Origin: Rhizobium indicum | GTDB lineage: Bacteria > Pseudomonadota > Alphaproteobacteria > Rhizobiales > Rhizobiaceae | NCBI RefSeq assembly: GCF_005862305.2 | Contig: NZ_CP054021.1 | Location: 3,761,501-3,825,500, forward strand | DNA length: 64,000 bases | Direction of reading: 5' to 3' | In this document: piece by piece, positions 1 through 64,000 of the stretch | How the letters are laid out: each line of letters opens with the position of its first letter | How positions within the stretch are numbered: position 1 is the stretch's first letter | Position numbers and translations under genes: made by a program | Notes under the pieces: model-generated | The model's input: only the letters and a program-made list of their open reading frames with translations | Databases searched by the model: none | What the model was told of the DNA's origin: nothing

Positions 1-246
1 CGTCGGGTCTTCCGGCTCGGGCAGCGTGAGTTCGAAACTGTCGCCGGTGCGCACCTTGCGCTGCGGGTCGGTGACGGGTTCGCCGCGCAGAAAAACCTGG
101 CCGTCCTTGATCAGCGCCTTGATGCGGCTGCGCGAAAATTCCTCGCCGACCTGCGCCGTCAGCCAGGAGTCCAGCCGGCCTTCGGCAGTTTCATCGGCGG
201 TCAGGACTTTTCTATTGCCGGCTGCTTGTTTAAAGGGGTCGCTCAA
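1..246 (-). CDS. RluA/RluD-family pseudouridine synthase, N-terminal part
   Basis: Only the first 82 residues are in the window; the gene runs off the left edge. The visible part is an S4-type RNA-binding domain: a DSWL segment, then SRSRIKALIKDGQV, then RKVRTGD. This is how large-subunit rRNA pseudouridine synthases of the RluA family begin. The start is a TTG, preceded by GGAGAAG at a good distance, with no ATG in frame upstream. It is divergent from the membrane-protein gene at 289. The catalytic domain is outside the window, so the exact RluC/RluD type cannot be told. Confidence 0.8.
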   Translation of the reverse strand, partial: MSDPFKQAAGNRKVLTADETAEGRLDSWLTAQVGEEFSRSRIKALIKDGQVFLRGEPVTDPQRKVRTGDSFELTLPEPEDPT

Positions 247-288
247 GACGCTTCTTCTCCGACGTATTTTTTAGAACGGGACGCACAG

Positions 289-675
289 ATGACAGCAATC
301 GAGCCAGACGACCAGGAAGAGAAGCCCCTTGATCCGGCGATGGAAAGTGTCCGGCGCAAGATGGTCCGCCTGCAGATCGTCTCCGGCGCCATCATGTTCG
401 TGAGCCTTATGGCGGTCTTCGGCGCGGTTGTCTACAAGGTGATGCACAGCGAGCCGAAGGAGACGGCGTCCGCTGTTACCGCCTCCGGCGTACCTTCGGA
501 TGCGCCGCTTGCGGCAACCGTTTCCCTGCCGCTCGGCTTCAAGGTGCAGTCCACTTCGTTTTCAGCTGGGCAGCTTCTGTTCTACGGCGAAACGGTCGAG
601 GGCAAGAACAAGGCGCTGGTCTACGATCTCAGGACCGGCCGCACCGTCGCCGACGTCACTGTTACGGGCAATTGA
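289..675 (+). CDS. small membrane protein, DUF6476-like
   Basis: A 128-residue protein with an acidic N-terminus, one clear transmembrane helix at about residues 27-48 (QIVSGAIMFVSLMAVFGAVVYKV) and a soluble C-terminal half that is probably periplasmic. It resembles a family of unknown function conserved in rhizobia next to pseudouridine synthase genes. The ATG at 289 is chosen because an in-frame start at 226 would overlap the divergent gene. The RNA methyltransferase gene follows after 7 nt, so the two probably share a transcript. Confidence 0.7.
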   Translation: MTAIEPDDQEEKPLDPAMESVRRKMVRLQIVSGAIMFVSLMAVFGAVVYKVMHSEPKETASAVTASGVPSDAPLAATVSLPLGFKVQSTSFSAGQLLFYGETVEGKNKALVYDLRTGRTVADVTVTGN

Positions 676-682
676 GGCCGGC

Positions 683-1507
683 ATGGCCGCCGTCCCGATC
701 GACATCGACAGCGCCGACGATCCGCGCGTCGCTGAATTCCGCGAGATCCGCGAGCGCGACCTGACGGGGCGAGAGAGCCGCTTCATCGCCGAGGGCACCG
801 TCGTGCTGCGCATGCTCGCCGAGGCGCATGCGGCAGGCCGCGGCTTTTTCGCCGAGAAGATCCTGCTGCTGCGCAACCGCGTCGAGGGCGTGCTGCCCAT
901 CCTGGAGCGGTTTCCGGCCGATGTGCCGGTCTATGTCGCCGGGGCGGATGTGCTCGACGGCGTCGTCGGTTTCCATCTGCATCGCGGCGTTCTCGCGCTT
1001 GGCCGGCGACAGGATCGCGGGGAGGCGGCACTTCTCGACGCACTGCCGGAACGGGCGCTGGTGCTCGTCGGCTGCGGCATTTCCAATCATGACAATGCCG
1101 GCTCGATGTTCCGCAATGCGGCCGCCTTCCGGGCGGATGCAGTGCTGCTCGACGAAACCTCCTGTGATCCACTCTACCGCAAGGCGCTGCGCGTCTCGGT
1201 CGGTTCGGTGCTGAGCGTTCCGCACCGCCGCGGCGGCAAGGCGCTGGATGTGCTCCTGGCGCTTGCCGAACGGAGCTTTGCCATCTGGACGCTTTCACCG
1301 CACGGCAAGACCGATATCCGCGCCATTCCGGCCTCGACGCGCATGGCGCTCGTCGTCGGGACCGAGGGCGAGGGGTTGCCGGAGGCGCTGCTTGCGCGAT
1401 TCCAGAGCGCGCGCATTCCACAGTCGGAGGAACTCGACAGCCTCAATGCTGCGACGGCGACGGGGATCGCGCTGTTTTCCATGGCCTCGGCGATGGGCCG
1501 GGTCTAA
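683..1507 (+). CDS. TrmH/SpoU-family RNA methyltransferase
   Basis: A 274-residue SPOUT methyltransferase that should 2'-O-methylate rRNA or tRNA with S-adenosylmethionine. The N-terminal part is substrate-binding. The C-terminal knot has the family motifs: NHDNAGSMFRNAAAF (motif 1), LVVGTEGEGL (motif 2) and IPQSEELDSLNAATATGIALF (motif 3, with the conserved LNAA/S-type core). The start at 683 sits just after the upstream stop. The exact RNA target cannot be read from the sequence. Confidence 0.88.
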   Translation: MAAVPIDIDSADDPRVAEFREIRERDLTGRESRFIAEGTVVLRMLAEAHAAGRGFFAEKILLLRNRVEGVLPILERFPADVPVYVAGADVLDGVVGFHLHRGVLALGRRQDRGEAALLDALPERALVLVGCGISNHDNAGSMFRNAAAFRADAVLLDETSCDPLYRKALRVSVGSVLSVPHRRGGKALDVLLALAERSFAIWTLSPHGKTDIRAIPASTRMALVVGTEGEGLPEALLARFQSARIPQSEELDSLNAATATGIALFSMASAMGRV

Positions 1508-1521
1508 CGCATATCCCTCTC

Positions 1522-1561
1522 AAATCGGAATCGATTTTCTAGGTTCTGTGTCAATTCAAAC
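1522..1561. repeat. remnant of a dispersed palindromic repeat
   Basis: The 16-mer AAATCGGAATCGATTT at 1522-1537 is identical to the centre of the palindrome at 8882-8927 that interrupts the luxR-type gene, and it is followed by CAATTCAAA as there. It lies between two convergent genes. The outer arms of the palindrome are not preserved here. Confidence 0.6.
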
Positions 1562-1581
1562 ATAATGGCGCGCCGCGCGTC

Positions 1582-2745
1582 CTATCGGACGCTCGGGGGA
1601 TCGGCGAGGATCGCGGTTGCCCTGTCGGCAAGGCTGACACGATCGTTCGGGTTCTTTTCCGCAGCTTCGACGAGGAGCGTGCGGATCGGCGAGGAGGGAC
1701 CCTCGTTCAGGGCGGTCAGCGCCACCATATTGGCGGCGATCGAGGCGATCTCCTCGCGGATCGCACCATCGCGTCCGGCTACGGCCTTTGCCTTTTGCAG
1801 GCGCTCGGCCAGGGCGGCGCTGCGTTTGCGGACATCCTCGCCCATCTCAGCCGTGACGACAGCGGTGTCGAGCGCGGACGCGGTCGTGTCTTCCGTAATT
1901 TCCGCCGGCAGCTCCGCGGCCATCCCGGCAAGGCCGGCGTCGCGCAGCACCCGGTTGACCTTACGGATCTCGGCGTTGGCGGCCTTCAACTGCTCCTTCA
2001 ACCTGGCGATCTCCTGCTGGCGGCGAGCGACCAGGTTTTCCTTTTCGGTGGCGGAAGCGCTATCGCGAGCGGCCTTGTCCTCCAGGCGGATCACCATATG
2101 CTGCTGCTGCGTCAGTTTCTGTTCGGCATCCTTGGCGCGCTTCTGCAGCAGGCTGACGTCCTGGCGCAGCGTGTCGCGTTCGTCGCGCAGCGCGTTGACG
2201 CGGAATTTCAGGCTCTCCGCCTCGGTCTCGCGTGCGGCCAGGTCTATTCTCAGCCCATCGGCCTGTTCACCGAGCTTGCTCAGCCGCGTCCGCATCGTCG
2301 CCAGTTCGCTCTCCTTGTTGGCAGCGGACTGCTCGGCAATATGCAGATTGGTCTTCAACTGGCTGATATAGTTCTCGTCCTTGCGCAGATGCGAGCGCTG
2401 GTCGGCCGCCTCGACATGCATCTCGCCGATCTGGGCCTGCAATTCGCCGATCTCGGCGGCAAGCCTGCCGGCATCGACGGCGAGGGCGTCGTGGCGAAGC
2501 TGGAACGACAGGGATTTCTCGCGCTCACGCAGAAGGTCCTGGGTGGTGCGGGCGTTTTCGGCGGCATAGAGCGCGCGCACCATGTCTTTCTGGGCGCGGA
2601 CCTCCTGCGGGCTCAGCGGCATCGTCGCTTTCAGCCGGTTCTCGGTATACCAGACGATGCGGCGGTGAACGGCGGGCGAGACCAGAAAGACGAGGAAGGC
2701 CGCGGTCAGGAAGCCCAATCCGAACAAGAGAGCATATTCGATCAC
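1582..2745 (-). CDS. membrane-anchored coiled-coil protein of unknown function
   Basis: A 387-residue protein with one N-terminal transmembrane helix (residues about 3-25, YALLFGLGFLTAAFLVFLV), followed by long charged heptad-rich stretches (roughly 60-270) that predict an extended coiled coil, and a helical C-terminal region. No catalytic motif is visible. Conserved unnamed proteins of this layout occur in rhizobia. Topology suggests a cytoplasmic coil tethered to the inner membrane. It is read towards the methyltransferase gene. Confidence 0.65.
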   Translation of the reverse strand: MIEYALLFGLGFLTAAFLVFLVSPAVHRRIVWYTENRLKATMPLSPQEVRAQKDMVRALYAAENARTTQDLLREREKSLSFQLRHDALAVDAGRLAAEIGELQAQIGEMHVEAADQRSHLRKDENYISQLKTNLHIAEQSAANKESELATMRTRLSKLGEQADGLRIDLAARETEAESLKFRVNALRDERDTLRQDVSLLQKRAKDAEQKLTQQQHMVIRLEDKAARDSASATEKENLVARRQQEIARLKEQLKAANAEIRKVNRVLRDAGLAGMAAELPAEITEDTTASALDTAVVTAEMGEDVRKRSAALAERLQKAKAVAGRDGAIREEIASIAANMVALTALNEGPSSPIRTLLVEAAEKNPNDRVSLADRATAILADPPSVR

Positions 2746-2861
2746 GGCGCGGCCATCGGTAAGAAGGTTGATACGAGGTCAGCCGCGATGATTAAGCACG
2801 CGTGACGCGCATGGCAAGGCCGCCGGTGGGGACGGCGGCAGATTCCAGCGGCTTTGAGGCC

Positions 2862-3449
2862 TCAGAAGGGGTTCCAGGTCGGCGCCTGGGTGATCTTGAG
2901 ATAGCCGACATTGACGCCGAGGCGAGCACCGACGCCGGTGCGGATCGGCACGACCAGCACGTCGTTGTTCTTGAGCAGCGTCATGCCGAAGCCGGCGATC
3001 ACATAGGCCGAGCCGCTGACACCGCCGAAGCGGGCATAGATGCCGTTGACGGAGGGCAGGTCGTAGACCAGCATCATCACGCGCGAGCCCTGGCCGCCGT
3101 AATCGAGGCCGAGCGAGGGGCCTTGCCAGTAGAGATTATGTTCGCCGGCGTTCTTGGTGTTCAGCTGGCCTTCGCCATAGGTAAGGCCGGCGATGAAGGC
3201 GCCGCCGCCTTCCTGTCCGAGGATATAGCCGTTCGGCAGGCCGTATTTCTGGAAGGCACTCTCGACCACTTTGGCAAGTCCGCCGCTGGCGGAGCCGAAG
3301 AAGGAGTGGCCGGCGTCGACGATTTCCTGCATCGTGTACTGGCCGTTGTCCTGGGCGGCAGCCGGCCCGGCAACCATCAGCGAGGAGAAGATGAGGGCCG
3401 AAAGTAACCTGCAGAAGCCGATGAATCGGTGCGGAAATTGAGGGCGCAT
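2862..3449 (-). CDS. eipA: envelope integrity protein EipA (DUF1134 family)
   Basis: A 195-residue exported protein: signal peptide at about 1-34 (hydrophobic core ending AGPAAAQ), then the glycine-rich DUF1134 domain. In Brucella the family member EipA is periplasmic, needed for envelope stress resistance, and reported to be activated by CtrA. The start at 3449 gives a proper signal peptide; a longer in-frame start at 3641 would not and would run into chpT. It is divergent from chpT, and a CtrA-like box lies between them. Confidence 0.82.
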   Translation of the reverse strand: MRPQFPHRFIGFCRLLSALIFSSLMVAGPAAAQDNGQYTMQEIVDAGHSFFGSASGGLAKVVESAFQKYGLPNGYILGQEGGGAFIAGLTYGEGQLNTKNAGEHNLYWQGPSLGLDYGGQGSRVMMLVYDLPSVNGIYARFGGVSGSAYVIAGFGMTLLKNNDVLVVPIRTGVGARLGVNVGYLKITQAPTWNPF

Positions 3450-3523
3450 GGTGTCATCCGTTCGTCGTTTGGCTAAGAGCGGGCAACCGCTCGCGGCGAT
3501 TGGTGCATTTTGCGCCGATGATC

Positions 3524-3538
3524 TTAACAATCGGTTTA
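3524..3538. promoter_or_regulatory. candidate CtrA box between eipA and chpT
   Basis: TTAA-N7-TTTA (TTAACAATCGGTTTA), one mismatch from the classical CtrA pattern TTAA-N7-TTAA, followed by CC so that both halves read TTWACN. It lies 75 nt before eipA and about 120 nt before chpT. This is a motif match only. Confidence 0.45.
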
Positions 3539-3643
3539 CCAAATATGGTGTCATTATGGCACCGAGTACGATCGCAAACTTCGCGCAATTTTGATGAAGC
3601 ATATTCCGGGCGCAATGAAATTGCCGCCCATCAGGAGACAATG

Positions 3644-4291
3644 ATGTCCAAGAACCCCAATCTCACCCTGTCCGGCCCGGATCTGGCCGCGCTTCTTTGC
3701 AGCCGCGTTTGCCACGATGTCATCTCGCCGGTCGGCGCGATCAATAACGGGCTGGAGCTCCTGGATGAAGGCGGCGCCGATGCCGATGCGATGGACCTGA
3801 TCCGCACCAGCGCGCTCAATGCTTCCGTCCGCCTGAAATTCGCACGTCTCGCCTTCGGCGCGTCGGGCTCCGTCGGCGCCTCGATCGACACCGGCGAGGC
3901 CGAGCGTGCAGCCAAGGATTTCGCCGTCGCCGAAAAAAAGACCGAGGTGATCTGGAACGGACCGCGCGCCATCGTCGCCAAGAACCGTGTCAAGCTGCTG
4001 CTCAACCTCTTCCTCGTTGCCTATTCCGCCATTCCGCGCGGCGGCGTGCTCGAGGTAACGCTCGAAAATCCCGAGTTCGATGCGAAGTTCAAGCTCACGT
4101 CCAAAGGCAAACTGATGCGCCTGCCGCCGAAGTTCGTCGAGATATCGACCGGCACTATCGAGGAGGCGATCGACGCCCATTCGATCCAGCCCTATTACAC
4201 CGTGCTTCTGGCGCAGGAGTGCGGAATGACGCTTGATCACAGCGCCAGCGCCGACGAACTGGTGTTCACGGCAGTGGCTGCGGCAGCCTGA
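3644..4291 (+). CDS. chpT: histidine phosphotransferase ChpT
   Basis: A 215-residue dimeric phosphotransferase that passes phosphate from the kinase CckA to CtrA and CpdR in the alphaproteobacterial cell-cycle relay. The helix SRVCHDVISPVGAINNGLELL carries the phosphorylated histidine (His24 with this start). The C-terminal half is a degenerate kinase-like ATPase fold. Two ATGs are adjacent (3641 and 3644); AGGAG at 3632-3636 fits 3644 better. It is divergent from eipA, with the receiver gene downstream and ctrA 0.7 kb away. Confidence 0.9.
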   Translation: MSKNPNLTLSGPDLAALLCSRVCHDVISPVGAINNGLELLDEGGADADAMDLIRTSALNASVRLKFARLAFGASGSVGASIDTGEAERAAKDFAVAEKKTEVIWNGPRAIVAKNRVKLLLNLFLVAYSAIPRGGVLEVTLENPEFDAKFKLTSKGKLMRLPPKFVEISTGTIEEAIDAHSIQPYYTVLLAQECGMTLDHSASADELVFTAVAAAA

Positions 4292-4412
4292 TTTCGGGGC
4301 GCGGACCTGTGTCGGCGCCCCGTCCGGTAACGATTCTTTAGCCTGATGGACCTATTCTCCAGGGTTGTAAGAGGCCTCTTGCTGCGACGAATGCGGGGGC
4401 AAAGGAGCGACC

Positions 4413-4775
4413 ATGCAAAGGTTCATGATCACCGATAATTCGGACATCGTCCGCAAGGTTGGCAAGCGCATTCTCTCCGAACTCGACTTTCTCGTCAGCG
4501 AGGCCTCCAACGCCGGCGAGGCGCTGCAGCGCTGCCAGGCGGAGCTGCCGGAATATCTGATCGTCGATTCCGGCATGGAAGGCGCCCTCGACCTCATCGC
4601 TGCCATCCGTGCCATGGAGGGCGGCAAAGAGGTCAAGATCTATTACTGCGTCGTCGAGGCGGATCTGAAGAAACTGATGGCAGGCAAACGGGCCGGTGCC
4701 ACCGACTTCCTGCTGAAGCCGTTCGATCGCAAGATCCTGACTGCCGTTTTCGGAAATCGCGCGATCGCCGCCTGA
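4413..4775 (+). CDS. atypical single-domain response regulator
   Basis: A 120-residue stand-alone receiver domain with no output domain. The phosphoacceptor strand reads LIVDSGMEG and the conserved lysine is in LLKPFDR. It is unusual in that the metal-binding acidic pair is D-N (ITDNSD) instead of D-D or E-D, and the conserved Thr/Ser after strand 4 is replaced (IYYCVVE). It may therefore be phosphorylated poorly. It is not CpdR or DivK by sequence. AAAGGAG precedes the ATG. Its place between chpT and ctrA suggests a role in the same circuit, but this is inference. Confidence 0.75.
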   Translation: MQRFMITDNSDIVRKVGKRILSELDFLVSEASNAGEALQRCQAELPEYLIVDSGMEGALDLIAAIRAMEGGKEVKIYYCVVEADLKKLMAGKRAGATDFLLKPFDRKILTAVFGNRAIAA

Positions 4776-4930
4776 CGGGCAGATCTCTTTCCACCGATAT
4801 CGGCACCACCGGAGCATGATGCCGCGTGCAAGCGGTTTCGGCCGCCCCACGCTATTTCCTAGATCGAAAGAACAGCGGATTTCAGGTCGATCCGGCCTGA
4901 GGTGAGGGCGGATTCTTATTGCGCAGGCAG

Positions 4931-4960
4931 AAACGAAAAATCCCGCCGAAAAGGCGGGAT
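4931..4960 (-). terminator. rho-independent terminator of ctrA
   Basis: On the minus strand the stem ATCCCGCC / GGCGGGAT with a 5-nt loop is followed by TTTTTCGTTT. It begins 37 nt after the ctrA stop. Confidence 0.85.
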
Positions 4961-4996
4961 CTTCGTTTATCCGATAAGGGGGATCGGAAAAAAATA

Positions 4997-5698
4997 TCAG
5001 GCGGTTTCGGCGTATTCGGCACCGTCCGGCTCGCGAAGAACGTAACCACGGCCCCAGACGGTCTCGATGTAGTTGGCGCCGCCGGCAGCGTTGGCGAGCT
5101 TCTTGCGGAGCTTGCAGATGAAGACGTCGATGATCTTCAGTTCCGGCTCGTCCATGCCGCCATAGAGGTGGTTCAGGAACATTTCCTTGGTGAGGGTGGT
5201 GCCCTTGCGGAGCGAAAGCAGCTCCAGCATCTGATATTCCTTGCCCGTCAGGTGGACGCGCTGGCCGCCGACTTCGACCGTCTTGGCATCGAGGTTGACG
5301 ATCAACTCGCCGGTCATGATGACCGACTGGGCGTGTCCCTTGGAGCGGCGGACGATGGCGTGGATGCGGGCGACGAGCTCGTCCTTGTGGAACGGCTTGG
5401 TCATGTAGTCGTCAGCGCCGAAACCGAGGCCGCGAACCTTGTCTTCGATGCCGGCCATGCCCGACAGAATAAGGATGGGCGTCTTGACCTTGGACAGCCG
5501 GAGAGTGCGAAGCACTTCATATCCGGACATGTCGGGCAGGTTCAGATCGAGAAGGATGATATCATAATCATACAGCTTGCCCAGATCGACGCCTTCTTCA
5601 CCGAGATCGGTGGTATAAACATTAAAACTCTCTGATTTAAGCATCAACTCGATGCTCTGCGCTGTCGCGCTGTCATCCTCGATTAGAAGTACCCGCAT
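4997..5698 (-). CDS. ctrA: cell-cycle master response regulator CtrA
   Basis: A 233-residue OmpR-type regulator. The receiver domain (1-120) has MRVLLIEDD, the phosphoacceptor Asp51 in LLDLNLPD and the KPF lysine; the C-terminal winged helix includes [17 protein letters not shown] and the recognition region [12 protein letters not shown]. This matches CtrA nearly throughout. CtrA controls division, DNA methylation and motility genes in alphaproteobacteria and is phosphorylated through ChpT. The start at 5698 gives the canonical N-terminus. A long AT-rich intergenic region separates it from divergent fliJ. Confidence 0.97.
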
Positions 5699-6134
5699 AA
5701 TTATCCCCTTTACCGCCGCCGAAAGGTGGTCTGGCCCCCTACACGATACCGAACACGCTACGTGATTTGAAAGCTGCCACGAAATGGTTAACAAATTCTA
5801 ATTCACTCTGGCAAGGAGTATCGAATTTATTAAACAATTTTTCCATTTCTCTGTTTTCCAATAAGAATCTCAAAAAGGTGCTCCTCAACTTTAACATTAG
5901 GAAACAGCGCTAAGTGATTCATCCGACTCGCCAATGAAAAGGTTCGAACTTCATGCCTCGGCATTTACCGACCCTTAAATCATCGGGCCTATCATTAACG
6001 ATGCCCGTAAACGAAAGGTTACCAGCGGTAGGTATTTGTTAATATCGCGGGAAATTTTTTAGCAAACCGTGTCAAAGCGGCGCGCAGGGCAGTTTCAAGT
6101 TGAGCCGGGGTCTCGCATCACGGGAGTAATGCGT
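5699..6134. promoter_or_regulatory. AT-rich divergent promoter region of ctrA and fliJ
   Basis: 436 nt with no supported gene and far lower GC than the surroundings. At 5784-5791 the minus strand reads TTAACCAT, a CtrA half-site pattern, 86 nt before ctrA; the wider string is close to TTAA-N7-TTAA (second half TAAT). Further isolated TTAA/TTAAC words occur near 5830, 5890, 5975, 5995 and 6040. Autoregulation of ctrA is known in relatives; here it is inferred from motif and position. Confidence 0.5.
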
Positions 6135-6485
6135 ATGAAGTCGCGAGAAAGTCTCGTTCGCCTGAAGGAATTTCAGGTGAACGAAAAACGACGTCAGTTG
6201 CAGCAGTTGCAGATGATGATGTCCGAATTCGAACGGATGACGAAGGATCTGGAGAGCCAGATCGTCGTCGAGGAAAAGAAGTCCGGTATTTCCGACCCGA
6301 ATCACTTTGCTTATCCGACCTTCGCCAAGGCCGCGCGTCAGCGGGCCGACAACCTGCAGGTTTCGATCAAGGAACTGAAGATGCAGGAAGAGACGCTGGA
6401 AATGGCGCTCGAGGAGATGCAGGCGGAATATGCAAGGGCCACAGCGCTGGAAGAGCGTGACGGCGGCGCCAGAGCAAGGGCGTAA
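6135..6485 (+). CDS. fliJ: FliJ-like flagellar export chaperone
   Basis: A 116-residue, almost wholly helical, charged coiled-coil protein beginning MKSRESLVRLKEFQVNEKRR, as in rhizobial proteins annotated FliJ. FliJ works in the cytoplasmic ATPase complex of the flagellar type III export apparatus. Length and heptad pattern fit. ATGs at 6129 and 6135 are possible; GGGAG at 6122-6126 favours 6135. No other flagellar gene is in the window; adjacency to ctrA fits the link between CtrA and motility. Confidence 0.7.
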   Translation: MKSRESLVRLKEFQVNEKRRQLQQLQMMMSEFERMTKDLESQIVVEEKKSGISDPNHFAYPTFAKAARQRADNLQVSIKELKMQEETLEMALEEMQAEYARATALEERDGGARARA

Positions 6486-6642
6486 CAGAAACGGCTGGGT
6501 GCCGGCTTCGGCGCCCTGGGATCGCCACTGAGAAGCCATGTATGATGGGCGCGCTGTCCGTTATACATGGCTTTTGGTGTTTGCCTTATGGCGTCGCTCC
6601 CATGCGAAACGAGATTCGTCCCCCGCGGGGACGATTTGTCTT

Positions 6643-6692
6643 ATGCATGTCCTTGTCCCAAAACCCGCTGTGCGTTTTTGGGCGACATGCAT
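6643..6692. repeat. dispersed palindromic repeat (ATGCATGTC...GACATGCAT type)
   Basis: A 50-nt imperfect palindrome starting ATGCATGTC and ending GCGACATGCAT, with an inner CCCAAAA/TTTTGGG stem. A near copy lies at about 9169-9218. It sits between fliJ and the GNAT gene; the rest of this 206-nt gap shows nothing else. Confidence 0.8.
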
Positions 6693-6970
6693 TAATTCAC
6701 GACATCCTTCCATTCCGGATGGCGTTGCGCCTGCGCCTTGAAAAATGGGCAGAGCGGGAAGATCTTCCGGCCGCCGGTGCGGGCTGCCTCTACGGCGTGG
6801 AGCGCCAGTGCCTGGCCGACACCTTTGCCGCGCAGCGCATCGGGAACGGCCGTGTGATCGATGATGACCAGCTTCGGCGATGTGCGTGAATAGGTCATCT
6901 CCGCCTCGTGCCCTTCGACCTCGGCCGCATAGCGGCCGCCGGAGACGCCTTCCTCACTTCGAATGTCCAT
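6692..6970 (-). CDS. GNAT-like N-acetyltransferase, small YjdJ type
   Basis: A 92-residue protein of the short GNAT-like class. It has LVIIDHTAVPDALRGKGVGQALALHAVEAAR, which contains the acetyl-CoA pyrophosphate loop R-G-K-G-V-G, and ends with the class-typical CPFFKAQAQRHPEW. Substrate unknown. AGGAAAG precedes the ATG. Its last bases touch the palindromic repeat. Confidence 0.85.
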   Translation of the reverse strand: MDIRSEEGVSGGRYAAEVEGHEAEMTYSRTSPKLVIIDHTAVPDALRGKGVGQALALHAVEAARTGGRKIFPLCPFFKAQAQRHPEWKDVVN

Positions 6971-7103
6971 TGTCTTTCCTCATAACCGATATTGTCGTAG
7001 CGGACCGTGACATGGCGGCGCGGTCGTGCCAAGCCGTGGAGGCAATACGGGCAGGAGACAGAGTGTTCATGCAAAATGTCGGATCGATGAGAGGTTCAGG
7101 GCA

Positions 7104-7592
7104 ATGAGTGCGCTTTCGATGGCTCGCCCCGTGCTTCTCGTGGCTGCGCCGTTCTTCCTGGCGCTCGGCCTCGTCTTGCCGCTGGTCCGTTTCGAGACGC
7201 TGTATTTCTTCGACGAAACGCCGTCGCTCATCGAAATCATCGTCTCGCTTTGGCAAGGCGGGGACGGGCTGCTGGCGGCAATCGTCGCCCTGGTTTCGAT
7301 CCTGCTCCCGTTTCTGAAGATGATCGGCATCACCGTGGAGGCGATGGGGATCACCGCAGAAGCGACGGCCGCCGGGGGTGGGGCCGGCAGCCTGTTCTAT
7401 CGTCGCGTCGTACCGCATCTGTCCAAGTGGTCGATGATGGATGTGCTGCTCGTCGCGATCGTCATTGCGGCGGCGAAGACGACGGGGCTGGCGGATGCCT
7501 TCACGCAGCCCGGCCTCTGGTGCTACGCGGCCTCGTCAATGATTTCGGGCCTTCTTCATTCCCTCATGGGAGATGCGTCCGGCCCGAAATAA
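7104..7592 (+). CDS. paraquat-inducible protein A-like membrane protein
   Basis: A 162-residue protein with about four transmembrane helices (residues roughly 8-27, 45-70, 105-125, 137-155), including LVLPLVRFETLYFFDETPSLIEII and the PHLSKWSMMDVLLVA segment that marks the PqiA family. PqiA-type proteins are linked to membrane lipid transport and stress. It is one PqiA module only, about half the length of E. coli PqiA. The start at 7104 is preceded by a weak AGG. Confidence 0.75.
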   Translation: MSALSMARPVLLVAAPFFLALGLVLPLVRFETLYFFDETPSLIEIIVSLWQGGDGLLAAIVALVSILLPFLKMIGITVEAMGITAEATAAGGGAGSLFYRRVVPHLSKWSMMDVLLVAIVIAAAKTTGLADAFTQPGLWCYAASSMISGLLHSLMGDASGPK

Positions 7593-7615
7593 ATGTCGTC
7601 AATGCTGGGGTGTGA

Positions 7616-7891
7616 TCAGTGACGATATTGCTGAATGCGCGTGGTGCGCAGGCCGGCAAGACCGTGGCTGTTGATCGACGACTGCCAGGACAGGAATTCT
7701 TCGACCGTGAGCGTGTAACGCTCGCAGGCCTCTTCCAAGCTCAACAAGCCACCGCGGACAGCCGCGACAACCTCTGCCTTCCGGCGAATCACCCAGCGCC
7801 GCGTATTGGGCGGCGGAAGATCCGCGATCGTCAGGGGGCTGCCATCGGGGCCGATGACATATTTTACTCGGGGACGTATCATTTCGGTCAT
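7616..7891 (-). CDS. sciP: SciP, CtrA-inhibitory protein (DUF1153)
   Basis: A 91-residue helix-turn-helix protein beginning MTEMIRPRVKYVIGPDGSPLTIADLPPP and ending HGLAGLRTTRIQQYR, nearly the family consensus. In Caulobacter SciP binds CtrA and blocks recruitment of RNA polymerase to CtrA promoters. The start at 7891 matches the family; a longer frame begins at 7942. It is the third CtrA-circuit gene within 4.3 kb and has a CtrA-like box upstream. Confidence 0.93.
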   Translation of the reverse strand: MTEMIRPRVKYVIGPDGSPLTIADLPPPNTRRWVIRRKAEVVAAVRGGLLSLEEACERYTLTVEEFLSWQSSINSHGLAGLRTTRIQQYRH

Positions 7892-7942
7892 TGGACTCTC
7901 TACACAACGCAAGACCACGAGCCCCACTCTAGCCTGCCACAT

Positions 7943-7957
7943 TTAAAAATTGCCTAA
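7943..7957. promoter_or_regulatory. candidate CtrA box before sciP
   Basis: TTAA-N7-CTAA on the plus strand (TTAG-N7-TTAA towards sciP), one mismatch from TTAA-N7-TTAA, 52 nt before the sciP start. CtrA activation of sciP is known in Caulobacter. The rest of the 392-nt gap up to 8284 shows no supported gene. Confidence 0.5.
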
Positions 7958-8283
7958 ACCCATCGTAAGACTTTGATAACAAATTTAGACGCCCGCCCTG
8001 GCCGGTGATGGGGGCGGCTGCCTGCCGCTACGTCAATTTGTAGCGCCTGCATGGGAGCCATGGGGAATAAATATTAGCTGATTTCCTGGGACGATTTTAT
8101 AAGGGCTGCAACATAAGAATGAGCGCAAGACTTCGTCTCCGTTCTTCCCGCTGTATCAGTCCAGTCCGTGTTTTTGATGCTTCGTATCCTCGGGATGCGG
8201 GCAGAAACCGTCTTTGCTGATGCCCCGGCGCGAACGTTTCGCCGCCCGCAGCGAGGCCGAGCCGAAGCTGGCCATACGAGGAT

Positions 8284-9135
8284 ATGAAGTTGAAAAGACG
8301 TGAGCGCGCAGTCGGCGACTGCGCTGAGGATGCTGCATTTTCGCCTTCGCAGGCCGATGGCACCGGGGTTTCGGCCGACGACGGCAAGGAACGGCTCGAC
8401 GCGATGGCGAAGCTTGCGGGCTTCGATTTCTATCTACTCTCGGCTTTCCCGCGGGGCGACCGCATGGCTTTCACCGAAAACCGGTTGATCAGCAATTGGC
8501 CGCAAAGCCTTGTCGGCTTTTACGAGGCTGCCGATCTCTTCTATTGCAGCAGACTGGTGACCGCGATGAAGCGGACGATCGTGCCGATCTTCTGCGAGGA
8601 GGGGTGGTTTGCGGGCAGCGCCGCCAATCAGGAAAACCGCAAACTCAACGTGCTCTTTCAGATGCATGGGCTGAAGAATAGCTTCGCCTTCACGCTGCAC
8701 GACGCTGACCTGAAACAATACATCTTCGCCTTCTCTGGCGGCTGTCCTATGCCCACTCGAGAGCAGGCGATGGCGCTGCTCTACGGCTGCATGGAGCTTC
8801 GGGACAAGGTTTCGCGTAGCAGGAGCGTGGAGGATGGCCCGTTGGAGACGCTCACCCGGCGCGAAACCGAATGCCTGCGACGCTGCCCGATTCCTTAAAT
8901 CGGAATCGATTTAAGGAATCGGGCAGCAATTCAAAGTGCTACAGCCTCCTTTGCGCGTCTAAAAAGACCCGCGGCGCTGTAGTCCGCGGCCGGCAAAAGC
9001 AGCGACGAGATCGCGATCATTCTCGATCTCTCGTCGCATACGGTGGCGGGTTATCTGAAGAGCGCGATGCGCAAGCTCGATTCGGTCAGCCGCCTGCAGG
9101 CGGTCGCCAGAGCATTCCGGTACCGGCTGCTCTAA
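8284..9135 (+). pseudogene. LuxR-family regulator interrupted by a palindromic repeat
   Basis: An autoinducer-binding-like domain (codons 1 to about 185, with SNWPQSLVGFYEAADLFYCS) is followed by the start of the LuxR DNA-binding domain, LTRRETECLRRC, ending at 8886. The following 99 nt (8887-8985) are a palindromic repeat with in-frame TAA (8896) and TAG stops. From 8986 the same frame resumes with AAGKSSDEIAIILDLSSHTV and continues to a TAA at 9133. Removing the 99 nt restores a normal HTH, so the inserted DNA has split a once intact quorum-sensing-type regulator. The N-terminal domain may still be made, without DNA binding. Confidence 0.85.
8882..8985. repeat. palindromic repeat inserted in the luxR-type gene
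   Basis: Two hairpins in tandem. The first has perfect 21-bp arms (8882-8902 and 8907-8927) around GAAT. The second has CTACAGC (8939-8945) pairing with GCTGTAG (8976-8982), with GCGCGTCTAAAAAGAC inside. Related copies lie at 1522-1561 and 59419-59468. Confidence 0.85.
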
Positions 9136-9354
9136 AGCGCGTCGCATCGCGCTTTAGGTCTTTGTTTTATGCATGTCGGTTTCCCAAAACCGCTGCACAC
9201 TTTTGGGCGACATGCATAGGGCAGCCGGCCCTTTCTCACAAAGCTAAAGCTGGGAAGCATGTCGCACAAAATGTGCATCGCTTTTTGTGCGACATGCGCA
9301 AAAACAAAGACTAAAGCGCGAGGAGCGAATCTGAAAGATCGCGACGCGCTTTAG
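9132..9354. repeat. mosaic of palindromic repeats bounded by CTAAAGCGCG inverted ends
   Basis: Four hairpins in 223 nt: CTAAAGCGCG/CGCGCTTTAG at 9132-9157; an ATGCATGTCG...GCGACATGCAT unit at about 9169-9218 (near copy of 6643-6692); a GCATGTCGCACAAAA...TTTTTGTGCGACATGC unit at about 9257-9298; and CTAAAGCGCG...CGCGCTTTAG at 9311-9354. The stop codons of both flanking convergent genes (TAA at 9133 and TAA at 9353-9351) are part of the outer repeat ends. Confidence 0.8.
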
Positions 9355-10142
9355 AAGCCTTTTCCGCGGGTCAGCTCCGACACGACGGTTCCGAAAATGA
9401 TGCGCATGTCCATCAAGATCGAAAAATTCCCGACGTAGTAGAGATCGCTGGCGATGCGGGCGCGCGCCTTGGCCGGACGATCGGTCGGACCGCGCAGGCC
9501 GCGCATCTGGGCAAGACCCGTCATGCCGGGGCGCATCGCATGGCGCTGATGGTATTCCGGTACGAGCTCTTCGTAGAGCACGCCGCCGGCGCGCATGCCG
9601 ATCGCATGGCAGCGCGGGCCGACGACCGACATGTGGCCCAGCAGTACGTTCAGCAGCTGCGGCAACTCATCGACATTCGTGCGGCGCAGAATGGCACCGA
9701 CGCGAGTGACGCGCGGATCATTCATCACCGTCTGGGCAACGCCGGAGACGTCGCAGAGGTCGGTGCGCATGGAACGGAACTTGTAGACCTTGATGGCCTT
9801 GCAGTTCTTGCCCCAGCGGGTCTGCTTGAAGAGCACCGGCCCTGGGCTGTCGATCTTGATCAGCAGGGCGACGAACAGAAGGAAAGGGGCGAGGACGAGG
9901 AGGGCGCTCAACGACGAAACAATGTCGAACGCCCGCTTCAGGACCAGATCCACCAACGGCGCCTGCGGCGCATCGCTGTGGATAACAGGGGTCTGGATCT
10001 TCAGGCTCGGCTGCTGGCGGCGGCTCGGCCGGAAGGACTCTGTCGAAATGCTGTTGTTTAATTCCGTGATGCTCAAGGATCGTACTCTGTTGTCTTCGAG
10101 GGGGCGCGGCGGCAATAGGCGATCAATGGTTAACCCTGTCAC
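9351..10142 (-). CDS. pssA: polyprenyl-phosphate hexose-1-phosphate transferase PssA/ExoY
   Basis: A 263-residue bacterial sugar transferase that starts exopolysaccharide repeat-unit assembly by moving a sugar-1-phosphate onto undecaprenyl phosphate. It has one hydrophobic helix (about 78-100), then [54 protein letters not shown] and [12 protein letters not shown], the full family signature. The start is GTG at 10142; a TTG 22 codons in is another option. In R. leguminosarum pssA lies next to pssB, as here. The stop codon is provided by the repeat. Confidence 0.88.
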
Positions 10143-10727
10143 CAGGGCTGCACTTAGGTCTTGGTAACCCTACTAAAACGGAAAAATGCGACAATTGTGT
10201 AATGGTGTCCAGAGAAATATCGCATCGCAGCAAATCTTTCGCATTTGCGTTAAGTTGAGGCAAGCTCATGATATTTCGTTAATAATTGAAATTTTGTCAA
10301 AGTTTCTAGGCCTTTGGAGGGGTTCGCCGGGGGCTGGCGACGTACCGTTTCGACACTTGGCCCATGGCTCTCAAGCGTATTTCTTAACGGCAGACGAGGC
10401 GAAATTTTTCTGATGAAGATATCGATCGGTGTCGAAGCCGTGTCAGAATGTGACAAAATCAAGGCGAGTTGGGTGGCGGTATAGCGTCCGGAAACGATGC
10501 AGAGCGACGAGTTTCCGGCCAGAATCACTTGGTGAGGCCCGATCGCGCGAATCACTCACAGCGGGAAATGGGATCGTGGACACGCTTCCGGACCCGCAGG
10601 GGGGAGGATGTTCGTGGGTAAGGGGGCGGCCGGAGGTCGATCGCGGATCGTCGCGGCACGCCTGGACGCGTGGCGGCGATGCAAAGGATTGTGCCGCCTG
10701 CCGGTATTCAGCGATTCCCGCGGGGGA
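10143..10727. promoter_or_regulatory. long pssA upstream region
   Basis: 585 nt between pssB and pssA without a supported gene. It is AT-rich at 10150-10310 and holds a palindrome TGTCA-GAATG-TGACA at 10441-10455, 300 nt before pssA. In R. leguminosarum the pssA upstream region is long and responds to several regulators; which protein would bind this palindrome is not known from the sequence. Confidence 0.45.
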
Positions 10728-11525
10728 TCACGCCGGTTCGAGGACGCGTTTCCTGCCGCCCCAGGAGATGAAGTTCGGGTTGGCGAAGTCGAAATCGGCG
10801 GCCGTTCCCGTCTTGCCGTAGGTCAGCGGCGTTCCGTCCAGCGTCACCGTCGAACCGCCAGCGGCGCGCAGCACCGCATCGCCAGCCGCTGTGTCCCATT
10901 CCATCGTGCGGGTGAAACGCGGATAGACGTCCGCCTTGCCTTCGGCGAGCAGGCAGAACTTCAGAGAGGAACCGATATTGGTGCATTTGAAGATCGCGTG
11001 GTCGGCGAGGAAGCTTCCGGTCTCCGGGCTGTTGTGACGAAGGCTTGCAAGCGCCAGCCTGTCGTCCGGCTGTTCGCGCACCGTGATTGCGCTGCGTGCG
11101 CCAACCGTGAAATCGTCCATGACGACGAGCCTTTCGGCCTGGCCGCGTTCTCCCGAGAAGGCAAGCCCCAGCGCCGGCGCATAAACGATGCCGGCCACCG
11201 GGGCGCCGTTCTCGATATAGGCGATGTTGACGGTGAATTCCTGTCGTCCGTCGACGAATTCACGGGTGCCGTCGAGAGGGTCGACCAGGAAGAAGCCTCG
11301 CCCGGCAATGTCGGGCACTCTTCCGGCGGCGACCGATTCTTCCGCCACCACCGGTATTTCGGGATAATCTCTGGCGAGATGAGCGAGGATGATGCGTTCG
11401 GCCTCCTCGTCGGCGATCGTGACCGGACTTGCATCCGCCTTCATGGCGACGGGGAAGCCTTCGCGCAAGACCGTGATGATGGCCTTGCCGGCTTCGAGCG
11501 CCGCCTTTTCAAATGTCCTCAGCAT
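10728..11525 (-). CDS. pssB: PssB / CysQ-like inositol-monophosphatase-family phosphatase
   Basis: A 265-residue Li+-sensitive, Mg2+-dependent phosphatase. Motifs: VVAEES, the metal site LVDPLDGTREFV, and the second site MEWDTAAGDAVLRAAGG. Sequence resembles CysQ (3'(2'),5'-bisphosphate nucleotidase), while the neighbour of pssA in R. leguminosarum is known as pssB, an inositol-phosphatase-type protein reported to affect exopolysaccharide output. The true substrate cannot be decided here. The start at 11525 removes 7 weakly supported residues of a longer frame. Confidence 0.82.
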   Translation of the reverse strand: MLRTFEKAALEAGKAIITVLREGFPVAMKADASPVTIADEEAERIILAHLARDYPEIPVVAEESVAAGRVPDIAGRGFFLVDPLDGTREFVDGRQEFTVNIAYIENGAPVAGIVYAPALGLAFSGERGQAERLVVMDDFTVGARSAITVREQPDDRLALASLRHNSPETGSFLADHAIFKCTNIGSSLKFCLLAEGKADVYPRFTRTMEWDTAAGDAVLRAAGGSTVTLDGTPLTYGKTGTAADFDFANPNFISWGGRKRVLEPA

Positions 11526-12069
11526 TGTCCTTTTGCCGTTCGCCACGCGGCGAGCACCCCGCTGTCGCTCGTCCGCAAACCATCCCTGTCACAACCAGAT
11601 ACGCAAGTTTATATGGTGTTCCCCGTCATGCTCCGCATCCCTCAATACAAAGCCTGATGATGCTACCATAAGTTTTCAGCCTTGTCAGACGAAGAAGCGG
11701 GCATCGCTCGTGAAATGGCATTCGTCAAAGAGGCTGCCTTGGGGTCTGAATTTGCTCCATCGCCCAATTCTGTGGAATAGCTTACGCAGCAAGCGGCGCA
11801 AGAAATCGACGGCGATATCTCCGGATGGTTAACCCAGTGGCGGTTTCTGGCTAAAAATAGGCCCCGCTCTGCCGTTTTTCTGTGGATTTTGGTTCAAAAC
11901 GCGCCATTTAGGCCTGTTCAGACAAGAATCTGTCGAAGTAAATCCTTTTTGTCTTCACATTTCCAACGAAACCGCTATGCATTCGGCCTATGAGGTTCTC
12001 TGAAACGGAGAACTGAAGAACCAAAAAGAGATGCAGCATTTTCGGCTCGCATCCAGGGGAAAACGACAT
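11526..12069. other. intergenic region between pssB and livH
   Basis: 544 nt between divergent genes. No convincing gene: a 29-codon open stretch around 11680-11765 has no recognisable similarity. The part from 11870 to 12030 probably holds the livH promoter. Confidence 0.4.
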
Positions 12070-12972
12070 ATGGAGTATTTCGTCCAGCAGCTCTTAAACG
12101 GGCTGACGCTCGGATCCATCTATGGCCTCGTGGCTATTGGCTATACGATGGTTTACGGCATTATCGGCATGATCAATTTCGCCCATGGCGACATCTTCAT
12201 GCTTGGTGGTTTCGCCGCTCTTATCGTCTTCCTCGTCCTCACATCCATCTTCGCAGGTCTCCCGGTGGCCGTTCTGCTGCTGGTGATGCTTGTCGTTGCG
12301 ATGCTGATGACGAGTTTGTGGAATTGGACGATCGAGCGCGTCGCATACCGGCCCCTGCGCGGGTCCTTCCGCCTGGCGCCGCTGATTACCGCGATCGGCA
12401 TGTCGATCACGCTGTCCAACTTCATCCAGGTGACGCAGGGTCCACGCAACAAGCCGATCCCGCCGATGGTGAGCTCGGTCTACCAGTTCGGCAACATCTC
12501 GGTGTCGCTGAAGCAGATCATCATCATCGTGATCACCGCAGTGCTGCTGACGATCTTCTGGTACATCGTCAATCGTACGGCACTCGGCCGCGCCCAGCGC
12601 GCCACTGAGCAGGATCGCAAGATGGCAGCGCTGCTCGGCGTCAACGTCGACCAGACGATCTCGATCACTTTCGTTATGGGTGCGGCACTCGCGGCCGTGG
12701 CCGGCACGATGTACCTGATGTATTATGGCGTCGCCTCGTTTAACGACGGCTTCACGCCTGGTGTGAAGGCCTTCACGGCAGCCGTTCTCGGCGGTATCGG
12801 TTCGTTGCCCGGCGCCGTCTTCGGCGGCCTCCTTATCGGCCTTATCGAGTCGCTGTGGTCCGCATACTTCACCATCGCCTACAAGGACGTCGCGACCTTT
12901 GCGATCCTGGCTTTCGTGTTGATCTTCAAGCCGACCGGCATCCTCGGGCGGCCGGAAGTCGAGAAGGTATAA
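12070..12972 (+). CDS. livH: branched-chain amino acid ABC permease LivH/BraD
   Basis: A 300-residue permease with about eight transmembrane helices, starting [41 protein letters not shown], which is the LivH signature. It forms the membrane channel with LivM. AGGGGAAA precedes the ATG at 12070. It opens a tight operon livH-livM-livG-livF-DUF6867 followed by the binding-protein gene, the order of the rhizobial bra system (braDEFGC), which imports amino acids broadly. Confidence 0.93.
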
Positions 12973-12976
12973 CGTC

Positions 12977-14368
12977 ATGGCAAACATCGAAAATTCTGCA
13001 GGCAAGCCCGATGCCGGACTTGTCCGCAAAGGCCTTACCGAAGCTCTTTTCGCCGCCGTCCTGTCGTTCGGCATGTTCGTTCTCTATGTCGGCCTCAAGA
13101 CCGACCAGAACATCAGCAACGAGTTGATCATTGTCCAGCGCTGGGGCCTGCTTGCGATCTTCGTCGCGGTCGCCGCCATCGGCCGCTTCGCCATGGTCGT
13201 TTTCATCAGGCCGAATATCGACCGCCGCAAGCTCAGCAAGGCGCGCGAGGGCGAGCTCGCCATCTCGACCGAGAAGAGCTTCTTCCACCGGCATTTCCTG
13301 AAGATCGCGCTGATCGCGCTGCTGCTTTATCCCATGGTGGTGGTGGCGATCAGAGGCCCTCAGGGCTCGCTGACATATGTCGACAATTTCGGCATCCAGA
13401 TCCTGATCTATGTGATGCTCGCCTGGGGGCTGAACATCGTCGTCGGCCTCGCCGGCCTGCTCGACCTCGGCTATGTCGCCTTCTATGCCGTCGGCGCTTA
13501 TTCCTACGCGCTGCTTTCGAGCTATTTCGGCCTGTCCTTCTGGGTGCTGCTGCCGCTTTCGGGCATCTTCGCGGCACTCTGGGGCGTCATTCTCGGCTTC
13601 CCGGTGCTGCGCCTGCGCGGCGATTACCTTGCCATCGTGACGCTCGCCTTCGGTGAGATTATTCGTCTCGTCCTCATCAACTGGACTGAAGTGACGAAAG
13701 GCACCTTCGGTATCTCGAGCATCCCGAAGGCAACACTCTTCGGCATTCCCTTCGATGCGACGGCCGGCGGCTTTGCCAAGCTCTTTAACCTGCCGATCTC
13801 CTCGGCCTACTACAAAATCTTCCTGTTCTATTTGATCCTGGCGCTCTGCATGCTGACGGCCTATGTCACCATCCGGCTGCGCCGCATGCCGATTGGACGC
13901 GCCTGGGAAGCTTTGCGTGAAGACGAGATCGCCTGCCGTTCGCTCGGCATCAACACGGTGACGACCAAGCTCACCGCTTTTGCGACGGGCGCGATGTTTG
14001 CCGGTTTCGCCGGCTCGTTCTTCGCCGCCCGCCAGGGCTTCGTCTCGCCGGAATCCTTCGTCTTCCTGGAATCGGCCGTCATTCTCGCCATTGTTGTCCT
14101 TGGCGGCATGGGGTCGTTGACCGGCATCGCGATCGCCGCCATCGTCATGGTCGGCGGCACCGAGTTGCTGCGCGAGATGAGCTTCCTAAAACTCATCTTC
14201 GGACCAGATTTTACGCCGGAACTATACCGCATGTTGATCTTCGGCCTCGCCATGGTCGTCGTCATGCTGTTCAAGCCGCGCGGCTTCGTCGGCTCGCGTG
14301 AGCCGACAGCCTTCCTCAGAGAGCGCAAGGCGATATCCGGAAGCTTCATCAAGGAGGGCCATGGTTGA
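12977..14368 (+). CDS. livM: branched-chain amino acid ABC permease LivM/BraE
   Basis: A 463-residue permease. The LivM core has [27 protein letters not shown] and the cytoplasmic coupling loop [20 protein letters not shown]. It carries an N-terminal extension of about 130 residues with two extra hydrophobic segments and a charged linker, as in long LivM forms. The stop overlaps the livG start (ATGA), showing translational coupling. Confidence 0.92.
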
Positions 14369-15243
14369 TGAGCCCCGTAACGAATACGATGTCTGACGAC
14401 ACTCTTCTCAAGGTCGAACACCTGTCGATGAAGTTCGGCGGCCTGATGGCCATCAACGACTTCTCCTTCGAAGCCAAGCGTGGCGATATCACCGCGCTGA
14501 TCGGGCCGAACGGCGCCGGCAAGACCACTGTCTTCAACTGCATCACCGGCTTCTACAAGCCGACGATGGGCATGATCACGTTCAACCAGAAGAGTGGCAA
14601 GCAATACCTGCTGGAGCGCCTGCCGGACTTTCGCATCACCAGGGAAGCCAAGGTCGCACGCACCTTCCAGAACATCCGGCTGTTCTCCGGCCTGACCGTT
14701 CTCGAAAACCTGCTGGTTGCCCAGCACAACAAGCTGATGAAGGCATCGGGTTATACGATCCTCGGCCTTATCGGTGTCGGCCCCTATAGGCGGGAAGCGG
14801 CTGCTGCAATCGAGCTCGCCCGTTTCTGGCTCGAGAAGGCCGACCTGATCGACCGCGCCGACGACCCCGCCGGCGACCTGCCCTACGGCGCCCAGCGGCG
14901 TCTCGAAATCGCCCGCGCCATGTGCACCGGCCCGGAGCTGCTTTGCCTGGATGAACCGGCTGCCGGCCTCAACCCACGGGAATCGGCAACGCTCAACGCG
15001 CTGCTGAAGAGCATTCGCGCCGAAACCGGAACGTCGATCCTCCTGATCGAGCACGACATGTCTGTGGTCATGGAAATCTCCGACCACGTCGTCGTCCTCG
15101 AATATGGTCAGAAGATTTCCGATGGCACACCGGATCACGTGAAGAACGATCCGCGGGTCATCGCGGCCTATCTTGGCGTCGAGGATGAAGAAGTGGAAGA
15201 GGTGATCGCAGCCGTCGAGCAGCTCGAAGGAGGCGCAAACTGA
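14368..15243 (+). CDS. livG: branched-chain amino acid ABC ATPase LivG/BraF
   Basis: A 291-residue ATPase: Walker A GPNGAGKT, Q-loop in TFQNIRLF, a degenerate ABC signature (YGAQRRLEIARAM, where LSGGQ would be expected; LivG proteins commonly read PYGxQRRLE), Walker B LLCLDEPAAGLNP and H-loop LLIEHDMSVV. Start ATG at 14368 overlaps the livM stop. The livF start overlaps its own stop. Confidence 0.93.
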   Translation: MSPVTNTMSDDTLLKVEHLSMKFGGLMAINDFSFEAKRGDITALIGPNGAGKTTVFNCITGFYKPTMGMITFNQKSGKQYLLERLPDFRITREAKVARTFQNIRLFSGLTVLENLLVAQHNKLMKASGYTILGLIGVGPYRREAAAAIELARFWLEKADLIDRADDPAGDLPYGAQRRLEIARAMCTGPELLCLDEPAAGLNPRESATLNALLKSIRAETGTSILLIEHDMSVVMEISDHVVVLEYGQKISDGTPDHVKNDPRVIAAYLGVEDEEVEEVIAAVEQLEGGAN

Positions 15244-15986
15244 TGGGCGATGAAGTAATGACGGGTCAACCGCTCCTTCAGGTGAATGGCGTCGAAACCT
15301 ATTACGGCAATATCCGGGCGCTGGCCGGCGTCGATGTCCACGTCAACAAGGGCGAGATCGTCAGCCTGATCGGCGCCAACGGCGCCGGCAAGTCGACACT
15401 GATGATGACGATCTGCGGCAGCCCGCAGGCCCGCACCGGTTCGGTGGTCTTTGAGGGCCGCGACATCACCCGCATGCCGACGCATGAAATCGCCCGTCTG
15501 CGCATTGCGCAGTCGCCGGAAGGCCGCCGCATCTTCCCGCGCATGACGGTTCTGGAAAATCTTCAGATGGGCGCTGGCCTCGATAATCTGAAACACTTCG
15601 CCGAAGACGTCGAGAAGATCTTCACGCTCTTCCCGCGTCTCAAGGAACGTCACGCCCAGCGGGGTGGAACACTTTCGGGCGGCGAGCAGCAGATGCTGTC
15701 GATCGGCCGCGCGCTGATGGCGCGCCCGAAGCTGCTGCTTCTCGACGAACCCTCGCTCGGTCTTGCGCCGCTGATCGTCAAGGGCATCTTCGAGGCGATC
15801 AGGAAGCTCAACGAGGCGGAGGGGCTGACCGTTTTCCTCGTCGAGCAGAACGCGTTCGCTGCCCTCAGGCTTTCTCACCGCGCCTACGTGATGGTGAACG
15901 GCAAGGTGACGATGAGCGGCTCCGGCAAGGAGCTTCTTGCTAATCCCGAGGTCCGCGCCGCCTATCTCGAAGGCGGAAGACACTAG
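15243..15986 (+). CDS. livF: branched-chain amino acid ABC ATPase LivF/BraG
   Basis: A 247-residue ATPase: VETYYGNIRALAGVDVHV, Walker A GANGAGKST, signature LSGGEQQMLSIGRAL, Walker B LLLLDEPSLGLAP and a VEQNAFAAL H-loop in which Gln-Asn follow the Glu, as usual in LivF. The start overlaps the livG stop; an internal ATG at 15258 is an alternative. Confidence 0.93.
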   Translation: MGDEVMTGQPLLQVNGVETYYGNIRALAGVDVHVNKGEIVSLIGANGAGKSTLMMTICGSPQARTGSVVFEGRDITRMPTHEIARLRIAQSPEGRRIFPRMTVLENLQMGAGLDNLKHFAEDVEKIFTLFPRLKERHAQRGGTLSGGEQQMLSIGRALMARPKLLLLDEPSLGLAPLIVKGIFEAIRKLNEAEGLTVFLVEQNAFAALRLSHRAYVMVNGKVTMSGSGKELLANPEVRAAYLEGGRH

Positions 15987-16005
15987 GTCGAAAGGAGAGT
16001 TTGAC

Positions 16006-16359
16006 ATGCAGGGACTTTTCTTCGAAGCGGATGCCGGCCCCCTTGTGGCGATCCGTGTCATCGTCTTGCTCTTAGGCTTCTGGACGGCCTGGCGCGCCGG
16101 CAAAGCGGTTGCCGAGGGCTGGAGCGACTATCCGCTGGTCATCGTCTATACATTTCTGCTCGCCTGGGCGATGCAGTTCCTGCATCATGCCCTGTTCAAC
16201 GGGCCGATGCTCAACACCTTCTACTATATCCTCGACTTCGTGACGCTGCTGGTGTTCTCGACGGCCGGCTTCCGCTACCGCCGCACCAATCAGATGGTTA
16301 ACAACTATTACTGGCTGTACGAAAAAACTTCCGCGTTTTCGTGGAAGGACAAACATTGA
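16006..16359 (+). CDS. DUF6867-like membrane protein in the liv operon
   Basis: A 117-residue protein with three transmembrane helices (about 10-30, 42-64, 73-90) and a short basic-aromatic tail. It follows livF after 19 nt with AAAGGAGAG before the ATG, so it is co-transcribed. Proteins of this type recur after livF in rhizobia. A role in the transporter is inferred from position only. Confidence 0.75.
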   Translation: MQGLFFEADAGPLVAIRVIVLLLGFWTAWRAGKAVAEGWSDYPLVIVYTFLLAWAMQFLHHALFNGPMLNTFYYILDFVTLLVFSTAGFRYRRTNQMVNNYYWLYEKTSAFSWKDKH

Positions 16360-16479
16360 CAGTCCGTTGAAACTAGGCATGAATTGCCTTCCGAGTGGAA
16401 CAGCTTTCCTGGCGCAGTCAATGGTGGGTAGTGCGCTGGGCCTTGGACCGGAACCCGCCCAAAAATTGGGAGTAATAAT

Positions 16480-17601
16480 ATGAAGAAGTCTCTTCTGTCG
16501 GCAGTGGCTCTGACGGCGATGGTCGCCTTCAGCGGCAACGCGTGGGCCGACGTTCTCATCGCTGTCGCTGGTCCACTGACTGGCCCGAACGCCGCGTTCG
16601 GCGCTCAGCTCCAGAAGGGTGCCGAACAGGCAGCCGCCGACATCAACGCGGCTGGCGGCATCAACGGTGAGCAGATCAAGATCGAGCTCGGCGACGACGT
16701 CTCCGACCCGAAGCAGGGCATTTCGGTCGCAAACAAGTTCGCTGCTGACGGCGTCAAGTTTGTCATCGGCCACTTCAACTCGGGCGTTTCGATCCCGGCT
16801 TCGGAAGTCTATGCCGAAAACGGCATCCTCGAAATCACCCCGGCCGCGACGAACCCGACCTTCACGGAGCGGGGCCTCTGGAACACGTTCCGCACCTGCG
16901 GCCGTGACGACCAGCAGGGTGCCATCGCCGGCAAATATCTTGCCGATCATTTCAAGGACGCCAAGATCGCTGTCGTTCACGACAAGACCCCCTACGGTCA
17001 GGGCCTTGCCGACGAAACCAAGAAGGCTATGAATGCCGCTGGCGTCACGGAAGTCATTTACGAAGGCATCAACGTCGGCGACAAGGACTTCTCGGCCCTC
17101 ATCGCCAAGATGAAGGAAGCCGGCGTCTCGATCATCTATTGGGGTGGTCTGCACACCGAAGCCGGTCTCATTATCCGCCAGGCGGCCGACCAGGGCCTGA
17201 AGGCGACGCTGGTTTCGGGTGACGGTATCGTTTCGAACGAACTGGCCTCGATCGCTGGCGACGCCGTCGCCGGTACGCTGAACACCTTCGGCCCCGATCC
17301 GGCGGCGAACCCTGCGAACAAGGAACTCGTCGAAAAGTTCAAGGCCGCTGGTTTCAATCCGGAAGCCTACACGCTCTATTCCTACGCTGCGATGCAGACG
17401 ATCGCTGGGGCCGCCAAGGCTGCCGGTTCGCTGGATCCTGAGGCCGTTGCCAAGGCCATGAAGGAAAAGGGCCCGTTCCCGACCGTTCTCGGCGACATTT
17501 CGTTCGACGAAAAGGGCGACCCGAAGATTCCTGGCTACATCATGTACGAATGGAAGAAGGGTCCGGACGGCAAGTACAGCTACTTCCCGCAGGGCATGTA
17601 A
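16480..17601 (+). CDS. livK: branched-chain amino acid periplasmic binding protein LivK/BraC
   Basis: A 373-residue secreted protein: signal peptide 1-23 ending NAWA, then [36 protein letters not shown] and the conserved [30 protein letters not shown] stretch of the type I periplasmic fold. It delivers substrate to LivHMGF. A separate 120-nt gap and a strong terminator after it suggest it can be expressed above the permease genes. Confidence 0.93.
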
Positions 17602-17632
17602 GCCTCGCTTCCCTTTATGGGACACGATTATC

Positions 17633-17664
17633 GAAGCCCGGTTCCGACCGGGCTTCTTTCTTTT
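17633..17664 (+). terminator. rho-independent terminator after livK
   Basis: Perfect 10-bp stem GAAGCCCGGT / ACCGGGCTTC with loop TCCG, then TTTCTTTT, 32 nt after the livK stop. The following stretch to 17917 (about 250 nt) holds nothing I can identify. Confidence 0.9.
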
Positions 17665-17917
17665 GGCGGGTGTTTCAATTCCGGCCTGGCTACCGTGCCG
17701 CAATCGCTCATCGATCGATCCCACGAAGACGGCGCGTTATGGCGCCCGGCAGCTCGCTTCACTGGGGGGTTGCTGACGGCGAAAAACGGTACGATCCGGG
17801 GGGTGGGCTTGACGTTTACGAGGCGGAACCTGATGTGCCGAGGCGCTTCGGCGAATGGAGACCGTCATGGTCCCACGGCATCTCGGCAGCGCCACGGAAC
17901 CAGCCTCCATCACCCTC

Positions 17918-18835
17918 TTACATCTCGTACAGCACGTGCGTGGCTTTCACGGCGGCCGAGGCGCGGTTCTCGACGCCGAGCTTCACGTAAATCTGTTCGA
18001 GGTGTTTGTTCACCGTCCGCGCTGACAATCCCAATATTTCACCGATGTCGCGGTTGGCCTTGCCCTTGGCGATCCAGAGCAGCACTTCGGATTCGCGCTG
18101 GGTGAGCGAGAAGCGCTGGCGCAGCACCTCGTCGTCGCTCCGCTGATTGGCGGCGGTGAGGCGGAAGAGATATTCGTCAGGGCCGATTGCGCCGAGGAAG
18201 GCGAGCTGCAGCGCCGCCTGGCCGGCATGGGCGATCGAGATGATGCCGTCGCGCACCGCGGCGACGCGGTCGCGCATCCAGCCGGCGATATGGCGGACGA
18301 CGATTTCCATGCCGTCATCGCTGCCCATGGCGGCATTGACCAGGCGTGTCGCTTGCGGCGTTGACCAGTGGATGGCGCCGTCGCCCTTGACTGCCAGCAG
18401 ATGGCGGCCGGCTGCGTCGAGCGCCACGCGGGCGCTCTGGGCCGAGCGGGCATTGCGCAGATGGACGCGGATGCGGGCGCGCAGTTCGTCGATATTGATC
18501 GGCTTGCTGAGATAATCGACGCCGCCCGATTCCAGCGCGTGCACGACATGCTCGGTCTCGGTCAGGCCGGTCATGAAGATGACGGGCACCTGCGCCACCG
18601 CGGCATTCGCCTTCAGCCGGCGGCAGGTCTCGAAGCCGTCCATGCTGGGCATGACGGCGTCGAGCAGGATGAGATCGGGCGTGATGCGCTCGACGATACC
18701 AAGTGCCGCCGTGCCCGATGTGGCGATCAGCACGGAGAAGCCGGATTGTTCGAGCGCGTCGGTCATGAAGCCGAGTGCTTCGGCCGAGTCGTCGACGAGC
18801 AGAACGATGTCGCGGGGGAGGGCCGGCTCAGCCAA
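17918..18835 (-). CDS. LuxR-type response regulator paired with the permease-kinase
   Basis: A 305-residue regulator. Receiver domain 1-125 has the acidic pair Asp15-Asp16 (VLLVDDS), phosphoacceptor Asp59 (LILLDAVMP) and the KP lysine. A middle region of about 110 residues (AVKGDGAIHWSTPQATRLV...) resembles no domain I can name. The C-terminal LuxR HTH is LTQRESEVLLWIAKGKANRDIGEILGLSARTVNKHLEQIYVKLGV. The start is TTG at 18835 and overlaps the end of the kinase gene by 8 nt, so the two are co-translated and almost surely a cognate pair. Confidence 0.88.
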   Translation of the reverse strand: MAEPALPRDIVLLVDDSAEALGFMTDALEQSGFSVLIATSGTAALGIVERITPDLILLDAVMPSMDGFETCRRLKANAAVAQVPVIFMTGLTETEHVVHALESGGVDYLSKPINIDELRARIRVHLRNARSAQSARVALDAAGRHLLAVKGDGAIHWSTPQATRLVNAAMGSDDGMEIVVRHIAGWMRDRVAAVRDGIISIAHAGQAALQLAFLGAIGPDEYLFRLTAANQRSDDEVLRQRFSLTQRESEVLLWIAKGKANRDIGEILGLSARTVNKHLEQIYVKLGVENRASAAVKATHVLYEM

Positions 18836-21800
18836 TGGATTCCACCTTTTCGTCGAAGTCGTGCAGGAAGGTCATGAAGCCGGCGAGATCGAAGGCGGCG
18901 ACATAGGCGCGAAGTTCCTCCGTGAATGGCTGATTTGCCTCCACCTTGGCAAGGTCCGAAAGCTTGGCTTCGATGCCTCTGATATAGCCGATCTCGCCGA
19001 GCCGCAGCAATTCCTGCACATGGGCAGCACCTGGGCTCAGCATCGGCGCTTCGATCTTGACAGGAACGGCTGGCGTGGCATCGGCATAGATCCATGTCAG
19101 GCCAAGATGCAGGGCGAGCTTGTCGCGCAGCTGGCGGATGTCGACCGGCTTGCCGATCGCATCATTGTGGCTGTCGTCACTGTCGCTGAGAACGGCCGCG
19201 TCACCGATATTGGCCGAGAGCATCAGCACCGGTGCCGTCTGGCCGGCCTCGCGCAGACGCGAGACGAGCTGCCAGCCGTTCATGCCGGGCATCAGGATAT
19301 CGACGAGGAAAAGGTCCGGCATGATGCCCTCGATCAGCGTCAGGCATTCGCCGCCGCCTGCCGCCGTCAACACGATGAAATCGAGCGGCGCCAGGATCTC
19401 GCGCATCATCTCGCGGTGGTCCTCGTTGTCGTCGACGACGACGACCGTGCGGCGCGGGCCGTCATAACCGACGATGCGCTTCTCCTGCGGCGCTGCGGCC
19501 ACGGCGCGCGTGACGGCAGACAGCATCAGCCGGACGCGGAAGGTCGAGCCTTCGTCCTTCGCGCTTGAAACCGAGATCTCGCCCCCGAGCGTATTGGTCA
19601 GAAGCCGGGTGATGGTGAGGCCGAGGCCGAGCCCCGGCATCGGCCGCACGCTTTCGGCTTCACCGCGCTGGAAGGGTTCGTAAATACGGGGCAGGTCTTT
19701 CTCCGTGATGCCTCGGCCGGTATCGGCAACGGTAAAGGTCGCGACCTGGCTGCGATAGCCGACATCGAAGGTGACGCTGCCTTCGTCAGTGAACTTGATG
19801 GCATTGGAGAGCAGGTTGACGAGGATCTGGCGCAGGCGCTTTTCGTCGGTGCGGACGAATTGCGGCAAGGCCGGCGCGCGCTCATGGATGAAGGCAAGCC
19901 CCTTTGCCTGCGCCTGCGGGCGGAACATATCGACGATCTGGTCGAGAAAATCCTGGATGTTGATCTCGTTGGAATAGACCTGCAGGCGGCCGGCCTCGAT
20001 CTTCGAAATATCCAGCAGGCCGTCGATCAGGCCGGAGAGGTGTTCGGCGCTACGGCGGATGACCTTGATCGAGGATTGGCGCGGCGCCGGGATGGTCTCG
20101 TCGCGTTCGAGGATCTGGGCGTAGCCGAGCACGGCGTTCAGCGGCGTGCGTAATTCATGGCTGAGCCCGACGACGTAGCGGCTCTTGGCGCGGTTGGCGG
20201 CCTCGGCCGTCTCCTTGGCGTTTTGCAGGGCGGCGTCGGTCTTCTTGTGGGCGGCGATTTCCTTCAGCAGCAGCGTGTTCTGGCGTGAGGATTCCTCCTC
20301 GGCAACGACGCGGCTGTCATGGGCGAGCACATAGAACCAGCAGACGACGCCTGAGATCACCGAGAAGACGAAGAAGACGATGAGGATGGTGCGATTGACG
20401 ACCTCACCCGTCTCGGGCGAGGCGGAGGCGACCTGATGGGCGATCATCGCCAGGATTGCGCCGATGGCGGTCAATGCCAGCACGACGGCGATGCCGTAGC
20501 GGCCAAGGCGCGTCGCCAGCTTCCCCAGAATGGCTTCCGGCAGCAACGCCTTGGCGACGGTGCCGACCTGCGCGTTGAAACGGGCAGCCGGCTTGCACAT
20601 GTCGTGGCAGCGACTGTCGAGCGAGCAGCAGAGCGAGCAGATCGGCGCGGCATAGGCCGGGCACCAGGCCATGTCCTCCGGCTCGAACGGATGCTCGCAG
20701 ACCGAGCAGGTGATGTTCGCCAGGTTCTTCCAGCTCTGGCGCGGCTTGCGGGCGAGATAGAACTTGCCTTTCGTTGCCCAGGCGATGACAGGCGAGGCGA
20801 CCAGCGCAATGACCAGCGTAATATAGGGAGCGAGCGAGGCGGCGATCTCCCCGAAGGCGCCGAAATGGGCAATCAGCGACACCGTCGCCGACAGCGTCAT
20901 GGCGCCGAGGCCGACCGGGTTGATGTCGTAGAGGTGGGCACGCTTGAACTCGATGCCGGGAGGAGCCAGCCCCAGCGGCTTGTTGATGAAGAGATCGGCG
21001 GAGATCGTGCAGAGCCAGGCCATGGCGATGATCGAGAAGATGCCGAGCGTCTCCTCCAGCAGCCGGTAGATGCCGAGTTCCATCAAAAGCAGGGCGATTG
21101 CGACGTTGAAGACCAGCCAGATGACGCGGCCGGGATGGCTGTGGGTCAGCCGCGAGAAGAAGTTCGACCAGGCGAGCGAACCGGCATAGGCGTTCATCAC
21201 ATTGATCTTCAGCTGCGAGACGACGACGAAGGCGGCCATCAACAGCAGCGCGCCATTATGCCAGGGGACCATGTAGCCGAAGGCGGTCAGATACATCTGC
21301 GCCGGGTCGGCGGCGCGATCGAGGGGGACGCCCGAGGTGAAGGTCAGCACGACCAGGAAGGAGCCGGCAAGCAACTTCGGCGCGCCGATGATGACCCAGC
21401 CGGGCCCGGCGAGAAAGATCGCCAGGCGGTGGCGCCACTTGCGCTGCGGGTCCGGCGGCAGGAAGCGCAGGAAGTCGGCCTGTTCGCCGATCTGCGACAT
21501 CAGCGCCAGGATGACGGCGGAGGCCGCGCCGAACTCCACCAGATCGAATTCGGCGATGGTGCCGGGCGGACCGGAGGCATGGCGGATGCCGGCGAAGGCG
21601 CGCCAGAGATCGAATTTTTCCCAGTCCAACAGGGCGATGAAGATGAAGGGCAGGATATTCAGCACGATCCAGAAGGGCTGGGTCATCAGCTGGAACTTGC
21701 TGATCAGCCGTACGCCGTGCGTCACCAGCGGGATCACCATGACGGCGCTGATGATGTAGCCGATCCAGAGCGGGATGCCGAGGGTGAGCTCCAGCGCCCC

Positions 21801-22214
21801 GGACATGATCGATGCCTCGATCGCAAACAGCATGAAGGTGAAGCTCGCATAGATCAGCGAGGTGATGGTCGAGCCGATATAGCCGAAGCCCGCGCCACGC
21901 GTCAGAAGATCGATGTCGACGCCGTGGCGGATGGCGTAGCGGCTGATCGGCAGGCCGATCGCCAGCATGGCGATCGAGGCGACGATGATGGCGTAAAAGG
22001 CGTTGGTGGTGCCGTAGGAGAGGGTGATTGCGCCGCCGATCGCCTCCAGCGCCAGGAAGGAGATCGCGCCGATCGCGGTCTGCGAGATGCGCTGCGAGGA
22101 GAAATGCCGGGCGCTCTTGGCAGTGAAGCGCAGCGCGTAATCTTCCAGCGTCTGGTTGGCGACCCAGCGATTATATTCGCGTCTTACCGGAATGATGCGT
22201 TGGCGCGCTGCCAT
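18828..22214 (-). CDS. NCS1-family permease fused to hybrid histidine kinase
   Basis: A 1128-residue transporter-sensor fusion. Residues 1 to about 490 are a purine/cytosine (NCS1) permease with about 12 helices. A cysteine-rich linker follows (Cys503, 506, 518, 526, 529, 530, 536, 540), likely a metal site, then two helices (about 574-592 and 608-632). Next come the HisKA domain with His686 (SHELRTPLN), N box NLLSNAIKF, DTGRG and GLGLGL, a receiver with Asp972 (VDILMPG) and Lys1022, and a helical tail that could be a phosphotransfer-like end. The start at 22214 follows AAGGAAG. Analogous to CbrA (SLC5-kinase), but with a different transporter family. Ligand unknown; the urea/urease genes next door suggest a nitrogen compound. 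Confidence 0.9.
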   Translation of the reverse strand: MAARQRIIPVRREYNRWVANQTLEDYALRFTAKSARHFSSQRISQTAIGAISFLALEAIGGAITLSYGTTNAFYAIIVASIAMLAIGLPISRYAIRHGVDIDLLTRGAGFGYIGSTITSLIYASFTFMLFAIEASIMSGALELTLGIPLWIGYIISAVMVIPLVTHGVRLISKFQLMTQPFWIVLNILPFIFIALLDWEKFDLWRAFAGIRHASGPPGTIAEFDLVEFGAASAVILALMSQIGEQADFLRFLPPDPQRKWRHRLAIFLAGPGWVIIGAPKLLAGSFLVVLTFTSGVPLDRAADPAQMYLTAFGYMVPWHNGALLLMAAFVVVSQLKINVMNAYAGSLAWSNFFSRLTHSHPGRVIWLVFNVAIALLLMELGIYRLLEETLGIFSIIAMAWLCTISADLFINKPLGLAPPGIEFKRAHLYDINPVGLGAMTLSATVSLIAHFGAFGEIAASLAPYITLVIALVASPVIAWATKGKFYLARKPRQSWKNLANITCSVCEHPFEPEDMAWCPAYAAPICSLCCSLDSRCHDMCKPAARFNAQVGTVAKALLPEAILGKLATRLGRYGIAVVLALTAIGAILAMIAHQVASASPETGEVVNRTILIVFFVFSVISGVVCWFYVLAHDSRVVAEEESSRQNTLLLKEIAAHKKTDAALQNAKETAEAANRAKSRYVVGLSHELRTPLNAVLGYAQILERDETIPAPRQSSIKVIRRSAEHLSGLIDGLLDISKIEAGRLQVYSNEINIQDFLDQIVDMFRPQAQAKGLAFIHERAPALPQFVRTDEKRLRQILVNLLSNAIKFTDEGSVTFDVGYRSQVATFTVADTGRGITEKDLPRIYEPFQRGEAESVRPMPGLGLGLTITRLLTNTLGGEISVSSAKDEGSTFRVRLMLSAVTRAVAAAPQEKRIVGYDGPRRTVVVVDDNEDHREMMREILAPLDFIVLTAAGGGECLTLIEGIMPDLFLVDILMPGMNGWQLVSRLREAGQTAPVLMLSANIGDAAVLSDSDDSHNDAIGKPVDIRQLRDKLALHLGLTWIYADATPAVPVKIEAPMLSPGAAHVQELLRLGEIGYIRGIEAKLSDLAKVEANQPFTEELRAYVAAFDLAGFMTFLHDFDEKVESIG

Positions 22215-22393
22215 GTCTTCCTTTCCGGCATTCCGGTTGGGCTCATCGTCTCTCCGGCAGTTTTGGCGGGATGGTTGGGAAAGGCAAGAGGCAGGCACCG
22301 GCTGGTTCACAGAATGGCAATATTTTTGCAATTGAACTGTCACATAAGAACTCTAACTCTCCCGGCGTTCGTTCAACCATTTCGGGTATCACC

Positions 22394-24298
22394 ATGTCTG
22401 TTTTAAGCCTTTGCCGTCTGAGCACTGCCCTCGTCTGCCTTCTTTCGATCGTGCCATCGCTTGCCAGCGCCGAGCAGGTAACAGTGGCGAAAGCTGCTTA
22501 TGCGGAAGCCGGAAACACCAACAAGCGCGGTGACGCCTGCTTCTCGACGGTGGACACCAACGCCGCCGTTCACCTCCTCTCCGGCTTCCTCGAAATCTGG
22601 ACCCCGCGCACGCCTTTCGTCGATGCGGGTGTCGAAGCCCCGGCCAAGGATAATTGCCCGGCGGTCACCAAGACGGATTGGGATGGTATTCCCGCCAGCA
22701 AGACCGACGGCCATATCGTCAACCAGGCCGTCCATGACGCCAACATCGGCTATGTCGTCAATGCGACACGGGCGCGGACGGCCGATCAGGCGGTCGCTGC
22801 CTATCTCGATGATCGGCGGGGCAAGAATGCCAGCATCGTCGATGGCCTCGGTCCGCTGACGGATGCCTGGAAGGCCGGCTCCAAGCAGACCACTACGATC
22901 ACCGAGGTGGCGGCCGACGCGACGACGGTCAAATATGACGACAAGGGCAACAATCGCGGTGCCGGCAGCAAGCCGGACGCGGAAAACAAGACCGATGCCA
23001 ACCCCGACATGGGCCTTGCAATCGACTTCATCATTGCTGCAAGCGGTGACGGCTCGACGGAGCCTGCCAAGCGCTATTTCAAATATGGCCGTCCCTACCG
23101 CTGGAGCCAGGACGTGTCGGTGGTGCCGACGCTGCAGCCCGCCAAGAGCGGCAAGCCGGTCGAGGACGGCGGTTTCCCGAGCGGGCATACGGCGGAAGCC
23201 TGGCGGGATGCGCTCGCCATGGCGTATCTCGTGCCGCAGCGCTTTCAGGAAATGATCACGCGCGCCAGCGAGCTGGGTGAAGACCGCATCCTCGCCGGCA
23301 TGCATTCTCCTCTCGACGTGATGGGCGGTCGGATGCTCGGAACGGCCACGGTCGTTTACAATCTGAACAAGGCCGACAATGCCGCGCTGAAGAGCGATGC
23401 CTACGCCCAAGCGCAGTCATGGCTCGTCGCCAAATCAGGCGTTGCGGATGCGGGCGCGCTCGAGGTTGCCGCCCAGGCGGCACCGCTGGCTACAGACCGT
23501 TTCGCCGATCATGACGCCAATCGCACCTACGTGCTGCAGCGCCTGAGCTATGGCCTGCCGACGATCCATGCGACCGATCAGCCGGCGCGCGTGCCGCAGG
23601 GCGCTGAAGCGCTTCTCGAAACGCGTCTGCCCTATCTGGACGGCGAGCAGCGCCGCGCCGTGTTGAAGACGACGGAGATCGCCTCCGGCTACCCGCTCCT
23701 TGACGATGCGGAAGGTTACGGCCGTCTTAATCTGTTTGCCGCCGCCGACGGTTACGGTGCGTTCGAACAGGACGTGACCGTGACGATGGACGCGGCAAAG
23801 GGCGGCTTCAATTCGATCGATACCTGGCGGAACGACATCACTGGCAAGGGCAGGCTGGTGAAGCGCGGCCAAGGCATCCTCGGGCTGTCAGGCGCAAACA
23901 GCTATGCCGGTGGCACCGTTCTGGAAGAGGGCGCGCTGGTGGCCGGCTCACCCTCGGCCTTCGGTACCGGCGGGCTGACGGTTAACGGTGGTTCGCTCGT
24001 TCTGGCGGCCGAAAAACCGTTGACCGTGAGTGGTGATTATCAGCAGTTCGCCAATGCCACGACGAAGCCGGCGCTGGGCGAAAACGGCGCGGGCACGCTG
24101 GTCGTCGAGGGCAAGGCGGCGCTGGCCGGCGACCTCGAGGTGACGCTTGCCGATGGTTATGCCCCGACGCCCGGAACCAAGATCGAAATCCTGAAGGCGA
24201 GTGCCGTGACCGGCACCTTCGGCAAGGTCACGGTCTCCGGCCACAAGGCGAGCCTCTCCTACGGCCCGACGTCAGTCACTTTAACGATCGACGGATAA
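22394..24298 (+). CDS. exported PAP2-type acid phosphatase with autotransporter repeat
   Basis: A 634-residue protein with a signal peptide (1-25, ending SLASA). The class A phosphatase/PAP2 motifs are present in order: KYFKYGRPYRW, PSGHT and DRILAGMHSPLDVMGGR. The C-terminal 130 residues contain an autotransporter-associated beta-strand repeat (GQGILGLSGANSYAGGTVLEEGALVAG), but there is no outer-membrane barrel after it. The start at 22394 gives the signal peptide. It is divergent from the permease-kinase. A CTGTCACATAA word at 22337-22347 could be half of a PHO box. Confidence 0.85.
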   Translation: MSVLSLCRLSTALVCLLSIVPSLASAEQVTVAKAAYAEAGNTNKRGDACFSTVDTNAAVHLLSGFLEIWTPRTPFVDAGVEAPAKDNCPAVTKTDWDGIPASKTDGHIVNQAVHDANIGYVVNATRARTADQAVAAYLDDRRGKNASIVDGLGPLTDAWKAGSKQTTTITEVAADATTVKYDDKGNNRGAGSKPDAENKTDANPDMGLAIDFIIAASGDGSTEPAKRYFKYGRPYRWSQDVSVVPTLQPAKSGKPVEDGGFPSGHTAEAWRDALAMAYLVPQRFQEMITRASELGEDRILAGMHSPLDVMGGRMLGTATVVYNLNKADNAALKSDAYAQAQSWLVAKSGVADAGALEVAAQAAPLATDRFADHDANRTYVLQRLSYGLPTIHATDQPARVPQGAEALLETRLPYLDGEQRRAVLKTTEIASGYPLLDDAEGYGRLNLFAAADGYGAFEQDVTVTMDAAKGGFNSIDTWRNDITGKGRLVKRGQGILGLSGANSYAGGTVLEEGALVAGSPSAFGTGGLTVNGGSLVLAAEKPLTVSGDYQQFANATTKPALGENGAGTLVVEGKAALAGDLEVTLADGYAPTPGTKIEILKASAVTGTFGKVTVSGHKASLSYGPTSVTLTIDG

Positions 24299-24315
24299 TT
24301 TCCGCCATCGACACG

Positions 24316-24345
24316 GGGCATCCTGCTGCAGGGATGCCCTTCCTT
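24316..24345 (+). terminator. terminator after the phosphatase gene
   Basis: Stem GGGCATCC / GGATGCCC with an 8-nt loop, followed by TTCCTTCTC, 18 nt after the stop codon. Confidence 0.75.
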
Positions 24346-24374
24346 CTCTGGCCTGCCTGTTTGACCCCCGCGCC

Positions 24375-24390
24375 TACGTCAATCGACGTA
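24375..24390. promoter_or_regulatory. perfect palindrome before urtA
   Basis: TACGTC-AATC-GACGTA, 6-bp perfect arms, 94 nt before the urtA start in the 138-nt region between terminator and gene. It is a candidate operator, for instance for the LuxR-type regulator at 17918; no binding is shown by the sequence alone. Confidence 0.5.
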
Positions 24391-24483
24391 TGTGTTTTCG
24401 CGCTGCAGCACCCGATAGTCCCTTAAGCAACAGTTAATCTCCGTTTCCGGCCTGTTGCGGAACAAGAAGAGGGGCTCAACCAG

Positions 24484-25776
24484 ATGAATCTCAGAACTAC
24501 TATTGCGGGCGCTGCACTCGGCGCCGTCATGGCGGCCTCGGCTGCCTTCAGCGGTGCGGTTGCCGCCGATGATACGATCAAGGTCGGCATTCTGCACTCG
24601 CTCTCCGGCACCATGGCCATCTCCGAGACCACGCTCAAGGACGCCATGCTGATGCTCATCGACGAGCAGAACAAGAAGGGCGGCCTTCTCGGCAAGAAGC
24701 TCGAGGCCGTCGTCGTCGACCCGGCTTCCGACTGGCCGCTGTTTGCCGAAAAGGCACGTGAGCTGATCCAGAAGGACAAGGTTGCCGCCGTATTCGGTTG
24801 CTGGACGTCCTCGTCGCGCAAGTCCGTTCTGCCGGTTTTCGAAGAGACCAACTCGATCCTCTTCTACCCGGTCCAGTATGAAGGCGAAGAGTCCTCGCGC
24901 AACATCTTCTACACCGGTGCTGCTCCGAACCAGCAGGCTATTCCTGCTGTCGACTACCTGATGGAAAAAGAAGGCGTCAAGCGCTTCGTTCTCGAAGGTA
25001 CGGACTACGTCTATCCGCGCACGACCAACAAGATTCTCGAGGCATACCTGATTTCGAAGGGTATTCCGAAAGAAGACATCATGACCAACTACACGCCGTT
25101 CGGCTTCTCCGATTGGCAGACCGAAGTTTCCAAGATCAAGGAATTCGGTTCGGCTGGCAAGAAGACCGCCGTCGTCTCTACGATCAACGGCGATGCCAAC
25201 GTTCCGTTCTACAAGGAACTGGGTAACAAGGGCATCAAGGCAACCGACATCCCCGTCGTCGCCTTCTCGGTTGGCGAAGAAGAGCTTGCCGGCCTCGACA
25301 CCAAGCCGCTCGTCGGCCATCTCGCTGCCTGGAACTACTTCGAATCGGTCGAAAGCTCGGCCAACAAGAAGTTCATCAAGGACTGGCACGCTTTCACCAA
25401 GAACGACAAGCGCGTGACGAACGACCCGATGGAAGCTGCGTATATCGGCTTCAACGCATGGGTTAAGGCCGTCCAGGCTGCCGGCACGACCGATACCGAC
25501 AAGGTTCTCGACACCATCATCGGCGTTAGCGTTCCGAACCTCTCCGGCGGTTATGCGACCGTGATGCCGAACCACCACATCACCAAGCCGGTGCTGATCG
25601 GTGAAATCCAGGCCGACGGCCAGTTCGAAATCGTCCAGCAGACACCTGCCGTCGTCGGCGACGAATGGTCAGATTTCCTGCCTGACTCCAAGGATCTGAT
25701 CTCCGATTGGCGCAAGCCGATGTCCTGCGGCAACTTCAACGTCGCTACGGGCAAGTGCGGTGGCAAGGGCTCCTGA
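24484..25776 (+). CDS. urtA: urea ABC transporter substrate-binding protein UrtA
   Basis: A 430-residue periplasmic binding protein. Signal peptide 1-27 (ending AVAA), then IKVGILHSLSGTMAISETTLKDAMLMLIDEQNKKGG and the UrtA hallmark PVQYEGEESSRNIFYTGAAPNQQAIPA. It binds urea for the UrtBCDE importer. AAGAAGAGGGG lies shortly before the ATG. It is first in urtABC-urtD-orf-urtE. Confidence 0.95.
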   Translation: MNLRTTIAGAALGAVMAASAAFSGAVAADDTIKVGILHSLSGTMAISETTLKDAMLMLIDEQNKKGGLLGKKLEAVVVDPASDWPLFAEKARELIQKDKVAAVFGCWTSSSRKSVLPVFEETNSILFYPVQYEGEESSRNIFYTGAAPNQQAIPAVDYLMEKEGVKRFVLEGTDYVYPRTTNKILEAYLISKGIPKEDIMTNYTPFGFSDWQTEVSKIKEFGSAGKKTAVVSTINGDANVPFYKELGNKGIKATDIPVVAFSVGEEELAGLDTKPLVGHLAAWNYFESVESSANKKFIKDWHAFTKNDKRVTNDPMEAAYIGFNAWVKAVQAAGTTDTDKVLDTIIGVSVPNLSGGYATVMPNHHITKPVLIGEIQADGQFEIVQQTPAVVGDEWSDFLPDSKDLISDWRKPMSCGNFNVATGKCGGKGS

Positions 25777-25890
25777 GCACGCCTCGATCCGATGATTGCA
25801 TGAAGGCTTCCGTCCGGGTTTGATCCCGGGCGGAAGCTCCGTCCCAGCGATTGCGCCGCGAGGCCAACACTATCAAGGGCGAGAAAGCCG

Positions 25891-27513
25891 ATGTATCGCG
25901 CCATAAAGATTTTCCTCATCACGGTTTGCCTGACATTTTCGGGCGTGATGATCTCGAGCGAAGTCCAGGCCCAGGACGATATCCACGTGCTCATCGACGC
26001 GCTCGGCGTCGGCGATTTCCCGGAACGCGAAGTGGCCATCAAGGCGCTGGTCGCTTCCAAGGACCAGCATGTCAGCCAGATCCTGCAGCAGTTGAGCGAC
26101 GGCCTTCTCTACGTCAATTCAGATGGCGGCCCGGTTCTCCTCCAGGGTGGTACCGATGACGAACCAACCTATTCCGATCCGATCACCGGCGAAGCCGCTG
26201 CCGATGTCGATCCGGATCTGATGACGAAGGTCAAGATCAACAACGCGCTACGCGGCGTCATCGGCGCCGCCACGAGCCAGCTGACGCTGATGAGCCCGGA
26301 CCGTTCCGCGCGACTTGCCGCGGCGCAGGGCCTTCTGAAAGATGCCGATCCCGACAATCTCGACCTGCTGAACACGGCGCTTGCGGCCGAAAAAGACGCT
26401 GAGATCAAGAATACGATGGAAGCGGCGCGCGCAGTGCTGCTGCTCAAGACGGATGCGAGCGTCGAAGACAAGAAGGCTGCGATCGATACGATCGCGGCGC
26501 GCGGCAATCGCGATGCGCTGACCATCCTCACGACCACACTCGAAACCGCGCCGGACGACCTGAAGCCGGCGATCCAGGCGGATATCAGCTCCATCAATCG
26601 CAGCCTGGCGCTGTGGGATATCGTCCAGAACATCTGGTACGGATTGTCTCTCGGCTCGGTACTGCTGCTTGCCGCGATCGGCCTTGCCATCACCTTCGGC
26701 GTCATGGGCGTCATCAACATGGCGCATGGCGAAATGGTGATGATCGGCGCCTACACCACCTATGTGGTGCAGGAATACATTACCTCCGCCTTTCCTGAAC
26801 TTGCCGATTATTCGCTGGCCTTTGCCGTGCCTGCGGCCTTCGTCTTTACCGGCTTCGTCGGTCTGGTGATCGAGCGCGCCGTCATCCGCTATCTCTACGG
26901 CCGGCCGCTCGAAACGCTGCTCGCCACCTGGGGCGTGTCGCTCATCCTGCAGCAGGCGGTGCGCAGCATCTTCGGCCCGACCAACCGCGAGGTCCGCAAT
27001 CCGACCTGGATGTCCGGCGTCTTCGATCTCGGCGGGCTCTCCATCACCTGGAACCGACTGTGGATCATCGTCTTTTCGATGGTGGTCTTTGTGGCGCTGC
27101 TCCTGCTGCTCAAGCGGTCCGCCTTCGGCCTGCAGATGCGTGCCGTTACGCAGAACCGGCGCATGGCGTCGTCGATGGGCATCCGCACCGGCTGGGTCGA
27201 TGCCTTCACCTTCGCGCTCGGCTCGGGCATTGCCGGCATCGCCGGCGTGGCGCTCAGCCAGATCGACAATGTCTCGCCGAACCTCGGTCAATCCTACATC
27301 ATCGACAGCTTCATGGTCGTCGTCTTCGGCGGTGTCGGCAATCTCTGGGGTACACTGGTCGGTGCACTGTCGCTCGGCGTCGTCAACAAGTTCCTCGAGC
27401 CCTTCGCCGGCGCCGTGCTCGGCAAGATCCTGGTGCTCGTCCTCATCATTCTCTTCATCCAGAAGCGTCCCCGCGGGCTCTTCGCACTCAAAGGAAGGGC
27501 GGTGGAAGCATGA
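25891..27513 (+). CDS. urtB: urea ABC transporter permease UrtB
   Basis: A 540-residue permease. After a signal-like N-terminus comes a soluble helical region of about 230 residues with HEAT-like pairs (VGDFPEREVAIKALVA, SVEDKKAAIDTIAARGNRDALTIL), presumably periplasmic, then a LivH-type membrane domain (IWYGLSLGSVLLLAAIGLAITFGVMGVINMAHGEMVMIGAYTTY). This long form is usual for UrtB. The stop overlaps the urtC start (ATGA). Confidence 0.94.
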   Translation: MYRAIKIFLITVCLTFSGVMISSEVQAQDDIHVLIDALGVGDFPEREVAIKALVASKDQHVSQILQQLSDGLLYVNSDGGPVLLQGGTDDEPTYSDPITGEAAADVDPDLMTKVKINNALRGVIGAATSQLTLMSPDRSARLAAAQGLLKDADPDNLDLLNTALAAEKDAEIKNTMEAARAVLLLKTDASVEDKKAAIDTIAARGNRDALTILTTTLETAPDDLKPAIQADISSINRSLALWDIVQNIWYGLSLGSVLLLAAIGLAITFGVMGVINMAHGEMVMIGAYTTYVVQEYITSAFPELADYSLAFAVPAAFVFTGFVGLVIERAVIRYLYGRPLETLLATWGVSLILQQAVRSIFGPTNREVRNPTWMSGVFDLGGLSITWNRLWIIVFSMVVFVALLLLLKRSAFGLQMRAVTQNRRMASSMGIRTGWVDAFTFALGSGIAGIAGVALSQIDNVSPNLGQSYIIDSFMVVVFGGVGNLWGTLVGALSLGVVNKFLEPFAGAVLGKILVLVLIILFIQKRPRGLFALKGRAVEA

Positions 27514-28673
27514 TAACGGCCTTCCTTCTCCGATCACTCGATCGCAAGATCGTCATTGCCATCGCCCTCCTGCTTCTGGTCGCCGTCCTTGTGCCGGTCC
27601 TGAACCTGATGACGGGGCCGACCAATCCGCTGCACGTGCCGACTTATATCATGTCGCTGTTCGGCAAGTATCTGACCTATGCGCTGCTGGCGCTGGCGCT
27701 CGATCTCGTCTGGGGCTTCTGCGGCATCCTCTCGCTCGGCCACGGTGCCTTCTTTGCGCTCGGCGGCTATGCGATGGGCATGTATCTGATGCGCCAGATC
27801 GGCACGCGTGGCAGCTATGGAGACCCTGTTCTGCCCGACTTCATGGTGTTTCTGAACTGGAAGGATTTGCCCTGGTTCTGGTACGGCTTCAACCATTTCT
27901 GGTTTGCGGCGCTGATGGTGCTCGTCGTGCCCGGCCTGCTGGCCTTCGTCTTCGGCTGGTTTGCCTTCCGCTCACGCGTCAACGGCGTCTATCTCTCGAT
28001 CATCACCCAGGCGATGACCTACGCGCTGCTACTGGCCTTCTTCCGCAACGACATGGGCTTCGGCGGCAATAACGGCCTTACCGATTTCAAGGACATTATC
28101 GGTTTCAACGTCCAGGCTGACGGCACGCGTGCAGTCCTCTTTGCGGCAACTGCGATCTTCCTTGCTCTATCGCTGCTGCTCGCCTCGGCGATCGTGCGCT
28201 CGAAGTTCGGCAAGGTACTGGTCGGCGTGCGCGATGCGGAAAGCCGCACACGCTTCCTCGGTTACCGCGTCGAGCACTTCAAGCTCTTCACCTTCGTCGT
28301 CTCGGCGATGATGGCTGGTATTGCCGGTGCGCTCTACGTGCCGCAGGTCGGCATTATCAATCCCGGCGAATTCGCGCCTGCCAATTCGATCGAAGTCGTC
28401 ATCTGGACGGCGGTGGGCGGGCGGGCGACGCTGATCGGCCCGATCATCGGCGCGATCCTCGTCAACGGCGGCAAGACGATCTTCACCGGCCTCTTCCCGG
28501 AGTTCTGGCTGTTTGCGCTGGGCGGTCTCTTCGTCGCCGTCACGCTGTTCCTGCCCAAGGGTGTCGTCGGCACGATTGCGCAATATCTCGGCAAGCGGAA
28601 GGTCGTTTCCAAGGCTGCTCCGCCGGCAGCTGAGGAAGACGGTATCCAGCCGAAAATCCAGGCAGCGGAGTGA
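27510..28673 (+). CDS. urtC: urea ABC transporter permease UrtC
   Basis: A 387-residue LivM-type permease: LALDLVWGFCGILSLGHGAFFALGGYAMGMYLMRQIG at the front, the family insert YGDPVLPDFMVFLNWKDLPWFW, and the coupling loop VGVRDAESRTRFLGY. The start at 27510 is within the urtB stop. Confidence 0.94.
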   Translation: MITAFLLRSLDRKIVIAIALLLLVAVLVPVLNLMTGPTNPLHVPTYIMSLFGKYLTYALLALALDLVWGFCGILSLGHGAFFALGGYAMGMYLMRQIGTRGSYGDPVLPDFMVFLNWKDLPWFWYGFNHFWFAALMVLVVPGLLAFVFGWFAFRSRVNGVYLSIITQAMTYALLLAFFRNDMGFGGNNGLTDFKDIIGFNVQADGTRAVLFAATAIFLALSLLLASAIVRSKFGKVLVGVRDAESRTRFLGYRVEHFKLFTFVVSAMMAGIAGALYVPQVGIINPGEFAPANSIEVVIWTAVGGRATLIGPIIGAILVNGGKTIFTGLFPEFWLFALGGLFVAVTLFLPKGVVGTIAQYLGKRKVVSKAAPPAAEEDGIQPKIQAAE

Positions 28674-28678
28674 GCGCC

Positions 28679-29434
28679 ATGATCCCCGACGTCAAACCCA
28701 CCAGCGTGCTTTATCTCAACGGCGTCTCGGTTTCCTTCGATGGCTTCAAGGCACTGAATTCGCTGTCGATTGTCATCGAACCCGGCGAACTTCGCGCCAT
28801 CATCGGCCCGAACGGCGCCGGCAAGACGACGATGATGGATATCATCACCGGCAAGACCAGGCCCGATGAGGGCGAGGTGTTCTTCAACGGCACGATCGAT
28901 CTCACCAAGAAGGATGAAGCCGATATCGCCCAGCTCGGCATCGGCCGCAAATTCCAGAAGCCGACCGTCTTCGAAAGCCATACGGTGTGGGACAATCTGG
29001 AGCTGGCGCTGAACCGTCGTCGCGGCGTGTTCTCGACGCTGTTCTACCGGCTTTCGGGCGAGGACAAGGCGCGCATCGAGGAGATCCTCGAAACGGTGCG
29101 GCTGACGCATCGCCGTGACGAATTCGCTGCCAATCTCTCGCACGGGCAGAAGCAATGGCTGGAGATCGGCATGCTCTTGGCGCAGGAGCCGAAGCTGCTG
29201 CTGGTCGACGAACCGGTGGCCGGCATGACGGATGCGGAGACGGCGGAAACGGCGATCCTGCTCAAGGATATCGCCAAGACGCGCTCGGTCGTCGTCGTGG
29301 AACATGACATGGGCTTCATCCGAGACCTCGGCGTCAAGGTGACCTGCCTTGCTGAGGGATCGGTGCTGGCCGAAGGGTCGATCGATTTTGTGAGTTCGGA
29401 TCCGAAGGTCATCGAGAACTATTTGGGGCGGTGA
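28679..29434 (+). CDS. urtD: urea ABC transporter ATPase UrtD
   Basis: A 251-residue ATPase: Walker A GPNGAGKT, GRKFQKPTVFESHTVWDNLELAL (Q-loop and UrtD-typical segment), signature LSHGQKQWLEIGMLL, Walker B LLLVDEPVAGMTD and H-loop VVVEHDMGFI. A GTG at 28670 overlapping the urtC stop is an alternative; GGAGTGAG favours ATG 28679. Confidence 0.94.
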   Translation: MIPDVKPTSVLYLNGVSVSFDGFKALNSLSIVIEPGELRAIIGPNGAGKTTMMDIITGKTRPDEGEVFFNGTIDLTKKDEADIAQLGIGRKFQKPTVFESHTVWDNLELALNRRRGVFSTLFYRLSGEDKARIEEILETVRLTHRRDEFAANLSHGQKQWLEIGMLLAQEPKLLLVDEPVAGMTDAETAETAILLKDIAKTRSVVVVEHDMGFIRDLGVKVTCLAEGSVLAEGSIDFVSSDPKVIENYLGR

Positions 29435-29510
29435 TGAATGCAACTTACAGGCTTGAACCTGACAAAAGAACGAGCTCTAAAACGAGCGGGTTTTATTGTG
29501 GGGTTTCATC

Positions 29511-30029
29511 ATGGCTTTTCTCGGTATTCTGGTCGTGGCGATCAGCGGCGCGGTCGTCTGGTATTGGCGTTTGAAAATGGTGCGTGAGGCGGGAAACGAG
29601 ATCATCGATTCCGTCGAGCGTATGCGGGGCGCTTATAAGCGCGGAAAGTTCCGCAAGCAGGCCGAGGCAGCGCCGCTGGCCTCGATCGCCGATCCGGCGA
29701 TTGCGGCGGTGGCCTTCCTCTTCTGCCTTGCCAAGGAAAAGCCGATCTATTTCGACGCTGCGAAGGATGTCGTTCGCAATCGCATGAAGGGCATCATCCG
29801 GCCGGGCGATATGCAAGAGGTGCTGGTTTTCGGCGAGTGGGCGTCTAAGAACGTCACCAGTCCCGAAGATCCGATCCGACGGTTCCGGCCTCTTTGGATA
29901 GAGGCGCTCGACATGCAAGAGCGTCAGCAATTGATCGGCATTGCCGAGGAAGTGGCCGAGGTCGGTGGTGAGAGAACGAAGGAACAGGAGCACGCCCTGC
30001 AAATGCTGAGGCGCATGCTGATGAACTGA
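29511..30029 (+). CDS. unknown membrane-anchored protein inside the urt operon
   Basis: A 172-residue protein with an N-terminal transmembrane helix (about 2-20, AFLGILVVAISGAVVWYW) and a helical cytoplasmic domain with a tellurite-resistance-B-like feel (FLFCLAKEKPIYFDAAKDVVRNRMKG), though I cannot assign the family. It separates urtD from urtE, which normally adjoin, with 76 nt before it and 18 nt after it. Same strand and codon use as the neighbours, so probably co-transcribed. Function unknown. Confidence 0.65.
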   Translation: MAFLGILVVAISGAVVWYWRLKMVREAGNEIIDSVERMRGAYKRGKFRKQAEAAPLASIADPAIAAVAFLFCLAKEKPIYFDAAKDVVRNRMKGIIRPGDMQEVLVFGEWASKNVTSPEDPIRRFRPLWIEALDMQERQQLIGIAEEVAEVGGERTKEQEHALQMLRRMLMN

Positions 30030-30047
30030 TGGGGAATGGGTGAACGC

Positions 30048-30743
30048 ATGCTGACAGTCGAAAACGCAAACCTGCATTATGGTGCCGCTCAGGCGCTGCG
30101 CGGCATCTCGATCACAGCGGAGATGGGCAAGATCACCTGCGTGCTGGGGCGTAACGGCGTGGGGAAGAGTTCTCTTCTGCGCGCCGTTACCGGCCAGCAT
30201 CCGCTGTCGGCGGGTACCGTCACCTTCAACGATACAAAGCTCAACGGCCTGCCGCCCTTTGCCCGTGCCAAGCAGGGCATCGGCTATGTGCCGCAGGGGC
30301 GCGAAATCTTCCCGCTACTGACAGTCAAGGAAAATCTCGAAACCGGCTTTGCTCCGCTTGGCCGCCGCGACCGCAACATTCCCGATGACATCTTCAGTCT
30401 CTTCCCGGTGCTGAAGTCGATGTTGTCACGTCGCGGCGGCGATCTTTCCGGCGGGCAGCAGCAGCAACTGGCGATCGGGCGCGCCATGGTGACGCGGCCG
30501 AGGATTCTCGTGCTCGACGAGCCGACCGAGGGCATTCAGCCATCGATTATCAAGGATATCGGCCGGGCGATCCGCTATCTGCGTGACTCCACAGGCATGG
30601 CGATCCTGCTCGTCGAGCAATATCTCGATTTCTGCCGCGAGCTTGCCGACTATGTCTACATCATGGACCGCGGTGAAATCGTGCATGAAGGGCTTGCCGA
30701 GACGCTGGATACGCCGGAGGCCCGCCGCCACCTGACTGTCTGA
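30048..30743 (+). CDS. urtE: urea ABC transporter ATPase UrtE
   Basis: A 231-residue LivF-type ATPase: MLTVENANLHYGAAQALRGISI, Walker A GRNGVGKSS, signature LSGGQQQQLAIGRAMV, Walker B ILVLDEPTEGIQPSII and VEQYLDF. The start at 30048 fits the family N-terminus; ATG 30036 adds four residues. It closes the urea transporter set, with the urease genes starting about 150 nt later. Confidence 0.94.
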   Translation: MLTVENANLHYGAAQALRGISITAEMGKITCVLGRNGVGKSSLLRAVTGQHPLSAGTVTFNDTKLNGLPPFARAKQGIGYVPQGREIFPLLTVKENLETGFAPLGRRDRNIPDDIFSLFPVLKSMLSRRGGDLSGGQQQQLAIGRAMVTRPRILVLDEPTEGIQPSIIKDIGRAIRYLRDSTGMAILLVEQYLDFCRELADYVYIMDRGEIVHEGLAETLDTPEARRHLTV

Positions 30744-30891
30744 CCGGCAGATGCCGCATTTTGCAGCAGAGGGCGCGGCGCCTGGAAAACCTTCCGCCGC
30801 CAAAGGCCTGCTCGGAGCGGCATAGGAATTGCTTGCTTTCCGCTATCTGCGCGCTTGAATGAAAACCAAGGGCGCGACCGAAAGGGACGAT

Positions 30892-31713
30892 ATGACGATT
30901 GCGGCGGCAGGCACGAGACCGCAAAGAGCGGAAGGGCGCGGGCATCTGGCGGCAAAGCTGTTCGATGGCCGCACGCGCATCCGTGAACTCTATCAGGAGG
31001 GGGCAGCGAAGATCCGCCTGCCCGATACCTTCGACGCCTCCATGGAAGCCGTCATCATCAATACCGCTGGCGGTTTGACAGGCGGCGATCGGATGGATTG
31101 GAGCGTTGATGCCGGCGCCGGCACGCGCATCGACGTCACCACTCAGGCTTGCGAGAAGATCTACAAGGCATCGGCCGGCATCGCCGAGGTGGCGACCAGC
31201 ATCAAGGTCGGAGCCCAAGCCCGCGTCGACTGGCTGCCGCAGGAAACGATCCTCTTCGACCGGGCTGCACTTTTTCGCCGGCTGGATGTCGATCTTGACG
31301 AGAGCGCCCAACTTCTAGCTGTCGAAGCCGTGCTGCTCGGCCGCAAGGCGATGGGTGAGGCGGTGGTATCAGGGCTGTTCCGCGATCGTTGGCGCATCCG
31401 CCGCTCGGGTCAACTGATCCACGCCGAAGAACTCAGGCTTTCCGAAGGTGTGGCGGCACTGGCGGCGCGGCAGGCCGTGCTCGGCGGACAGGTGGCCTTT
31501 GCGACGTTGCTTTATGCCGGACCGCTTTCAGAAGCCTATCTTGGCAAAGTCCGGCCGCTCGTCGAAGGATCGATGGGCGGCGCGAGCGCTTGGAATGGCA
31601 AGCTCGTCGTCCGCCTTGCAGCAGCCGACGGCTTCTCACTCAGAAAAATCCTGATCCCCGTCATTTCCGCCTTGCGCAATGGTGCGCCTGTGCCGAAAGT
31701 CTGGAATCTATGA
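30892..31713 (+). CDS. ureD: urease accessory protein UreD
   Basis: A 273-residue protein (UreD/UreH). Typical segments are [40 protein letters not shown] and [22 protein letters not shown]. UreD docks on apo-urease and, with UreF and UreG, forms the nickel-delivery complex. ATG 30859 would add 11 residues; AAAGGGA favours 30892. It is first in the urease operon. Confidence 0.93.
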
Positions 31714-31746
31714 ACGTAAGCATTCGGTCAAGCAGATGGACAAGCG

Positions 31747-32049
31747 ATGAACCTCACTCCGAGAGAAAAAGACAAGCTGTTGATTTCGATGGCAGCGATG
31801 GTGGCGCGGCGGCGGTTGGAGCGCGGCGTCAAGCTGAACTATCCCGAAGCGATCGCGCTGATCAGCGACTTCGTCGTCGAAGGCGCCCGCGACGGCCGCC
31901 CGGTTGCCGAGTTGATGGAAGCCGGCGCCCATGTGATCGGCCGCTCCCAGGTGATGGAGGGCATTGCCGAGATGATCCACGACGTGCAGGTGGAGGCGAC
32001 GTTTCCTGATGGAACCAAGCTCGTCACCGTGCACGAGCCGATCAGGTGA
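31747..32049 (+). CDS. ureA: urease gamma subunit UreA
   Basis: The 100-residue gamma subunit: [35 protein letters not shown], ending [14 protein letters not shown], the complete family consensus and usual length. It combines with UreB and UreC in the (alpha-beta-gamma)3 urease. Confidence 0.97.
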
Positions 32050-32059
32050 GGAGATAGGA

Positions 32060-32311
32060 ATGCTCGAGCTCAGGCCCAACTGCGAATGCTGCGACAAGGA
32101 TCTGCCGCCTGATAGCACCGAGGCACGGATCTGCACCTATGAATGCACCTTCTGCACCGATTGCGTGGACGGCGTGCTGAAGGGTGTCTGCCCGAACTGC
32201 GGCGGCAATCTCGTCGCAAGACCCATTCGGCCGGCAGCCATGCTCGCCAAAAATCCGGCGTCGACGAAGCGTGTGCTGAAAGCCGAGGGCTGCGCGCCCA
32301 AGGCGGCTTAA
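32060..32311 (+). CDS. DUF1272 zinc-ribbon-like protein between ureA and ureB
   Basis: An 83-residue protein with [32 protein letters not shown] and [12 protein letters not shown]: ten cysteines in its first 55 residues, several in C-x2-C pairs, so a probable metal-binding ribbon. DUF1272 has no established function. It lies 10 nt after ureA and 10 nt before ureB, so it is an integral part of the operon. Confidence 0.85.
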
Positions 32312-32321
32312 GGAGGACAAG

Positions 32322-32627
32322 ATGATTCCAGGCGAGATCATTGCCGCAAGCGGCGACATCGAACTGAATGCCGGCGCGCCGACAGTGACGCTGGAGGTTT
32401 CCAATACGGGCGATCGGCCGGTGCAGGTCGGCAGCCACTATCATTTCGCCGAGACCAATGCAGGGCTTTCCTTCGATCGTGCGGCGGCGCATGGCAAGCG
32501 GCTCGATATCCCGGCGGGGACGGCGGTGCGCTTCGAACCGGGGCAGACGCGCTCCGTGACGCTGATCCCGCTTTCCGGCAAGCGCGAGGTCTACGGCTTC
32601 CGCCAGTTGGTGATGGGCAAGCTTTAA
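32322..32627 (+). CDS. ureB: urease beta subunit UreB
   Basis: The 101-residue beta subunit: [45 protein letters not shown], then [13 protein letters not shown]. Family length and pattern are complete. AAGGAGG precedes the ATG. Confidence 0.97.
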
Positions 32628-32649
32628 GAACAATAGTCTGGAGAAACGC

Positions 32650-33057
32650 ATGCGCTTGAATATCTGCCTCGTCGGGGCGGCGATGCTGCTGACGGCAGGT
32701 GCTGCCTCTGCTGAGGATATCGATTGCAACAGTCCCAAGACGCAATCGGACATGACCGGCTGCGAGGCAGCGCGCCACGAGACTGCCGACAAGGCTTTGA
32801 ATGCGCAATACAAGAAGACCCGCGCCGCCCTGGCAGCGATCGACAAGGACCTGGATGGCGACATGAAGGGCGCGGAGCAGGCGCTGGTCAAAGCGCAGCG
32901 CGCCTGGATCGATTATCGCGACGCCGAATGCGACGCCTTCGGCTTTCAGGCCCGCGGCGGCACGATGGAGCCGATGCTGGTCGCCGGATGCCTCGCCAAC
33001 ATTACAGACAAACGCACGAAAGAGCTGAAAGAGCTCGAAGATACGATGGGCAACTAA
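32650..33057 (+). CDS. LprI-like (DUF1311) exported protein
   Basis: A 135-residue protein with a signal peptide (1-21, ending ASA) and the DUF1311/LprI pattern: CNSPKTQSDMTGCEAARHETADKALNAQYKKTRAAL followed by AQRAWIDYRDAECDAF, with four cysteines likely in disulfides. Family members include periplasmic lysozyme inhibitors, but the role here is unknown. It lies in the urease operon between ureB and ureC. Confidence 0.85.
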   Translation: MRLNICLVGAAMLLTAGAASAEDIDCNSPKTQSDMTGCEAARHETADKALNAQYKKTRAALAAIDKDLDGDMKGAEQALVKAQRAWIDYRDAECDAFGFQARGGTMEPMLVAGCLANITDKRTKELKELEDTMGN

Positions 33058-33058
33058 G

Positions 33059-33697
33059 GTGATCAGGACAATCATGATCCTCGGCAATGGCGACGTCGGA
33101 GAGGCAGAGGCGGGTGTCATCGATGCCGCCGATTTCGTCATCCGCTTCAATGATTGCCGCTCCTATGGCGCCGGCGGCAGCCGCACGGATGCCGTTGCGG
33201 TCTGCAACACCGGCAGGCCGGCAAAGGCGATGCTCGGTTCGCGTGAGTGGCGCGCCCATCCGGGTGTGGTGTCGGCCGGTGAAATCTGGAGCGTGCGCGA
33301 CCCGGAAAAATTCGCTGCGATGCGGGCGCCGCTTGCCGTCTCGCATCCGGAACTCGACGATTTCTGCGACGACTATACCGCTGAGTTCAGCGCCTTCTGC
33401 GCAGACACCGGCAAAAGGCACGTCGTCATCGACAAGGCGGTTCACGAGGCCGTCGATGCCTCGCTTTCGGCCTTTGCTCCTTCGCCCTATGTCGTGCCGA
33501 GCAGCGGTATGGTCGTCATTGCCGAGGTGCTGAACAGATATGCCGAGGCCGAGGTGACGCTTGCCGGCTTCGGCCACGTCGGCTGGGAATGGCACCCGTT
33601 TTCAGCCGAACGACAGCTTGTCGATAGCTATATTGCCGCTGGCCGCCTCAAGCGGCTCGGCGGAAAAACACTTGTCTCTTCCTCCCAAGGAGCCTGA
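33059..33697 (+). CDS. urease-operon protein resembling glycosyltransferase family 29
   Basis: A 212-residue protein of a type often labelled urease operon accessory protein in rhizobia. The start MILGNGDVG and VIRFNDCRSYGAGGSRTDAVAVCNTG resemble the sialyltransferase-like (GT29) L-motif with its RFN signature. The latter half has VPSSGMVVIAEVLNRY and LAGFGHVGWEWHPFSAER. No activity is established. Start is GTG 33059 right after the previous stop; ATG 33074 has the better ribosome site (AGGA at six nt). Confidence 0.75.
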   Translation: MIRTIMILGNGDVGEAEAGVIDAADFVIRFNDCRSYGAGGSRTDAVAVCNTGRPAKAMLGSREWRAHPGVVSAGEIWSVRDPEKFAAMRAPLAVSHPELDDFCDDYTAEFSAFCADTGKRHVVIDKAVHEAVDASLSAFAPSPYVVPSSGMVVIAEVLNRYAEAEVTLAGFGHVGWEWHPFSAERQLVDSYIAAGRLKRLGGKTLVSSSQGA

Positions 33698-33700
33698 TAG

Positions 33701-35413
<1,713 letters not shown>

Positions 35414-35444
35414 GCCCACGTCCGATGTGTGATGGACGGCTGCG

Positions 35445-36116
35445 ATGAGGACAGGCATCCGCTGGTTGTTGCGGATCGTATTTCTGCTCGTGCTTTCGGC
35501 GGCCTGCGGAACCTTCATTCCCCGGCCGCTGATTGCGCCGGTCAAGGCGTCGTCTACCGTAGTGACGCATCGGATTCTGCTGCTGTCGGGCACGATCCAT
35601 ACCGATATTGCCATTCCGCTCGACGCGGAAACGCGGGCTGCCTTTTCCTTCCTCGACGATACCGATTTTCCGCTCGGCCATCCGAACGCGGAGTGGCTCA
35701 TTATCGGCTGGGGCGGTCGTGCCTTCTATCTGGAAACGCCCACATGGGCGGAGCTGAAGCCGCTGCCGGTGTTGCGCGCTCTGACGATCGACCGTTCGGT
35801 GCTGCACGTGGACCTTGCCGGTCCTATCACCGAGCCGCAGTCCAGCGTTACAGCATTCGATGTCAGTGAGGATCAATTGGCGCAGCTGCGCGCTTTTATC
35901 TCGGACAGCTTCGTCCGTGACGCTGGCGCGGTGGTGCTGATTCCAGATGCGGGTTACGGCGAGATCGACCGTTTCTTCGAGGCCAGGGGATACTTCAACG
36001 CTCTCTTCGGCTGCAACACCTGGAGCGCCGCCGCCCTGCGCTCGGCTGGGCTTCGAACCGGCTTATGGAGCCCGATTCCACAAGCATTGCGATTGTCCGT
36101 TTCTGTCTACAATTAA
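35445..36116 (+). CDS. DUF2459 (TIGR02117-type) exported protein
   Basis: A 223-residue protein with an N-terminal membrane segment containing a lipoprotein-like AACG at 20-23. Conserved blocks are LLSGTIHTDIAIPL, EWLIIGWGGRAFYLETPTW and YFNALFGCNTWSAAALRSAGL. Function unknown. It follows ureC after 31 nt and is probably the last gene of this transcript, since a terminator-like hairpin follows. Confidence 0.8.
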   Translation: MRTGIRWLLRIVFLLVLSAACGTFIPRPLIAPVKASSTVVTHRILLLSGTIHTDIAIPLDAETRAAFSFLDDTDFPLGHPNAEWLIIGWGGRAFYLETPTWAELKPLPVLRALTIDRSVLHVDLAGPITEPQSSVTAFDVSEDQLAQLRAFISDSFVRDAGAVVLIPDAGYGEIDRFFEARGYFNALFGCNTWSAAALRSAGLRTGLWSPIPQALRLSVSVYN

Positions 36117-36181
36117 AGCAGCCGTAGAGCCAGTCCGCTCTTAAAGTGAATTGTGAATTGCACTCTCCATATGGTTGTAAA

Positions 36182-36206
36182 AATCGGTGGAAAAACCGAT
36201 GTTTTC
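36182..36206 (+). terminator. terminator after the ureC-DUF2459 stretch
   Basis: Stem ATCGGT / ACCGAT with loop GGAAAA, then GTTTTCC. Stem is short. The remainder of the 331-nt gap (36117-36447) holds no supported gene. Confidence 0.55.
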
Positions 36207-36447
36207 CCCAGCTAAACCATTCTGGAACAGCTGCCTCGCACGGATCAATTAATCTCTTTTATATCAGTAATTTAAGCGTCTCTCTGCGCTGTTCGATTCA
36301 GGGATTGGAAAACTGCATCCCCTGCTAGAAAAGTTCTATCCACCGAATCGTCCGAAACCGTTCGAATCTTAACGAGTCGATTAAGACACCCGCAGCAATT
36401 GGCCTCTTATCAATGCCTGGAAACGCCGAGCAGGAAGGTTGATTCTC

Positions 36448-37311
36448 ATGAGAAACTGGATTTCGCTGCAGGCCGATTTCGGCGATCTTCAATACCGCAA
36501 GAACGTCTATGTCTTCGCCCTGAAGATGGCTTTTCTCGCCGTTATTCTCTCGGGAGTCATTATCGCATTGACGATGCCGTCGCTTGATCTTCTCGGGCTC
36601 CTGCCGGTGACGCTCGCCCATGCAATCGGCTTCAGCGCGATCTTTTCGTGGCTGATCGGCGGTACGGTTTCCGGCATGCTGTCGCTGTTTGCCGGCTTTG
36701 CCATGCGCGACCTCGCGCTCTCGCGGGCGGAGTTCGAAAAACTCAGCCGCACGGATACGCTTTCCGGACTGCTCAACCGGCGCGCTTTTACCGAGGCGCT
36801 TGAGAATGCCGATGGCAACGCGTCCCTGGTGATTTTTGACGTCGACCGTTTCAAGACGATCAATGACCGCTTCGGCCATGGGTGTGGCGATGCCGTTATC
36901 ATTGCCGTTTCGGCCATGCTCACATCCGCCTTCGATGAGATGTCCGTCGTCGCACGGCTGGGTGGGGAGGAGTTCGGCGTCATCGTCTCCGGGGAGCCGC
37001 TGGAGGCGCGGATGGAGCGCATCGAAAGCGTCCGAGCCCGGATCGCCGGCGGCGCCATCAGGGCCGAGGGGCACGATATCCGCATCACCGTTTCCGGCGG
37101 CGTTGCCGATCTGGTCGCCGAGCGCAACAAGCAGGCGGTCTATGCCTCCGCCGACCGGGCGCTCTATCTCGCCAAGGCGCTCGGGCGCAATCGCGTCGTA
37201 CACGAACGGGAAGGTCTGCATCACGCCTGGCACGGGCTCGTCGATAACGGCGTCGATGGCGAGAACAGAGGACCGGAGAGCGACGATGTGATGCAGGCTT
37301 ACGGAATATAA
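36448..37311 (+). CDS. membrane diguanylate cyclase (GGDEF)
   Basis: A 287-residue protein. Two transmembrane helices (about 25-50 and 60-85) precede a GGDEF domain: RTDTLSGLLNRRAF, VIFDVDRFKTINDRFGHGCGD, the active-site loop GGEEF, and ADRALYLAKALGRNRV. It should make cyclic di-GMP. It lacks a recognisable sensory domain. The start at 36448 drops three residues of a TTG frame. It separates ureC from ureE and is bounded by hairpins on both sides, so it is probably its own unit. Confidence 0.88.
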   Translation: MRNWISLQADFGDLQYRKNVYVFALKMAFLAVILSGVIIALTMPSLDLLGLLPVTLAHAIGFSAIFSWLIGGTVSGMLSLFAGFAMRDLALSRAEFEKLSRTDTLSGLLNRRAFTEALENADGNASLVIFDVDRFKTINDRFGHGCGDAVIIAVSAMLTSAFDEMSVVARLGGEEFGVIVSGEPLEARMERIESVRARIAGGAIRAEGHDIRITVSGGVADLVAERNKQAVYASADRALYLAKALGRNRVVHEREGLHHAWHGLVDNGVDGENRGPESDDVMQAYGI

Positions 37312-37323
37312 AAGCCAGGTCTG

Positions 37324-37381
37324 GAGCATGATGCCGAAAAGTGTTTGCTGTTTTCGGACGACATCATGCTCTATTTTTTGA
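37324..37381. repeat. palindromic repeat after the GGDEF gene
   Basis: Arms GAGCATGATG (37324-37333) and CATCATGCTC (37372-37381), with an inner CCGAAAA/TTTTCGG stem, followed by TATTTTTTG, so it could also terminate transcription. This is a common rhizobial intergenic palindrome type. Confidence 0.75.
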
Positions 37382-37459
37382 TTTAGACAAAAGGCCATTG
37401 GTGCTTGCATCGGGAAGAGCTATTTTGCATGGTCGTCCTCTGAGCAAAACGGACATGTC

Positions 37460-38044
37460 ATGCAGCGCGTCACTTCCTATCTTCCCGCCGGAACCCCTTC
37501 CTCCCACCCGATCGCCCAGGTCAAGCTGCCGCATGATCTGCGCCATCTGCGCCGCAAGCTGCTGCATCTGGAAAATGGCGAGATGGTCATGCTCGATCTC
37601 AAGGATCCGGTGCTTTTCGCCAATGGCGACCTTTTGGTGCGCGACGACGGCGAACTGATCGAGATCCTCGCCGCCAACGAGAAGCTCTTCGAGGTTCGCG
37701 GACGCGACCGCGCGCATCTGGTAGAGCTCGCCTGGCATCTCGGCAACCGGCATCTTGCCGCACAGATCGAGGAAGACCGAATCGTCATCCTCCGCGACCA
37801 TGTCATCCGCACCATGCTGCAGGGCCTCGGCGCCGTCGTCCTCGAGATCGACGAGCCGTTCCAGCCGGCGCGCGGCGCCTATCATTCCCAAGGTGGGCAT
37901 TCGCATGGGCATGATCACGATCACAATCATGACCACGGGCATGATCATAATCACGGCCATGACCATGATCACGAACATGGCTACGAGCATGAGCATGAGC
38001 ACCGCCATGATCGCGGTCATGATCATGACCACAAGCACGACTGA
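37460..38044 (+). CDS. ureE: urease nickel metallochaperone UreE with long His-rich tail
   Basis: A 194-residue protein. The N-terminal and metal-binding domains (1 to about 138) include [19 protein letters not shown] and [35 protein letters not shown]. The last 53 residues hold about 23 histidines, mostly as HD/HN/HE/HG pairs, longer than the tail of well-known UreE proteins. It donates nickel to the UreDFG complex and may store it. The tail DNA (about 37896-38041) is a low-complexity run of CATGAT/CACGAT-like units. Confidence 0.95.
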
Positions 38045-38050
38045 GCCTTG

Positions 38051-38722
38051 ATGACCAGGGATCGCGAGCTGCAGGCATTGCTGCGCCTGATGGCATGGCT
38101 GTCACCAGCCTTTCCAATCGGCGGCTTTGCCTATTCGGGCGGGCTGGAGCGGGCGGTTGCCGACGGGCTCGTTACGGATGCGGCCTCGCTTGCGGCCTGG
38201 ATCGGCACGCTGATCGGCAATGGTTCGGCCTGGAACGATGCGGTGCTTCTGGCCGAAAGCCACAGGCAACAGGCAGAACCCGCATGCCTTGCCGAAGTCG
38301 CTGCACTCGCCGAGGTGCTGGCCGGATCACGCGAGCGGCATCAGGAAACGATGTTGCTCGGCGAGGCTTTCCTCGCAGCCGCGCGGGCCTGGCCGGACGG
38401 GGTGTTCGAGCGGCTGCCTGACAGGGTCGCGTATCCCATTGCGGTCGGAGCAGTGACGGGCGCCCATGGCATAGGGCCCGAGAAGGCGCTCGCCGCCTTC
38501 CTGCATGCCTATGTCTCACAAGCGGTTTCATCAGGCATCCGCCTCGGTGTCGCCGGGCAAAGGGATGGAGTCGCCGTTCTTGCCGGTCTGGAAGACCGTA
38601 TCGCGGAGGTTGCCCGGCGGGCGGCAGCCTCGACGCTTGACGATCTGGGCTCGGCGTCGGTGCAGGCCGATATTGCCACCCTGCGCCACGAGACGCAGGC
38701 GACGCGGCTGTTCCGCTCGTGA
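38051..38722 (+). CDS. ureF: urease accessory protein UreF
   Basis: A 223-residue all-helical protein with LRLMAWLSPAFPIGGFAYSGGLERAVADGLV and AVTGAHGIGPEKALAAFLHAYVSQAVSSGIRL. UreF links UreD-urease and UreG and gates the GTPase. ATG 38051 follows ureE after 6 nt. Confidence 0.95.
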   Translation: MTRDRELQALLRLMAWLSPAFPIGGFAYSGGLERAVADGLVTDAASLAAWIGTLIGNGSAWNDAVLLAESHRQQAEPACLAEVAALAEVLAGSRERHQETMLLGEAFLAAARAWPDGVFERLPDRVAYPIAVGAVTGAHGIGPEKALAAFLHAYVSQAVSSGIRLGVAGQRDGVAVLAGLEDRIAEVARRAAASTLDDLGSASVQADIATLRHETQATRLFRS

Positions 38723-38812
38723 TTGTCCGAAATTATCGCGGTGGCTGCGTTATTTGACGGTGGCGCGGGCGGGCGGCTTCGTTATCATCGGGGTTCGATT
38801 GGAGTAAGGCAT

Positions 38813-39424
38813 ATGAAATCAAGAAACGGACCTTTGCGTGTCGGCATCGGCGGGCCGGTCGGCTCGGGCAAGACGGCGCTGACCGAAAAGCTCTGCAAGG
38901 CGATGCGCGACGACTATTCCGTCGCCGTCGTCACCAACGATATCTACACGACGGAGGATGCCGAGGCGCTGGTGCGGATGCAGGCATTGACTTCGGACCG
39001 CATCGTCGGCGTTGAAACGGGTGGCTGCCCCCATACCGCCATCCGCGAGGATGCGACGATCAATTTGCAGGCGATCGCCGGCCTCAACCAGCGGATCCCC
39101 GATCTCGACGTCGTCTTCATCGAATCCGGCGGCGACAATCTGGCAGCGACCTTTTCGCCCGATCTTGCCGATATCACCATCTATGTCATCTCCGTCTGCC
39201 AGGGCGAGGAAATCCCGCGCAAGGGCGGCCCCGGCATCACCCGGTCTGACCTGCTCGTCATCAATAAGAAGGATCTGGCGCCCTATGTCGGCGCCGATCT
39301 CGAGGTGATGGACCGGGATGCGGCGCGCATGCGTGCGAGCCGCCCCTTCGTCTTCTCCGACATGAAGCGCGGCGACGGCGTCAGCTCGATCGTCAGCTTC
39401 CTCAGGGAGCAGGGCGGACTCTAG
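38813..39424 (+). CDS. ureG: urease accessory GTPase UreG
   Basis: A 203-residue SIMIBI GTPase: P-loop [15 protein letters not shown], the nickel-binding Cys-Pro-His of [33 protein letters not shown] and the base-recognition motif INKKDL. It drives GTP-dependent nickel insertion. The start at 38813 follows GGAGTAAGG. It completes ureDABC-EFG. Confidence 0.96.
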
Positions 39425-39561
39425 AGCGGTTCAGCTTTTCATGGAAACGCAGAACCGCTCTAAGTTTTGTTTTTACGCAATTCCGTACGGAAAACCGCTT
39501 TACACTTTTCCTGGAATTGCTCTAAAGCGCGTCACGAAACCGCTGCACAGTTTAGCGCGAC
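39423..39561. repeat. palindromic repeat cluster after ureG
   Basis: Hairpin AGAGCGGTTC (39423-39432) / GAACCGCTCT (39452-39461), then a second arm set with GGAAAACCGCTTTACACTTTTCC and CTCTAAAGCGCGTCACG, related to the repeat at 9132-9354. The ureG TAG stop overlaps the start of the first arm. The 165-nt gap holds nothing else. Confidence 0.65.
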
Positions 39562-39589
39562 AGAGCCTTTCGGCATCATGCTCTGACGG

Positions 39590-40273
39590 TCAGATCTGCC
39601 GCAGCACTTTGATGTCGCTGATGGCGATCACCCGGCCACGCACCGTGACACCTCTCGTCTTCAGCGTCGAGAAGGCGCGCGAAAGCGCCTCCGGCGCGAG
39701 ACCGAGCTTCCGGGCGAGCAGATTTTTCGGAAAGGGTAGCCGCAGCGAAGCGGTCGCGCCGTTCTCAACGCAATGGGTCAGCAGATAGTGCGCCACGCGC
39801 TGCGGCGCCGTCTGCATGCGGTCGCTTGCCAGGCATTCCATCGTCGAGATCAGATGCAGTGACAGGCTGCGCATGATCGCCTTGCCGATCCGCGGCCGTT
39901 CCTCGAGCAACAGACGAACCTTGGGAATGTGGAAGCATGCCAGCACGGCATGATCCATCGCCTGAGCGCCGGTGCGATAGGTTTCGTCGGCGTGGATCAG
40001 GCATTCGGCGAAGCCGTCACCGGGCTCGCAGATGCGGATATCAGCCTGCCTGCCGTCGCCGTTGCGACGATAGAGCCTGACGTAACCGCTGAGCACGCAA
40101 TAGAAATAGGTGGCCTGATCGCCCTCCTCGAAGAGAACGTCGTGCGGGTCGCAGAGGAGAACGGTGCCGCAGGCGCGCAGGGCTTGGGCCTCGTTGTGGT
40201 CGAGCCAGGCCATGAAGGCGGCCTTGGCGAGCACAGCGGCCTCATGGCCGTTGAATGTCAGCGTTCTGTTCAT
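39590..40273 (-). CDS. Crp/Fnr-family transcriptional regulator
   Basis: A 227-residue protein with a cyclic-nucleotide-binding-like domain (HDVLFEEGDQATYFYCVLSGYVRLYRRNGDGRQADIRI...) and a Crp-type HTH (PKNLLARKLGLAPEALSRAFSTLKTRGV). It lacks the N-terminal cysteine cluster of oxygen-sensing FNR, so it resembles the cluster-less DNR/NnrR/FixK-like group; the signal is unknown. AGGAG stands 8 nt before the ATG at 40273. An FNR-like box is 80 nt upstream. Confidence 0.85.
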   Translation of the reverse strand: MNRTLTFNGHEAAVLAKAAFMAWLDHNEAQALRACGTVLLCDPHDVLFEEGDQATYFYCVLSGYVRLYRRNGDGRQADIRICEPGDGFAECLIHADETYRTGAQAMDHAVLACFHIPKVRLLLEERPRIGKAIMRSLSLHLISTMECLASDRMQTAPQRVAHYLLTHCVENGATASLRLPFPKNLLARKLGLAPEALSRAFSTLKTRGVTVRGRVIAISDIKVLRQI

Positions 40274-40352
40274 CTCCCGGTCTCCTGATCTGGCCGGTCT
40301 TTTCAATTCCTTATGCTGCCGGGCAAAATACGGGAGGGAGACGGCGGCGGAA

Positions 40353-40366
40353 TTGATTTTGGTCAA
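40353..40366. promoter_or_regulatory. FNR/FixK-like box
   Basis: TTGAT-TTTG-GTCAA, one mismatch from the anaerobox TTGAT-N4-ATCAA, 80 nt before the Crp/Fnr gene. Suggests auto- or cross-regulation by an FNR/FixK protein. Confidence 0.6.
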
Positions 40367-40391
40367 CCGTCAGACATGACCAAAAAAATGA

Positions 40392-40421
40392 AACGGGCCG
40401 GGAGATCGCTCCCGGCCCGTT
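40392..40421 (-). terminator. terminator of the RND efflux operon
   Basis: A 13-bp GC-rich stem (AACGGGCCGGGAG / CTCCCGGCCCGTT) with loop ATCG. On the minus strand it is followed by TCATTTTTTT. It lies 17 nt after the efflux gene stop. Confidence 0.9.
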
Positions 40422-40437
40422 CATTTCCTGGGTTTGC

Positions 40438-43400
40438 TTATTCCGCCGCGAAGGGCGGCAGGCGCAGCACGTTGGTGTCGTTGCCTTTGGCGCTCTTGCG
40501 TTTGCCTTCCGGCTTTTCGATTGCGGTCAGGCGCTCCTCCAGCGAGTCGATCTCGCTGCGGTTCTCCCGGGTGACACGGGTGAGATCCTCGCGCGACAGC
40601 GGCAGCTCCTCCTCGTCCTTCCTGCCGACCAGGCGGCCGAAAGCCCAGCCGAGCAGGCGGGACAGGTCGTCCATGATCAGGAAGAAGGAGGGCACGACGA
40701 CGAGCGAGAGCACAGTCGAGACGATAATGCCGCCGATCACCGCGATCGCCATCGGCGCGCGGAACGAGCCGCCTTCGCCGACACCGAGCGCGGAAGGCAG
40801 CATGCCCGCCGACATGGCGATCGAGGTCATGATGATCGGCCGGGCGCGCTTGCGGCCGGCTTCGACCATGGCCTCGACGCGAGGCATGCCTTGATGGCGC
40901 ATCTCGATTGCGAAATCGACGAGCAGGATGGCGTTCTTGGTGACGACACCCATCAGCATCAGGATGCCGATCATGACAGGCATCGACAGCGGATTGCTGG
41001 TGAGGATCAGGCCGGCTGCGACGCCGCCAATGGCGAGCGGCAGTGAGAACAGGATGGTGAAGGGCTGGATCACGTCCTTGAAGAGCAGGATCAGCACCGT
41101 CAGCACCAGCAGCAGGCCCATCAACATGGCGTTGACGAAACTCTGCTGCATCTCGCTCTGCACCTTGGTGTCGCCGCTTTCGGCAAGGTGCACCGTGGCC
41201 GGGATATTGGCGTCATTGACGATCTGACGGAAGCGGGCCGAAGCCGTGTCGAGTGCTACGCCCTGCGGCAGGTCGGAACCGATCGAGACGACGCGGTAGC
41301 GGTTGTTGCGCTTGATCGAGCTTACCCCTTCCGAATAGTCGATATTGGCGACGCTCGCGAGCGGAACGGTGCCGCCGCTGGCGGTCTGGATCTTCAATGT
41401 CCGGATGGCCGCGAGATCGCGACGCATGTCGAGTGCGGCCTGAACGCGGATCGGGATCTGGCGATCGTCGAGCGAGATCTTGGCAAGGGCGGCATCGACA
41501 TCGCCGATGGTGGCGACGCGGATCGTCTCGGAGATCTGCTGCGGCGTAATGCCGAGGCGGGCCGCCTCATCCATGCGCGGGTGAACCTGCAGTTCCGGGC
41601 GGGGAAGGGAGCCGTCGGCGCTGACATTGGCAAGCAACGGATCGGCGCGCAGCTTGGATTCCAGAATGCCGACAGCGTCGTTCAGGTCCTTGTCGTTCTT
41701 GGAAAGGAAGTTGAAGGAGAGGTCGCGTTCGCCGCGGTCATTGAGCTTCAGGATCCGGACGTCGGGAATATCGCGCAGCTTGGCGAAGACTTCCTTTTCG
41801 ATATCCCACTGCGGGCGTTCTCGGCCGTGGACCTCCACCTTCGGCAGTTTCGGGCCAATGACGGGGATACGGCCGATCACGTCGTTGACCATCTTCTTGA
41901 CCAGCGATTGGTCGAGCTTATCGAGTGCCAGCGTGATGGTCGCACGGCGCAGTTCGAGATCGCCCTTCGGCGATGCGCCACCGAGGACGAAGACGCTATC
42001 GACGCCGTTGATGTCCTTGACCCTGTCATAGATCGCATCCGTCGTCTTCTCGGTGTCGTCAAGGCGTGCATTGGGCGGCAGCTCGACGGAAAGAACGATG
42101 CGTGAGGCATCTTCCGGCGGCAGGAAGCTGCCGGGAACCTGCATCAGCAACAAAACGGAGCCGACCAGAAAAGCGAACGCGACAATCAGCGTCGCATAAC
42201 GCGTGTACCAGCGTCCAGTCGTGCCACGTATGAGACGGGTGTAGCCGCGCATCAGCAGGCCGTCATTGTCGTGATGGTCTTCCATGGCGTCTTCGGCGCG
42301 CATCAGATAGGCGGCCATCATCGGGGTGATCAGGCGCGCCACCATCAGCGAGAAGAAGACAGAGAAGGCGACGGTCAGACCGAACTGGATGAAGTACTGG
42401 CCCGGAATGCCCGGCATGAAGGAAACGGGCACGAAAACGGCGATGATGGTGAAGGTGGTGGCGATGACGGCAAGGCCGATTTCATCAGCCGCCTCGATCG
42501 CCGCTCGATAGGGCGTCTTGCCCATCTTGATGTGGCGGGCGATGTTTTCGATTTCGACGATCGCATCGTCGACAAGGATACCGGTGGCGAGCGTCAGAGC
42601 GAGGAAGCTGACGAGGTTCAGTGAGAAACCCATCATGTCCATGATCCAGAAGGTCGGGATCGCGGACAAGGGTAGGGCGATTGCCGAAATCAGCGTCGCG
42701 CGCCAGTTCCTCAGGAACAGGAAGACGACGATGACGGCGAGCAGCGCGCCTTCGAGGAGCGTATGGATGGCGGCTTCGTAGTTGCCGTAGGTGAAATAGA
42801 CCGAATCGTCGATCAGTTCGATCTTCACATTCGGATTTTCGGTCCGCACCTTGTCGAGGTTCTGCGCCACGGTTTCGGCGACGCTGACCTCGCTGGCGCC
42901 CTTGGAGCGGAAAACGCCGAAGGTAACGACTGGCGTATCGTTGAAGCGCGAGAAGGATTTCGGCTCCTCATAGGTGTCCTTGATGACGCCGAGATCGGAT
43001 AGTTTGACGAAGCGGCCGTTCGGCAGGCCGATCGTCGTGTTGGCGAGGTCGGCGACGTTGCGGGCGTCGCCGAGAACACGGATCGCCTGTTCGCTTCCCG
43101 CCACTTGGCCGCGGCCTGAGCCGAGGTCGATGTTGGTGCCGCGCAGCTGCTGGTTCACGCTCGCGGCGGTGATGCCGTAGGCATTGAGCTTGTCAGGGGT
43201 AAGTTCGATGCGCACTTCGCGCTCGGCGCCGCCGTAACGGTCGACACGGCCGATGCCGGCCTGGCCCTGCAGCGAACGCTTGATCGTATCGTCGACGAAC
43301 CACGAAAGTTCTTCCAGCGACATGGCAGGCGAGGAAACGGCGAAGGTCTGGATCGCCTGTCCCTCGACATCGACCTTGGAGACGATTGGTGCTTCGGCCG

Positions 43401-43764
43401 TAGTCGGCAGATCGCTGCGGATGCGGTCGATTGCATCCTTGGTGTCCTGCACGGCCTGTTCGGTCGGCACTTCCATCCGGAACATGACGACGGTCTGCGA
43501 GCTGCCGTCGGTCACCGTCGACTGGATTTCGTCGATGCCGGTGATGGAGGCCACCGCGTCTTCGATCTCCTTCGTCACCTGCATTTCGAGCTCGGCCGGC
43601 GAAGCGCCGCTCTGCGTCACGTTGATCGAAACGAGCGGCACGTCGATGTTCGGAAAGCGCGTGATCGGCAGCGCGTTGAAGGACTGCATGCCGATGAACA
43701 CCAGCAGGCAGAAGGCCAGCAGTGGTGCAATGGGATTTCGGATGGACCAGGCTGAAAAATTCAT
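40438..43764 (-). CDS. RND-family (HAE1) efflux permease
   Basis: A 1108-residue inner-membrane proton antiporter of the AcrB type: N-terminal helix, two large periplasmic loops, twelve helices. TM4 carries the proton-relay acids in LALTLATGILVDDAIVEIEN; GFSLNLVSFLALT and PVMIGILMLMGVVTKNAILLVDFA are also standard. It has an unusual charged tail of about 70 residues after the last helix. The adaptor gene lies 12 nt upstream; no outer-membrane channel gene is nearby, so it must borrow one. Substrates unknown. Confidence 0.93.
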   Translation of the reverse strand: MNFSAWSIRNPIAPLLAFCLLVFIGMQSFNALPITRFPNIDVPLVSINVTQSGASPAELEMQVTKEIEDAVASITGIDEIQSTVTDGSSQTVVMFRMEVPTEQAVQDTKDAIDRIRSDLPTTAEAPIVSKVDVEGQAIQTFAVSSPAMSLEELSWFVDDTIKRSLQGQAGIGRVDRYGGAEREVRIELTPDKLNAYGITAASVNQQLRGTNIDLGSGRGQVAGSEQAIRVLGDARNVADLANTTIGLPNGRFVKLSDLGVIKDTYEEPKSFSRFNDTPVVTFGVFRSKGASEVSVAETVAQNLDKVRTENPNVKIELIDDSVYFTYGNYEAAIHTLLEGALLAVIVVFLFLRNWRATLISAIALPLSAIPTFWIMDMMGFSLNLVSFLALTLATGILVDDAIVEIENIARHIKMGKTPYRAAIEAADEIGLAVIATTFTIIAVFVPVSFMPGIPGQYFIQFGLTVAFSVFFSLMVARLITPMMAAYLMRAEDAMEDHHDNDGLLMRGYTRLIRGTTGRWYTRYATLIVAFAFLVGSVLLLMQVPGSFLPPEDASRIVLSVELPPNARLDDTEKTTDAIYDRVKDINGVDSVFVLGGASPKGDLELRRATITLALDKLDQSLVKKMVNDVIGRIPVIGPKLPKVEVHGRERPQWDIEKEVFAKLRDIPDVRILKLNDRGERDLSFNFLSKNDKDLNDAVGILESKLRADPLLANVSADGSLPRPELQVHPRMDEAARLGITPQQISETIRVATIGDVDAALAKISLDDRQIPIRVQAALDMRRDLAAIRTLKIQTASGGTVPLASVANIDYSEGVSSIKRNNRYRVVSIGSDLPQGVALDTASARFRQIVNDANIPATVHLAESGDTKVQSEMQQSFVNAMLMGLLLVLTVLILLFKDVIQPFTILFSLPLAIGGVAAGLILTSNPLSMPVMIGILMLMGVVTKNAILLVDFAIEMRHQGMPRVEAMVEAGRKRARPIIMTSIAMSAGMLPSALGVGEGGSFRAPMAIAVIGGIIVSTVLSLVVVPSFFLIMDDLSRLLGWAFGRLVGRKDEEELPLSREDLTRVTRENRSEIDSLEERLTAIEKPEGKRKSAKGNDTNVLRLPPFAAE

Positions 43765-43776
43765 CGGATGGTCTCT

Positions 43777-44967
43777 TTAGTTGGAAGCCGGGGGCTGTTC
43801 ACGCACCGGCGTGATGTGGTCGCCGTCGCGGACGTAAGCGCCCGCCTTGGCCACGACCTCGTCGCCGGTCTTCAATCCATCGATGACCTCGACATAGGCG
43901 CCGTCCTGAATGCCGGTCTCTATCTTGGCGAATTTCACCACGCCGTCCTCGACCTTGCGGGCGGAGGAGCCTTCGTTGCCGGTGAGGACTGCGGTCAAGG
44001 GAAGCGCTACGCCTTCAGTCTCGCGCACGATGATCTCGGCGCTGCCATACATGCCTGAACGCGCCTTGCTGTCATCATCGATGGAGATATGGACGAGGCC
44101 AAGGCGTGTGACCGGATCGACGGTCGGCGAAACCAGGCGTACGGCGCCGGAAAGCTTCTCACGGCTGCCGGAAAGCGAAATCGTCGCCTTTTGGCCGGCC
44201 ATGATCCTGACGACATCGCTTTCGGCGACCTCAGCGACAAGCTCGATATCACCGTCGCGGATGATGGTGAACAGCGGATCGCCGTTGCCGGCGGCAATGG
44301 CGCCGACCTTGGCGTTCTTCGCCGAGACCGTGCCGGCGACTGGCGTCTTCACGTCGGTGCGCGCCAGCTTCAAATCCGCATCGGCGATCTGGCTGTCGAA
44401 GACCTTGAGATCGGCTTCGGAGACCTCGATCGCCTGTTCGGCGGAGACGACGCGGGCATTGGCTGCGGCGGCGGTCGCATCGGCCTGTTCGACCTGGGCG
44501 GTGGAAACCGTGCCCTTCTTGACCATTTCCTGAGCGCGGGCCTGCTGCTGCCTTGCCTGTTCGGCATTGGCCTGCGCCTCGATGAGCTGGGCGCGCAGCT
44601 GGGCGAGGCTTGCCTCGCCCTTGGCCTTTGTCGCCATCATCTGGCTCTTTTCCAGGACCACTGCGTCATCGTTGAGCGTCGCCAACGTGCTTTCGGCCTG
44701 AACCTTGTCGCCGATATCGGCTTTCAGCGTGCGGATCGAGAGGCCTTCGACCTGCGGCTGGATATAGACTTCTTCGACGGGCTTGACCGTTCCGGTGCCG
44801 ATGACACGGTCGACGAGGGTGCGGTTCACCGCCGTGGTGACGACGATCGCCGGCAGGTTCTGCTGCGGTTTTGTGACCGGCGCTTCCTGCGAAAATGCGG
44901 TGGATGCAGCAAGTGCCGCTGCAAAAAGAGTAGAGGCGCCTAGAATTCCAGTCGGCTTGCGTGCCAT
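43777..44967 (-). CDS. RND efflux periplasmic adaptor (membrane fusion protein)
   Basis: A 396-residue MFP: signal peptide 1-26 (ending STAFS), lipoyl-like half VYIQPQVEGLSIRTLKADIGDKVQAESTLATL, a helical hairpin rich in Ala/Gln/Glu (about 110-200), second half TPVAGTVSAKNAKVGAIAAGNGDPLFTII, then beta-barrel and membrane-proximal domains. It bridges the RND pump and an outer-membrane channel. First gene of the two-gene operon. Confidence 0.92.
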   Translation of the reverse strand: MARKPTGILGASTLFAAALAASTAFSQEAPVTKPQQNLPAIVVTTAVNRTLVDRVIGTGTVKPVEEVYIQPQVEGLSIRTLKADIGDKVQAESTLATLNDDAVVLEKSQMMATKAKGEASLAQLRAQLIEAQANAEQARQQQARAQEMVKKGTVSTAQVEQADATAAAANARVVSAEQAIEVSEADLKVFDSQIADADLKLARTDVKTPVAGTVSAKNAKVGAIAAGNGDPLFTIIRDGDIELVAEVAESDVVRIMAGQKATISLSGSREKLSGAVRLVSPTVDPVTRLGLVHISIDDDSKARSGMYGSAEIIVRETEGVALPLTAVLTGNEGSSARKVEDGVVKFAKIETGIQDGAYVEVIDGLKTGDEVVAKAGAYVRDGDHITPVREQPPASN

Positions 44968-45108
44968 GCGTCTTCGTCCAATCTTATGATAAGGTTGGCC
45001 GAACTCGAGCGTCTGCCACTCAGCGCGCGATCAGGCCACTGCCCTTCCTGCATTCTCAGAGGTATCCGCCGATCCTTTGCCGTCTTCATCCCTCGCCGGC
45101 AAATTCGG

Positions 45109-45142
45109 CTTGTAGGTGGTATCGATTTGCTCGATCTACAAG
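45109..45142. promoter_or_regulatory. inverted repeat in the efflux promoter region
   Basis: CTTGTAG at 45109-45115 and CTACAAG at 45136-45142 with a 20-nt spacer that contains ATCGAT/TCGAT words, about 140 nt before the adaptor start. Candidate operator. The 505-nt gap 44968-45472 has no supported gene and no adjacent regulator gene. Confidence 0.4.
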
Positions 45143-45422
45143 TCCGGCAGAAAACAATTCCCCATTAGGCGATAATAGTTACCATTCCGACGTCAATCAA
45201 TCACCGCAAGGTTATGTCAACATTACGAAGATTGATCGCGCCTCATCCCTAAGACGTTTGACGCCCGATAAATGCGACAGTTGCAAGGCATTTTTTTCGG
45301 TTGCTGGATGCAGATGATTTAGGCCGACTGACCGGAAACCTGAATCAGCATCCAAATCAGATAGATAGAGAATGTCGTCCGAATACCGCGGACAGTTTTT
45401 GGCATCATGCTCCAGAAAATGA

Positions 45423-45453
45423 CGAAACGCGCGGAAATCTCCCGCGCGTTTCG
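45423..45453 (-). terminator. terminator of the NMT1-type ABC transporter operon
   Basis: Stem CGAAACGCGCGG / CCGCGCGTTTCG with a 7-nt loop; on the minus strand TCATTTTCTGG follows. It starts 20 nt past the stop of the binding-protein gene. Confidence 0.85.
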
Positions 45454-45472
45454 CTTCGCAACCCTGCCGAAA

Positions 45473-46444
45473 CTACTTGGAAGCGGCGTCGGTGATGTCG
45501 TGCGTCCAGGCGCCCGACGGCTCCTTGCTGATGATCTTCTGGTCGAGCAGTGCCTTTGCCGTGCGAGCATAGAGCGCCTCGTCCAGCTTGCCGGAGCTGT
45601 CGCCGACCAGCTTGGCGACTTCGCCCATCATGCGCTTCTGATGGTTGTCGTCCTGGCCACCATTGTCCATGACGATCTCGGCGGCTTCGTCGGGATTCTC
45701 GGTGGCATATTTCCAGCCCTTCATCGAAGCGCGGACGAACTTGACCATCTTCTCCTTGAAGGCCGGGTCTTTCAGCTTGTCTTCCATCGCATAGAGGCCG
45801 TCTTCGAGAAGGTCGTTGCCCATTTCAGTGTAGTTGAAGACCGTCAGTTCTTCCGGCTTGAAGCCGGCATCGATCGCCTGCCAGTATTCGTTATAGGTCA
45901 TGACGGAGATGCAGTCGGCCTGTTTCTGGACGAGCGGCTGCACGTCGAAGCTCTGCTTCAGCACGGTGACGCCGTTCGGACCGCCTTCTGTGGATAGGCC
46001 GAGCTTGTTCATCCAGGCGAAGAAGGGATACTCGTTGCCGAAGAACCAGACGCCGAGCGTGTGGCCCTTGAAGTCGGCTTCGGTCTTGATCGGACCGTCC
46101 TTGCGGCAGACCATTTCCAAGCCCGCCTTCTGGTAGGGCTGGGCGATGTTGACGAGCGGAACGCCCTTTTCGCGGGCAACCAGGGCGCCACCCATCCAGT
46201 CGACGATGACATCGGCGCCGCCGCCGGCGATCACCTGCTCGGGGGCGATATCGGGGCCGCCCGGCTTGATCTCGACGTCGAGGCCTTCTTCCTTATAGAA
46301 GCCCTTGTCCTTGGCGACGTAATAACCGCCGAACTGGCTCTGCGTGACCCATTTCAGCTGCAGCACCACCTTGTCGGCGGCCATCGCATGGGCCGATGCA
46401 AGCGACATCGCGCTCGCCATCATTGCAACCATCAACTTTCTCAT
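45473..46444 (-). CDS. ABC transporter binding protein, NMT1/THI5 type
   Basis: A 323-residue periplasmic binding protein with signal peptide (1-22, AMAA). VVLQLKWVTQSQFGGYYVAKDKGFYKEEGLDVEIKPGGPDI is the NMT1/THI5-like opening shared by binding proteins for pyrimidine-type and other small ligands. Last gene of the operon ATPase - permease - permease - binding protein. A pyrimidine or hydantoin-like ligand is inferred from the dihydropyrimidinase genes next door. The start at 46444 is set by the signal peptide. Confidence 0.85.
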   Translation of the reverse strand: MRKLMVAMMASAMSLASAHAMAADKVVLQLKWVTQSQFGGYYVAKDKGFYKEEGLDVEIKPGGPDIAPEQVIAGGGADVIVDWMGGALVAREKGVPLVNIAQPYQKAGLEMVCRKDGPIKTEADFKGHTLGVWFFGNEYPFFAWMNKLGLSTEGGPNGVTVLKQSFDVQPLVQKQADCISVMTYNEYWQAIDAGFKPEELTVFNYTEMGNDLLEDGLYAMEDKLKDPAFKEKMVKFVRASMKGWKYATENPDEAAEIVMDNGGQDDNHQKRMMGEVAKLVGDSSGKLDEALYARTAKALLDQKIISKEPSGAWTHDITDAASK

Positions 46445-46502
46445 TTTCTTATCCTTACCCTCTGAAGTTATGCCCGGACCCGTTTCTGGAGCCCGCGCGC
46501 GT

Positions 46503-47630
46503 CTAGCCACCACGGATAGACGGATGCCAGAACGTCACCGCCCGTTCGGTCAGGGCGATGATGCCATAGAAGATCGAGCCGGCCAGCGCCGCGACGGCGA
46601 TTTCCGCCCAGACCATGTCGACATTCATGCGGCCGATCTCGGTGGAGATGCGGAAGCCCATGCCGACGATCGGCGTCCCGAAGAATTCCGCAACGATGGC
46701 ACCAATCAGCGCCAGCGTCGAGTTGATCTTCAGTGCGTTGAAAATGAAGGGCATTGCCGCGGGAAGCCTGAGTTTCAGCAGCGTCTGCCAATAGCCGGAG
46801 GCATAGGTGCGCATCAGGTCGCGCTCCATGCTGCCGGAGGCGGCAAGGCCGGCGACGGTATTCACCAGCATCGGGAAGAAGGTCATGATGATGACGACGG
46901 CGGCCTTCGACGGCCAGTCGAAGCCGAACCACATGACCATGACAGGGGCGACGCCGATGATTGGCAGGGCCGAAACCATGTTGCCGATCGGCAGAAGGCC
47001 GCGGCGCAGGAAGGCGATGCGGTCGGCGAGCACCGCGACGACGAAGCCACTGAGGCAGCCGACGGTATAACCGATCAGCACCGCCTTGAAGATCGTCTGC
47101 CTGACGTCCGCGCCGAGGATGGGCAGCGACGCCATGAACCGCGCGCCGATGGCGCTCGGCGGCGGCAGCAGGATGAAGGGGACGCCAGCGCCGCGCGTGA
47201 CCGCTTCCCAGAGAATGAGGATCCAGGCGCCGAAGATCGCCGGGATCAGGAGCTGGAGTACCGACTTGCCGAAAGTCGTGACGGGCTGCAGTTTCGACAG
47301 TTCGCTGACGCATCGCCAGGCAAGCAGCCAGCAGGCAAAGAGCAGCAGGAAGAAAGCCCGCGTCGCCGTGCCCTCGTTGCCGGAAAGAGCCGAAAGCAGC
47401 ATCCAGGCGGCGCCATGCGCGCCGATAAACAGCACGGTGGCCCGATAGGCCGGCGGCTGCGGTGCGAATGACAGCAGGGCAGCCGCGATGACGATGGTGA
47501 AAATGAGGCTTGCCGTGCCGTCGGTGAGGGCGCGCGCCGCGCCCTCGGCCAGGAGCGGCAGGGCCGTCAGCGCCCCGACGCAGAGGAGGAGGGCGACCAC
47601 ACCTTGCCAGGAGAAGGTCAGATGTCTCAT
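46503..47630 (-). CDS. ABC transporter permease (second)
   Basis: A 375-residue permease. About four N-terminal helices (1 to about 115) precede the usual BPD_transp_1 domain, whose EAA-type loop reads ERDLMRTYASGYWQTLLKLRLPAAMPFIFNALKINSTLALIGAIVAEFF. The start at 47630 overlaps the stop of the first permease (ATGA). The same frame stays open far upstream, antisense-like to nothing useful, but the ATG at 47630 gives a complete membrane protein. Confidence 0.88.
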   Translation of the reverse strand: MRHLTFSWQGVVALLLCVGALTALPLLAEGAARALTDGTASLIFTIVIAAALLSFAPQPPAYRATVLFIGAHGAAWMLLSALSGNEGTATRAFFLLLFACWLLAWRCVSELSKLQPVTTFGKSVLQLLIPAIFGAWILILWEAVTRGAGVPFILLPPPSAIGARFMASLPILGADVRQTIFKAVLIGYTVGCLSGFVVAVLADRIAFLRRGLLPIGNMVSALPIIGVAPVMVMWFGFDWPSKAAVVIIMTFFPMLVNTVAGLAASGSMERDLMRTYASGYWQTLLKLRLPAAMPFIFNALKINSTLALIGAIVAEFFGTPIVGMGFRISTEIGRMNVDMVWAEIAVAALAGSIFYGIIALTERAVTFWHPSIRGG

Positions 47631-48571
47631 GCCGGCCTCCCGCCCATGGCGCGATCGACGATCTTCGCCGCAACGCCGACGATCGCAACCAGGATGCCCG
47701 CCAGCAGCGATCCGGCGACGAGGGCGGCCCAGATATCGATAGTCTGGCTGTAATAGGAGCCGGCGAGTAGCTTCGAGCCGATGCCGGCGACAGCACCCGT
47801 CGGCAGCTCGCCGACGATGGCGCCGACAAGGCTGGCTGCGATCGCGACCTTCATCGAGGTGAAGAGGAAAGGGATCGAGGCTGGAACGCGCAGCTTCCAG
47901 AACGTCTGCATCGAGCTGGCATAATAGGTGCGCATCAGGTCGAGATGCATGATTTCGGGCGAACGCAGCCCCTTCACCATGCCGACGGCGACCGGAAAGA
48001 AGGAGAGGTAGGTGGAGATCAGCGCCTTGGAGACGAGGCGGGAGGCGTCGGAATCGAGGTTCAACAGATGCGCAACGGCATTGTCGCCGGTCAGTACGTT
48101 GTAGGAGATGATGACGATCATCGGCGCGATGGCGAGGATCGGTATGGTCTGGCTCGCCACCAGCCAGGGCATCAGCGAGCGGTCCATGGCGCGGTTGTGG
48201 ACGATCAGCACGGCGAGGAGGATGCCGAGCAGCATACCGAAGCCGAAGCCGAGCAGGGTGGAGGAGAGCGTTACCCAGCTGTGATAGACGAGGCTGCGAT
48301 TGCTCGAAAGGCTGCGCAGAAAGGTGTTCTCGTAGACGTTCTGCGCCACCTGATGCGGCGCCGGCAGGATAGGCTTCGGCTGCGCCAGCGTCTTGCCGAT
48401 GAATTCGAGGGTCGTAGGTGTGGCGCCCGCGCGGCCGTCCATGTCGCGCTGGAACGGCGCGTTCATCAGGATGGCGGCGACATACCAGATGACGACGAGG
48501 GCGAGCAGGATTGTGGTGACGGGGACGATCTTGTCCTTGAATGTGTCGGGTTTCACAGCAACTGCCCCCAT
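47627..48571 (-). CDS. ABC transporter permease (first)
   Basis: A 314-residue permease: one N-terminal helix, a periplasmic loop of about 80 residues, then five helices with the coupling motif HLDLMRTYYASSMQTFWKLRVPASIPFLFTSMKVAIAASLVGAIVGE. It pairs with the second permease. A 227-nt gap containing a perfect inverted-repeat element separates it from the ATPase gene. Confidence 0.88.
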   Translation of the reverse strand: MGAVAVKPDTFKDKIVPVTTILLALVVIWYVAAILMNAPFQRDMDGRAGATPTTLEFIGKTLAQPKPILPAPHQVAQNVYENTFLRSLSSNRSLVYHSWVTLSSTLLGFGFGMLLGILLAVLIVHNRAMDRSLMPWLVASQTIPILAIAPMIVIISYNVLTGDNAVAHLLNLDSDASRLVSKALISTYLSFFPVAVGMVKGLRSPEIMHLDLMRTYYASSMQTFWKLRVPASIPFLFTSMKVAIAASLVGAIVGELPTGAVAGIGSKLLAGSYYSQTIDIWAALVAGSLLAGILVAIVGVAAKIVDRAMGGRPA

Positions 48572-48593
48572 TTGTTGGCGTCGAACGCGCAGC

Positions 48594-48772
48594 CACCCCC
48601 CTCTGCCCTGCCGGGCATCTCCCCCACAAGGGGGGAGATCGGCAGGAGGATAGCGCGTCGGTCCCCGTTGGCTCTATAGCGAACGGAACGGCGATCCTTG
48701 TTTGGGGAAGCCGGTGCAGCATATCGATCTCCCCCCTTGTGGGGGAGATGCCCGGCAGGGCAGAGGGGGGTG
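48594..48772. repeat. 179-nt element with perfect 48-bp inverted repeats
   Basis: Arms at 48594-48641 and 48725-48772 are exact reverse complements over 48 bp, separated by 83 nt. Each arm starts at its outer end with CACCCCCCTCTGCCCTGCC and contains its own inner hairpin (ATCTCCCCC ... GGGGGGAGAT). No reading frame inside. It lies within the ABC operon between ATPase and permease genes. It looks like a non-autonomous MITE-like or paired REP element of the rhizobial type. Confidence 0.85.
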
Positions 48773-48797
48773 ACCCCAGGGCGCACGCTCCCGCTCC

Positions 48798-49574
48798 TCA
48801 TGCGTGCCCCGTCCTCAGCCCTTCGCGGACGCGATGGGCGATTTCCAGGAACTCGGGGGTTTCGCGGATGTCGAGCGGGCGTTCGGCCGGCAGGGTCGAG
48901 TCGATCACATCGGTCACGCGGCCCGGGCGGGGAGACATCACCACGATCTTGGTCGAGAGGTAGACTGCCTCGGGGATGGAATGGGTGACGAAGCAGATCG
49001 TCTTGTTGGTGCGGGTCCAGAGTTTCAGCAGCTCTTCGTTCAGATGGTCGCGGACGATCTCGTCCAGGGCGCCGAAGGGCTCATCCATCAGCAGCAGGTC
49101 GGCGTCGAAGGCGAGCGCACGGGCGATCGAGGCGCGCTGCTGCATGCCGCCGGAAAGCTGCCAGGGGAATTTCTTCTCGAAGCCCGAAAGACTGACGAGA
49201 TCGAGCGCTTCGGCGATGCGCCGCGTCCGCTCGGCGCCGGAATAGCCCATGATCTCCAAGGGCAGGGCGATGTTGTTTTCGATGGTGCGCCAGGGATAGA
49301 GCGCCGGCGCCTGGAAGACATAGCCGTAGGCGCGGGCCTTGCGAGCCTCTTCCGGTGTCATGCCATTGATCGAGATCTCGCCTGAGGTGCTCTTCTCGAG
49401 ATCGGCGATGACACGCAGGAAAGTGGTCTTGCCGCAGCCCGACGGGCCGATGAAAGAGACGAAATCGCCCTTGCGGACATCGAGATTGACATTGCTCAGT
49501 GCACTCACCGGGCCGTCATTCGCCTGGTAGGTGAGACAGAGATCCTTGGCGGATACGACGGAGGGTGCTTGCAT
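48798..49574 (-). CDS. ABC transporter ATPase (nitrate/taurine/pyrimidine type)
   Basis: A 258-residue ATPase: Walker A GPSGCGKTT, Q-loop VFQAPALYPWRT, signature LSGGMQQRASIARAL, Walker B LLLMDEPFGALDE and H-loop CFVTHSIPEAVYLS. This set is standard for SsuB/TauB/ThiZ-type transporters. The start is ATG 49574; a TTG lies one codon upstream. First gene of its operon; divergent from the cupin gene. Confidence 0.9.
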   Translation of the reverse strand: MQAPSVVSAKDLCLTYQANDGPVSALSNVNLDVRKGDFVSFIGPSGCGKTTFLRVIADLEKSTSGEISINGMTPEEARKARAYGYVFQAPALYPWRTIENNIALPLEIMGYSGAERTRRIAEALDLVSLSGFEKKFPWQLSGGMQQRASIARALAFDADLLLMDEPFGALDEIVRDHLNEELLKLWTRTNKTICFVTHSIPEAVYLSTKIVVMSPRPGRVTDVIDSTLPAERPLDIRETPEFLEIAHRVREGLRTGHA

Positions 49575-49668
49575 CAATGCGACCAGTCTTGTTTTCGCCG
49601 CGGGAACGCGGTTTGCGTGCTATCATTACCGCCGGTTTTATCGACGACACACTCCATGGAGGATGAGG

Positions 49669-50082
49669 ATGGACGTGACATCAAAGCCCACCTGCCACAT
49701 CGTTCGCCCCAATCATGCCTATAGCGGCAAGCAGGGGCTCAGCTATTTCGAAGGGGTCGCGGCCGAGACGGTCGGCGCCAAGGGCATCTGCATGCACCTC
49801 CTGACGATCCCGCCGGGCGTACGCGCCAAGGCGCATCTGCACGAGGCGCACGAGACGGCGATCTACATGCTCTCCGGGGAGGCTCATACCTGGTACGGAG
49901 ACCGGCTCGAGCATCACGTCATCGTCCATGCCGGCGAACTTTTCTATATCCCGGCCGGCGTGCCGCACCTGCCGGCGAACCTCAGCAGCACGCCGTGCAC
50001 GGCGATCATCGCCCGCACCGATCCGAACGAGCAGGAAAGCGTCGTGCTTCTGCCGGAGTTGGACGCTTTGGTACCGGCGTGA
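49669..50082 (+). CDS. cupin-domain protein
   Basis: A 137-residue single-domain cupin. Metal ligands are in HLHEAHETAIYMLSGEAHTWYG (first motif) and GELFYIPAGVPHLPANL (second motif). Enzyme or binding role unknown; its place among pyrimidine-degradation genes is suggestive only. ATG 49669 sits 6 nt after GGAGG; ATG 49663 is too close to it. Confidence 0.82.
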   Translation: MDVTSKPTCHIVRPNHAYSGKQGLSYFEGVAAETVGAKGICMHLLTIPPGVRAKAHLHEAHETAIYMLSGEAHTWYGDRLEHHVIVHAGELFYIPAGVPHLPANLSSTPCTAIIARTDPNEQESVVLLPELDALVPA

Positions 50083-50140
50083 GGTCATTGGCATAGAGGC
50101 AGCGGTCCCCGGTTGATGGCCGTATCGTCATGCGCCATCG

Positions 50141-51595
50141 TCATACGCCGCTTGCCGGAATGCCGCTCCGCGTCACCTTGCGCGGCGCGGTGATGTCCTT
50201 CCACTGGGAAAGCGCCTTGCTGACAGCCGTGACCGGCTCGCGCCTGACAAACTCGCCGTGGCCCTCGCGCGTCTTGATCGCGCCTTCCTCGATTGCCACG
50301 ACGCCGCGCGTCAGCGTATAGCGCGGCAGGCCGGTCACTTCCTTGCCTTCGAAGACGTTGTAGTCGATCGCCGACTGTTGGGCCTTGAACGAGATGGTCT
50401 TGGAACGTTGCGGGTCCCACACGACGATGTCGGCATCGGCGCCGACAAGGATCGCGCCCTTCTTCGGATAGATGTTGAGGATCTTGGCGATGTTGGTCGA
50501 GGTGACGGCGACGAATTCGTTCATCGTCAGTCGGCCAGTGTTGACGCCATGCGTCCAGAGCATCGGCATGCGGTCTTCGAGGCCGCCGGTGCCGTTCGGG
50601 ATCTTGGTGAAGTCGCCGACGCCAAAACGCTTCTGCGCCGTGGTGAAGGCGCAATGGTCGGTGGCGACGACCTGCAGCGAGCCGGAGGCAAGCCCCGCCC
50701 AGAGTGAATCCTGATGCTGCTTGTTGCGGAAGGGCGGCGACATCACCCGGCGCGCCGCATGATCCCAGTCGGGGTTGGAATATTCGCTCTCGTCGAGCGT
50801 CAGGTGCTGGATCAGCGGTTCGCCATAGACGCGCATGCCTTTGGCACGGGCGCGGCGGATCGCCTCGTGCGCCTGTTCGCAGGAGGTGTGGACGATATAG
50901 ACCGGGCAGCCGGCCATGTCGGCGATCATGATGGCGCGGTTGGTGGCTTCACCTTCCACTTCGGCGGGCCGGGAATAAGCATGCGCCTCGGGGCCGTTAT
51001 TGCCCTCGGCGAGCAGCTTGGCCGACATCGAGGCGACGACGTCGCCGTTTTCGGCGTGCACCAGCGGCAGCGCGCCGAGTTCGGCGCAGCGTTGGAACGA
51101 GGCGAACATCTCGTCATCGTCGACCATCAGCGCGCCCTTATAGGCCATGAAGTGCTTGAAGGTGTTGATGCCCTTGTCTCGGACGATGGTCTCCATCTCC
51201 TTGAAGACCTGCTCGCTCCACCAGGTGACCGCCATGTGGAAGGAATAATCGCAATTGGCGCGGGTCGATTTGTTGTCCCACATGGTCAGTGCTTCGAGCA
51301 GTGACTGGCCGGGGGCGGGGAGCGCAAAATCGACCACCATCGTCGTGCCGCCGGAAAGGGCGGCGCGTGTGCCGCTCTCGAAATCGTCAGAGGAATAGGT
51401 ACCCATGAAGGGCATTTCGAGATGGGTGTGCGGGTCGATGCCGCCCGGCATGACATAACAGCCGGTCGCATCCAGCGTTTCGTCGCCCGAGAGGTTCGGA
51501 CCAATCTCGATGATCTTGCCGCCGTCGATTTTCACGTCTGCCTTATAGGTCAGGTCGGCGGTGACGATGGTGCCGTTCTTGATGACTGTGGTCAT
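50141..51595 (-). CDS. hydA: dihydropyrimidinase / D-hydantoinase
   Basis: A 484-residue amidohydrolase that opens dihydrouracil or dihydrothymine to N-carbamoyl-beta-amino acids. It has the first metal motif GGIDPHTHLEMPFMG, the metal-bridging lysine in FKHFMAYKGALMVDD, VHAENGD, YIVHTSCEQA and TDHCAFTTAQK with the catalytic Asp region. It is the second step of the reductive pathway; PreTA for the first step and the amidohydrolase for the third are in the window. 25 nt after the small gene upstream. Confidence 0.93.
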   Translation of the reverse strand: MTTVIKNGTIVTADLTYKADVKIDGGKIIEIGPNLSGDETLDATGCYVMPGGIDPHTHLEMPFMGTYSSDDFESGTRAALSGGTTMVVDFALPAPGQSLLEALTMWDNKSTRANCDYSFHMAVTWWSEQVFKEMETIVRDKGINTFKHFMAYKGALMVDDDEMFASFQRCAELGALPLVHAENGDVVASMSAKLLAEGNNGPEAHAYSRPAEVEGEATNRAIMIADMAGCPVYIVHTSCEQAHEAIRRARAKGMRVYGEPLIQHLTLDESEYSNPDWDHAARRVMSPPFRNKQHQDSLWAGLASGSLQVVATDHCAFTTAQKRFGVGDFTKIPNGTGGLEDRMPMLWTHGVNTGRLTMNEFVAVTSTNIAKILNIYPKKGAILVGADADIVVWDPQRSKTISFKAQQSAIDYNVFEGKEVTGLPRYTLTRGVVAIEEGAIKTREGHGEFVRREPVTAVSKALSQWKDITAPRKVTRSGIPASGV

Positions 51596-51620
51596 GGCTG
51601 TTCCCTATTCTGAAATAAAC

Positions 51621-51941
51621 CTACCTTGGAGTATAGCCATTCAACTGCAATCGCCGTTTGGCTTTGGCAATTTCGTCGGGGCTAAATAGCGAATGCCACC
51701 GTGCATCCTCGATGACCATTGCCTCAACTGTCAGATCGAGCCTGCCTGCTAAGTGAAGCGCCGTAAAACCATCTGATTGTTTGTCCGCATTGATCAGAAA
51801 TTTTGCGGTCTCTAAGCCACCTCTGTCGTTCAGCATTTTGAGAAAAACAGCCGCATTGTATTTTGCTTCTGATTTTGCTCGGCGATAGATATCGAACATG
51901 GCAGCATCAAATCTCTTGCCCATGGCGGCATCACTAGCCAT
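51621..51941 (-). CDS. small conserved protein of unknown function in the hyd operon
   Basis: A 106-residue protein starting MASDAAMGKRFDAAMFDIYRRAKSEAKYNAAVFLKMLNDRGGLETAKFLINADKQSDGFTALHLAGRLDLTVEAMVIEDARWHSLF. Similar unnamed proteins occur scattered across bacteria; no function is known to me. Its ATG overlaps the stop of the amidohydrolase gene (ATGA), so it is translationally coupled, but its codon use is visibly less GC-biased than its neighbours, a hint of later acquisition. Confidence 0.75.
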   Translation of the reverse strand: MASDAAMGKRFDAAMFDIYRRAKSEAKYNAAVFLKMLNDRGGLETAKFLINADKQSDGFTALHLAGRLDLTVEAMVIEDARWHSLFSPDEIAKAKRRLQLNGYTPR

Positions 51942-53194
51942 CACCCCACAATCTCCGCCGTCTCGACCACCGCATGAAACAGCACATCGGCTCCCGCCAT
52001 CGCCCATTCCTTGGAGATTTCCTCAGCCTCGTTGTGCGAGAGCCCGCCGACACAGGGGCACATGACCATCGTTGCAGGTGCGACCTTGGCGGCCCAGCAG
52101 GCGTCGTGGCCGGCGCCGGAGATGATGTTCATGTGGCTGTAGCCGAGCCGCTCGGCAGCGTCGCGCACCGACGTGACCAGTTTCGGATCGAAGGTGATCG
52201 GCTCGAAGTGGCCGATCGCCTCGATGGAACAGCCGACGCCGAGTGCATCGGTGATCTCAGGCGCTTTCGCCTCGATCTTTGCCCGCATGCGGTCGAGCTT
52301 CTCCTTGTCGGGCGAGCGGATGTCGACGGTGAAGACAACCTTGCCCGGCAGCACGTTGCGGGAGTTTGGCGAGAAGAACACCTGGCCGACGCCGCCGACG
52401 GCGCCCGGCTGTTCGCTCATCGCCACGCCCTGGACCATCTCCAGGATGCGGGCCATGGCGAGGCCGGCATTGACGCGCAGGTTCATCGGCGTCGAGCCGG
52501 TATGGGCTTCCTTGCCGGTCAGCGTGAATTCCAGCCACCAGAGGCCCTGGCAATGGGTGACGACGCCGATCTGCTTTTCCTCGGCTTCGAGGATCGGTCC
52601 CTGCTCGATGTGATATTCGAAATAGGCGTGCATCTTGCGGGCGCCGACTTCTTCGTCGCCGACCCAGCCGATACGTTTCAGTTCGTCGCCGAACAGATTG
52701 CCCTCGGGGTCCCTGCGATTATAGGCGAAGTCCAGGCTGTGCACGCCGGCGAAGACGCCTGACGCCAGCATGGCGGGGGCAAAACGCGCGCCTTCCTCGT
52801 TGGTCCAGTTGGTCACGACGATCGGATGTTTGGTCTTGATGCCGAGATCGTTCATGGTGCGCACGACTTCGAGAGCCGCAAGCACGCCGAGCACACCGTC
52901 ATATTTGCCGCCGGTCGGCTGAGTGTCGAGATGGGAGCCGACATAGACGGGCAGAGCATCGGGATCGGTGCCGGGGCGGGTGGCGAACATCGTGCCCATC
53001 CGGTCGACACTCATGGTCAAACCGGCATCGTCACACCATTTTTTGAAAAGGCTGCGGCCCTGCGCATCGGCATCCGTCAGCGTCTGGCGATTGTTGCCGC
53101 CTGCTATGCCGGGGCCGATCTTCGCCATCTCCATGAGACTGTCCCAGAGACGGTCGCCATTGACGCGCATGTTCTCGCCTGGTGCTGCCACCAT
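51941..53194 (-). CDS. N-carbamoyl-beta-alanine amidohydrolase (Zn-dependent, HyuC/AmaB family)
   Basis: A 417-residue M20-family amidohydrolase. Metal and substrate blocks are VYVGSHLDTQPTGGKYDGVLGVLAALEV, TNWTNEEGARFAPAMLASG, EYHIEQGPILEAE, GKEAHTGSTPMNLR and SGAGHDACWAA. It performs the third step of reductive pyrimidine breakdown, releasing beta-alanine or its methyl homologue, CO2 and ammonia. The start at 53194 follows GAGGG; the frame extends to 53869 but the extension has no coding character. Allantoate amidohydrolase is a less likely alternative. Confidence 0.88.
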   Translation of the reverse strand: MVAAPGENMRVNGDRLWDSLMEMAKIGPGIAGGNNRQTLTDADAQGRSLFKKWCDDAGLTMSVDRMGTMFATRPGTDPDALPVYVGSHLDTQPTGGKYDGVLGVLAALEVVRTMNDLGIKTKHPIVVTNWTNEEGARFAPAMLASGVFAGVHSLDFAYNRRDPEGNLFGDELKRIGWVGDEEVGARKMHAYFEYHIEQGPILEAEEKQIGVVTHCQGLWWLEFTLTGKEAHTGSTPMNLRVNAGLAMARILEMVQGVAMSEQPGAVGGVGQVFFSPNSRNVLPGKVVFTVDIRSPDKEKLDRMRAKIEAKAPEITDALGVGCSIEAIGHFEPITFDPKLVTSVRDAAERLGYSHMNIISGAGHDACWAAKVAPATMVMCPCVGGLSHNEAEEISKEWAMAGADVLFHAVVETAEIVG

Positions 53195-53334
53195 TTTGTA
53201 TGCCCTCACCTGTTTGCGGCAGTCATGCAAAGGGCATGCCCGCCTGTTCCCGTGGTCCTTCCCTGCGCCCCTTATTGGTTTTGTCGAGCGCCGGAAAATC
53301 GCCAGTTGCCTTTGTTTTGCATCTGACGGATAAT

Positions 53335-53350
53335 TTGACCGATTGGTAAA
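53335..53350. promoter_or_regulatory. RutR-like operator, hydrolase/regulator promoter
   Basis: TTGACCGATTGGTAAA, 12 of 14 fixed positions of the E. coli RutR box TTGACCA-N2-TGGTCAA, in the 300-nt divergent region between the amidohydrolase and the RutR-like gene, about 145 nt from each start. A near copy lies before preT at 63782-63797. Nothing else was seen in this gap. Confidence 0.65.
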
Positions 53351-53494
53351 CATTACAACTTCCACCGCCGGGCTCAAGACGAAAATCACGAAAATTGCCG
53401 ATAAAAATACGGGCAGTTGCTCAAGAAAGCGGCGGGAACGTTTCCGGTCTAAACTTGAGCGAAGAAGTTGAATTTCAAGGGGAAATAACAGCCT

Positions 53495-54145
53495 GTGACC
53501 ATACCGAGAGCAGCGAAAACCCTGAGGCGGACGCGAATCCAGGAAGAGAAGGAAGAGCAGATCCTGGAAGCGGCGCTCGACGTGTTTTCGGCAAGCGGCT
53601 TTCGCGGCTCGACCATCGACCAGATTGCCGAAGTGGCCGGCATGTCGAAACCCAACCTGCTCTATTATTTCCGCACCAAGGAAGCCATGCACCGGGCGCT
53701 GATCGACCGAGTTCTCTACACTTGGCTGGAGCCGCTGCGGGCCTTCGACGCCGAAGGCAATCCAGAGACGGAAATCCGCAGCTACATCCGCCGCAAGCTG
53801 GAGATGGCCCGCGATTTTCCGCGCGAGAGCCGGCTTTTCGCCAACGAGGTGCTGCAGGGCGCGCCGCATATCGAGGACGAGTTGAAGGGGCCGCTGAAGG
53901 AACTGGTCGACGAGAAGGCGGAGGTCATCCGCGCCTGGGCGAAGTCAGGCAAGATCGTCAAATGCGATCCCTACCACCTGATCTTCTCCATCTGGTCGAC
54001 GACGCAGCATTACGCCGATTTCGACGTTCAGGTGCGTGCCGTGCTGGGGCAGGAACATTCGGGCGAAGGGCGCTTCGAGGATGCGGCGCGGTTTCTGGAA
54101 CAGCTCTTCATCGGCGGGCTGCGACCGGATCTCCTTGGGGGGTAA
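53495..54145 (+). CDS. rutR: RutR-like TetR-family regulator of pyrimidine use
   Basis: A 216-residue TetR regulator. HTH: ILEAALDVFSASGFRGSTIDQIAEVAGMSKPNLLYYFRTKEAMHRALI. The C-terminal domain (PETEIRSYIRRKLEMARDFPRESRLFANEVLQGAPHI ... IWSTTQHYADFDVQV) is that of RutR/YcdC, which binds uracil or thymine. Position next to the pyrimidine hydrolase genes and a RutR-like box supports the call. Confidence 0.83.
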   Translation: MTIPRAAKTLRRTRIQEEKEEQILEAALDVFSASGFRGSTIDQIAEVAGMSKPNLLYYFRTKEAMHRALIDRVLYTWLEPLRAFDAEGNPETEIRSYIRRKLEMARDFPRESRLFANEVLQGAPHIEDELKGPLKELVDEKAEVIRAWAKSGKIVKCDPYHLIFSIWSTTQHYADFDVQVRAVLGQEHSGEGRFEDAARFLEQLFIGGLRPDLLGG

Positions 54146-54150
54146 GCGTT

Positions 54151-56718
54151 TTACCCTCTCTTCGGGAGCGGCACCCGGGCAAGAATATCCGTCACGCCTT
54201 CCATCGTATAAGGCTTCTGCAGCACGGGCGCGTCCGAGTGGCTGTTTGCCTGGGCGATGCCCTCCCCATAGCCCGTGGCAAAAACGAAGGGCACGCCGTC
54301 GGCTGCCAGCCGGTCGGCAATCCCGAAACTCGTCTCATCGCCAAGATTGACATCGAGAAGCGCCAGATCGAAGGACTGGCCAGCCAGAATTTCCATCGCC
54401 TCAGTGACACTTGGCGCCGTTGCCACCTCGGCGCCCAGACGGCGCAGGATGTCCTCGCCATCCATGGCGATGATCAGGTTGTTTTCCACCAGCAGCACGT
54501 TCAGGCCGGAGAGTGGCTGATCGTCGGCAATCGTCTTGCGACCGGCCGCTCCGACCGGAGCCGGCTTTGACGGTTCGCTCGTCGGGCCGACGACATGTCG
54601 CGCCGGAATACAGAAATCGGCCTCGAGCCCATCCTTGACGTAGCGGACCTCGGCTTTGCCGCCGAGGTCATACGGGATAGAGCGGCGGATGATCGTCGAA
54701 CCGAAGCCATGGCGTTTGGGTTCGACGACGGGTGGACCATCCTTTTCGCGCCAGCCAATGCGCAGATTGCCCTCGTCGTCGCGATGCCAGCCGAGTTGAA
54801 CGGTGCCACTGCCGGTGCCGGAAAGGCTGCCATATTTGGCGCTGTTGGTCATCAGCTCATGGAAAACAAGGGCGGCGGTGGAAAAGGCCTGCGGTTCCAG
54901 CAGCACGTCCTCGCCGCTCATCTGGATGCGTTGCGCATTTTTCCCGAGATAGGCGGCTGTCTCTGCCAGTAGCAATTGCCGGAGCGAAGCGGGCGCCCAG
55001 TGATCGCGGGTGATCTGGTCATGGGCGCGGGCGAGCGACTGAATGCGGCCCTCGAGCTGGCGGATGTAGTCGCCAAAGCCGACCGACGTTGCCTGTGACT
55101 GCCGGATAATGCCGGTGATCAGGCTCAATATGTTGCGGACGCGGTGGTTCAGCTCGGCGATCAGCAGTTCCTGGCGCTCGTTGGCCGTCTGGCGGGCCAT
55201 GCTGACCTCGTCGGTGAGACGCAATACCACTTCGATCAATGTGACACGGATCGTTTCGGCGACACGGCGCTCGGCTTCCGTGAAGGGCAGCGAGCGGCCG
55301 CGCACCAGTTCCGACCAGGCCTCGAAACTCTTGCGCGGCGTCAGCCGCGGGCCGTTCGGGCCATACTCCACCGGCTTGTGCGGGTCGCCGCCCCAGCGGA
55401 CGGTGCGCACCAATTCTTGACGGAAAAGCACGACATAATCGCGCGGCGAACGCGAGATCGGGATGGCGAGCATGCCTGCCACCGCATCGTCGACCTCAAG
55501 ATCCGGATAGGCTTCCGCGAGCCGGTCCACGGCATAGATGCGGCCGGCGGCGTTGCGGTTGAGGTGGCGGACGAGGGCTGCGAAGCCTCGCTCATTCGGC
55601 CCGATGCCGGCAAGGGCCAAGCGGCCGTTGATCCACACGCCGATCCCGTCGGCAGGAATGGCGTCGGCGAGCGCCTCGATCAGCCAGGCCGGATCGTCGA
55701 GCAGGCTCGCATTGTCTGCGACGGAGGTGAGAAGCCGGTCGGCAATGCGACGCGCCTTTGTCTCGTAGTCGAGAGCCAGTCGCCGTTCGCGGCTTTCAAG
55801 GCGCGACGCAAACATCTGACCGAAGAGTTCGGCAGTCGAGCGGCTTTGGGCCGAAGGCAGACGCGGGCCGTAGTGGTGGCAGGCAAACAGGCCCCAGAGC
55901 TTGCCGTCTACGACGATCGAAATGGAGAGCGAAGCGCCAACGCCCATGTTTTTCAGATATTCGATGTGGATCGGCGAGACCGAACGCAATACCGACATGG
56001 AGAGGTCGAGCGGCCGGCCGTGCTCGTCGAGCTGCGGCAGGATCGGGACCGGGACGGCGTCGACATCGGCAATGATGCGGAACAGGTTGCGCAGATAAAG
56101 TGCGCGCGCCTGTACCGGAATGTCGGAAGCCGGATAGTGCAGCCCGAGGAACGAGCCGATGCCGGCCCGGGCGGCTTCCGCCACCACTTCGCCGGAACCG
56201 CCTTCGTCGAAACGATAGACCATGACCCGATCGAAACCGGTGAGCGCCCGCGCTTGTCTTGCACCTTCACGGAAGAAGGCTTCCAATGTTTCCGTGTGGT
56301 CGAGGCGCGACATCATGCTGCGCATTGAGAGCGAGGCGGCGTCGTGCCTGTCTTCCTGGCAGCGCTCGCCTTCGATGATGACCTCACCGCCGTTCAGGTG
56401 CACGGCAAGGTCGAACCTGTTTTGATCGGACGTCAGGGCAATGCCGAAAATGCGCTCGACGACGTCGGAACCACGCAGCGTGGTAAGCTTGTTGCGGATT
56501 GTGTGGAGTGCTTCGGGTGTAATCACAGAGAGAACGGGACGGCCGATCGCGTTGGTCTCTGTCACTCCGAGAAACTCCGCTAGGTTTGCGGAGGCGCGCA
56601 TGACAATCCAGTCTGAGGACACCGCCAACAGAAAGCCGAAGGGCTGAACCGAGCCGAGCTGGTGGATCGGCTCACGGTCGCAATTGGTAAGATCGACGGG
56701 TTCGTGCGTGCCGTTCAT
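54151..56718 (-). CDS. bphP: bacteriophytochrome with HWE kinase and receiver
   Basis: An 855-residue red/far-red photoreceptor. PAS-GAF-PHY core: Cys13 in TNCDREPIHQLGSVQPFG is the biliverdin attachment site; YPASDIPVQAR holds the conserved DIP; SRSPRDYVVLFRQELV and TPRKSFEAW form the PHY tongue. Then an HWE-type kinase with His525 (AELNHRVRNILSLITG) and a C-terminal receiver with Asp789 (LALLDVNLGDE), whose acidic pair is altered to E-N. Translationally coupled to the heme oxygenase gene upstream. Confidence 0.95.
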   Translation of the reverse strand: MNGTHEPVDLTNCDREPIHQLGSVQPFGFLLAVSSDWIVMRASANLAEFLGVTETNAIGRPVLSVITPEALHTIRNKLTTLRGSDVVERIFGIALTSDQNRFDLAVHLNGGEVIIEGERCQEDRHDAASLSMRSMMSRLDHTETLEAFFREGARQARALTGFDRVMVYRFDEGGSGEVVAEAARAGIGSFLGLHYPASDIPVQARALYLRNLFRIIADVDAVPVPILPQLDEHGRPLDLSMSVLRSVSPIHIEYLKNMGVGASLSISIVVDGKLWGLFACHHYGPRLPSAQSRSTAELFGQMFASRLESRERRLALDYETKARRIADRLLTSVADNASLLDDPAWLIEALADAIPADGIGVWINGRLALAGIGPNERGFAALVRHLNRNAAGRIYAVDRLAEAYPDLEVDDAVAGMLAIPISRSPRDYVVLFRQELVRTVRWGGDPHKPVEYGPNGPRLTPRKSFEAWSELVRGRSLPFTEAERRVAETIRVTLIEVVLRLTDEVSMARQTANERQELLIAELNHRVRNILSLITGIIRQSQATSVGFGDYIRQLEGRIQSLARAHDQITRDHWAPASLRQLLLAETAAYLGKNAQRIQMSGEDVLLEPQAFSTAALVFHELMTNSAKYGSLSGTGSGTVQLGWHRDDEGNLRIGWREKDGPPVVEPKRHGFGSTIIRRSIPYDLGGKAEVRYVKDGLEADFCIPARHVVGPTSEPSKPAPVGAAGRKTIADDQPLSGLNVLLVENNLIIAMDGEDILRRLGAEVATAPSVTEAMEILAGQSFDLALLDVNLGDETSFGIADRLAADGVPFVFATGYGEGIAQANSHSDAPVLQKPYTMEGVTDILARVPLPKRG

Positions 56719-57251
56719 GGGACGGCTTCCAGTTCGGCTTGCCCGGCTTTGAGGAAGAGATCGAAAACATCGCGGGCTGCGGCGACAGCCGCATCGGGAT
56801 CCTCCACCATGGTCGCGTCAAGACGATCCATGAAGAGCCGCATGGCGCCCTTCAGGCCTTGCAGGCTCAGATAGCTGTTGGGCAAGTGGTCGGGCACGGC
56901 CTTGGCGAGCAGCAGGCCGCCGAGTTTGGAGCCTTCGAGGACATAGGCGGCACCCCAGATCGCTGCTTCGCTGAGCAATGCCGGTTGCGGAAGCAATACC
57001 GGCAATCGATCATCGAGTTCCCGGATGTCGGCAGCCAATAGATGCGCGCGCCTTCGGTCCGGCCAATCCGGCAGCAAACGGCCGATTCCTCCATTCTCTA
57101 GCGCATATTCGACTGATGGTACGACCCGGGCATGCGCGCGCAAGAAAGCCCTATAATCCTGGATGCGTGAGAGGTTGAAACTGCCGAAGAGGGTGTCGAC
57201 CGCGGCGTGGCAATCTGCAGTTTGTGCGCGGAGGGCGCTGCGAAGTGACAT
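56715..57251 (-). CDS. bphO: biliverdin-forming heme oxygenase BphO
   Basis: A 178-residue helical protein with the likely heme ligand His in RAQTADCHAAVDTLFG and the distal helix IWGAAYVLEGSKLGGLLLAKAV. It makes biliverdin, the chromophore of the phytochrome encoded directly downstream. The start at 57251 fits the family; its stop overlaps the bphP start (ATGA). Confidence 0.9.
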   Translation of the reverse strand: MSLRSALRAQTADCHAAVDTLFGSFNLSRIQDYRAFLRAHARVVPSVEYALENGGIGRLLPDWPDRRRAHLLAADIRELDDRLPVLLPQPALLSEAAIWGAAYVLEGSKLGGLLLAKAVPDHLPNSYLSLQGLKGAMRLFMDRLDATMVEDPDAAVAAARDVFDLFLKAGQAELEAVP

Positions 57252-57389
57252 GCTGACGTTTTTCCGAGTGATATGGCGGCCGCCCAAAAGAGACGACGAA
57301 CTAGCGGATATACTGCGGCATCGGGTTATTTCCAGAGAAACGCCTAGGAATAACATGGGTTTCTCGTCGCTCGATGCGCGGCGAGCGCT

Positions 57390-58289
57390 TCAGCCCATCA
57401 TTGCCGGCAGTCCGGCGGCGAGCGTATCGATCGCGAGCCGCACCTTCGGCAGCATGACCGGGGAGCGCAGCCAAACGGCATGGGCGTCGAAGACATTGGC
57501 CGGTTCGTGCTTCAGCACCTGAATGAGCCGGCCTGCCAGCACCTCTTCGCGGACCAGCCAGCAGGGCAGCCAGGCAAGACCGCGCCCGGCGACGGCCGCA
57601 TCGGAAATCGAAGCGAGGTCGTCGAGCCGCAGTCGCGCCTTTGGCGGCATCCGCCGCCCGGGATCGGCTGCAGTCGGAAAGATCCAACCCTTGTCATCAT
57701 CGCCCCGCCTGTAGACGATGCCTTCATGCTGCGGGATATCGAACACCGTCTGCGGCGCACCATGTTTTTCCAGATAGGCGGGCGATGCGCAGACTGTCAT
57801 GCGCTGGCGGGCTATCGCCCGGGCCATCAGATCCGGATTGTCCTTCAGCGGTCCGTTGCGGATGACAAGATCGAACCCGTCCTCCAGCAGGTCGACGACA
57901 CGGTCGTTGAAGGAAAGGTCGAGTTCGAGGTCCGGATGTTCATCGAGCAGGCGTGCCAGGATCGGCGCGACGCAGTGGCGGCCGAAAAGCACCGGCATCG
58001 AGATGCGCAGCCGGCCGCGCACGTCACGCCGGCCGGATTCCAGCATGGCTTCCCCGAGGCGAATTTCCTCGACCGCCCGCAGGCAGCGCTCGTAGAAGAA
58101 GCGGCCTTCCTCGGTGAGGCTCTGCATGCGTGTCGTACGGTTGAAGAGGCGCACGCCGAGACGCTGTTCCAGACGTGCGATGGTCTTGCCGACCGCCGAA
58201 CGCGTGAGATGGAGCCGCTCGGCGGCAGCCGAAAAGCCACCTGCCTCGACAGCTTCGACAAAGATCGAGATACCTTTCAGTTGCTCCAT
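57390..58289 (-). CDS. LysR-family transcriptional regulator
   Basis: A 299-residue LysR regulator: HTH ISIFVEAVEAGGFSAAAERLHLTRSAVGKTIARLEQRLGVRLFNRTTR, then a substrate-binding domain with LVIRNGPLKDNPDLMAR. The start at 58289 follows AGAGGAAA. It is divergent from an oxidoreductase gene, with a palindrome between; it most likely regulates that gene and itself. Confidence 0.93.
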   Translation of the reverse strand: MEQLKGISIFVEAVEAGGFSAAAERLHLTRSAVGKTIARLEQRLGVRLFNRTTRMQSLTEEGRFFYERCLRAVEEIRLGEAMLESGRRDVRGRLRISMPVLFGRHCVAPILARLLDEHPDLELDLSFNDRVVDLLEDGFDLVIRNGPLKDNPDLMARAIARQRMTVCASPAYLEKHGAPQTVFDIPQHEGIVYRRGDDDKGWIFPTAADPGRRMPPKARLRLDDLASISDAAVAGRGLAWLPCWLVREEVLAGRLIQVLKHEPANVFDAHAVWLRSPVMLPKVRLAIDTLAAGLPAMMG

Positions 58290-58325
58290 TTGTTTCCTCT
58301 TTGGAACCATTCTGGAGAATTAATA

Positions 58326-58340
58326 TCGCAACTGGTGCGA
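58326..58340. promoter_or_regulatory. candidate LysR operator
   Basis: TCGCA-ACTGG-TGCGA, flanked by ATAT words on both sides, in the 102-nt space between the divergent LysR and oxidoreductase genes. Confidence 0.5.
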
Positions 58341-58391
58341 AATATTCAACGATATGTTTTGTGCTCCCTGCAATGGACAAGGAGCAATACA

Positions 58392-59414
58392 ATGCAGACA
58401 ACACGGCAATGGCAGATCGACGCGGTAGGTCCGGAGCGCCAGCTGACGATCGGCGAGCGGAGGCTCGAACCGGTTTCGGGAAACAGAGTTCTGGTGCGGA
58501 CGGAAGCCGTCTCGCTCAATTTCCGCGATCGGTTGGTGATGGAGAGCGGCATGGGGTTGCCGCTGCAATTTCCTTTCGTGCCGGCTTCCGACATGGCAGG
58601 GGTCGTCGAGTCAGTCGGACCCGATGTCAGCCGTTTCAAGCCGGGAGATCGAGTCATCTCGACCTTTTCGCCCGACTGGATCGACGGACGCGGCTTGGGC
58701 GATGCGCGCACCCCACCTTACAAGACGCGCGGCGGCTTCTATCCCGGTGTCCTCTCCCAATACACCGTGCTGTCCGAGGAATGGTATTCACGCGCGCCTG
58801 ATACGCTCGATGCGGCGCAGGCGAGCACCTTGCCCTGTGCCGGGCTGACTGCCTGGTTCGCACTGATCGAACGCGGCGGCCTGAAAGCCGGCGACAAGGT
58901 GCTGGTGCAAGGCACCGGCGGTGTGGCGCTCTTCGGTCTGCAGATCGCCAAGGCGCATGGCGCGGAGGTGTTCCTCACATCAGGTAGCGCCGAGAAGCTC
59001 GGACGCGCCGTTGCTCTCGGCGCCGATCATGCGATCAACCGCCATGAGGGTGACTGGGTTGAGCAACTCTATCAGTTGACCGGCGGCTATGGCGCCGATC
59101 ACGTGCTTGAGATCGTCGGTGGCCCGCATCTCGGTCAGGCGCTGAAGGCGGTGGCGATCAATGGCCGCATTTCCGTCATCGGCGTGTTCGAGGGGTTCGA
59201 GGTTTCCGGCCCGGCCGGCCCGCTGCTGCTCAAGGCGCCCGTTGTGCAGGGCATTTCCGTCGGCCACCGCCGTGCGCTTGAAGATCTGGTGCGGGCAATC
59301 GACCAGACCGGACTGAAGCCTGTGATCGACAAGCGTTATGCCTTCGGCGAGTTCCCTGAGGCGCTCGATCATCTCTATCGCGGGCCTTTCGGCAAGGTGG
59401 TCGTCGAGTTCTGA
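58392..59414 (+). CDS. zinc-independent MDR-type NAD(P)-dependent alcohol dehydrogenase/quinone oxidoreductase
   Basis: A 340-residue MDR-superfamily protein: GroES-like half with SLNFRDRLVM and FVPASDMAGVVESVG, then Rossmann fold VLVQGTGGVALFGLQIAKAHGAEV and ALGADHAINRHEGDW. It lacks the structural-zinc cysteine cluster and the catalytic Cys-His pair of classical zinc alcohol dehydrogenases. Substrate unknown. ATG 58392; likely controlled by the divergent LysR gene. Confidence 0.87.
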   Translation: MQTTRQWQIDAVGPERQLTIGERRLEPVSGNRVLVRTEAVSLNFRDRLVMESGMGLPLQFPFVPASDMAGVVESVGPDVSRFKPGDRVISTFSPDWIDGRGLGDARTPPYKTRGGFYPGVLSQYTVLSEEWYSRAPDTLDAAQASTLPCAGLTAWFALIERGGLKAGDKVLVQGTGGVALFGLQIAKAHGAEVFLTSGSAEKLGRAVALGADHAINRHEGDWVEQLYQLTGGYGADHVLEIVGGPHLGQALKAVAINGRISVIGVFEGFEVSGPAGPLLLKAPVVQGISVGHRRALEDLVRAIDQTGLKPVIDKRYAFGEFPEALDHLYRGPFGKVVVEF

Positions 59415-59418
59415 TGAT

Positions 59419-59468
59419 CGCGATTCAAAGTGTTGAAGCACCGCGCGTCTAAAAAGACGCGCGGTGCT
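59419..59468. repeat. palindromic repeat, probable bidirectional terminator
   Basis: Perfect 14-bp stem AGCACCGCGCGTCT / AGACGCGCGGTGCT with loop AAAA at 59437-59468, preceded by CGCGATTCAAAG. Same family as the second hairpin in the luxR insertion. It lies between the convergent oxidoreductase and rhodanese genes. Confidence 0.8.
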
Positions 59469-59472
59469 GTCG

Positions 59473-59883
59473 TCAGGCGGCAGTGGAAACGCCCTGCTCG
59501 AAGGAGAAGCCTTCATCGGCCCAACCGGTCATGCCGCCGATCATCAGCTTCACGGACAGGCCGAGACGGGAGAGGCGAAGTGCGGCCTTGTCCGCCCCGT
59601 TGCAATGCGGGCCGGCGCAATAGACGACGAACAGCGTGTCGGAGGGCCAGGCCGACATGCGATGCGCGGTCATCTTGCCATGCGGCAGGTTGAGGGCGCC
59701 AGGAACGCGGGACTGTGCGAAGAGCGTCGGTGAGCGCGCGTCGAGAAGAACGAAATCGACCTTGCCCGACGCAAAGGCGGCGTGAACATCGGAGCAATCG
59801 GTCTCGAAGGCAAGCTTGGCTGCGTAATGGGCAGCGGCGATATCAGCGGCTGCGGCGGGGATTTCTGCGACGGGGCTTGGCAT
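59473..59883 (-). CDS. rhodanese-like sulfurtransferase
   Basis: A 136-residue single rhodanese domain: VDFVLLDARSPTLFAQSRVPGALNLPHGKM and the active-site loop CAGPHCNGADKAALRL with the catalytic cysteine first. It is divergent from an FtrA-like regulator gene; this pairing is common in rhizobia and suggests shared control. Confidence 0.9.
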   Translation of the reverse strand: MPSPVAEIPAAAADIAAAHYAAKLAFETDCSDVHAAFASGKVDFVLLDARSPTLFAQSRVPGALNLPHGKMTAHRMSAWPSDTLFVVYCAGPHCNGADKAALRLSRLGLSVKLMIGGMTGWADEGFSFEQGVSTAA

Positions 59884-59953
59884 TTGCGATTTCCTTTTTT
59901 CTGAAGTTGCCGCCTGGTATCGCCGATGCTAGAGCTGTGCGAAATTGGCCATC

Positions 59954-60955
59954 ATGACCGACAGCGTAAAGATCATGCCAAACTCATCGCCGCAACAGAC
60001 CAAAGGACCGCTGGTCGCCGCACTTGCCTATGACGGGCTCTGCACCTTCGAATTCGGCATCGCCTACGAGGTCTTCGGCCTGCCGCGGCCGGAAATGGGC
60101 GAAGGCTGGTATCGCTTCTCGGTCTGCGGCATCGAACCGGGTCCGCTTCGCGCTGCGGGAGGGCTGACGGTCGCAGTCGACAAGGGACTGGAAGTGCTTG
60201 ACGAAGCGGACCTGATCGTCGTGCCCGGCTGGCGGGCGATCGATGCCGCCGTTCCCGAGCCGCTGGTGTCAGCGCTCAAGGCAGCGCATGAACGCGGCGC
60301 ACGGATCATGTCGCTTTGCTCGGGTGTTGCCGTTCTTGCCGGATCGGGGCTGCTTGCCAACCGCAGGGCGACGACGCATTGGCGCTATGTCGCCTCGATC
60401 GCCGCGCGTTATTCTGATATCGCACTCGATGCCGACGTTCTCTACATGGACGAAGGCAGCCTGCTGACGGCGGCAGGCAGTGCCGCCGGCATCGATCTCT
60501 GCCTTCATGTGGTGCGCGGCGATTTCGGTTCGGAAGCCGCAAACAGCGTGGCAAGACGTCTCGTCGTGCCGCCGCACCGCGAAGGCGGACAGGCGCAGTT
60601 CATTCACGCGCCTGTTCCCGAGGAACGCGAGGGCATCCGCCTGGGGCCGCTGATCGAATGGATGCGCGAACGCCTTTCCGAGGAGCAGCCGATCAGCCTG
60701 CTTGCGAAAAGAGCGGGCATGAGCATGCGCACCTTCCAGCGGCGCTTCGAAGCGACGACGGGCCTCAGCGTCGGCGAATGGCTGCTGAAGGAGCGGCTGC
60801 GGCATGCCCGCGATCTGCTGGAAAAGGAACTTGCGGCTTCGCTCGACGATATCGCCGCCGCCAGCGGCTTTGGAACATTGGCGACGATGCGGCATCATTT
60901 CCGCAGGCGCCTCGGAACGAGCCCGAGTGCCTATCGGAAGTCATTCGGTGATTAG
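59954..60955 (+). CDS. ftrA: GlxA/FtrA-type AraC-family regulator
   Basis: A 333-residue protein: an N-terminal DJ-1/PfpI-like domain (CTFEFGIAYEVFGLPRPEMG, then IMSLCSGVAVLAGSGLL with the nucleophile-elbow cysteine) and a C-terminal AraC HTH (LAKRAGMSMRTFQRRFEATTGLSVGEWLLKERLRHARDLLE ... FGTLATMRHHFRRRLGTSPSAYRKSF). Matches the FtrA subgroup. The start at 59954 has a weak ribosome site; TTG 59945 is an alternative. Confidence 0.85.
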   Translation: MTDSVKIMPNSSPQQTKGPLVAALAYDGLCTFEFGIAYEVFGLPRPEMGEGWYRFSVCGIEPGPLRAAGGLTVAVDKGLEVLDEADLIVVPGWRAIDAAVPEPLVSALKAAHERGARIMSLCSGVAVLAGSGLLANRRATTHWRYVASIAARYSDIALDADVLYMDEGSLLTAAGSAAGIDLCLHVVRGDFGSEAANSVARRLVVPPHREGGQAQFIHAPVPEEREGIRLGPLIEWMRERLSEEQPISLLAKRAGMSMRTFQRRFEATTGLSVGEWLLKERLRHARDLLEKELAASLDDIAAASGFGTLATMRHHFRRRLGTSPSAYRKSFGD

Positions 60956-61030
60956 ACTGACTTGGCACTTCGAACGTTGCCGGCAGGATGCGACGCCGCG
61001 AATTGATCTTCTCCGCGGCGTTGCGAATTC

Positions 61031-62344
61031 TTACTCCGCCGCTTGGCGGGCCATCGGGTTGTTCGGGTGCGTCGTCCAGTTGGCGTAGTTGGGGTCAACG
61101 ACGCGGCCAGTGCGTTTGTCGAGGGTGCCGGCGGGAAGCTGCTCCATGGTGATGCAGTTCTCGACCGGGCAGACGCTGACGCAGAGATTGCAGCCGACGC
61201 ATTCCTCGTCCATCACCTCGAAATGGCGAACGCCATCGACGAAGTTGGTGATCGCCTGGTGCGAGGTGTCCTCGCAGGCGATGTAGCAGCGGCCGCATTT
61301 GATGCAGGCGTCCTGGTCGATCTTCGCCTTGGCGATATAGTTGAGGTTCAGATATTGCCAGTCGGTGACGTTGGGCACGGCGCGGCCGGTGATATCTTCG
61401 AGGCTGCGATGGCCCTTTTCGTCCATCCAGTCGGAGAGGCCAGTGATCATCTCCTGGACGATCTTGAAACCGTAGGTCATCGCCGCCGTGCAGACCTGGA
61501 CGTTGCCGGCGCCGAGCACGAGGAATTCGGCCGCGTCGCGCCAGGTGGTGATGCCGCCGATGCCCGAGATCGGCAGGCCATAGGTTTCAGGATCGCGGGC
61601 GATCTCGGCCACCATGTTGAGCGCGATCGGCTTTACCGCCGGGCCGCAATAACCGCCATGGCTGCCCTTGCCGCCGACCGTCGGGTTGGGGGCGAAGTTG
61701 TCGAGATCGACGGAGACGATCGAATTGATCGTGTTGATCAGCGAGACGGCATCGGTGCCGCCGGCCTTGGCGGCGCGGGCGGGGCGGCGGATATCGCTAA
61801 TGTTGGGCGTCAGCTTGGTGATGACGGGCATGCGGGTGTACTGCTTGCACCAGCGCACGACCATCTCGATATACTCAGGCACCTGGCCGACCGCGGAACC
61901 CATGCCGCGCTCCGACATGCCGTGCGGACAGCCGAAATTAAGCTCGATGCCGTCGGCGCCGGTCTCTTCAACCAACGGCAGGATCGCCTTCCAGGCCTCT
62001 TCCTCGCAGGGCACCATGATCGAGGCGATCAGCGCCCGGTCCGGCCAGTTCATCTTCACCTGCTTCATTTCCCGCAGGTTGGTATAGAGGTCGCGGTCGG
62101 TGATGAGCTCGATGTTGTTCAAACCGAGCAGGCGGCGGTCGGCGCCCCAGATCGCGCCGTAGCGCGGGCCGTTGACGTTGACGACGGGCGGGCCTTCCTC
62201 GCCCAGCGTCTTCCAGACCACGCCGCCCCAGCCGGCCTTGAAGGCGCGCTCGACGTTGTAGGCCTTGTCGGTCGGCGGCGCAGACGCCAGCCAGAACGGG
62301 TTCGGGGATTTGATGCCGACGAAATTATTGCGGAGATCAGCCAT
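61031..62344 (-). CDS. preA: NAD-dependent dihydropyrimidine dehydrogenase subunit PreA
   Basis: A 437-residue flavoprotein: FMN-binding TIM barrel like dihydroorotate dehydrogenase (NPFWLASAPPTDKAYNVERAFKAGWGGVVWKTLG, IELNFGCPHGMSERGMGSAVGQ with the active cysteine), then two 4Fe-4S sites (CIKCGRCYIACEDTSH and CVGCNLCVSVCPVENC). With PreT it reduces uracil and thymine. It follows preT after 15 nt. Confidence 0.95.
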   Translation of the reverse strand: MADLRNNFVGIKSPNPFWLASAPPTDKAYNVERAFKAGWGGVVWKTLGEEGPPVVNVNGPRYGAIWGADRRLLGLNNIELITDRDLYTNLREMKQVKMNWPDRALIASIMVPCEEEAWKAILPLVEETGADGIELNFGCPHGMSERGMGSAVGQVPEYIEMVVRWCKQYTRMPVITKLTPNISDIRRPARAAKAGGTDAVSLINTINSIVSVDLDNFAPNPTVGGKGSHGGYCGPAVKPIALNMVAEIARDPETYGLPISGIGGITTWRDAAEFLVLGAGNVQVCTAAMTYGFKIVQEMITGLSDWMDEKGHRSLEDITGRAVPNVTDWQYLNLNYIAKAKIDQDACIKCGRCYIACEDTSHQAITNFVDGVRHFEVMDEECVGCNLCVSVCPVENCITMEQLPAGTLDKRTGRVVDPNYANWTTHPNNPMARQAAE

Positions 62345-62359
62345 TGTTCATTCTCCCCT

Positions 62360-63721
62360 TCAAGCAACCGCGACAGCCGGAGCGGCTGCTGCGGTGAGGC
62401 CACGATGGATGGATTCAGCCGCGTCGCGCCCGTGGGCGACGGCCGAAACCGTGAGATCGTCTCCGCCGAAGACGCAGTCGCCGCCGGCCCAGACGCCGTC
62501 GAGCGAGGTATGGCCTTCGCCATCGACGGCGATGCGGCCGGATTCCATGCGCAGCGAACCGAGACCAGAGGCGTCAAAGCTCTGACCGATCGCCTTGAAG
62601 ATCTGGTCGGCGGCAATGACACCGGTTTCGCCGGTGCCGACGAGGCGGCCTTCGAGAAGCGTCGTATATTCCACCTCGATAGCGGCGACTTTGCCGTCCT
62701 GCGACAGGATCGATTTCGGCGCCAGCCAGTGCCGGATGATGACGCCCTTGGAGCTTGCCAGATCCTGCTCGAATTCGGAGGCGTTCATCTGTTCCTTGCC
62801 ACGACGGTAACAGATCGTCACCTCCTCGGCGCCGAGCAGCTTTGCCTGCACGGCAGCGTCGATCGCCGTCATGCCGCCGCCAAGGACGACGACGCGGCGG
62901 CCAATGGCGATTTCGCTTTTGTCTTCGGCCTGGCGAAGGGCCGTGATGAAATCGACGGCATCGTCGACGCCCGCAAGGTTTTCGCCCTCGATGCGCAGCG
63001 CGTTGACGCCGGCAAGACCGATACCGAGGAAGACGCCGTCATATTGCGCCTGCAGATCGGAAAGCGAAAAATCGAGGCCGAGACGCTGCCCATGCCGAAC
63101 CTCGATGCCGCCGATCGAGAGGACGTAATCGACTTCCTTCTGGGCGAAGTCGTCGACCGTCTTGTAGGTGGCGATACCGTATTCGTTGAGGCCGCCGGAT
63201 TTTTCCCTGGCATCATAGATGACGACGGAATGGCCGTTCACGGCCAAACGATGGGCGGCAGCAAGGCCGGCCGGGCCTGCGCCGACAACGGCGATGGTCT
63301 TTCCGCTCGGTTCAGCCCTGGCATAGAACTGCCGCCCGGCATGCATGGCGGCATCGGTCGCATAACGCTGCAGGCGGCCGATCTCGACGGGCCGCTCTTC
63401 AGCCGTGTTGCGCACACAGGCCTGTTCGCAGAGTTCTTCGGTGGGACAGACGCGGGCGCACATGCCGCCAAGGATGTTCTGGTCGAAGATCGTCTTTGCC
63501 GAGCCGATCGGATTGCCGGTCGAAATCTGGCGGATGAACAGCGGAATGTCGATCGAGGTGGGACAGGCCGTCATGCATGGCGCGTCATAACAGAAATAAC
63601 AGCGGTCAGCGGCGACCAGCGCCTCGTGATTGTCGAGGCGCGGATGAAGATCGGAAAAATTAGCCTCATACTCGGCGGGCGAAAGCCGGCCGGCATGAAT
63701 CCCGGTTTCCAGTCGTTCCAT
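62360..63721 (-). CDS. preT: NAD-dependent dihydropyrimidine dehydrogenase subunit PreT
   Basis: A 453-residue flavoprotein homologous to the small subunit of glutamate synthase: N-terminal Fe-S cysteines (CYFCYDAPCMTACPTSIDIP, CARVCPTEELCEQACVR), FAD site VVGAGPAGLAAAHRLAVNGHSVVIYDA, NAD site VVVLGGGMTAIDAAVQA and a second FAD block VWAGGDCVFGG. It feeds electrons from NADH to PreA. The start at 63721 follows GAGGGAAC; an open extension to 63907 is non-coding promoter DNA. Confidence 0.95.
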   Translation of the reverse strand: MERLETGIHAGRLSPAEYEANFSDLHPRLDNHEALVAADRCYFCYDAPCMTACPTSIDIPLFIRQISTGNPIGSAKTIFDQNILGGMCARVCPTEELCEQACVRNTAEERPVEIGRLQRYATDAAMHAGRQFYARAEPSGKTIAVVGAGPAGLAAAHRLAVNGHSVVIYDAREKSGGLNEYGIATYKTVDDFAQKEVDYVLSIGGIEVRHGQRLGLDFSLSDLQAQYDGVFLGIGLAGVNALRIEGENLAGVDDAVDFITALRQAEDKSEIAIGRRVVVLGGGMTAIDAAVQAKLLGAEEVTICYRRGKEQMNASEFEQDLASSKGVIIRHWLAPKSILSQDGKVAAIEVEYTTLLEGRLVGTGETGVIAADQIFKAIGQSFDASGLGSLRMESGRIAVDGEGHTSLDGVWAGGDCVFGGDDLTVSAVAHGRDAAESIHRGLTAAAAPAVAVA

Positions 63722-63781
63722 TGAAGTTCCCTCATTATTGGTAAACGGCCTGTGAGGGAAAGCGTAACTCAGGTTTAAAAA

Positions 63782-63797
63782 TTTATCAAACGGTAAA
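63782..63797. promoter_or_regulatory. RutR-like operator before preT
   Basis: On the minus strand TTTACCGTTTGATAAA, 61 nt before the preT start. It agrees with the site at 53335-53350 at 13 of 16 positions. An extra ATTGGTAAAC word, identical to part of that site, lies at about 63737-63746. The remaining 200 nt to the window end show no gene I can support. Confidence 0.55.
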
Positions 63798-64000
63798 ATT
63801 TTTACGATTTTCTCTTGTGGCCTCCCAAGTAATGCACTGTTTTCGTTAGGAGAATTTACCCGACGGTGATGGGTGAAATGACTGGGTGTTCGACACGAGA
63901 AAGGCATCCGAAAAAAGATTCAAAAAAGTCGAATTTTTTGTTGGCGGCAGGGAACCAAAGTTTGATGTCGTCGTTATTGCGATATCCGGATGGTGATCGC

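Follow-up and report, generated by a model that had tools for sequence, protein, structure and literature searches.

An NCS1-fold permease fused to a hybrid histidine kinase: a putative receptor for urea or small carboxamides

Urea and small amides serve as important sources of nitrogen. In the stretch of Rhizobium indicum DNA analyzed here (the window, 64,000 nucleotides), a permease is fused to a hybrid histidine kinase next to genes for urea uptake and urease, which raises the question of what such a protein senses and which genes it controls. The kinase and its partner regulator consist of the following parts:

17918..18835, minus strand: LuxR/NarL-type response regulator, 305 aa, TTG start (receiver, residues 11-123; GerE, residues 243-298; Pfam)
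18828..22214, minus strand: hybrid sensor kinase, 1128 aa, ATG start at 22214
20745..22151, minus strand: NCS1-fold permease (sensor) domain, residues about 22-490 (AF2 model, fold search, hhalign)
20595..20708, minus strand: eight-cysteine linker, residues 503-540 (alignment of family loci)
20298..20510, minus strand: two further long helices, residues 569-639
19989..20186, minus strand: HisKA, residues 677-742, with His686 (Pfam)
19521..19850, minus strand: HATPase_c, residues 789-898 (Pfam)
19116..19445, minus strand: receiver, residues 924-1033, with Asp972 (Pfam)

The Pfam scan of the window thus recovered a hybrid two-component arrangement, HisKA, HATPase and REC in the kinase plus a neighboring REC-GerE regulator. 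His686 and Asp972 are where the first-pass annotation had placed them, and the LuxR-type regulator is coupled to the kinase as it had proposed, the TTG start lying inside the end of the kinase gene and overlapping its stop codon. A regulator match adjoins the kinase in 155 of the 161 family loci collected (see below). The closest in-frame start of the regulator overlaps the kinase stop at 139 of these two-gene loci, comes after it at 12 and is not close by at 4; the start codons in the family loci are ATG (112), GTG (24) and TTG (15). Just one match in the window's own genome covers the whole kinase protein.

The earlier assignment of the sensor to NCS1-type carriers was borne out by fold and by profile homology. 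The Pfam scan gave no direct match to PF02133 in the sensor domain, and the sensor profile found no match among PDB sequences. CodB and Mhp1 were the best matches of the AF2 model of the sensor in the fold search, with 13-18% identity in the structural alignments, and hhalign aligned the sensor with a set of stand-alone NCS1 permeases, the first member of which matches PF02133, at 99.8% over 488 columns. The single NCS1 sequence of the same genome scored 73.7% against the sensor profile, in a partial alignment only. Alignment and fold search show the NCS1 core kept in full, and, in a set of 25 sensors sharing 54-81% identity with the query, column identity averages 69%. Lys336 in TM8 is shared by all 156 labeled loci (five unlabeled sensors were left out). 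In our sequence-level alignment, as distinct from a residue-wise superposition, it aligns with Ser312 of Mhp1, which we take to be a Na+ ligand; judged from this substitution, the sensor domain probably works without Na+. All eight linker cysteines are likewise present in 156 of 156 labeled loci, and stand-alone NCS1 permeases carry a related CxxC..CxxC tail. The AF2 model of the isolated linker has a pLDDT of 70 and a pTM of 0.49. Its best PDB matches were mostly zinc fingers (PHD, RING, FYVE and ZZ), none of them significant.

CbrA, CrbS (MxtR), RpuS and PrlS are fusions of SLC5 carriers with kinases; two of them, CrbS and PrlS, have a hybrid kinase that works with a LuxR-type regulator (PMC9100948, PMC7918813). 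The window protein shares with these kinases an N-terminal carrier domain fused to a kinase, and the analogy drawn in the first-pass annotation was apt as to this design. It differs from them in the NCS1 fold of its carrier, in the eight-cysteine linker where STAC sits, and in its urea or amide partner genes (the SLC5/STAC kinases deal with acetate, pyruvate or histidine). The Pfam scan of the kinase gave no SSF hit at E up to 1, NCS1 structures being best in the fold search, no PAS domain, and no STAC hit, the region in question being the cysteine linker. Given the NCS1 fold, the lack of SSF and PAS hits and the different linker, the window kinase would work like the SLC5/STAC kinases but belongs outside them. 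Ks-Amt5, an Amt carrier-kinase fusion that senses ammonium, is comparable by its description in PMC5764959, as a transporter of a nitrogen compound converted to a kinase sensor; it differs in its Amt carrier domain and ammonium ligand. Compared with Mhp1 and CodB, the window protein has a fused kinase, a lysine at the inferred Na+ site and no direct PF02133 match. In the AmiC/AmiR system, small amides control amidase genes, AmiC being a soluble binding protein and its partner an antiterminator; such control of amidase genes by small amides is the point of likeness to what is proposed for the kinase family. Genes for AmiR/ANTAR and Peripla_BP_5 proteins adjoin not the kinase but two stand-alone NCS1 relatives. 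One of these, a permease with a CxxC tail (a PF02133 relative, 29% identity over 227 residues), lies beside hydantoinase A and B and AmiR/ANTAR and Peripla_BP_5 (UrtA/AmiC-like) proteins in the region L188:2296-10727; the other, a similar permease (L187), adjoins nitrilase-family, AmiR/ANTAR and Peripla_BP_5 proteins.

In a search of 5.8 billion proteins, at least 8000 clusters were scored, every one of those listed being significant across the sensor. The window's genus has the sensor in all 40 genomes searched; it is present in 84 of 297 genomes in the order and in 52 of 398 in the phylum, excluding hits weaker than E 1e-100, which are stand-alone permeases or fragments (89 of 297 and 63 of 398 with these included). 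The sensor of Rhizobium johnstonii 3841 (L116) is 100% identical. Among plasmid records, 542 match at E 1e-5, 342 of them from Klebsiella, and 523 cover at least 80% of the query. A literature search found no paper on an NCS1-kinase, which is weak evidence of absence, subscription papers being mostly outside its coverage, nor any on a carrier-type two-component receptor for urea or small amides. The NCS1-kinase family is apparently common but undescribed.

For the analysis of gene neighborhoods, we compiled 161 sensor loci, namely, one set of 80, another of 75, and 6 plasmid loci. The 80 are the best-scoring 80 of 594 and lean to Rhizobiales; the 75 come from 80 stretches chosen for spread, the remaining 5 of which held stand-alone permease hits or none. 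The sensor sequences are distinct in 160 of 161 cases, many being close relatives. Besides kinase and regulator, 16 reference genes, and later 7 more, were tallied. The neighbors in the window are as follows:

24484..25776, plus strand: urtA, urea ABC substrate-binding protein (TIGR03407 above cut-off)
25891..27513, plus strand: urtB, with an N-terminal extension of about 245 aa (TIGR03409 above cut-off)
27513..28673, plus strand: urtC, start approximate (TIGR03408 above cut-off)
28670..29434, plus strand: urtD (TIGR03411 above cut-off)
30036..30743, plus strand: ABC ATPase in the urtE position (ABC_tran; named from position)
30859..35413, plus strand: urease region
30859-31713, plus strand: ureD
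31747-32049, plus strand: ureA (gamma)
32322-32627, plus strand: ureB (beta)
33701-35413, plus strand: ureC (alpha)

Several further features accompany these genes. A PAP2 phosphatase with a passenger-associated repeat (autotransporter-like) is encoded between the kinase and urtA (22394-24298, plus strand); this gene is also found in L065, L066, L070, L072 and L116 and is inverted in Devosia (L109). The UrtB extension (25891-26630, plus strand) precedes the permease domain and is absent from the amide-type UrtB of Azospirillum (308 aa). A 177-aa protein with no Pfam match is encoded between urtD and the ATPase in the urtE position (29496-30029, plus strand), and a DUF1272 protein between ureA and ureB (32009-32311, plus strand).

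Urea or amide systems are in view at 156 of the 161 loci, and urtA at 55% identity or more at 143. Urea-type urtA is found at 92 loci, 43 of them with urease in view and none with fmdA; amide-type urtA at 52, of which 48 have fmdA (accompanied by amiE in 20), one a Klebsiella-type formamidase, three neither, and none urease. The 17 loci at which no urtA was called comprise seven with urease, five with fmdA and five with no partner, the last group being an Arthrobacter stand-alone protein and four kinase loci, of which three are short or cut stretches. By annotation, the Azospirillum locus holds urtABCDE, fmdA and an aliphatic amidase; that of Methylosinus, urtABCDE and urease; that of Thioclava, urtABCDE beyond the regulator, on its far side; and a Klebsiella plasmid, urtABCDE and formamidase, without urease in the 30-kb stretch. 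In Dechloromonas aromatica, according to a table in PMC2907700, urtA adjoins genes for a kinase of 1131 aa and a receiver protein of 308 aa, which resemble the pair described here in size and position. The proposed tie to nitrogen genes thus held when neighbors were tabulated over the 161 loci, the neighborhood with such genes being conserved. The pyrimidine catabolism genes that the first-pass annotation had noted in the window are present, as a PreA and a PreT-like ORF at 61031-63907, but lie about 39 kb from the kinase locus and have no operator under 3 mismatches; PreA and PreT relatives occur at 0 of 161 loci, as do relatives of the genome's own PF02133 permease, and a hydantoinase A/B relative at one (L151). 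Given these partners, the ligand is likely urea or a small carboxamide.

The intergenic region before urtA contains a candidate site for the regulator:

24375..24390, strand not applicable: putative regulator operator TACGTCAATCGACGTA, a perfect dyad ending 93 bases before the urtA ATG

This is the sole copy of the pattern TACGTC-N4-GACGTA under 3 mismatches in the window; those with 3 mismatches number 13, about as many as expected by chance. The 7-2-7 TAC...GTA form is that of NarL-family sites, which fits the GerE domain of the regulator. The exact dyad TACGT-N6-ACGTA occurs in 38 of 64 non-redundant kinase-urtA intervals (26 of 29 urea, 12 of 35 amide), and in 20 shuffles of the intervals no dyad was common to more than 3. 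Among all 100 kinase-urtA intervals, 66 have TACGTC-N4-GACGTA at 0-1 mismatch, 7 at 2, 3 at 3 and 24 none; shuffled intervals give about 1 in 100 at 2 mismatches or fewer and 7 more at 3. Across the 3.23 Mb of the 161 loci, copies with 0-1 mismatch number 109, and each is found no more than 500 bp before urtA (97), fmdA (7) or the kinase (5); for the wider TACGY-N6-RCGTA, 133 of 135 copies are in those positions (shuffled sequence gives 4 copies). Of the 144 kinase-linked urtA loci, 111 have a site with at most 2 mismatches before urtA, namely, 87 of the 92 urea-type and 24 of the 52 amide-type loci; loci of the Rhizobium/Sinorhizobium kind, checked singly, have it at 0-2 mismatches in 16 of 16 cases. 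Among kinase-linked loci with UrtA 70-86% identical, 66 of 68 have the site at 2 mismatches or fewer, compared with 0 of 30 urtA promoters from kinase-less genomes of the same order (UrtA 75-84% identical). Of 80 genomes, 41 gave a total of 42 urtA matches, the best 30 of which supplied these promoters; a direct search of the 30 genomes found no kinase sensor, only weak stand-alone permease hits in 2.

The main operator is missing from 33 of the 144 urtA loci; 17 of these, 11 of them Bradyrhizobium, have an exact TACGC-N6-GCGTA instead, and 16 have neither form. No residue of the recognition helix was found to covary cleanly with the TACGT and TACGC variants (60 T-type and 12 C-type loci). The site is also absent from the seven urease-only loci and the five with REC-less kinases. 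In the window's own genome, the pattern occurs at 5 places with 0-1 mismatch versus 11 for a reversed control pattern, and the 40 genus genomes contain 16 perfect copies versus 15 for the control, with no enrichment in either comparison. As genome-wide copies are not above control, the operator is supported instead by where it lies, by its conservation and by the comparison with kinase-less genomes. By these measures, TACGTC-N4-GACGTA is a strong putative operator tied to the presence of the kinase, and its occurrence before urtA is new here. Weak sigma-54 matches number 27 in the window (26.8 expected), none of them before urtA. Of the 16 perfect genus copies, 6 are at the kinase and 10 at one other conserved place. 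This second copy (L231:1501-1516; G000:C1:242007) has the same 16 bases in 10 genus genomes with changed flanks; it lies between the ends of a small lipoprotein-like ORF and another small ORF, has no tRNA or Rfam match, and adjoins no evident target gene.

We consider it likely that the kinase is a transporter-derived two-component receptor that responds to urea in this clade and to small amides in others and drives the urt and hydrolase genes. The NCS1-fold domain would bind urea or a small amide, probably without Na+, and its movement would pass through the cysteine linker and the two extra helices to His686 of the kinase. Phosphate could then move from His686 to Asp972, to Asp59 of the co-translated NarL-type regulator, or to both, and the phosphorylated regulator would bind the dyad 93 bases before urtA and turn on urtABCDE and the urease genes behind it, assuming activation and a single urt-ure transcript. 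The first-pass annotation had instead favored a nucleobase, allantoin or hydantoin ligand, which would make the urea link one of downstream catabolism. The closeness of the fold to CodB and Mhp1 fits that proposal, as does the PF02133 relative beside hydantoinase A and B at L188. Nonetheless, we regard it as highly improbable: the partners are urt with urease, or urt with formamidase or aliphatic amidase; the near-perfect operators lie only before these genes or the kinase; and the counts of PreA/PreT and hydantoinase relatives given above speak against it, allantoin genes being outside the set sought. To our knowledge, purine breakdown does not lead into formamide or acetamide systems.

Two other explanations accept the same regulon. 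What the kinase reads might be UrtA, flux through Urt or a nitrogen signal in the cytoplasm, such as intracellular urea, leaving the permease domain as a structural relic. This would suit the presence of urtA in view of most kinases and the finding that CbrA without its carrier domain still signals (PMC7918813, a review, and PMC9100948); the strong conservation of the sensor, and its occurrence on REC-less kinases at five loci with fmdA but no urtA in view, make it unlikely. Alternatively, and compatibly with the receptor reading, the permease domain might be a working transceptor that also imports urea or an amide. The fully retained NCS1 core allows for this, and the carrier domain of CbrA transports histidine (PMC7918813); the conserved lysine at the inferred Na+ site, and the precedent of Ks-Amt5, a sensor that binds without translocating according to PMC5764959, leave transport possible but doubtful. 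If the receptor reading is true, another APC-fold carrier family, beside SLC5, was recruited as a kinase sensor, with a cysteine linker of its own; the operator makes the regulon directly testable.

A tree built from 81 sensors requires 6 changes of the urea label (26.3 when shuffled) and 7 of the amide label (26.2 when shuffled); so few changes indicate that the type of transporter and the hydrolase switched in concert on more than one occasion. Urea/urease partners characterize the main Rhizobiales clade, a clade outside the order (f86, f128), the loci L158, L173 and L177, and L148 and L154. Residues that track the label (327, 340, 402 and others; five unlabeled sensors excluded) do not shift alike across the separate origins and are no more than leads. 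Such natural urea/amide switches would serve the mapping of specificity. We lean, if only slightly, toward a broader scheme, in which Na+-independent urea/carboxamide receptors would have arisen across Pseudomonadota from a CxxC-tailed NCS1 permease and switched between amide and urea in parallel under one NarL-type operator code.

The amide-type kinase, urtABCDE and formamidase of the Klebsiella plasmid (L145; conjugative, IncFIB/IncFII) are flanked by IS elements; the regulator match there was found in the DNA and is missing from the gene table. The same sensor is borne by a REC-less kinase at L184, L185, L228, L229 and L230, all with fmdA nearby and no urtA called, which marks the sensor as a movable module. 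At L185 and L229, the two of these loci examined, genes for a receiver-HisKA-HATPase protein and an OmpR-type regulator come after the REC-less kinase.
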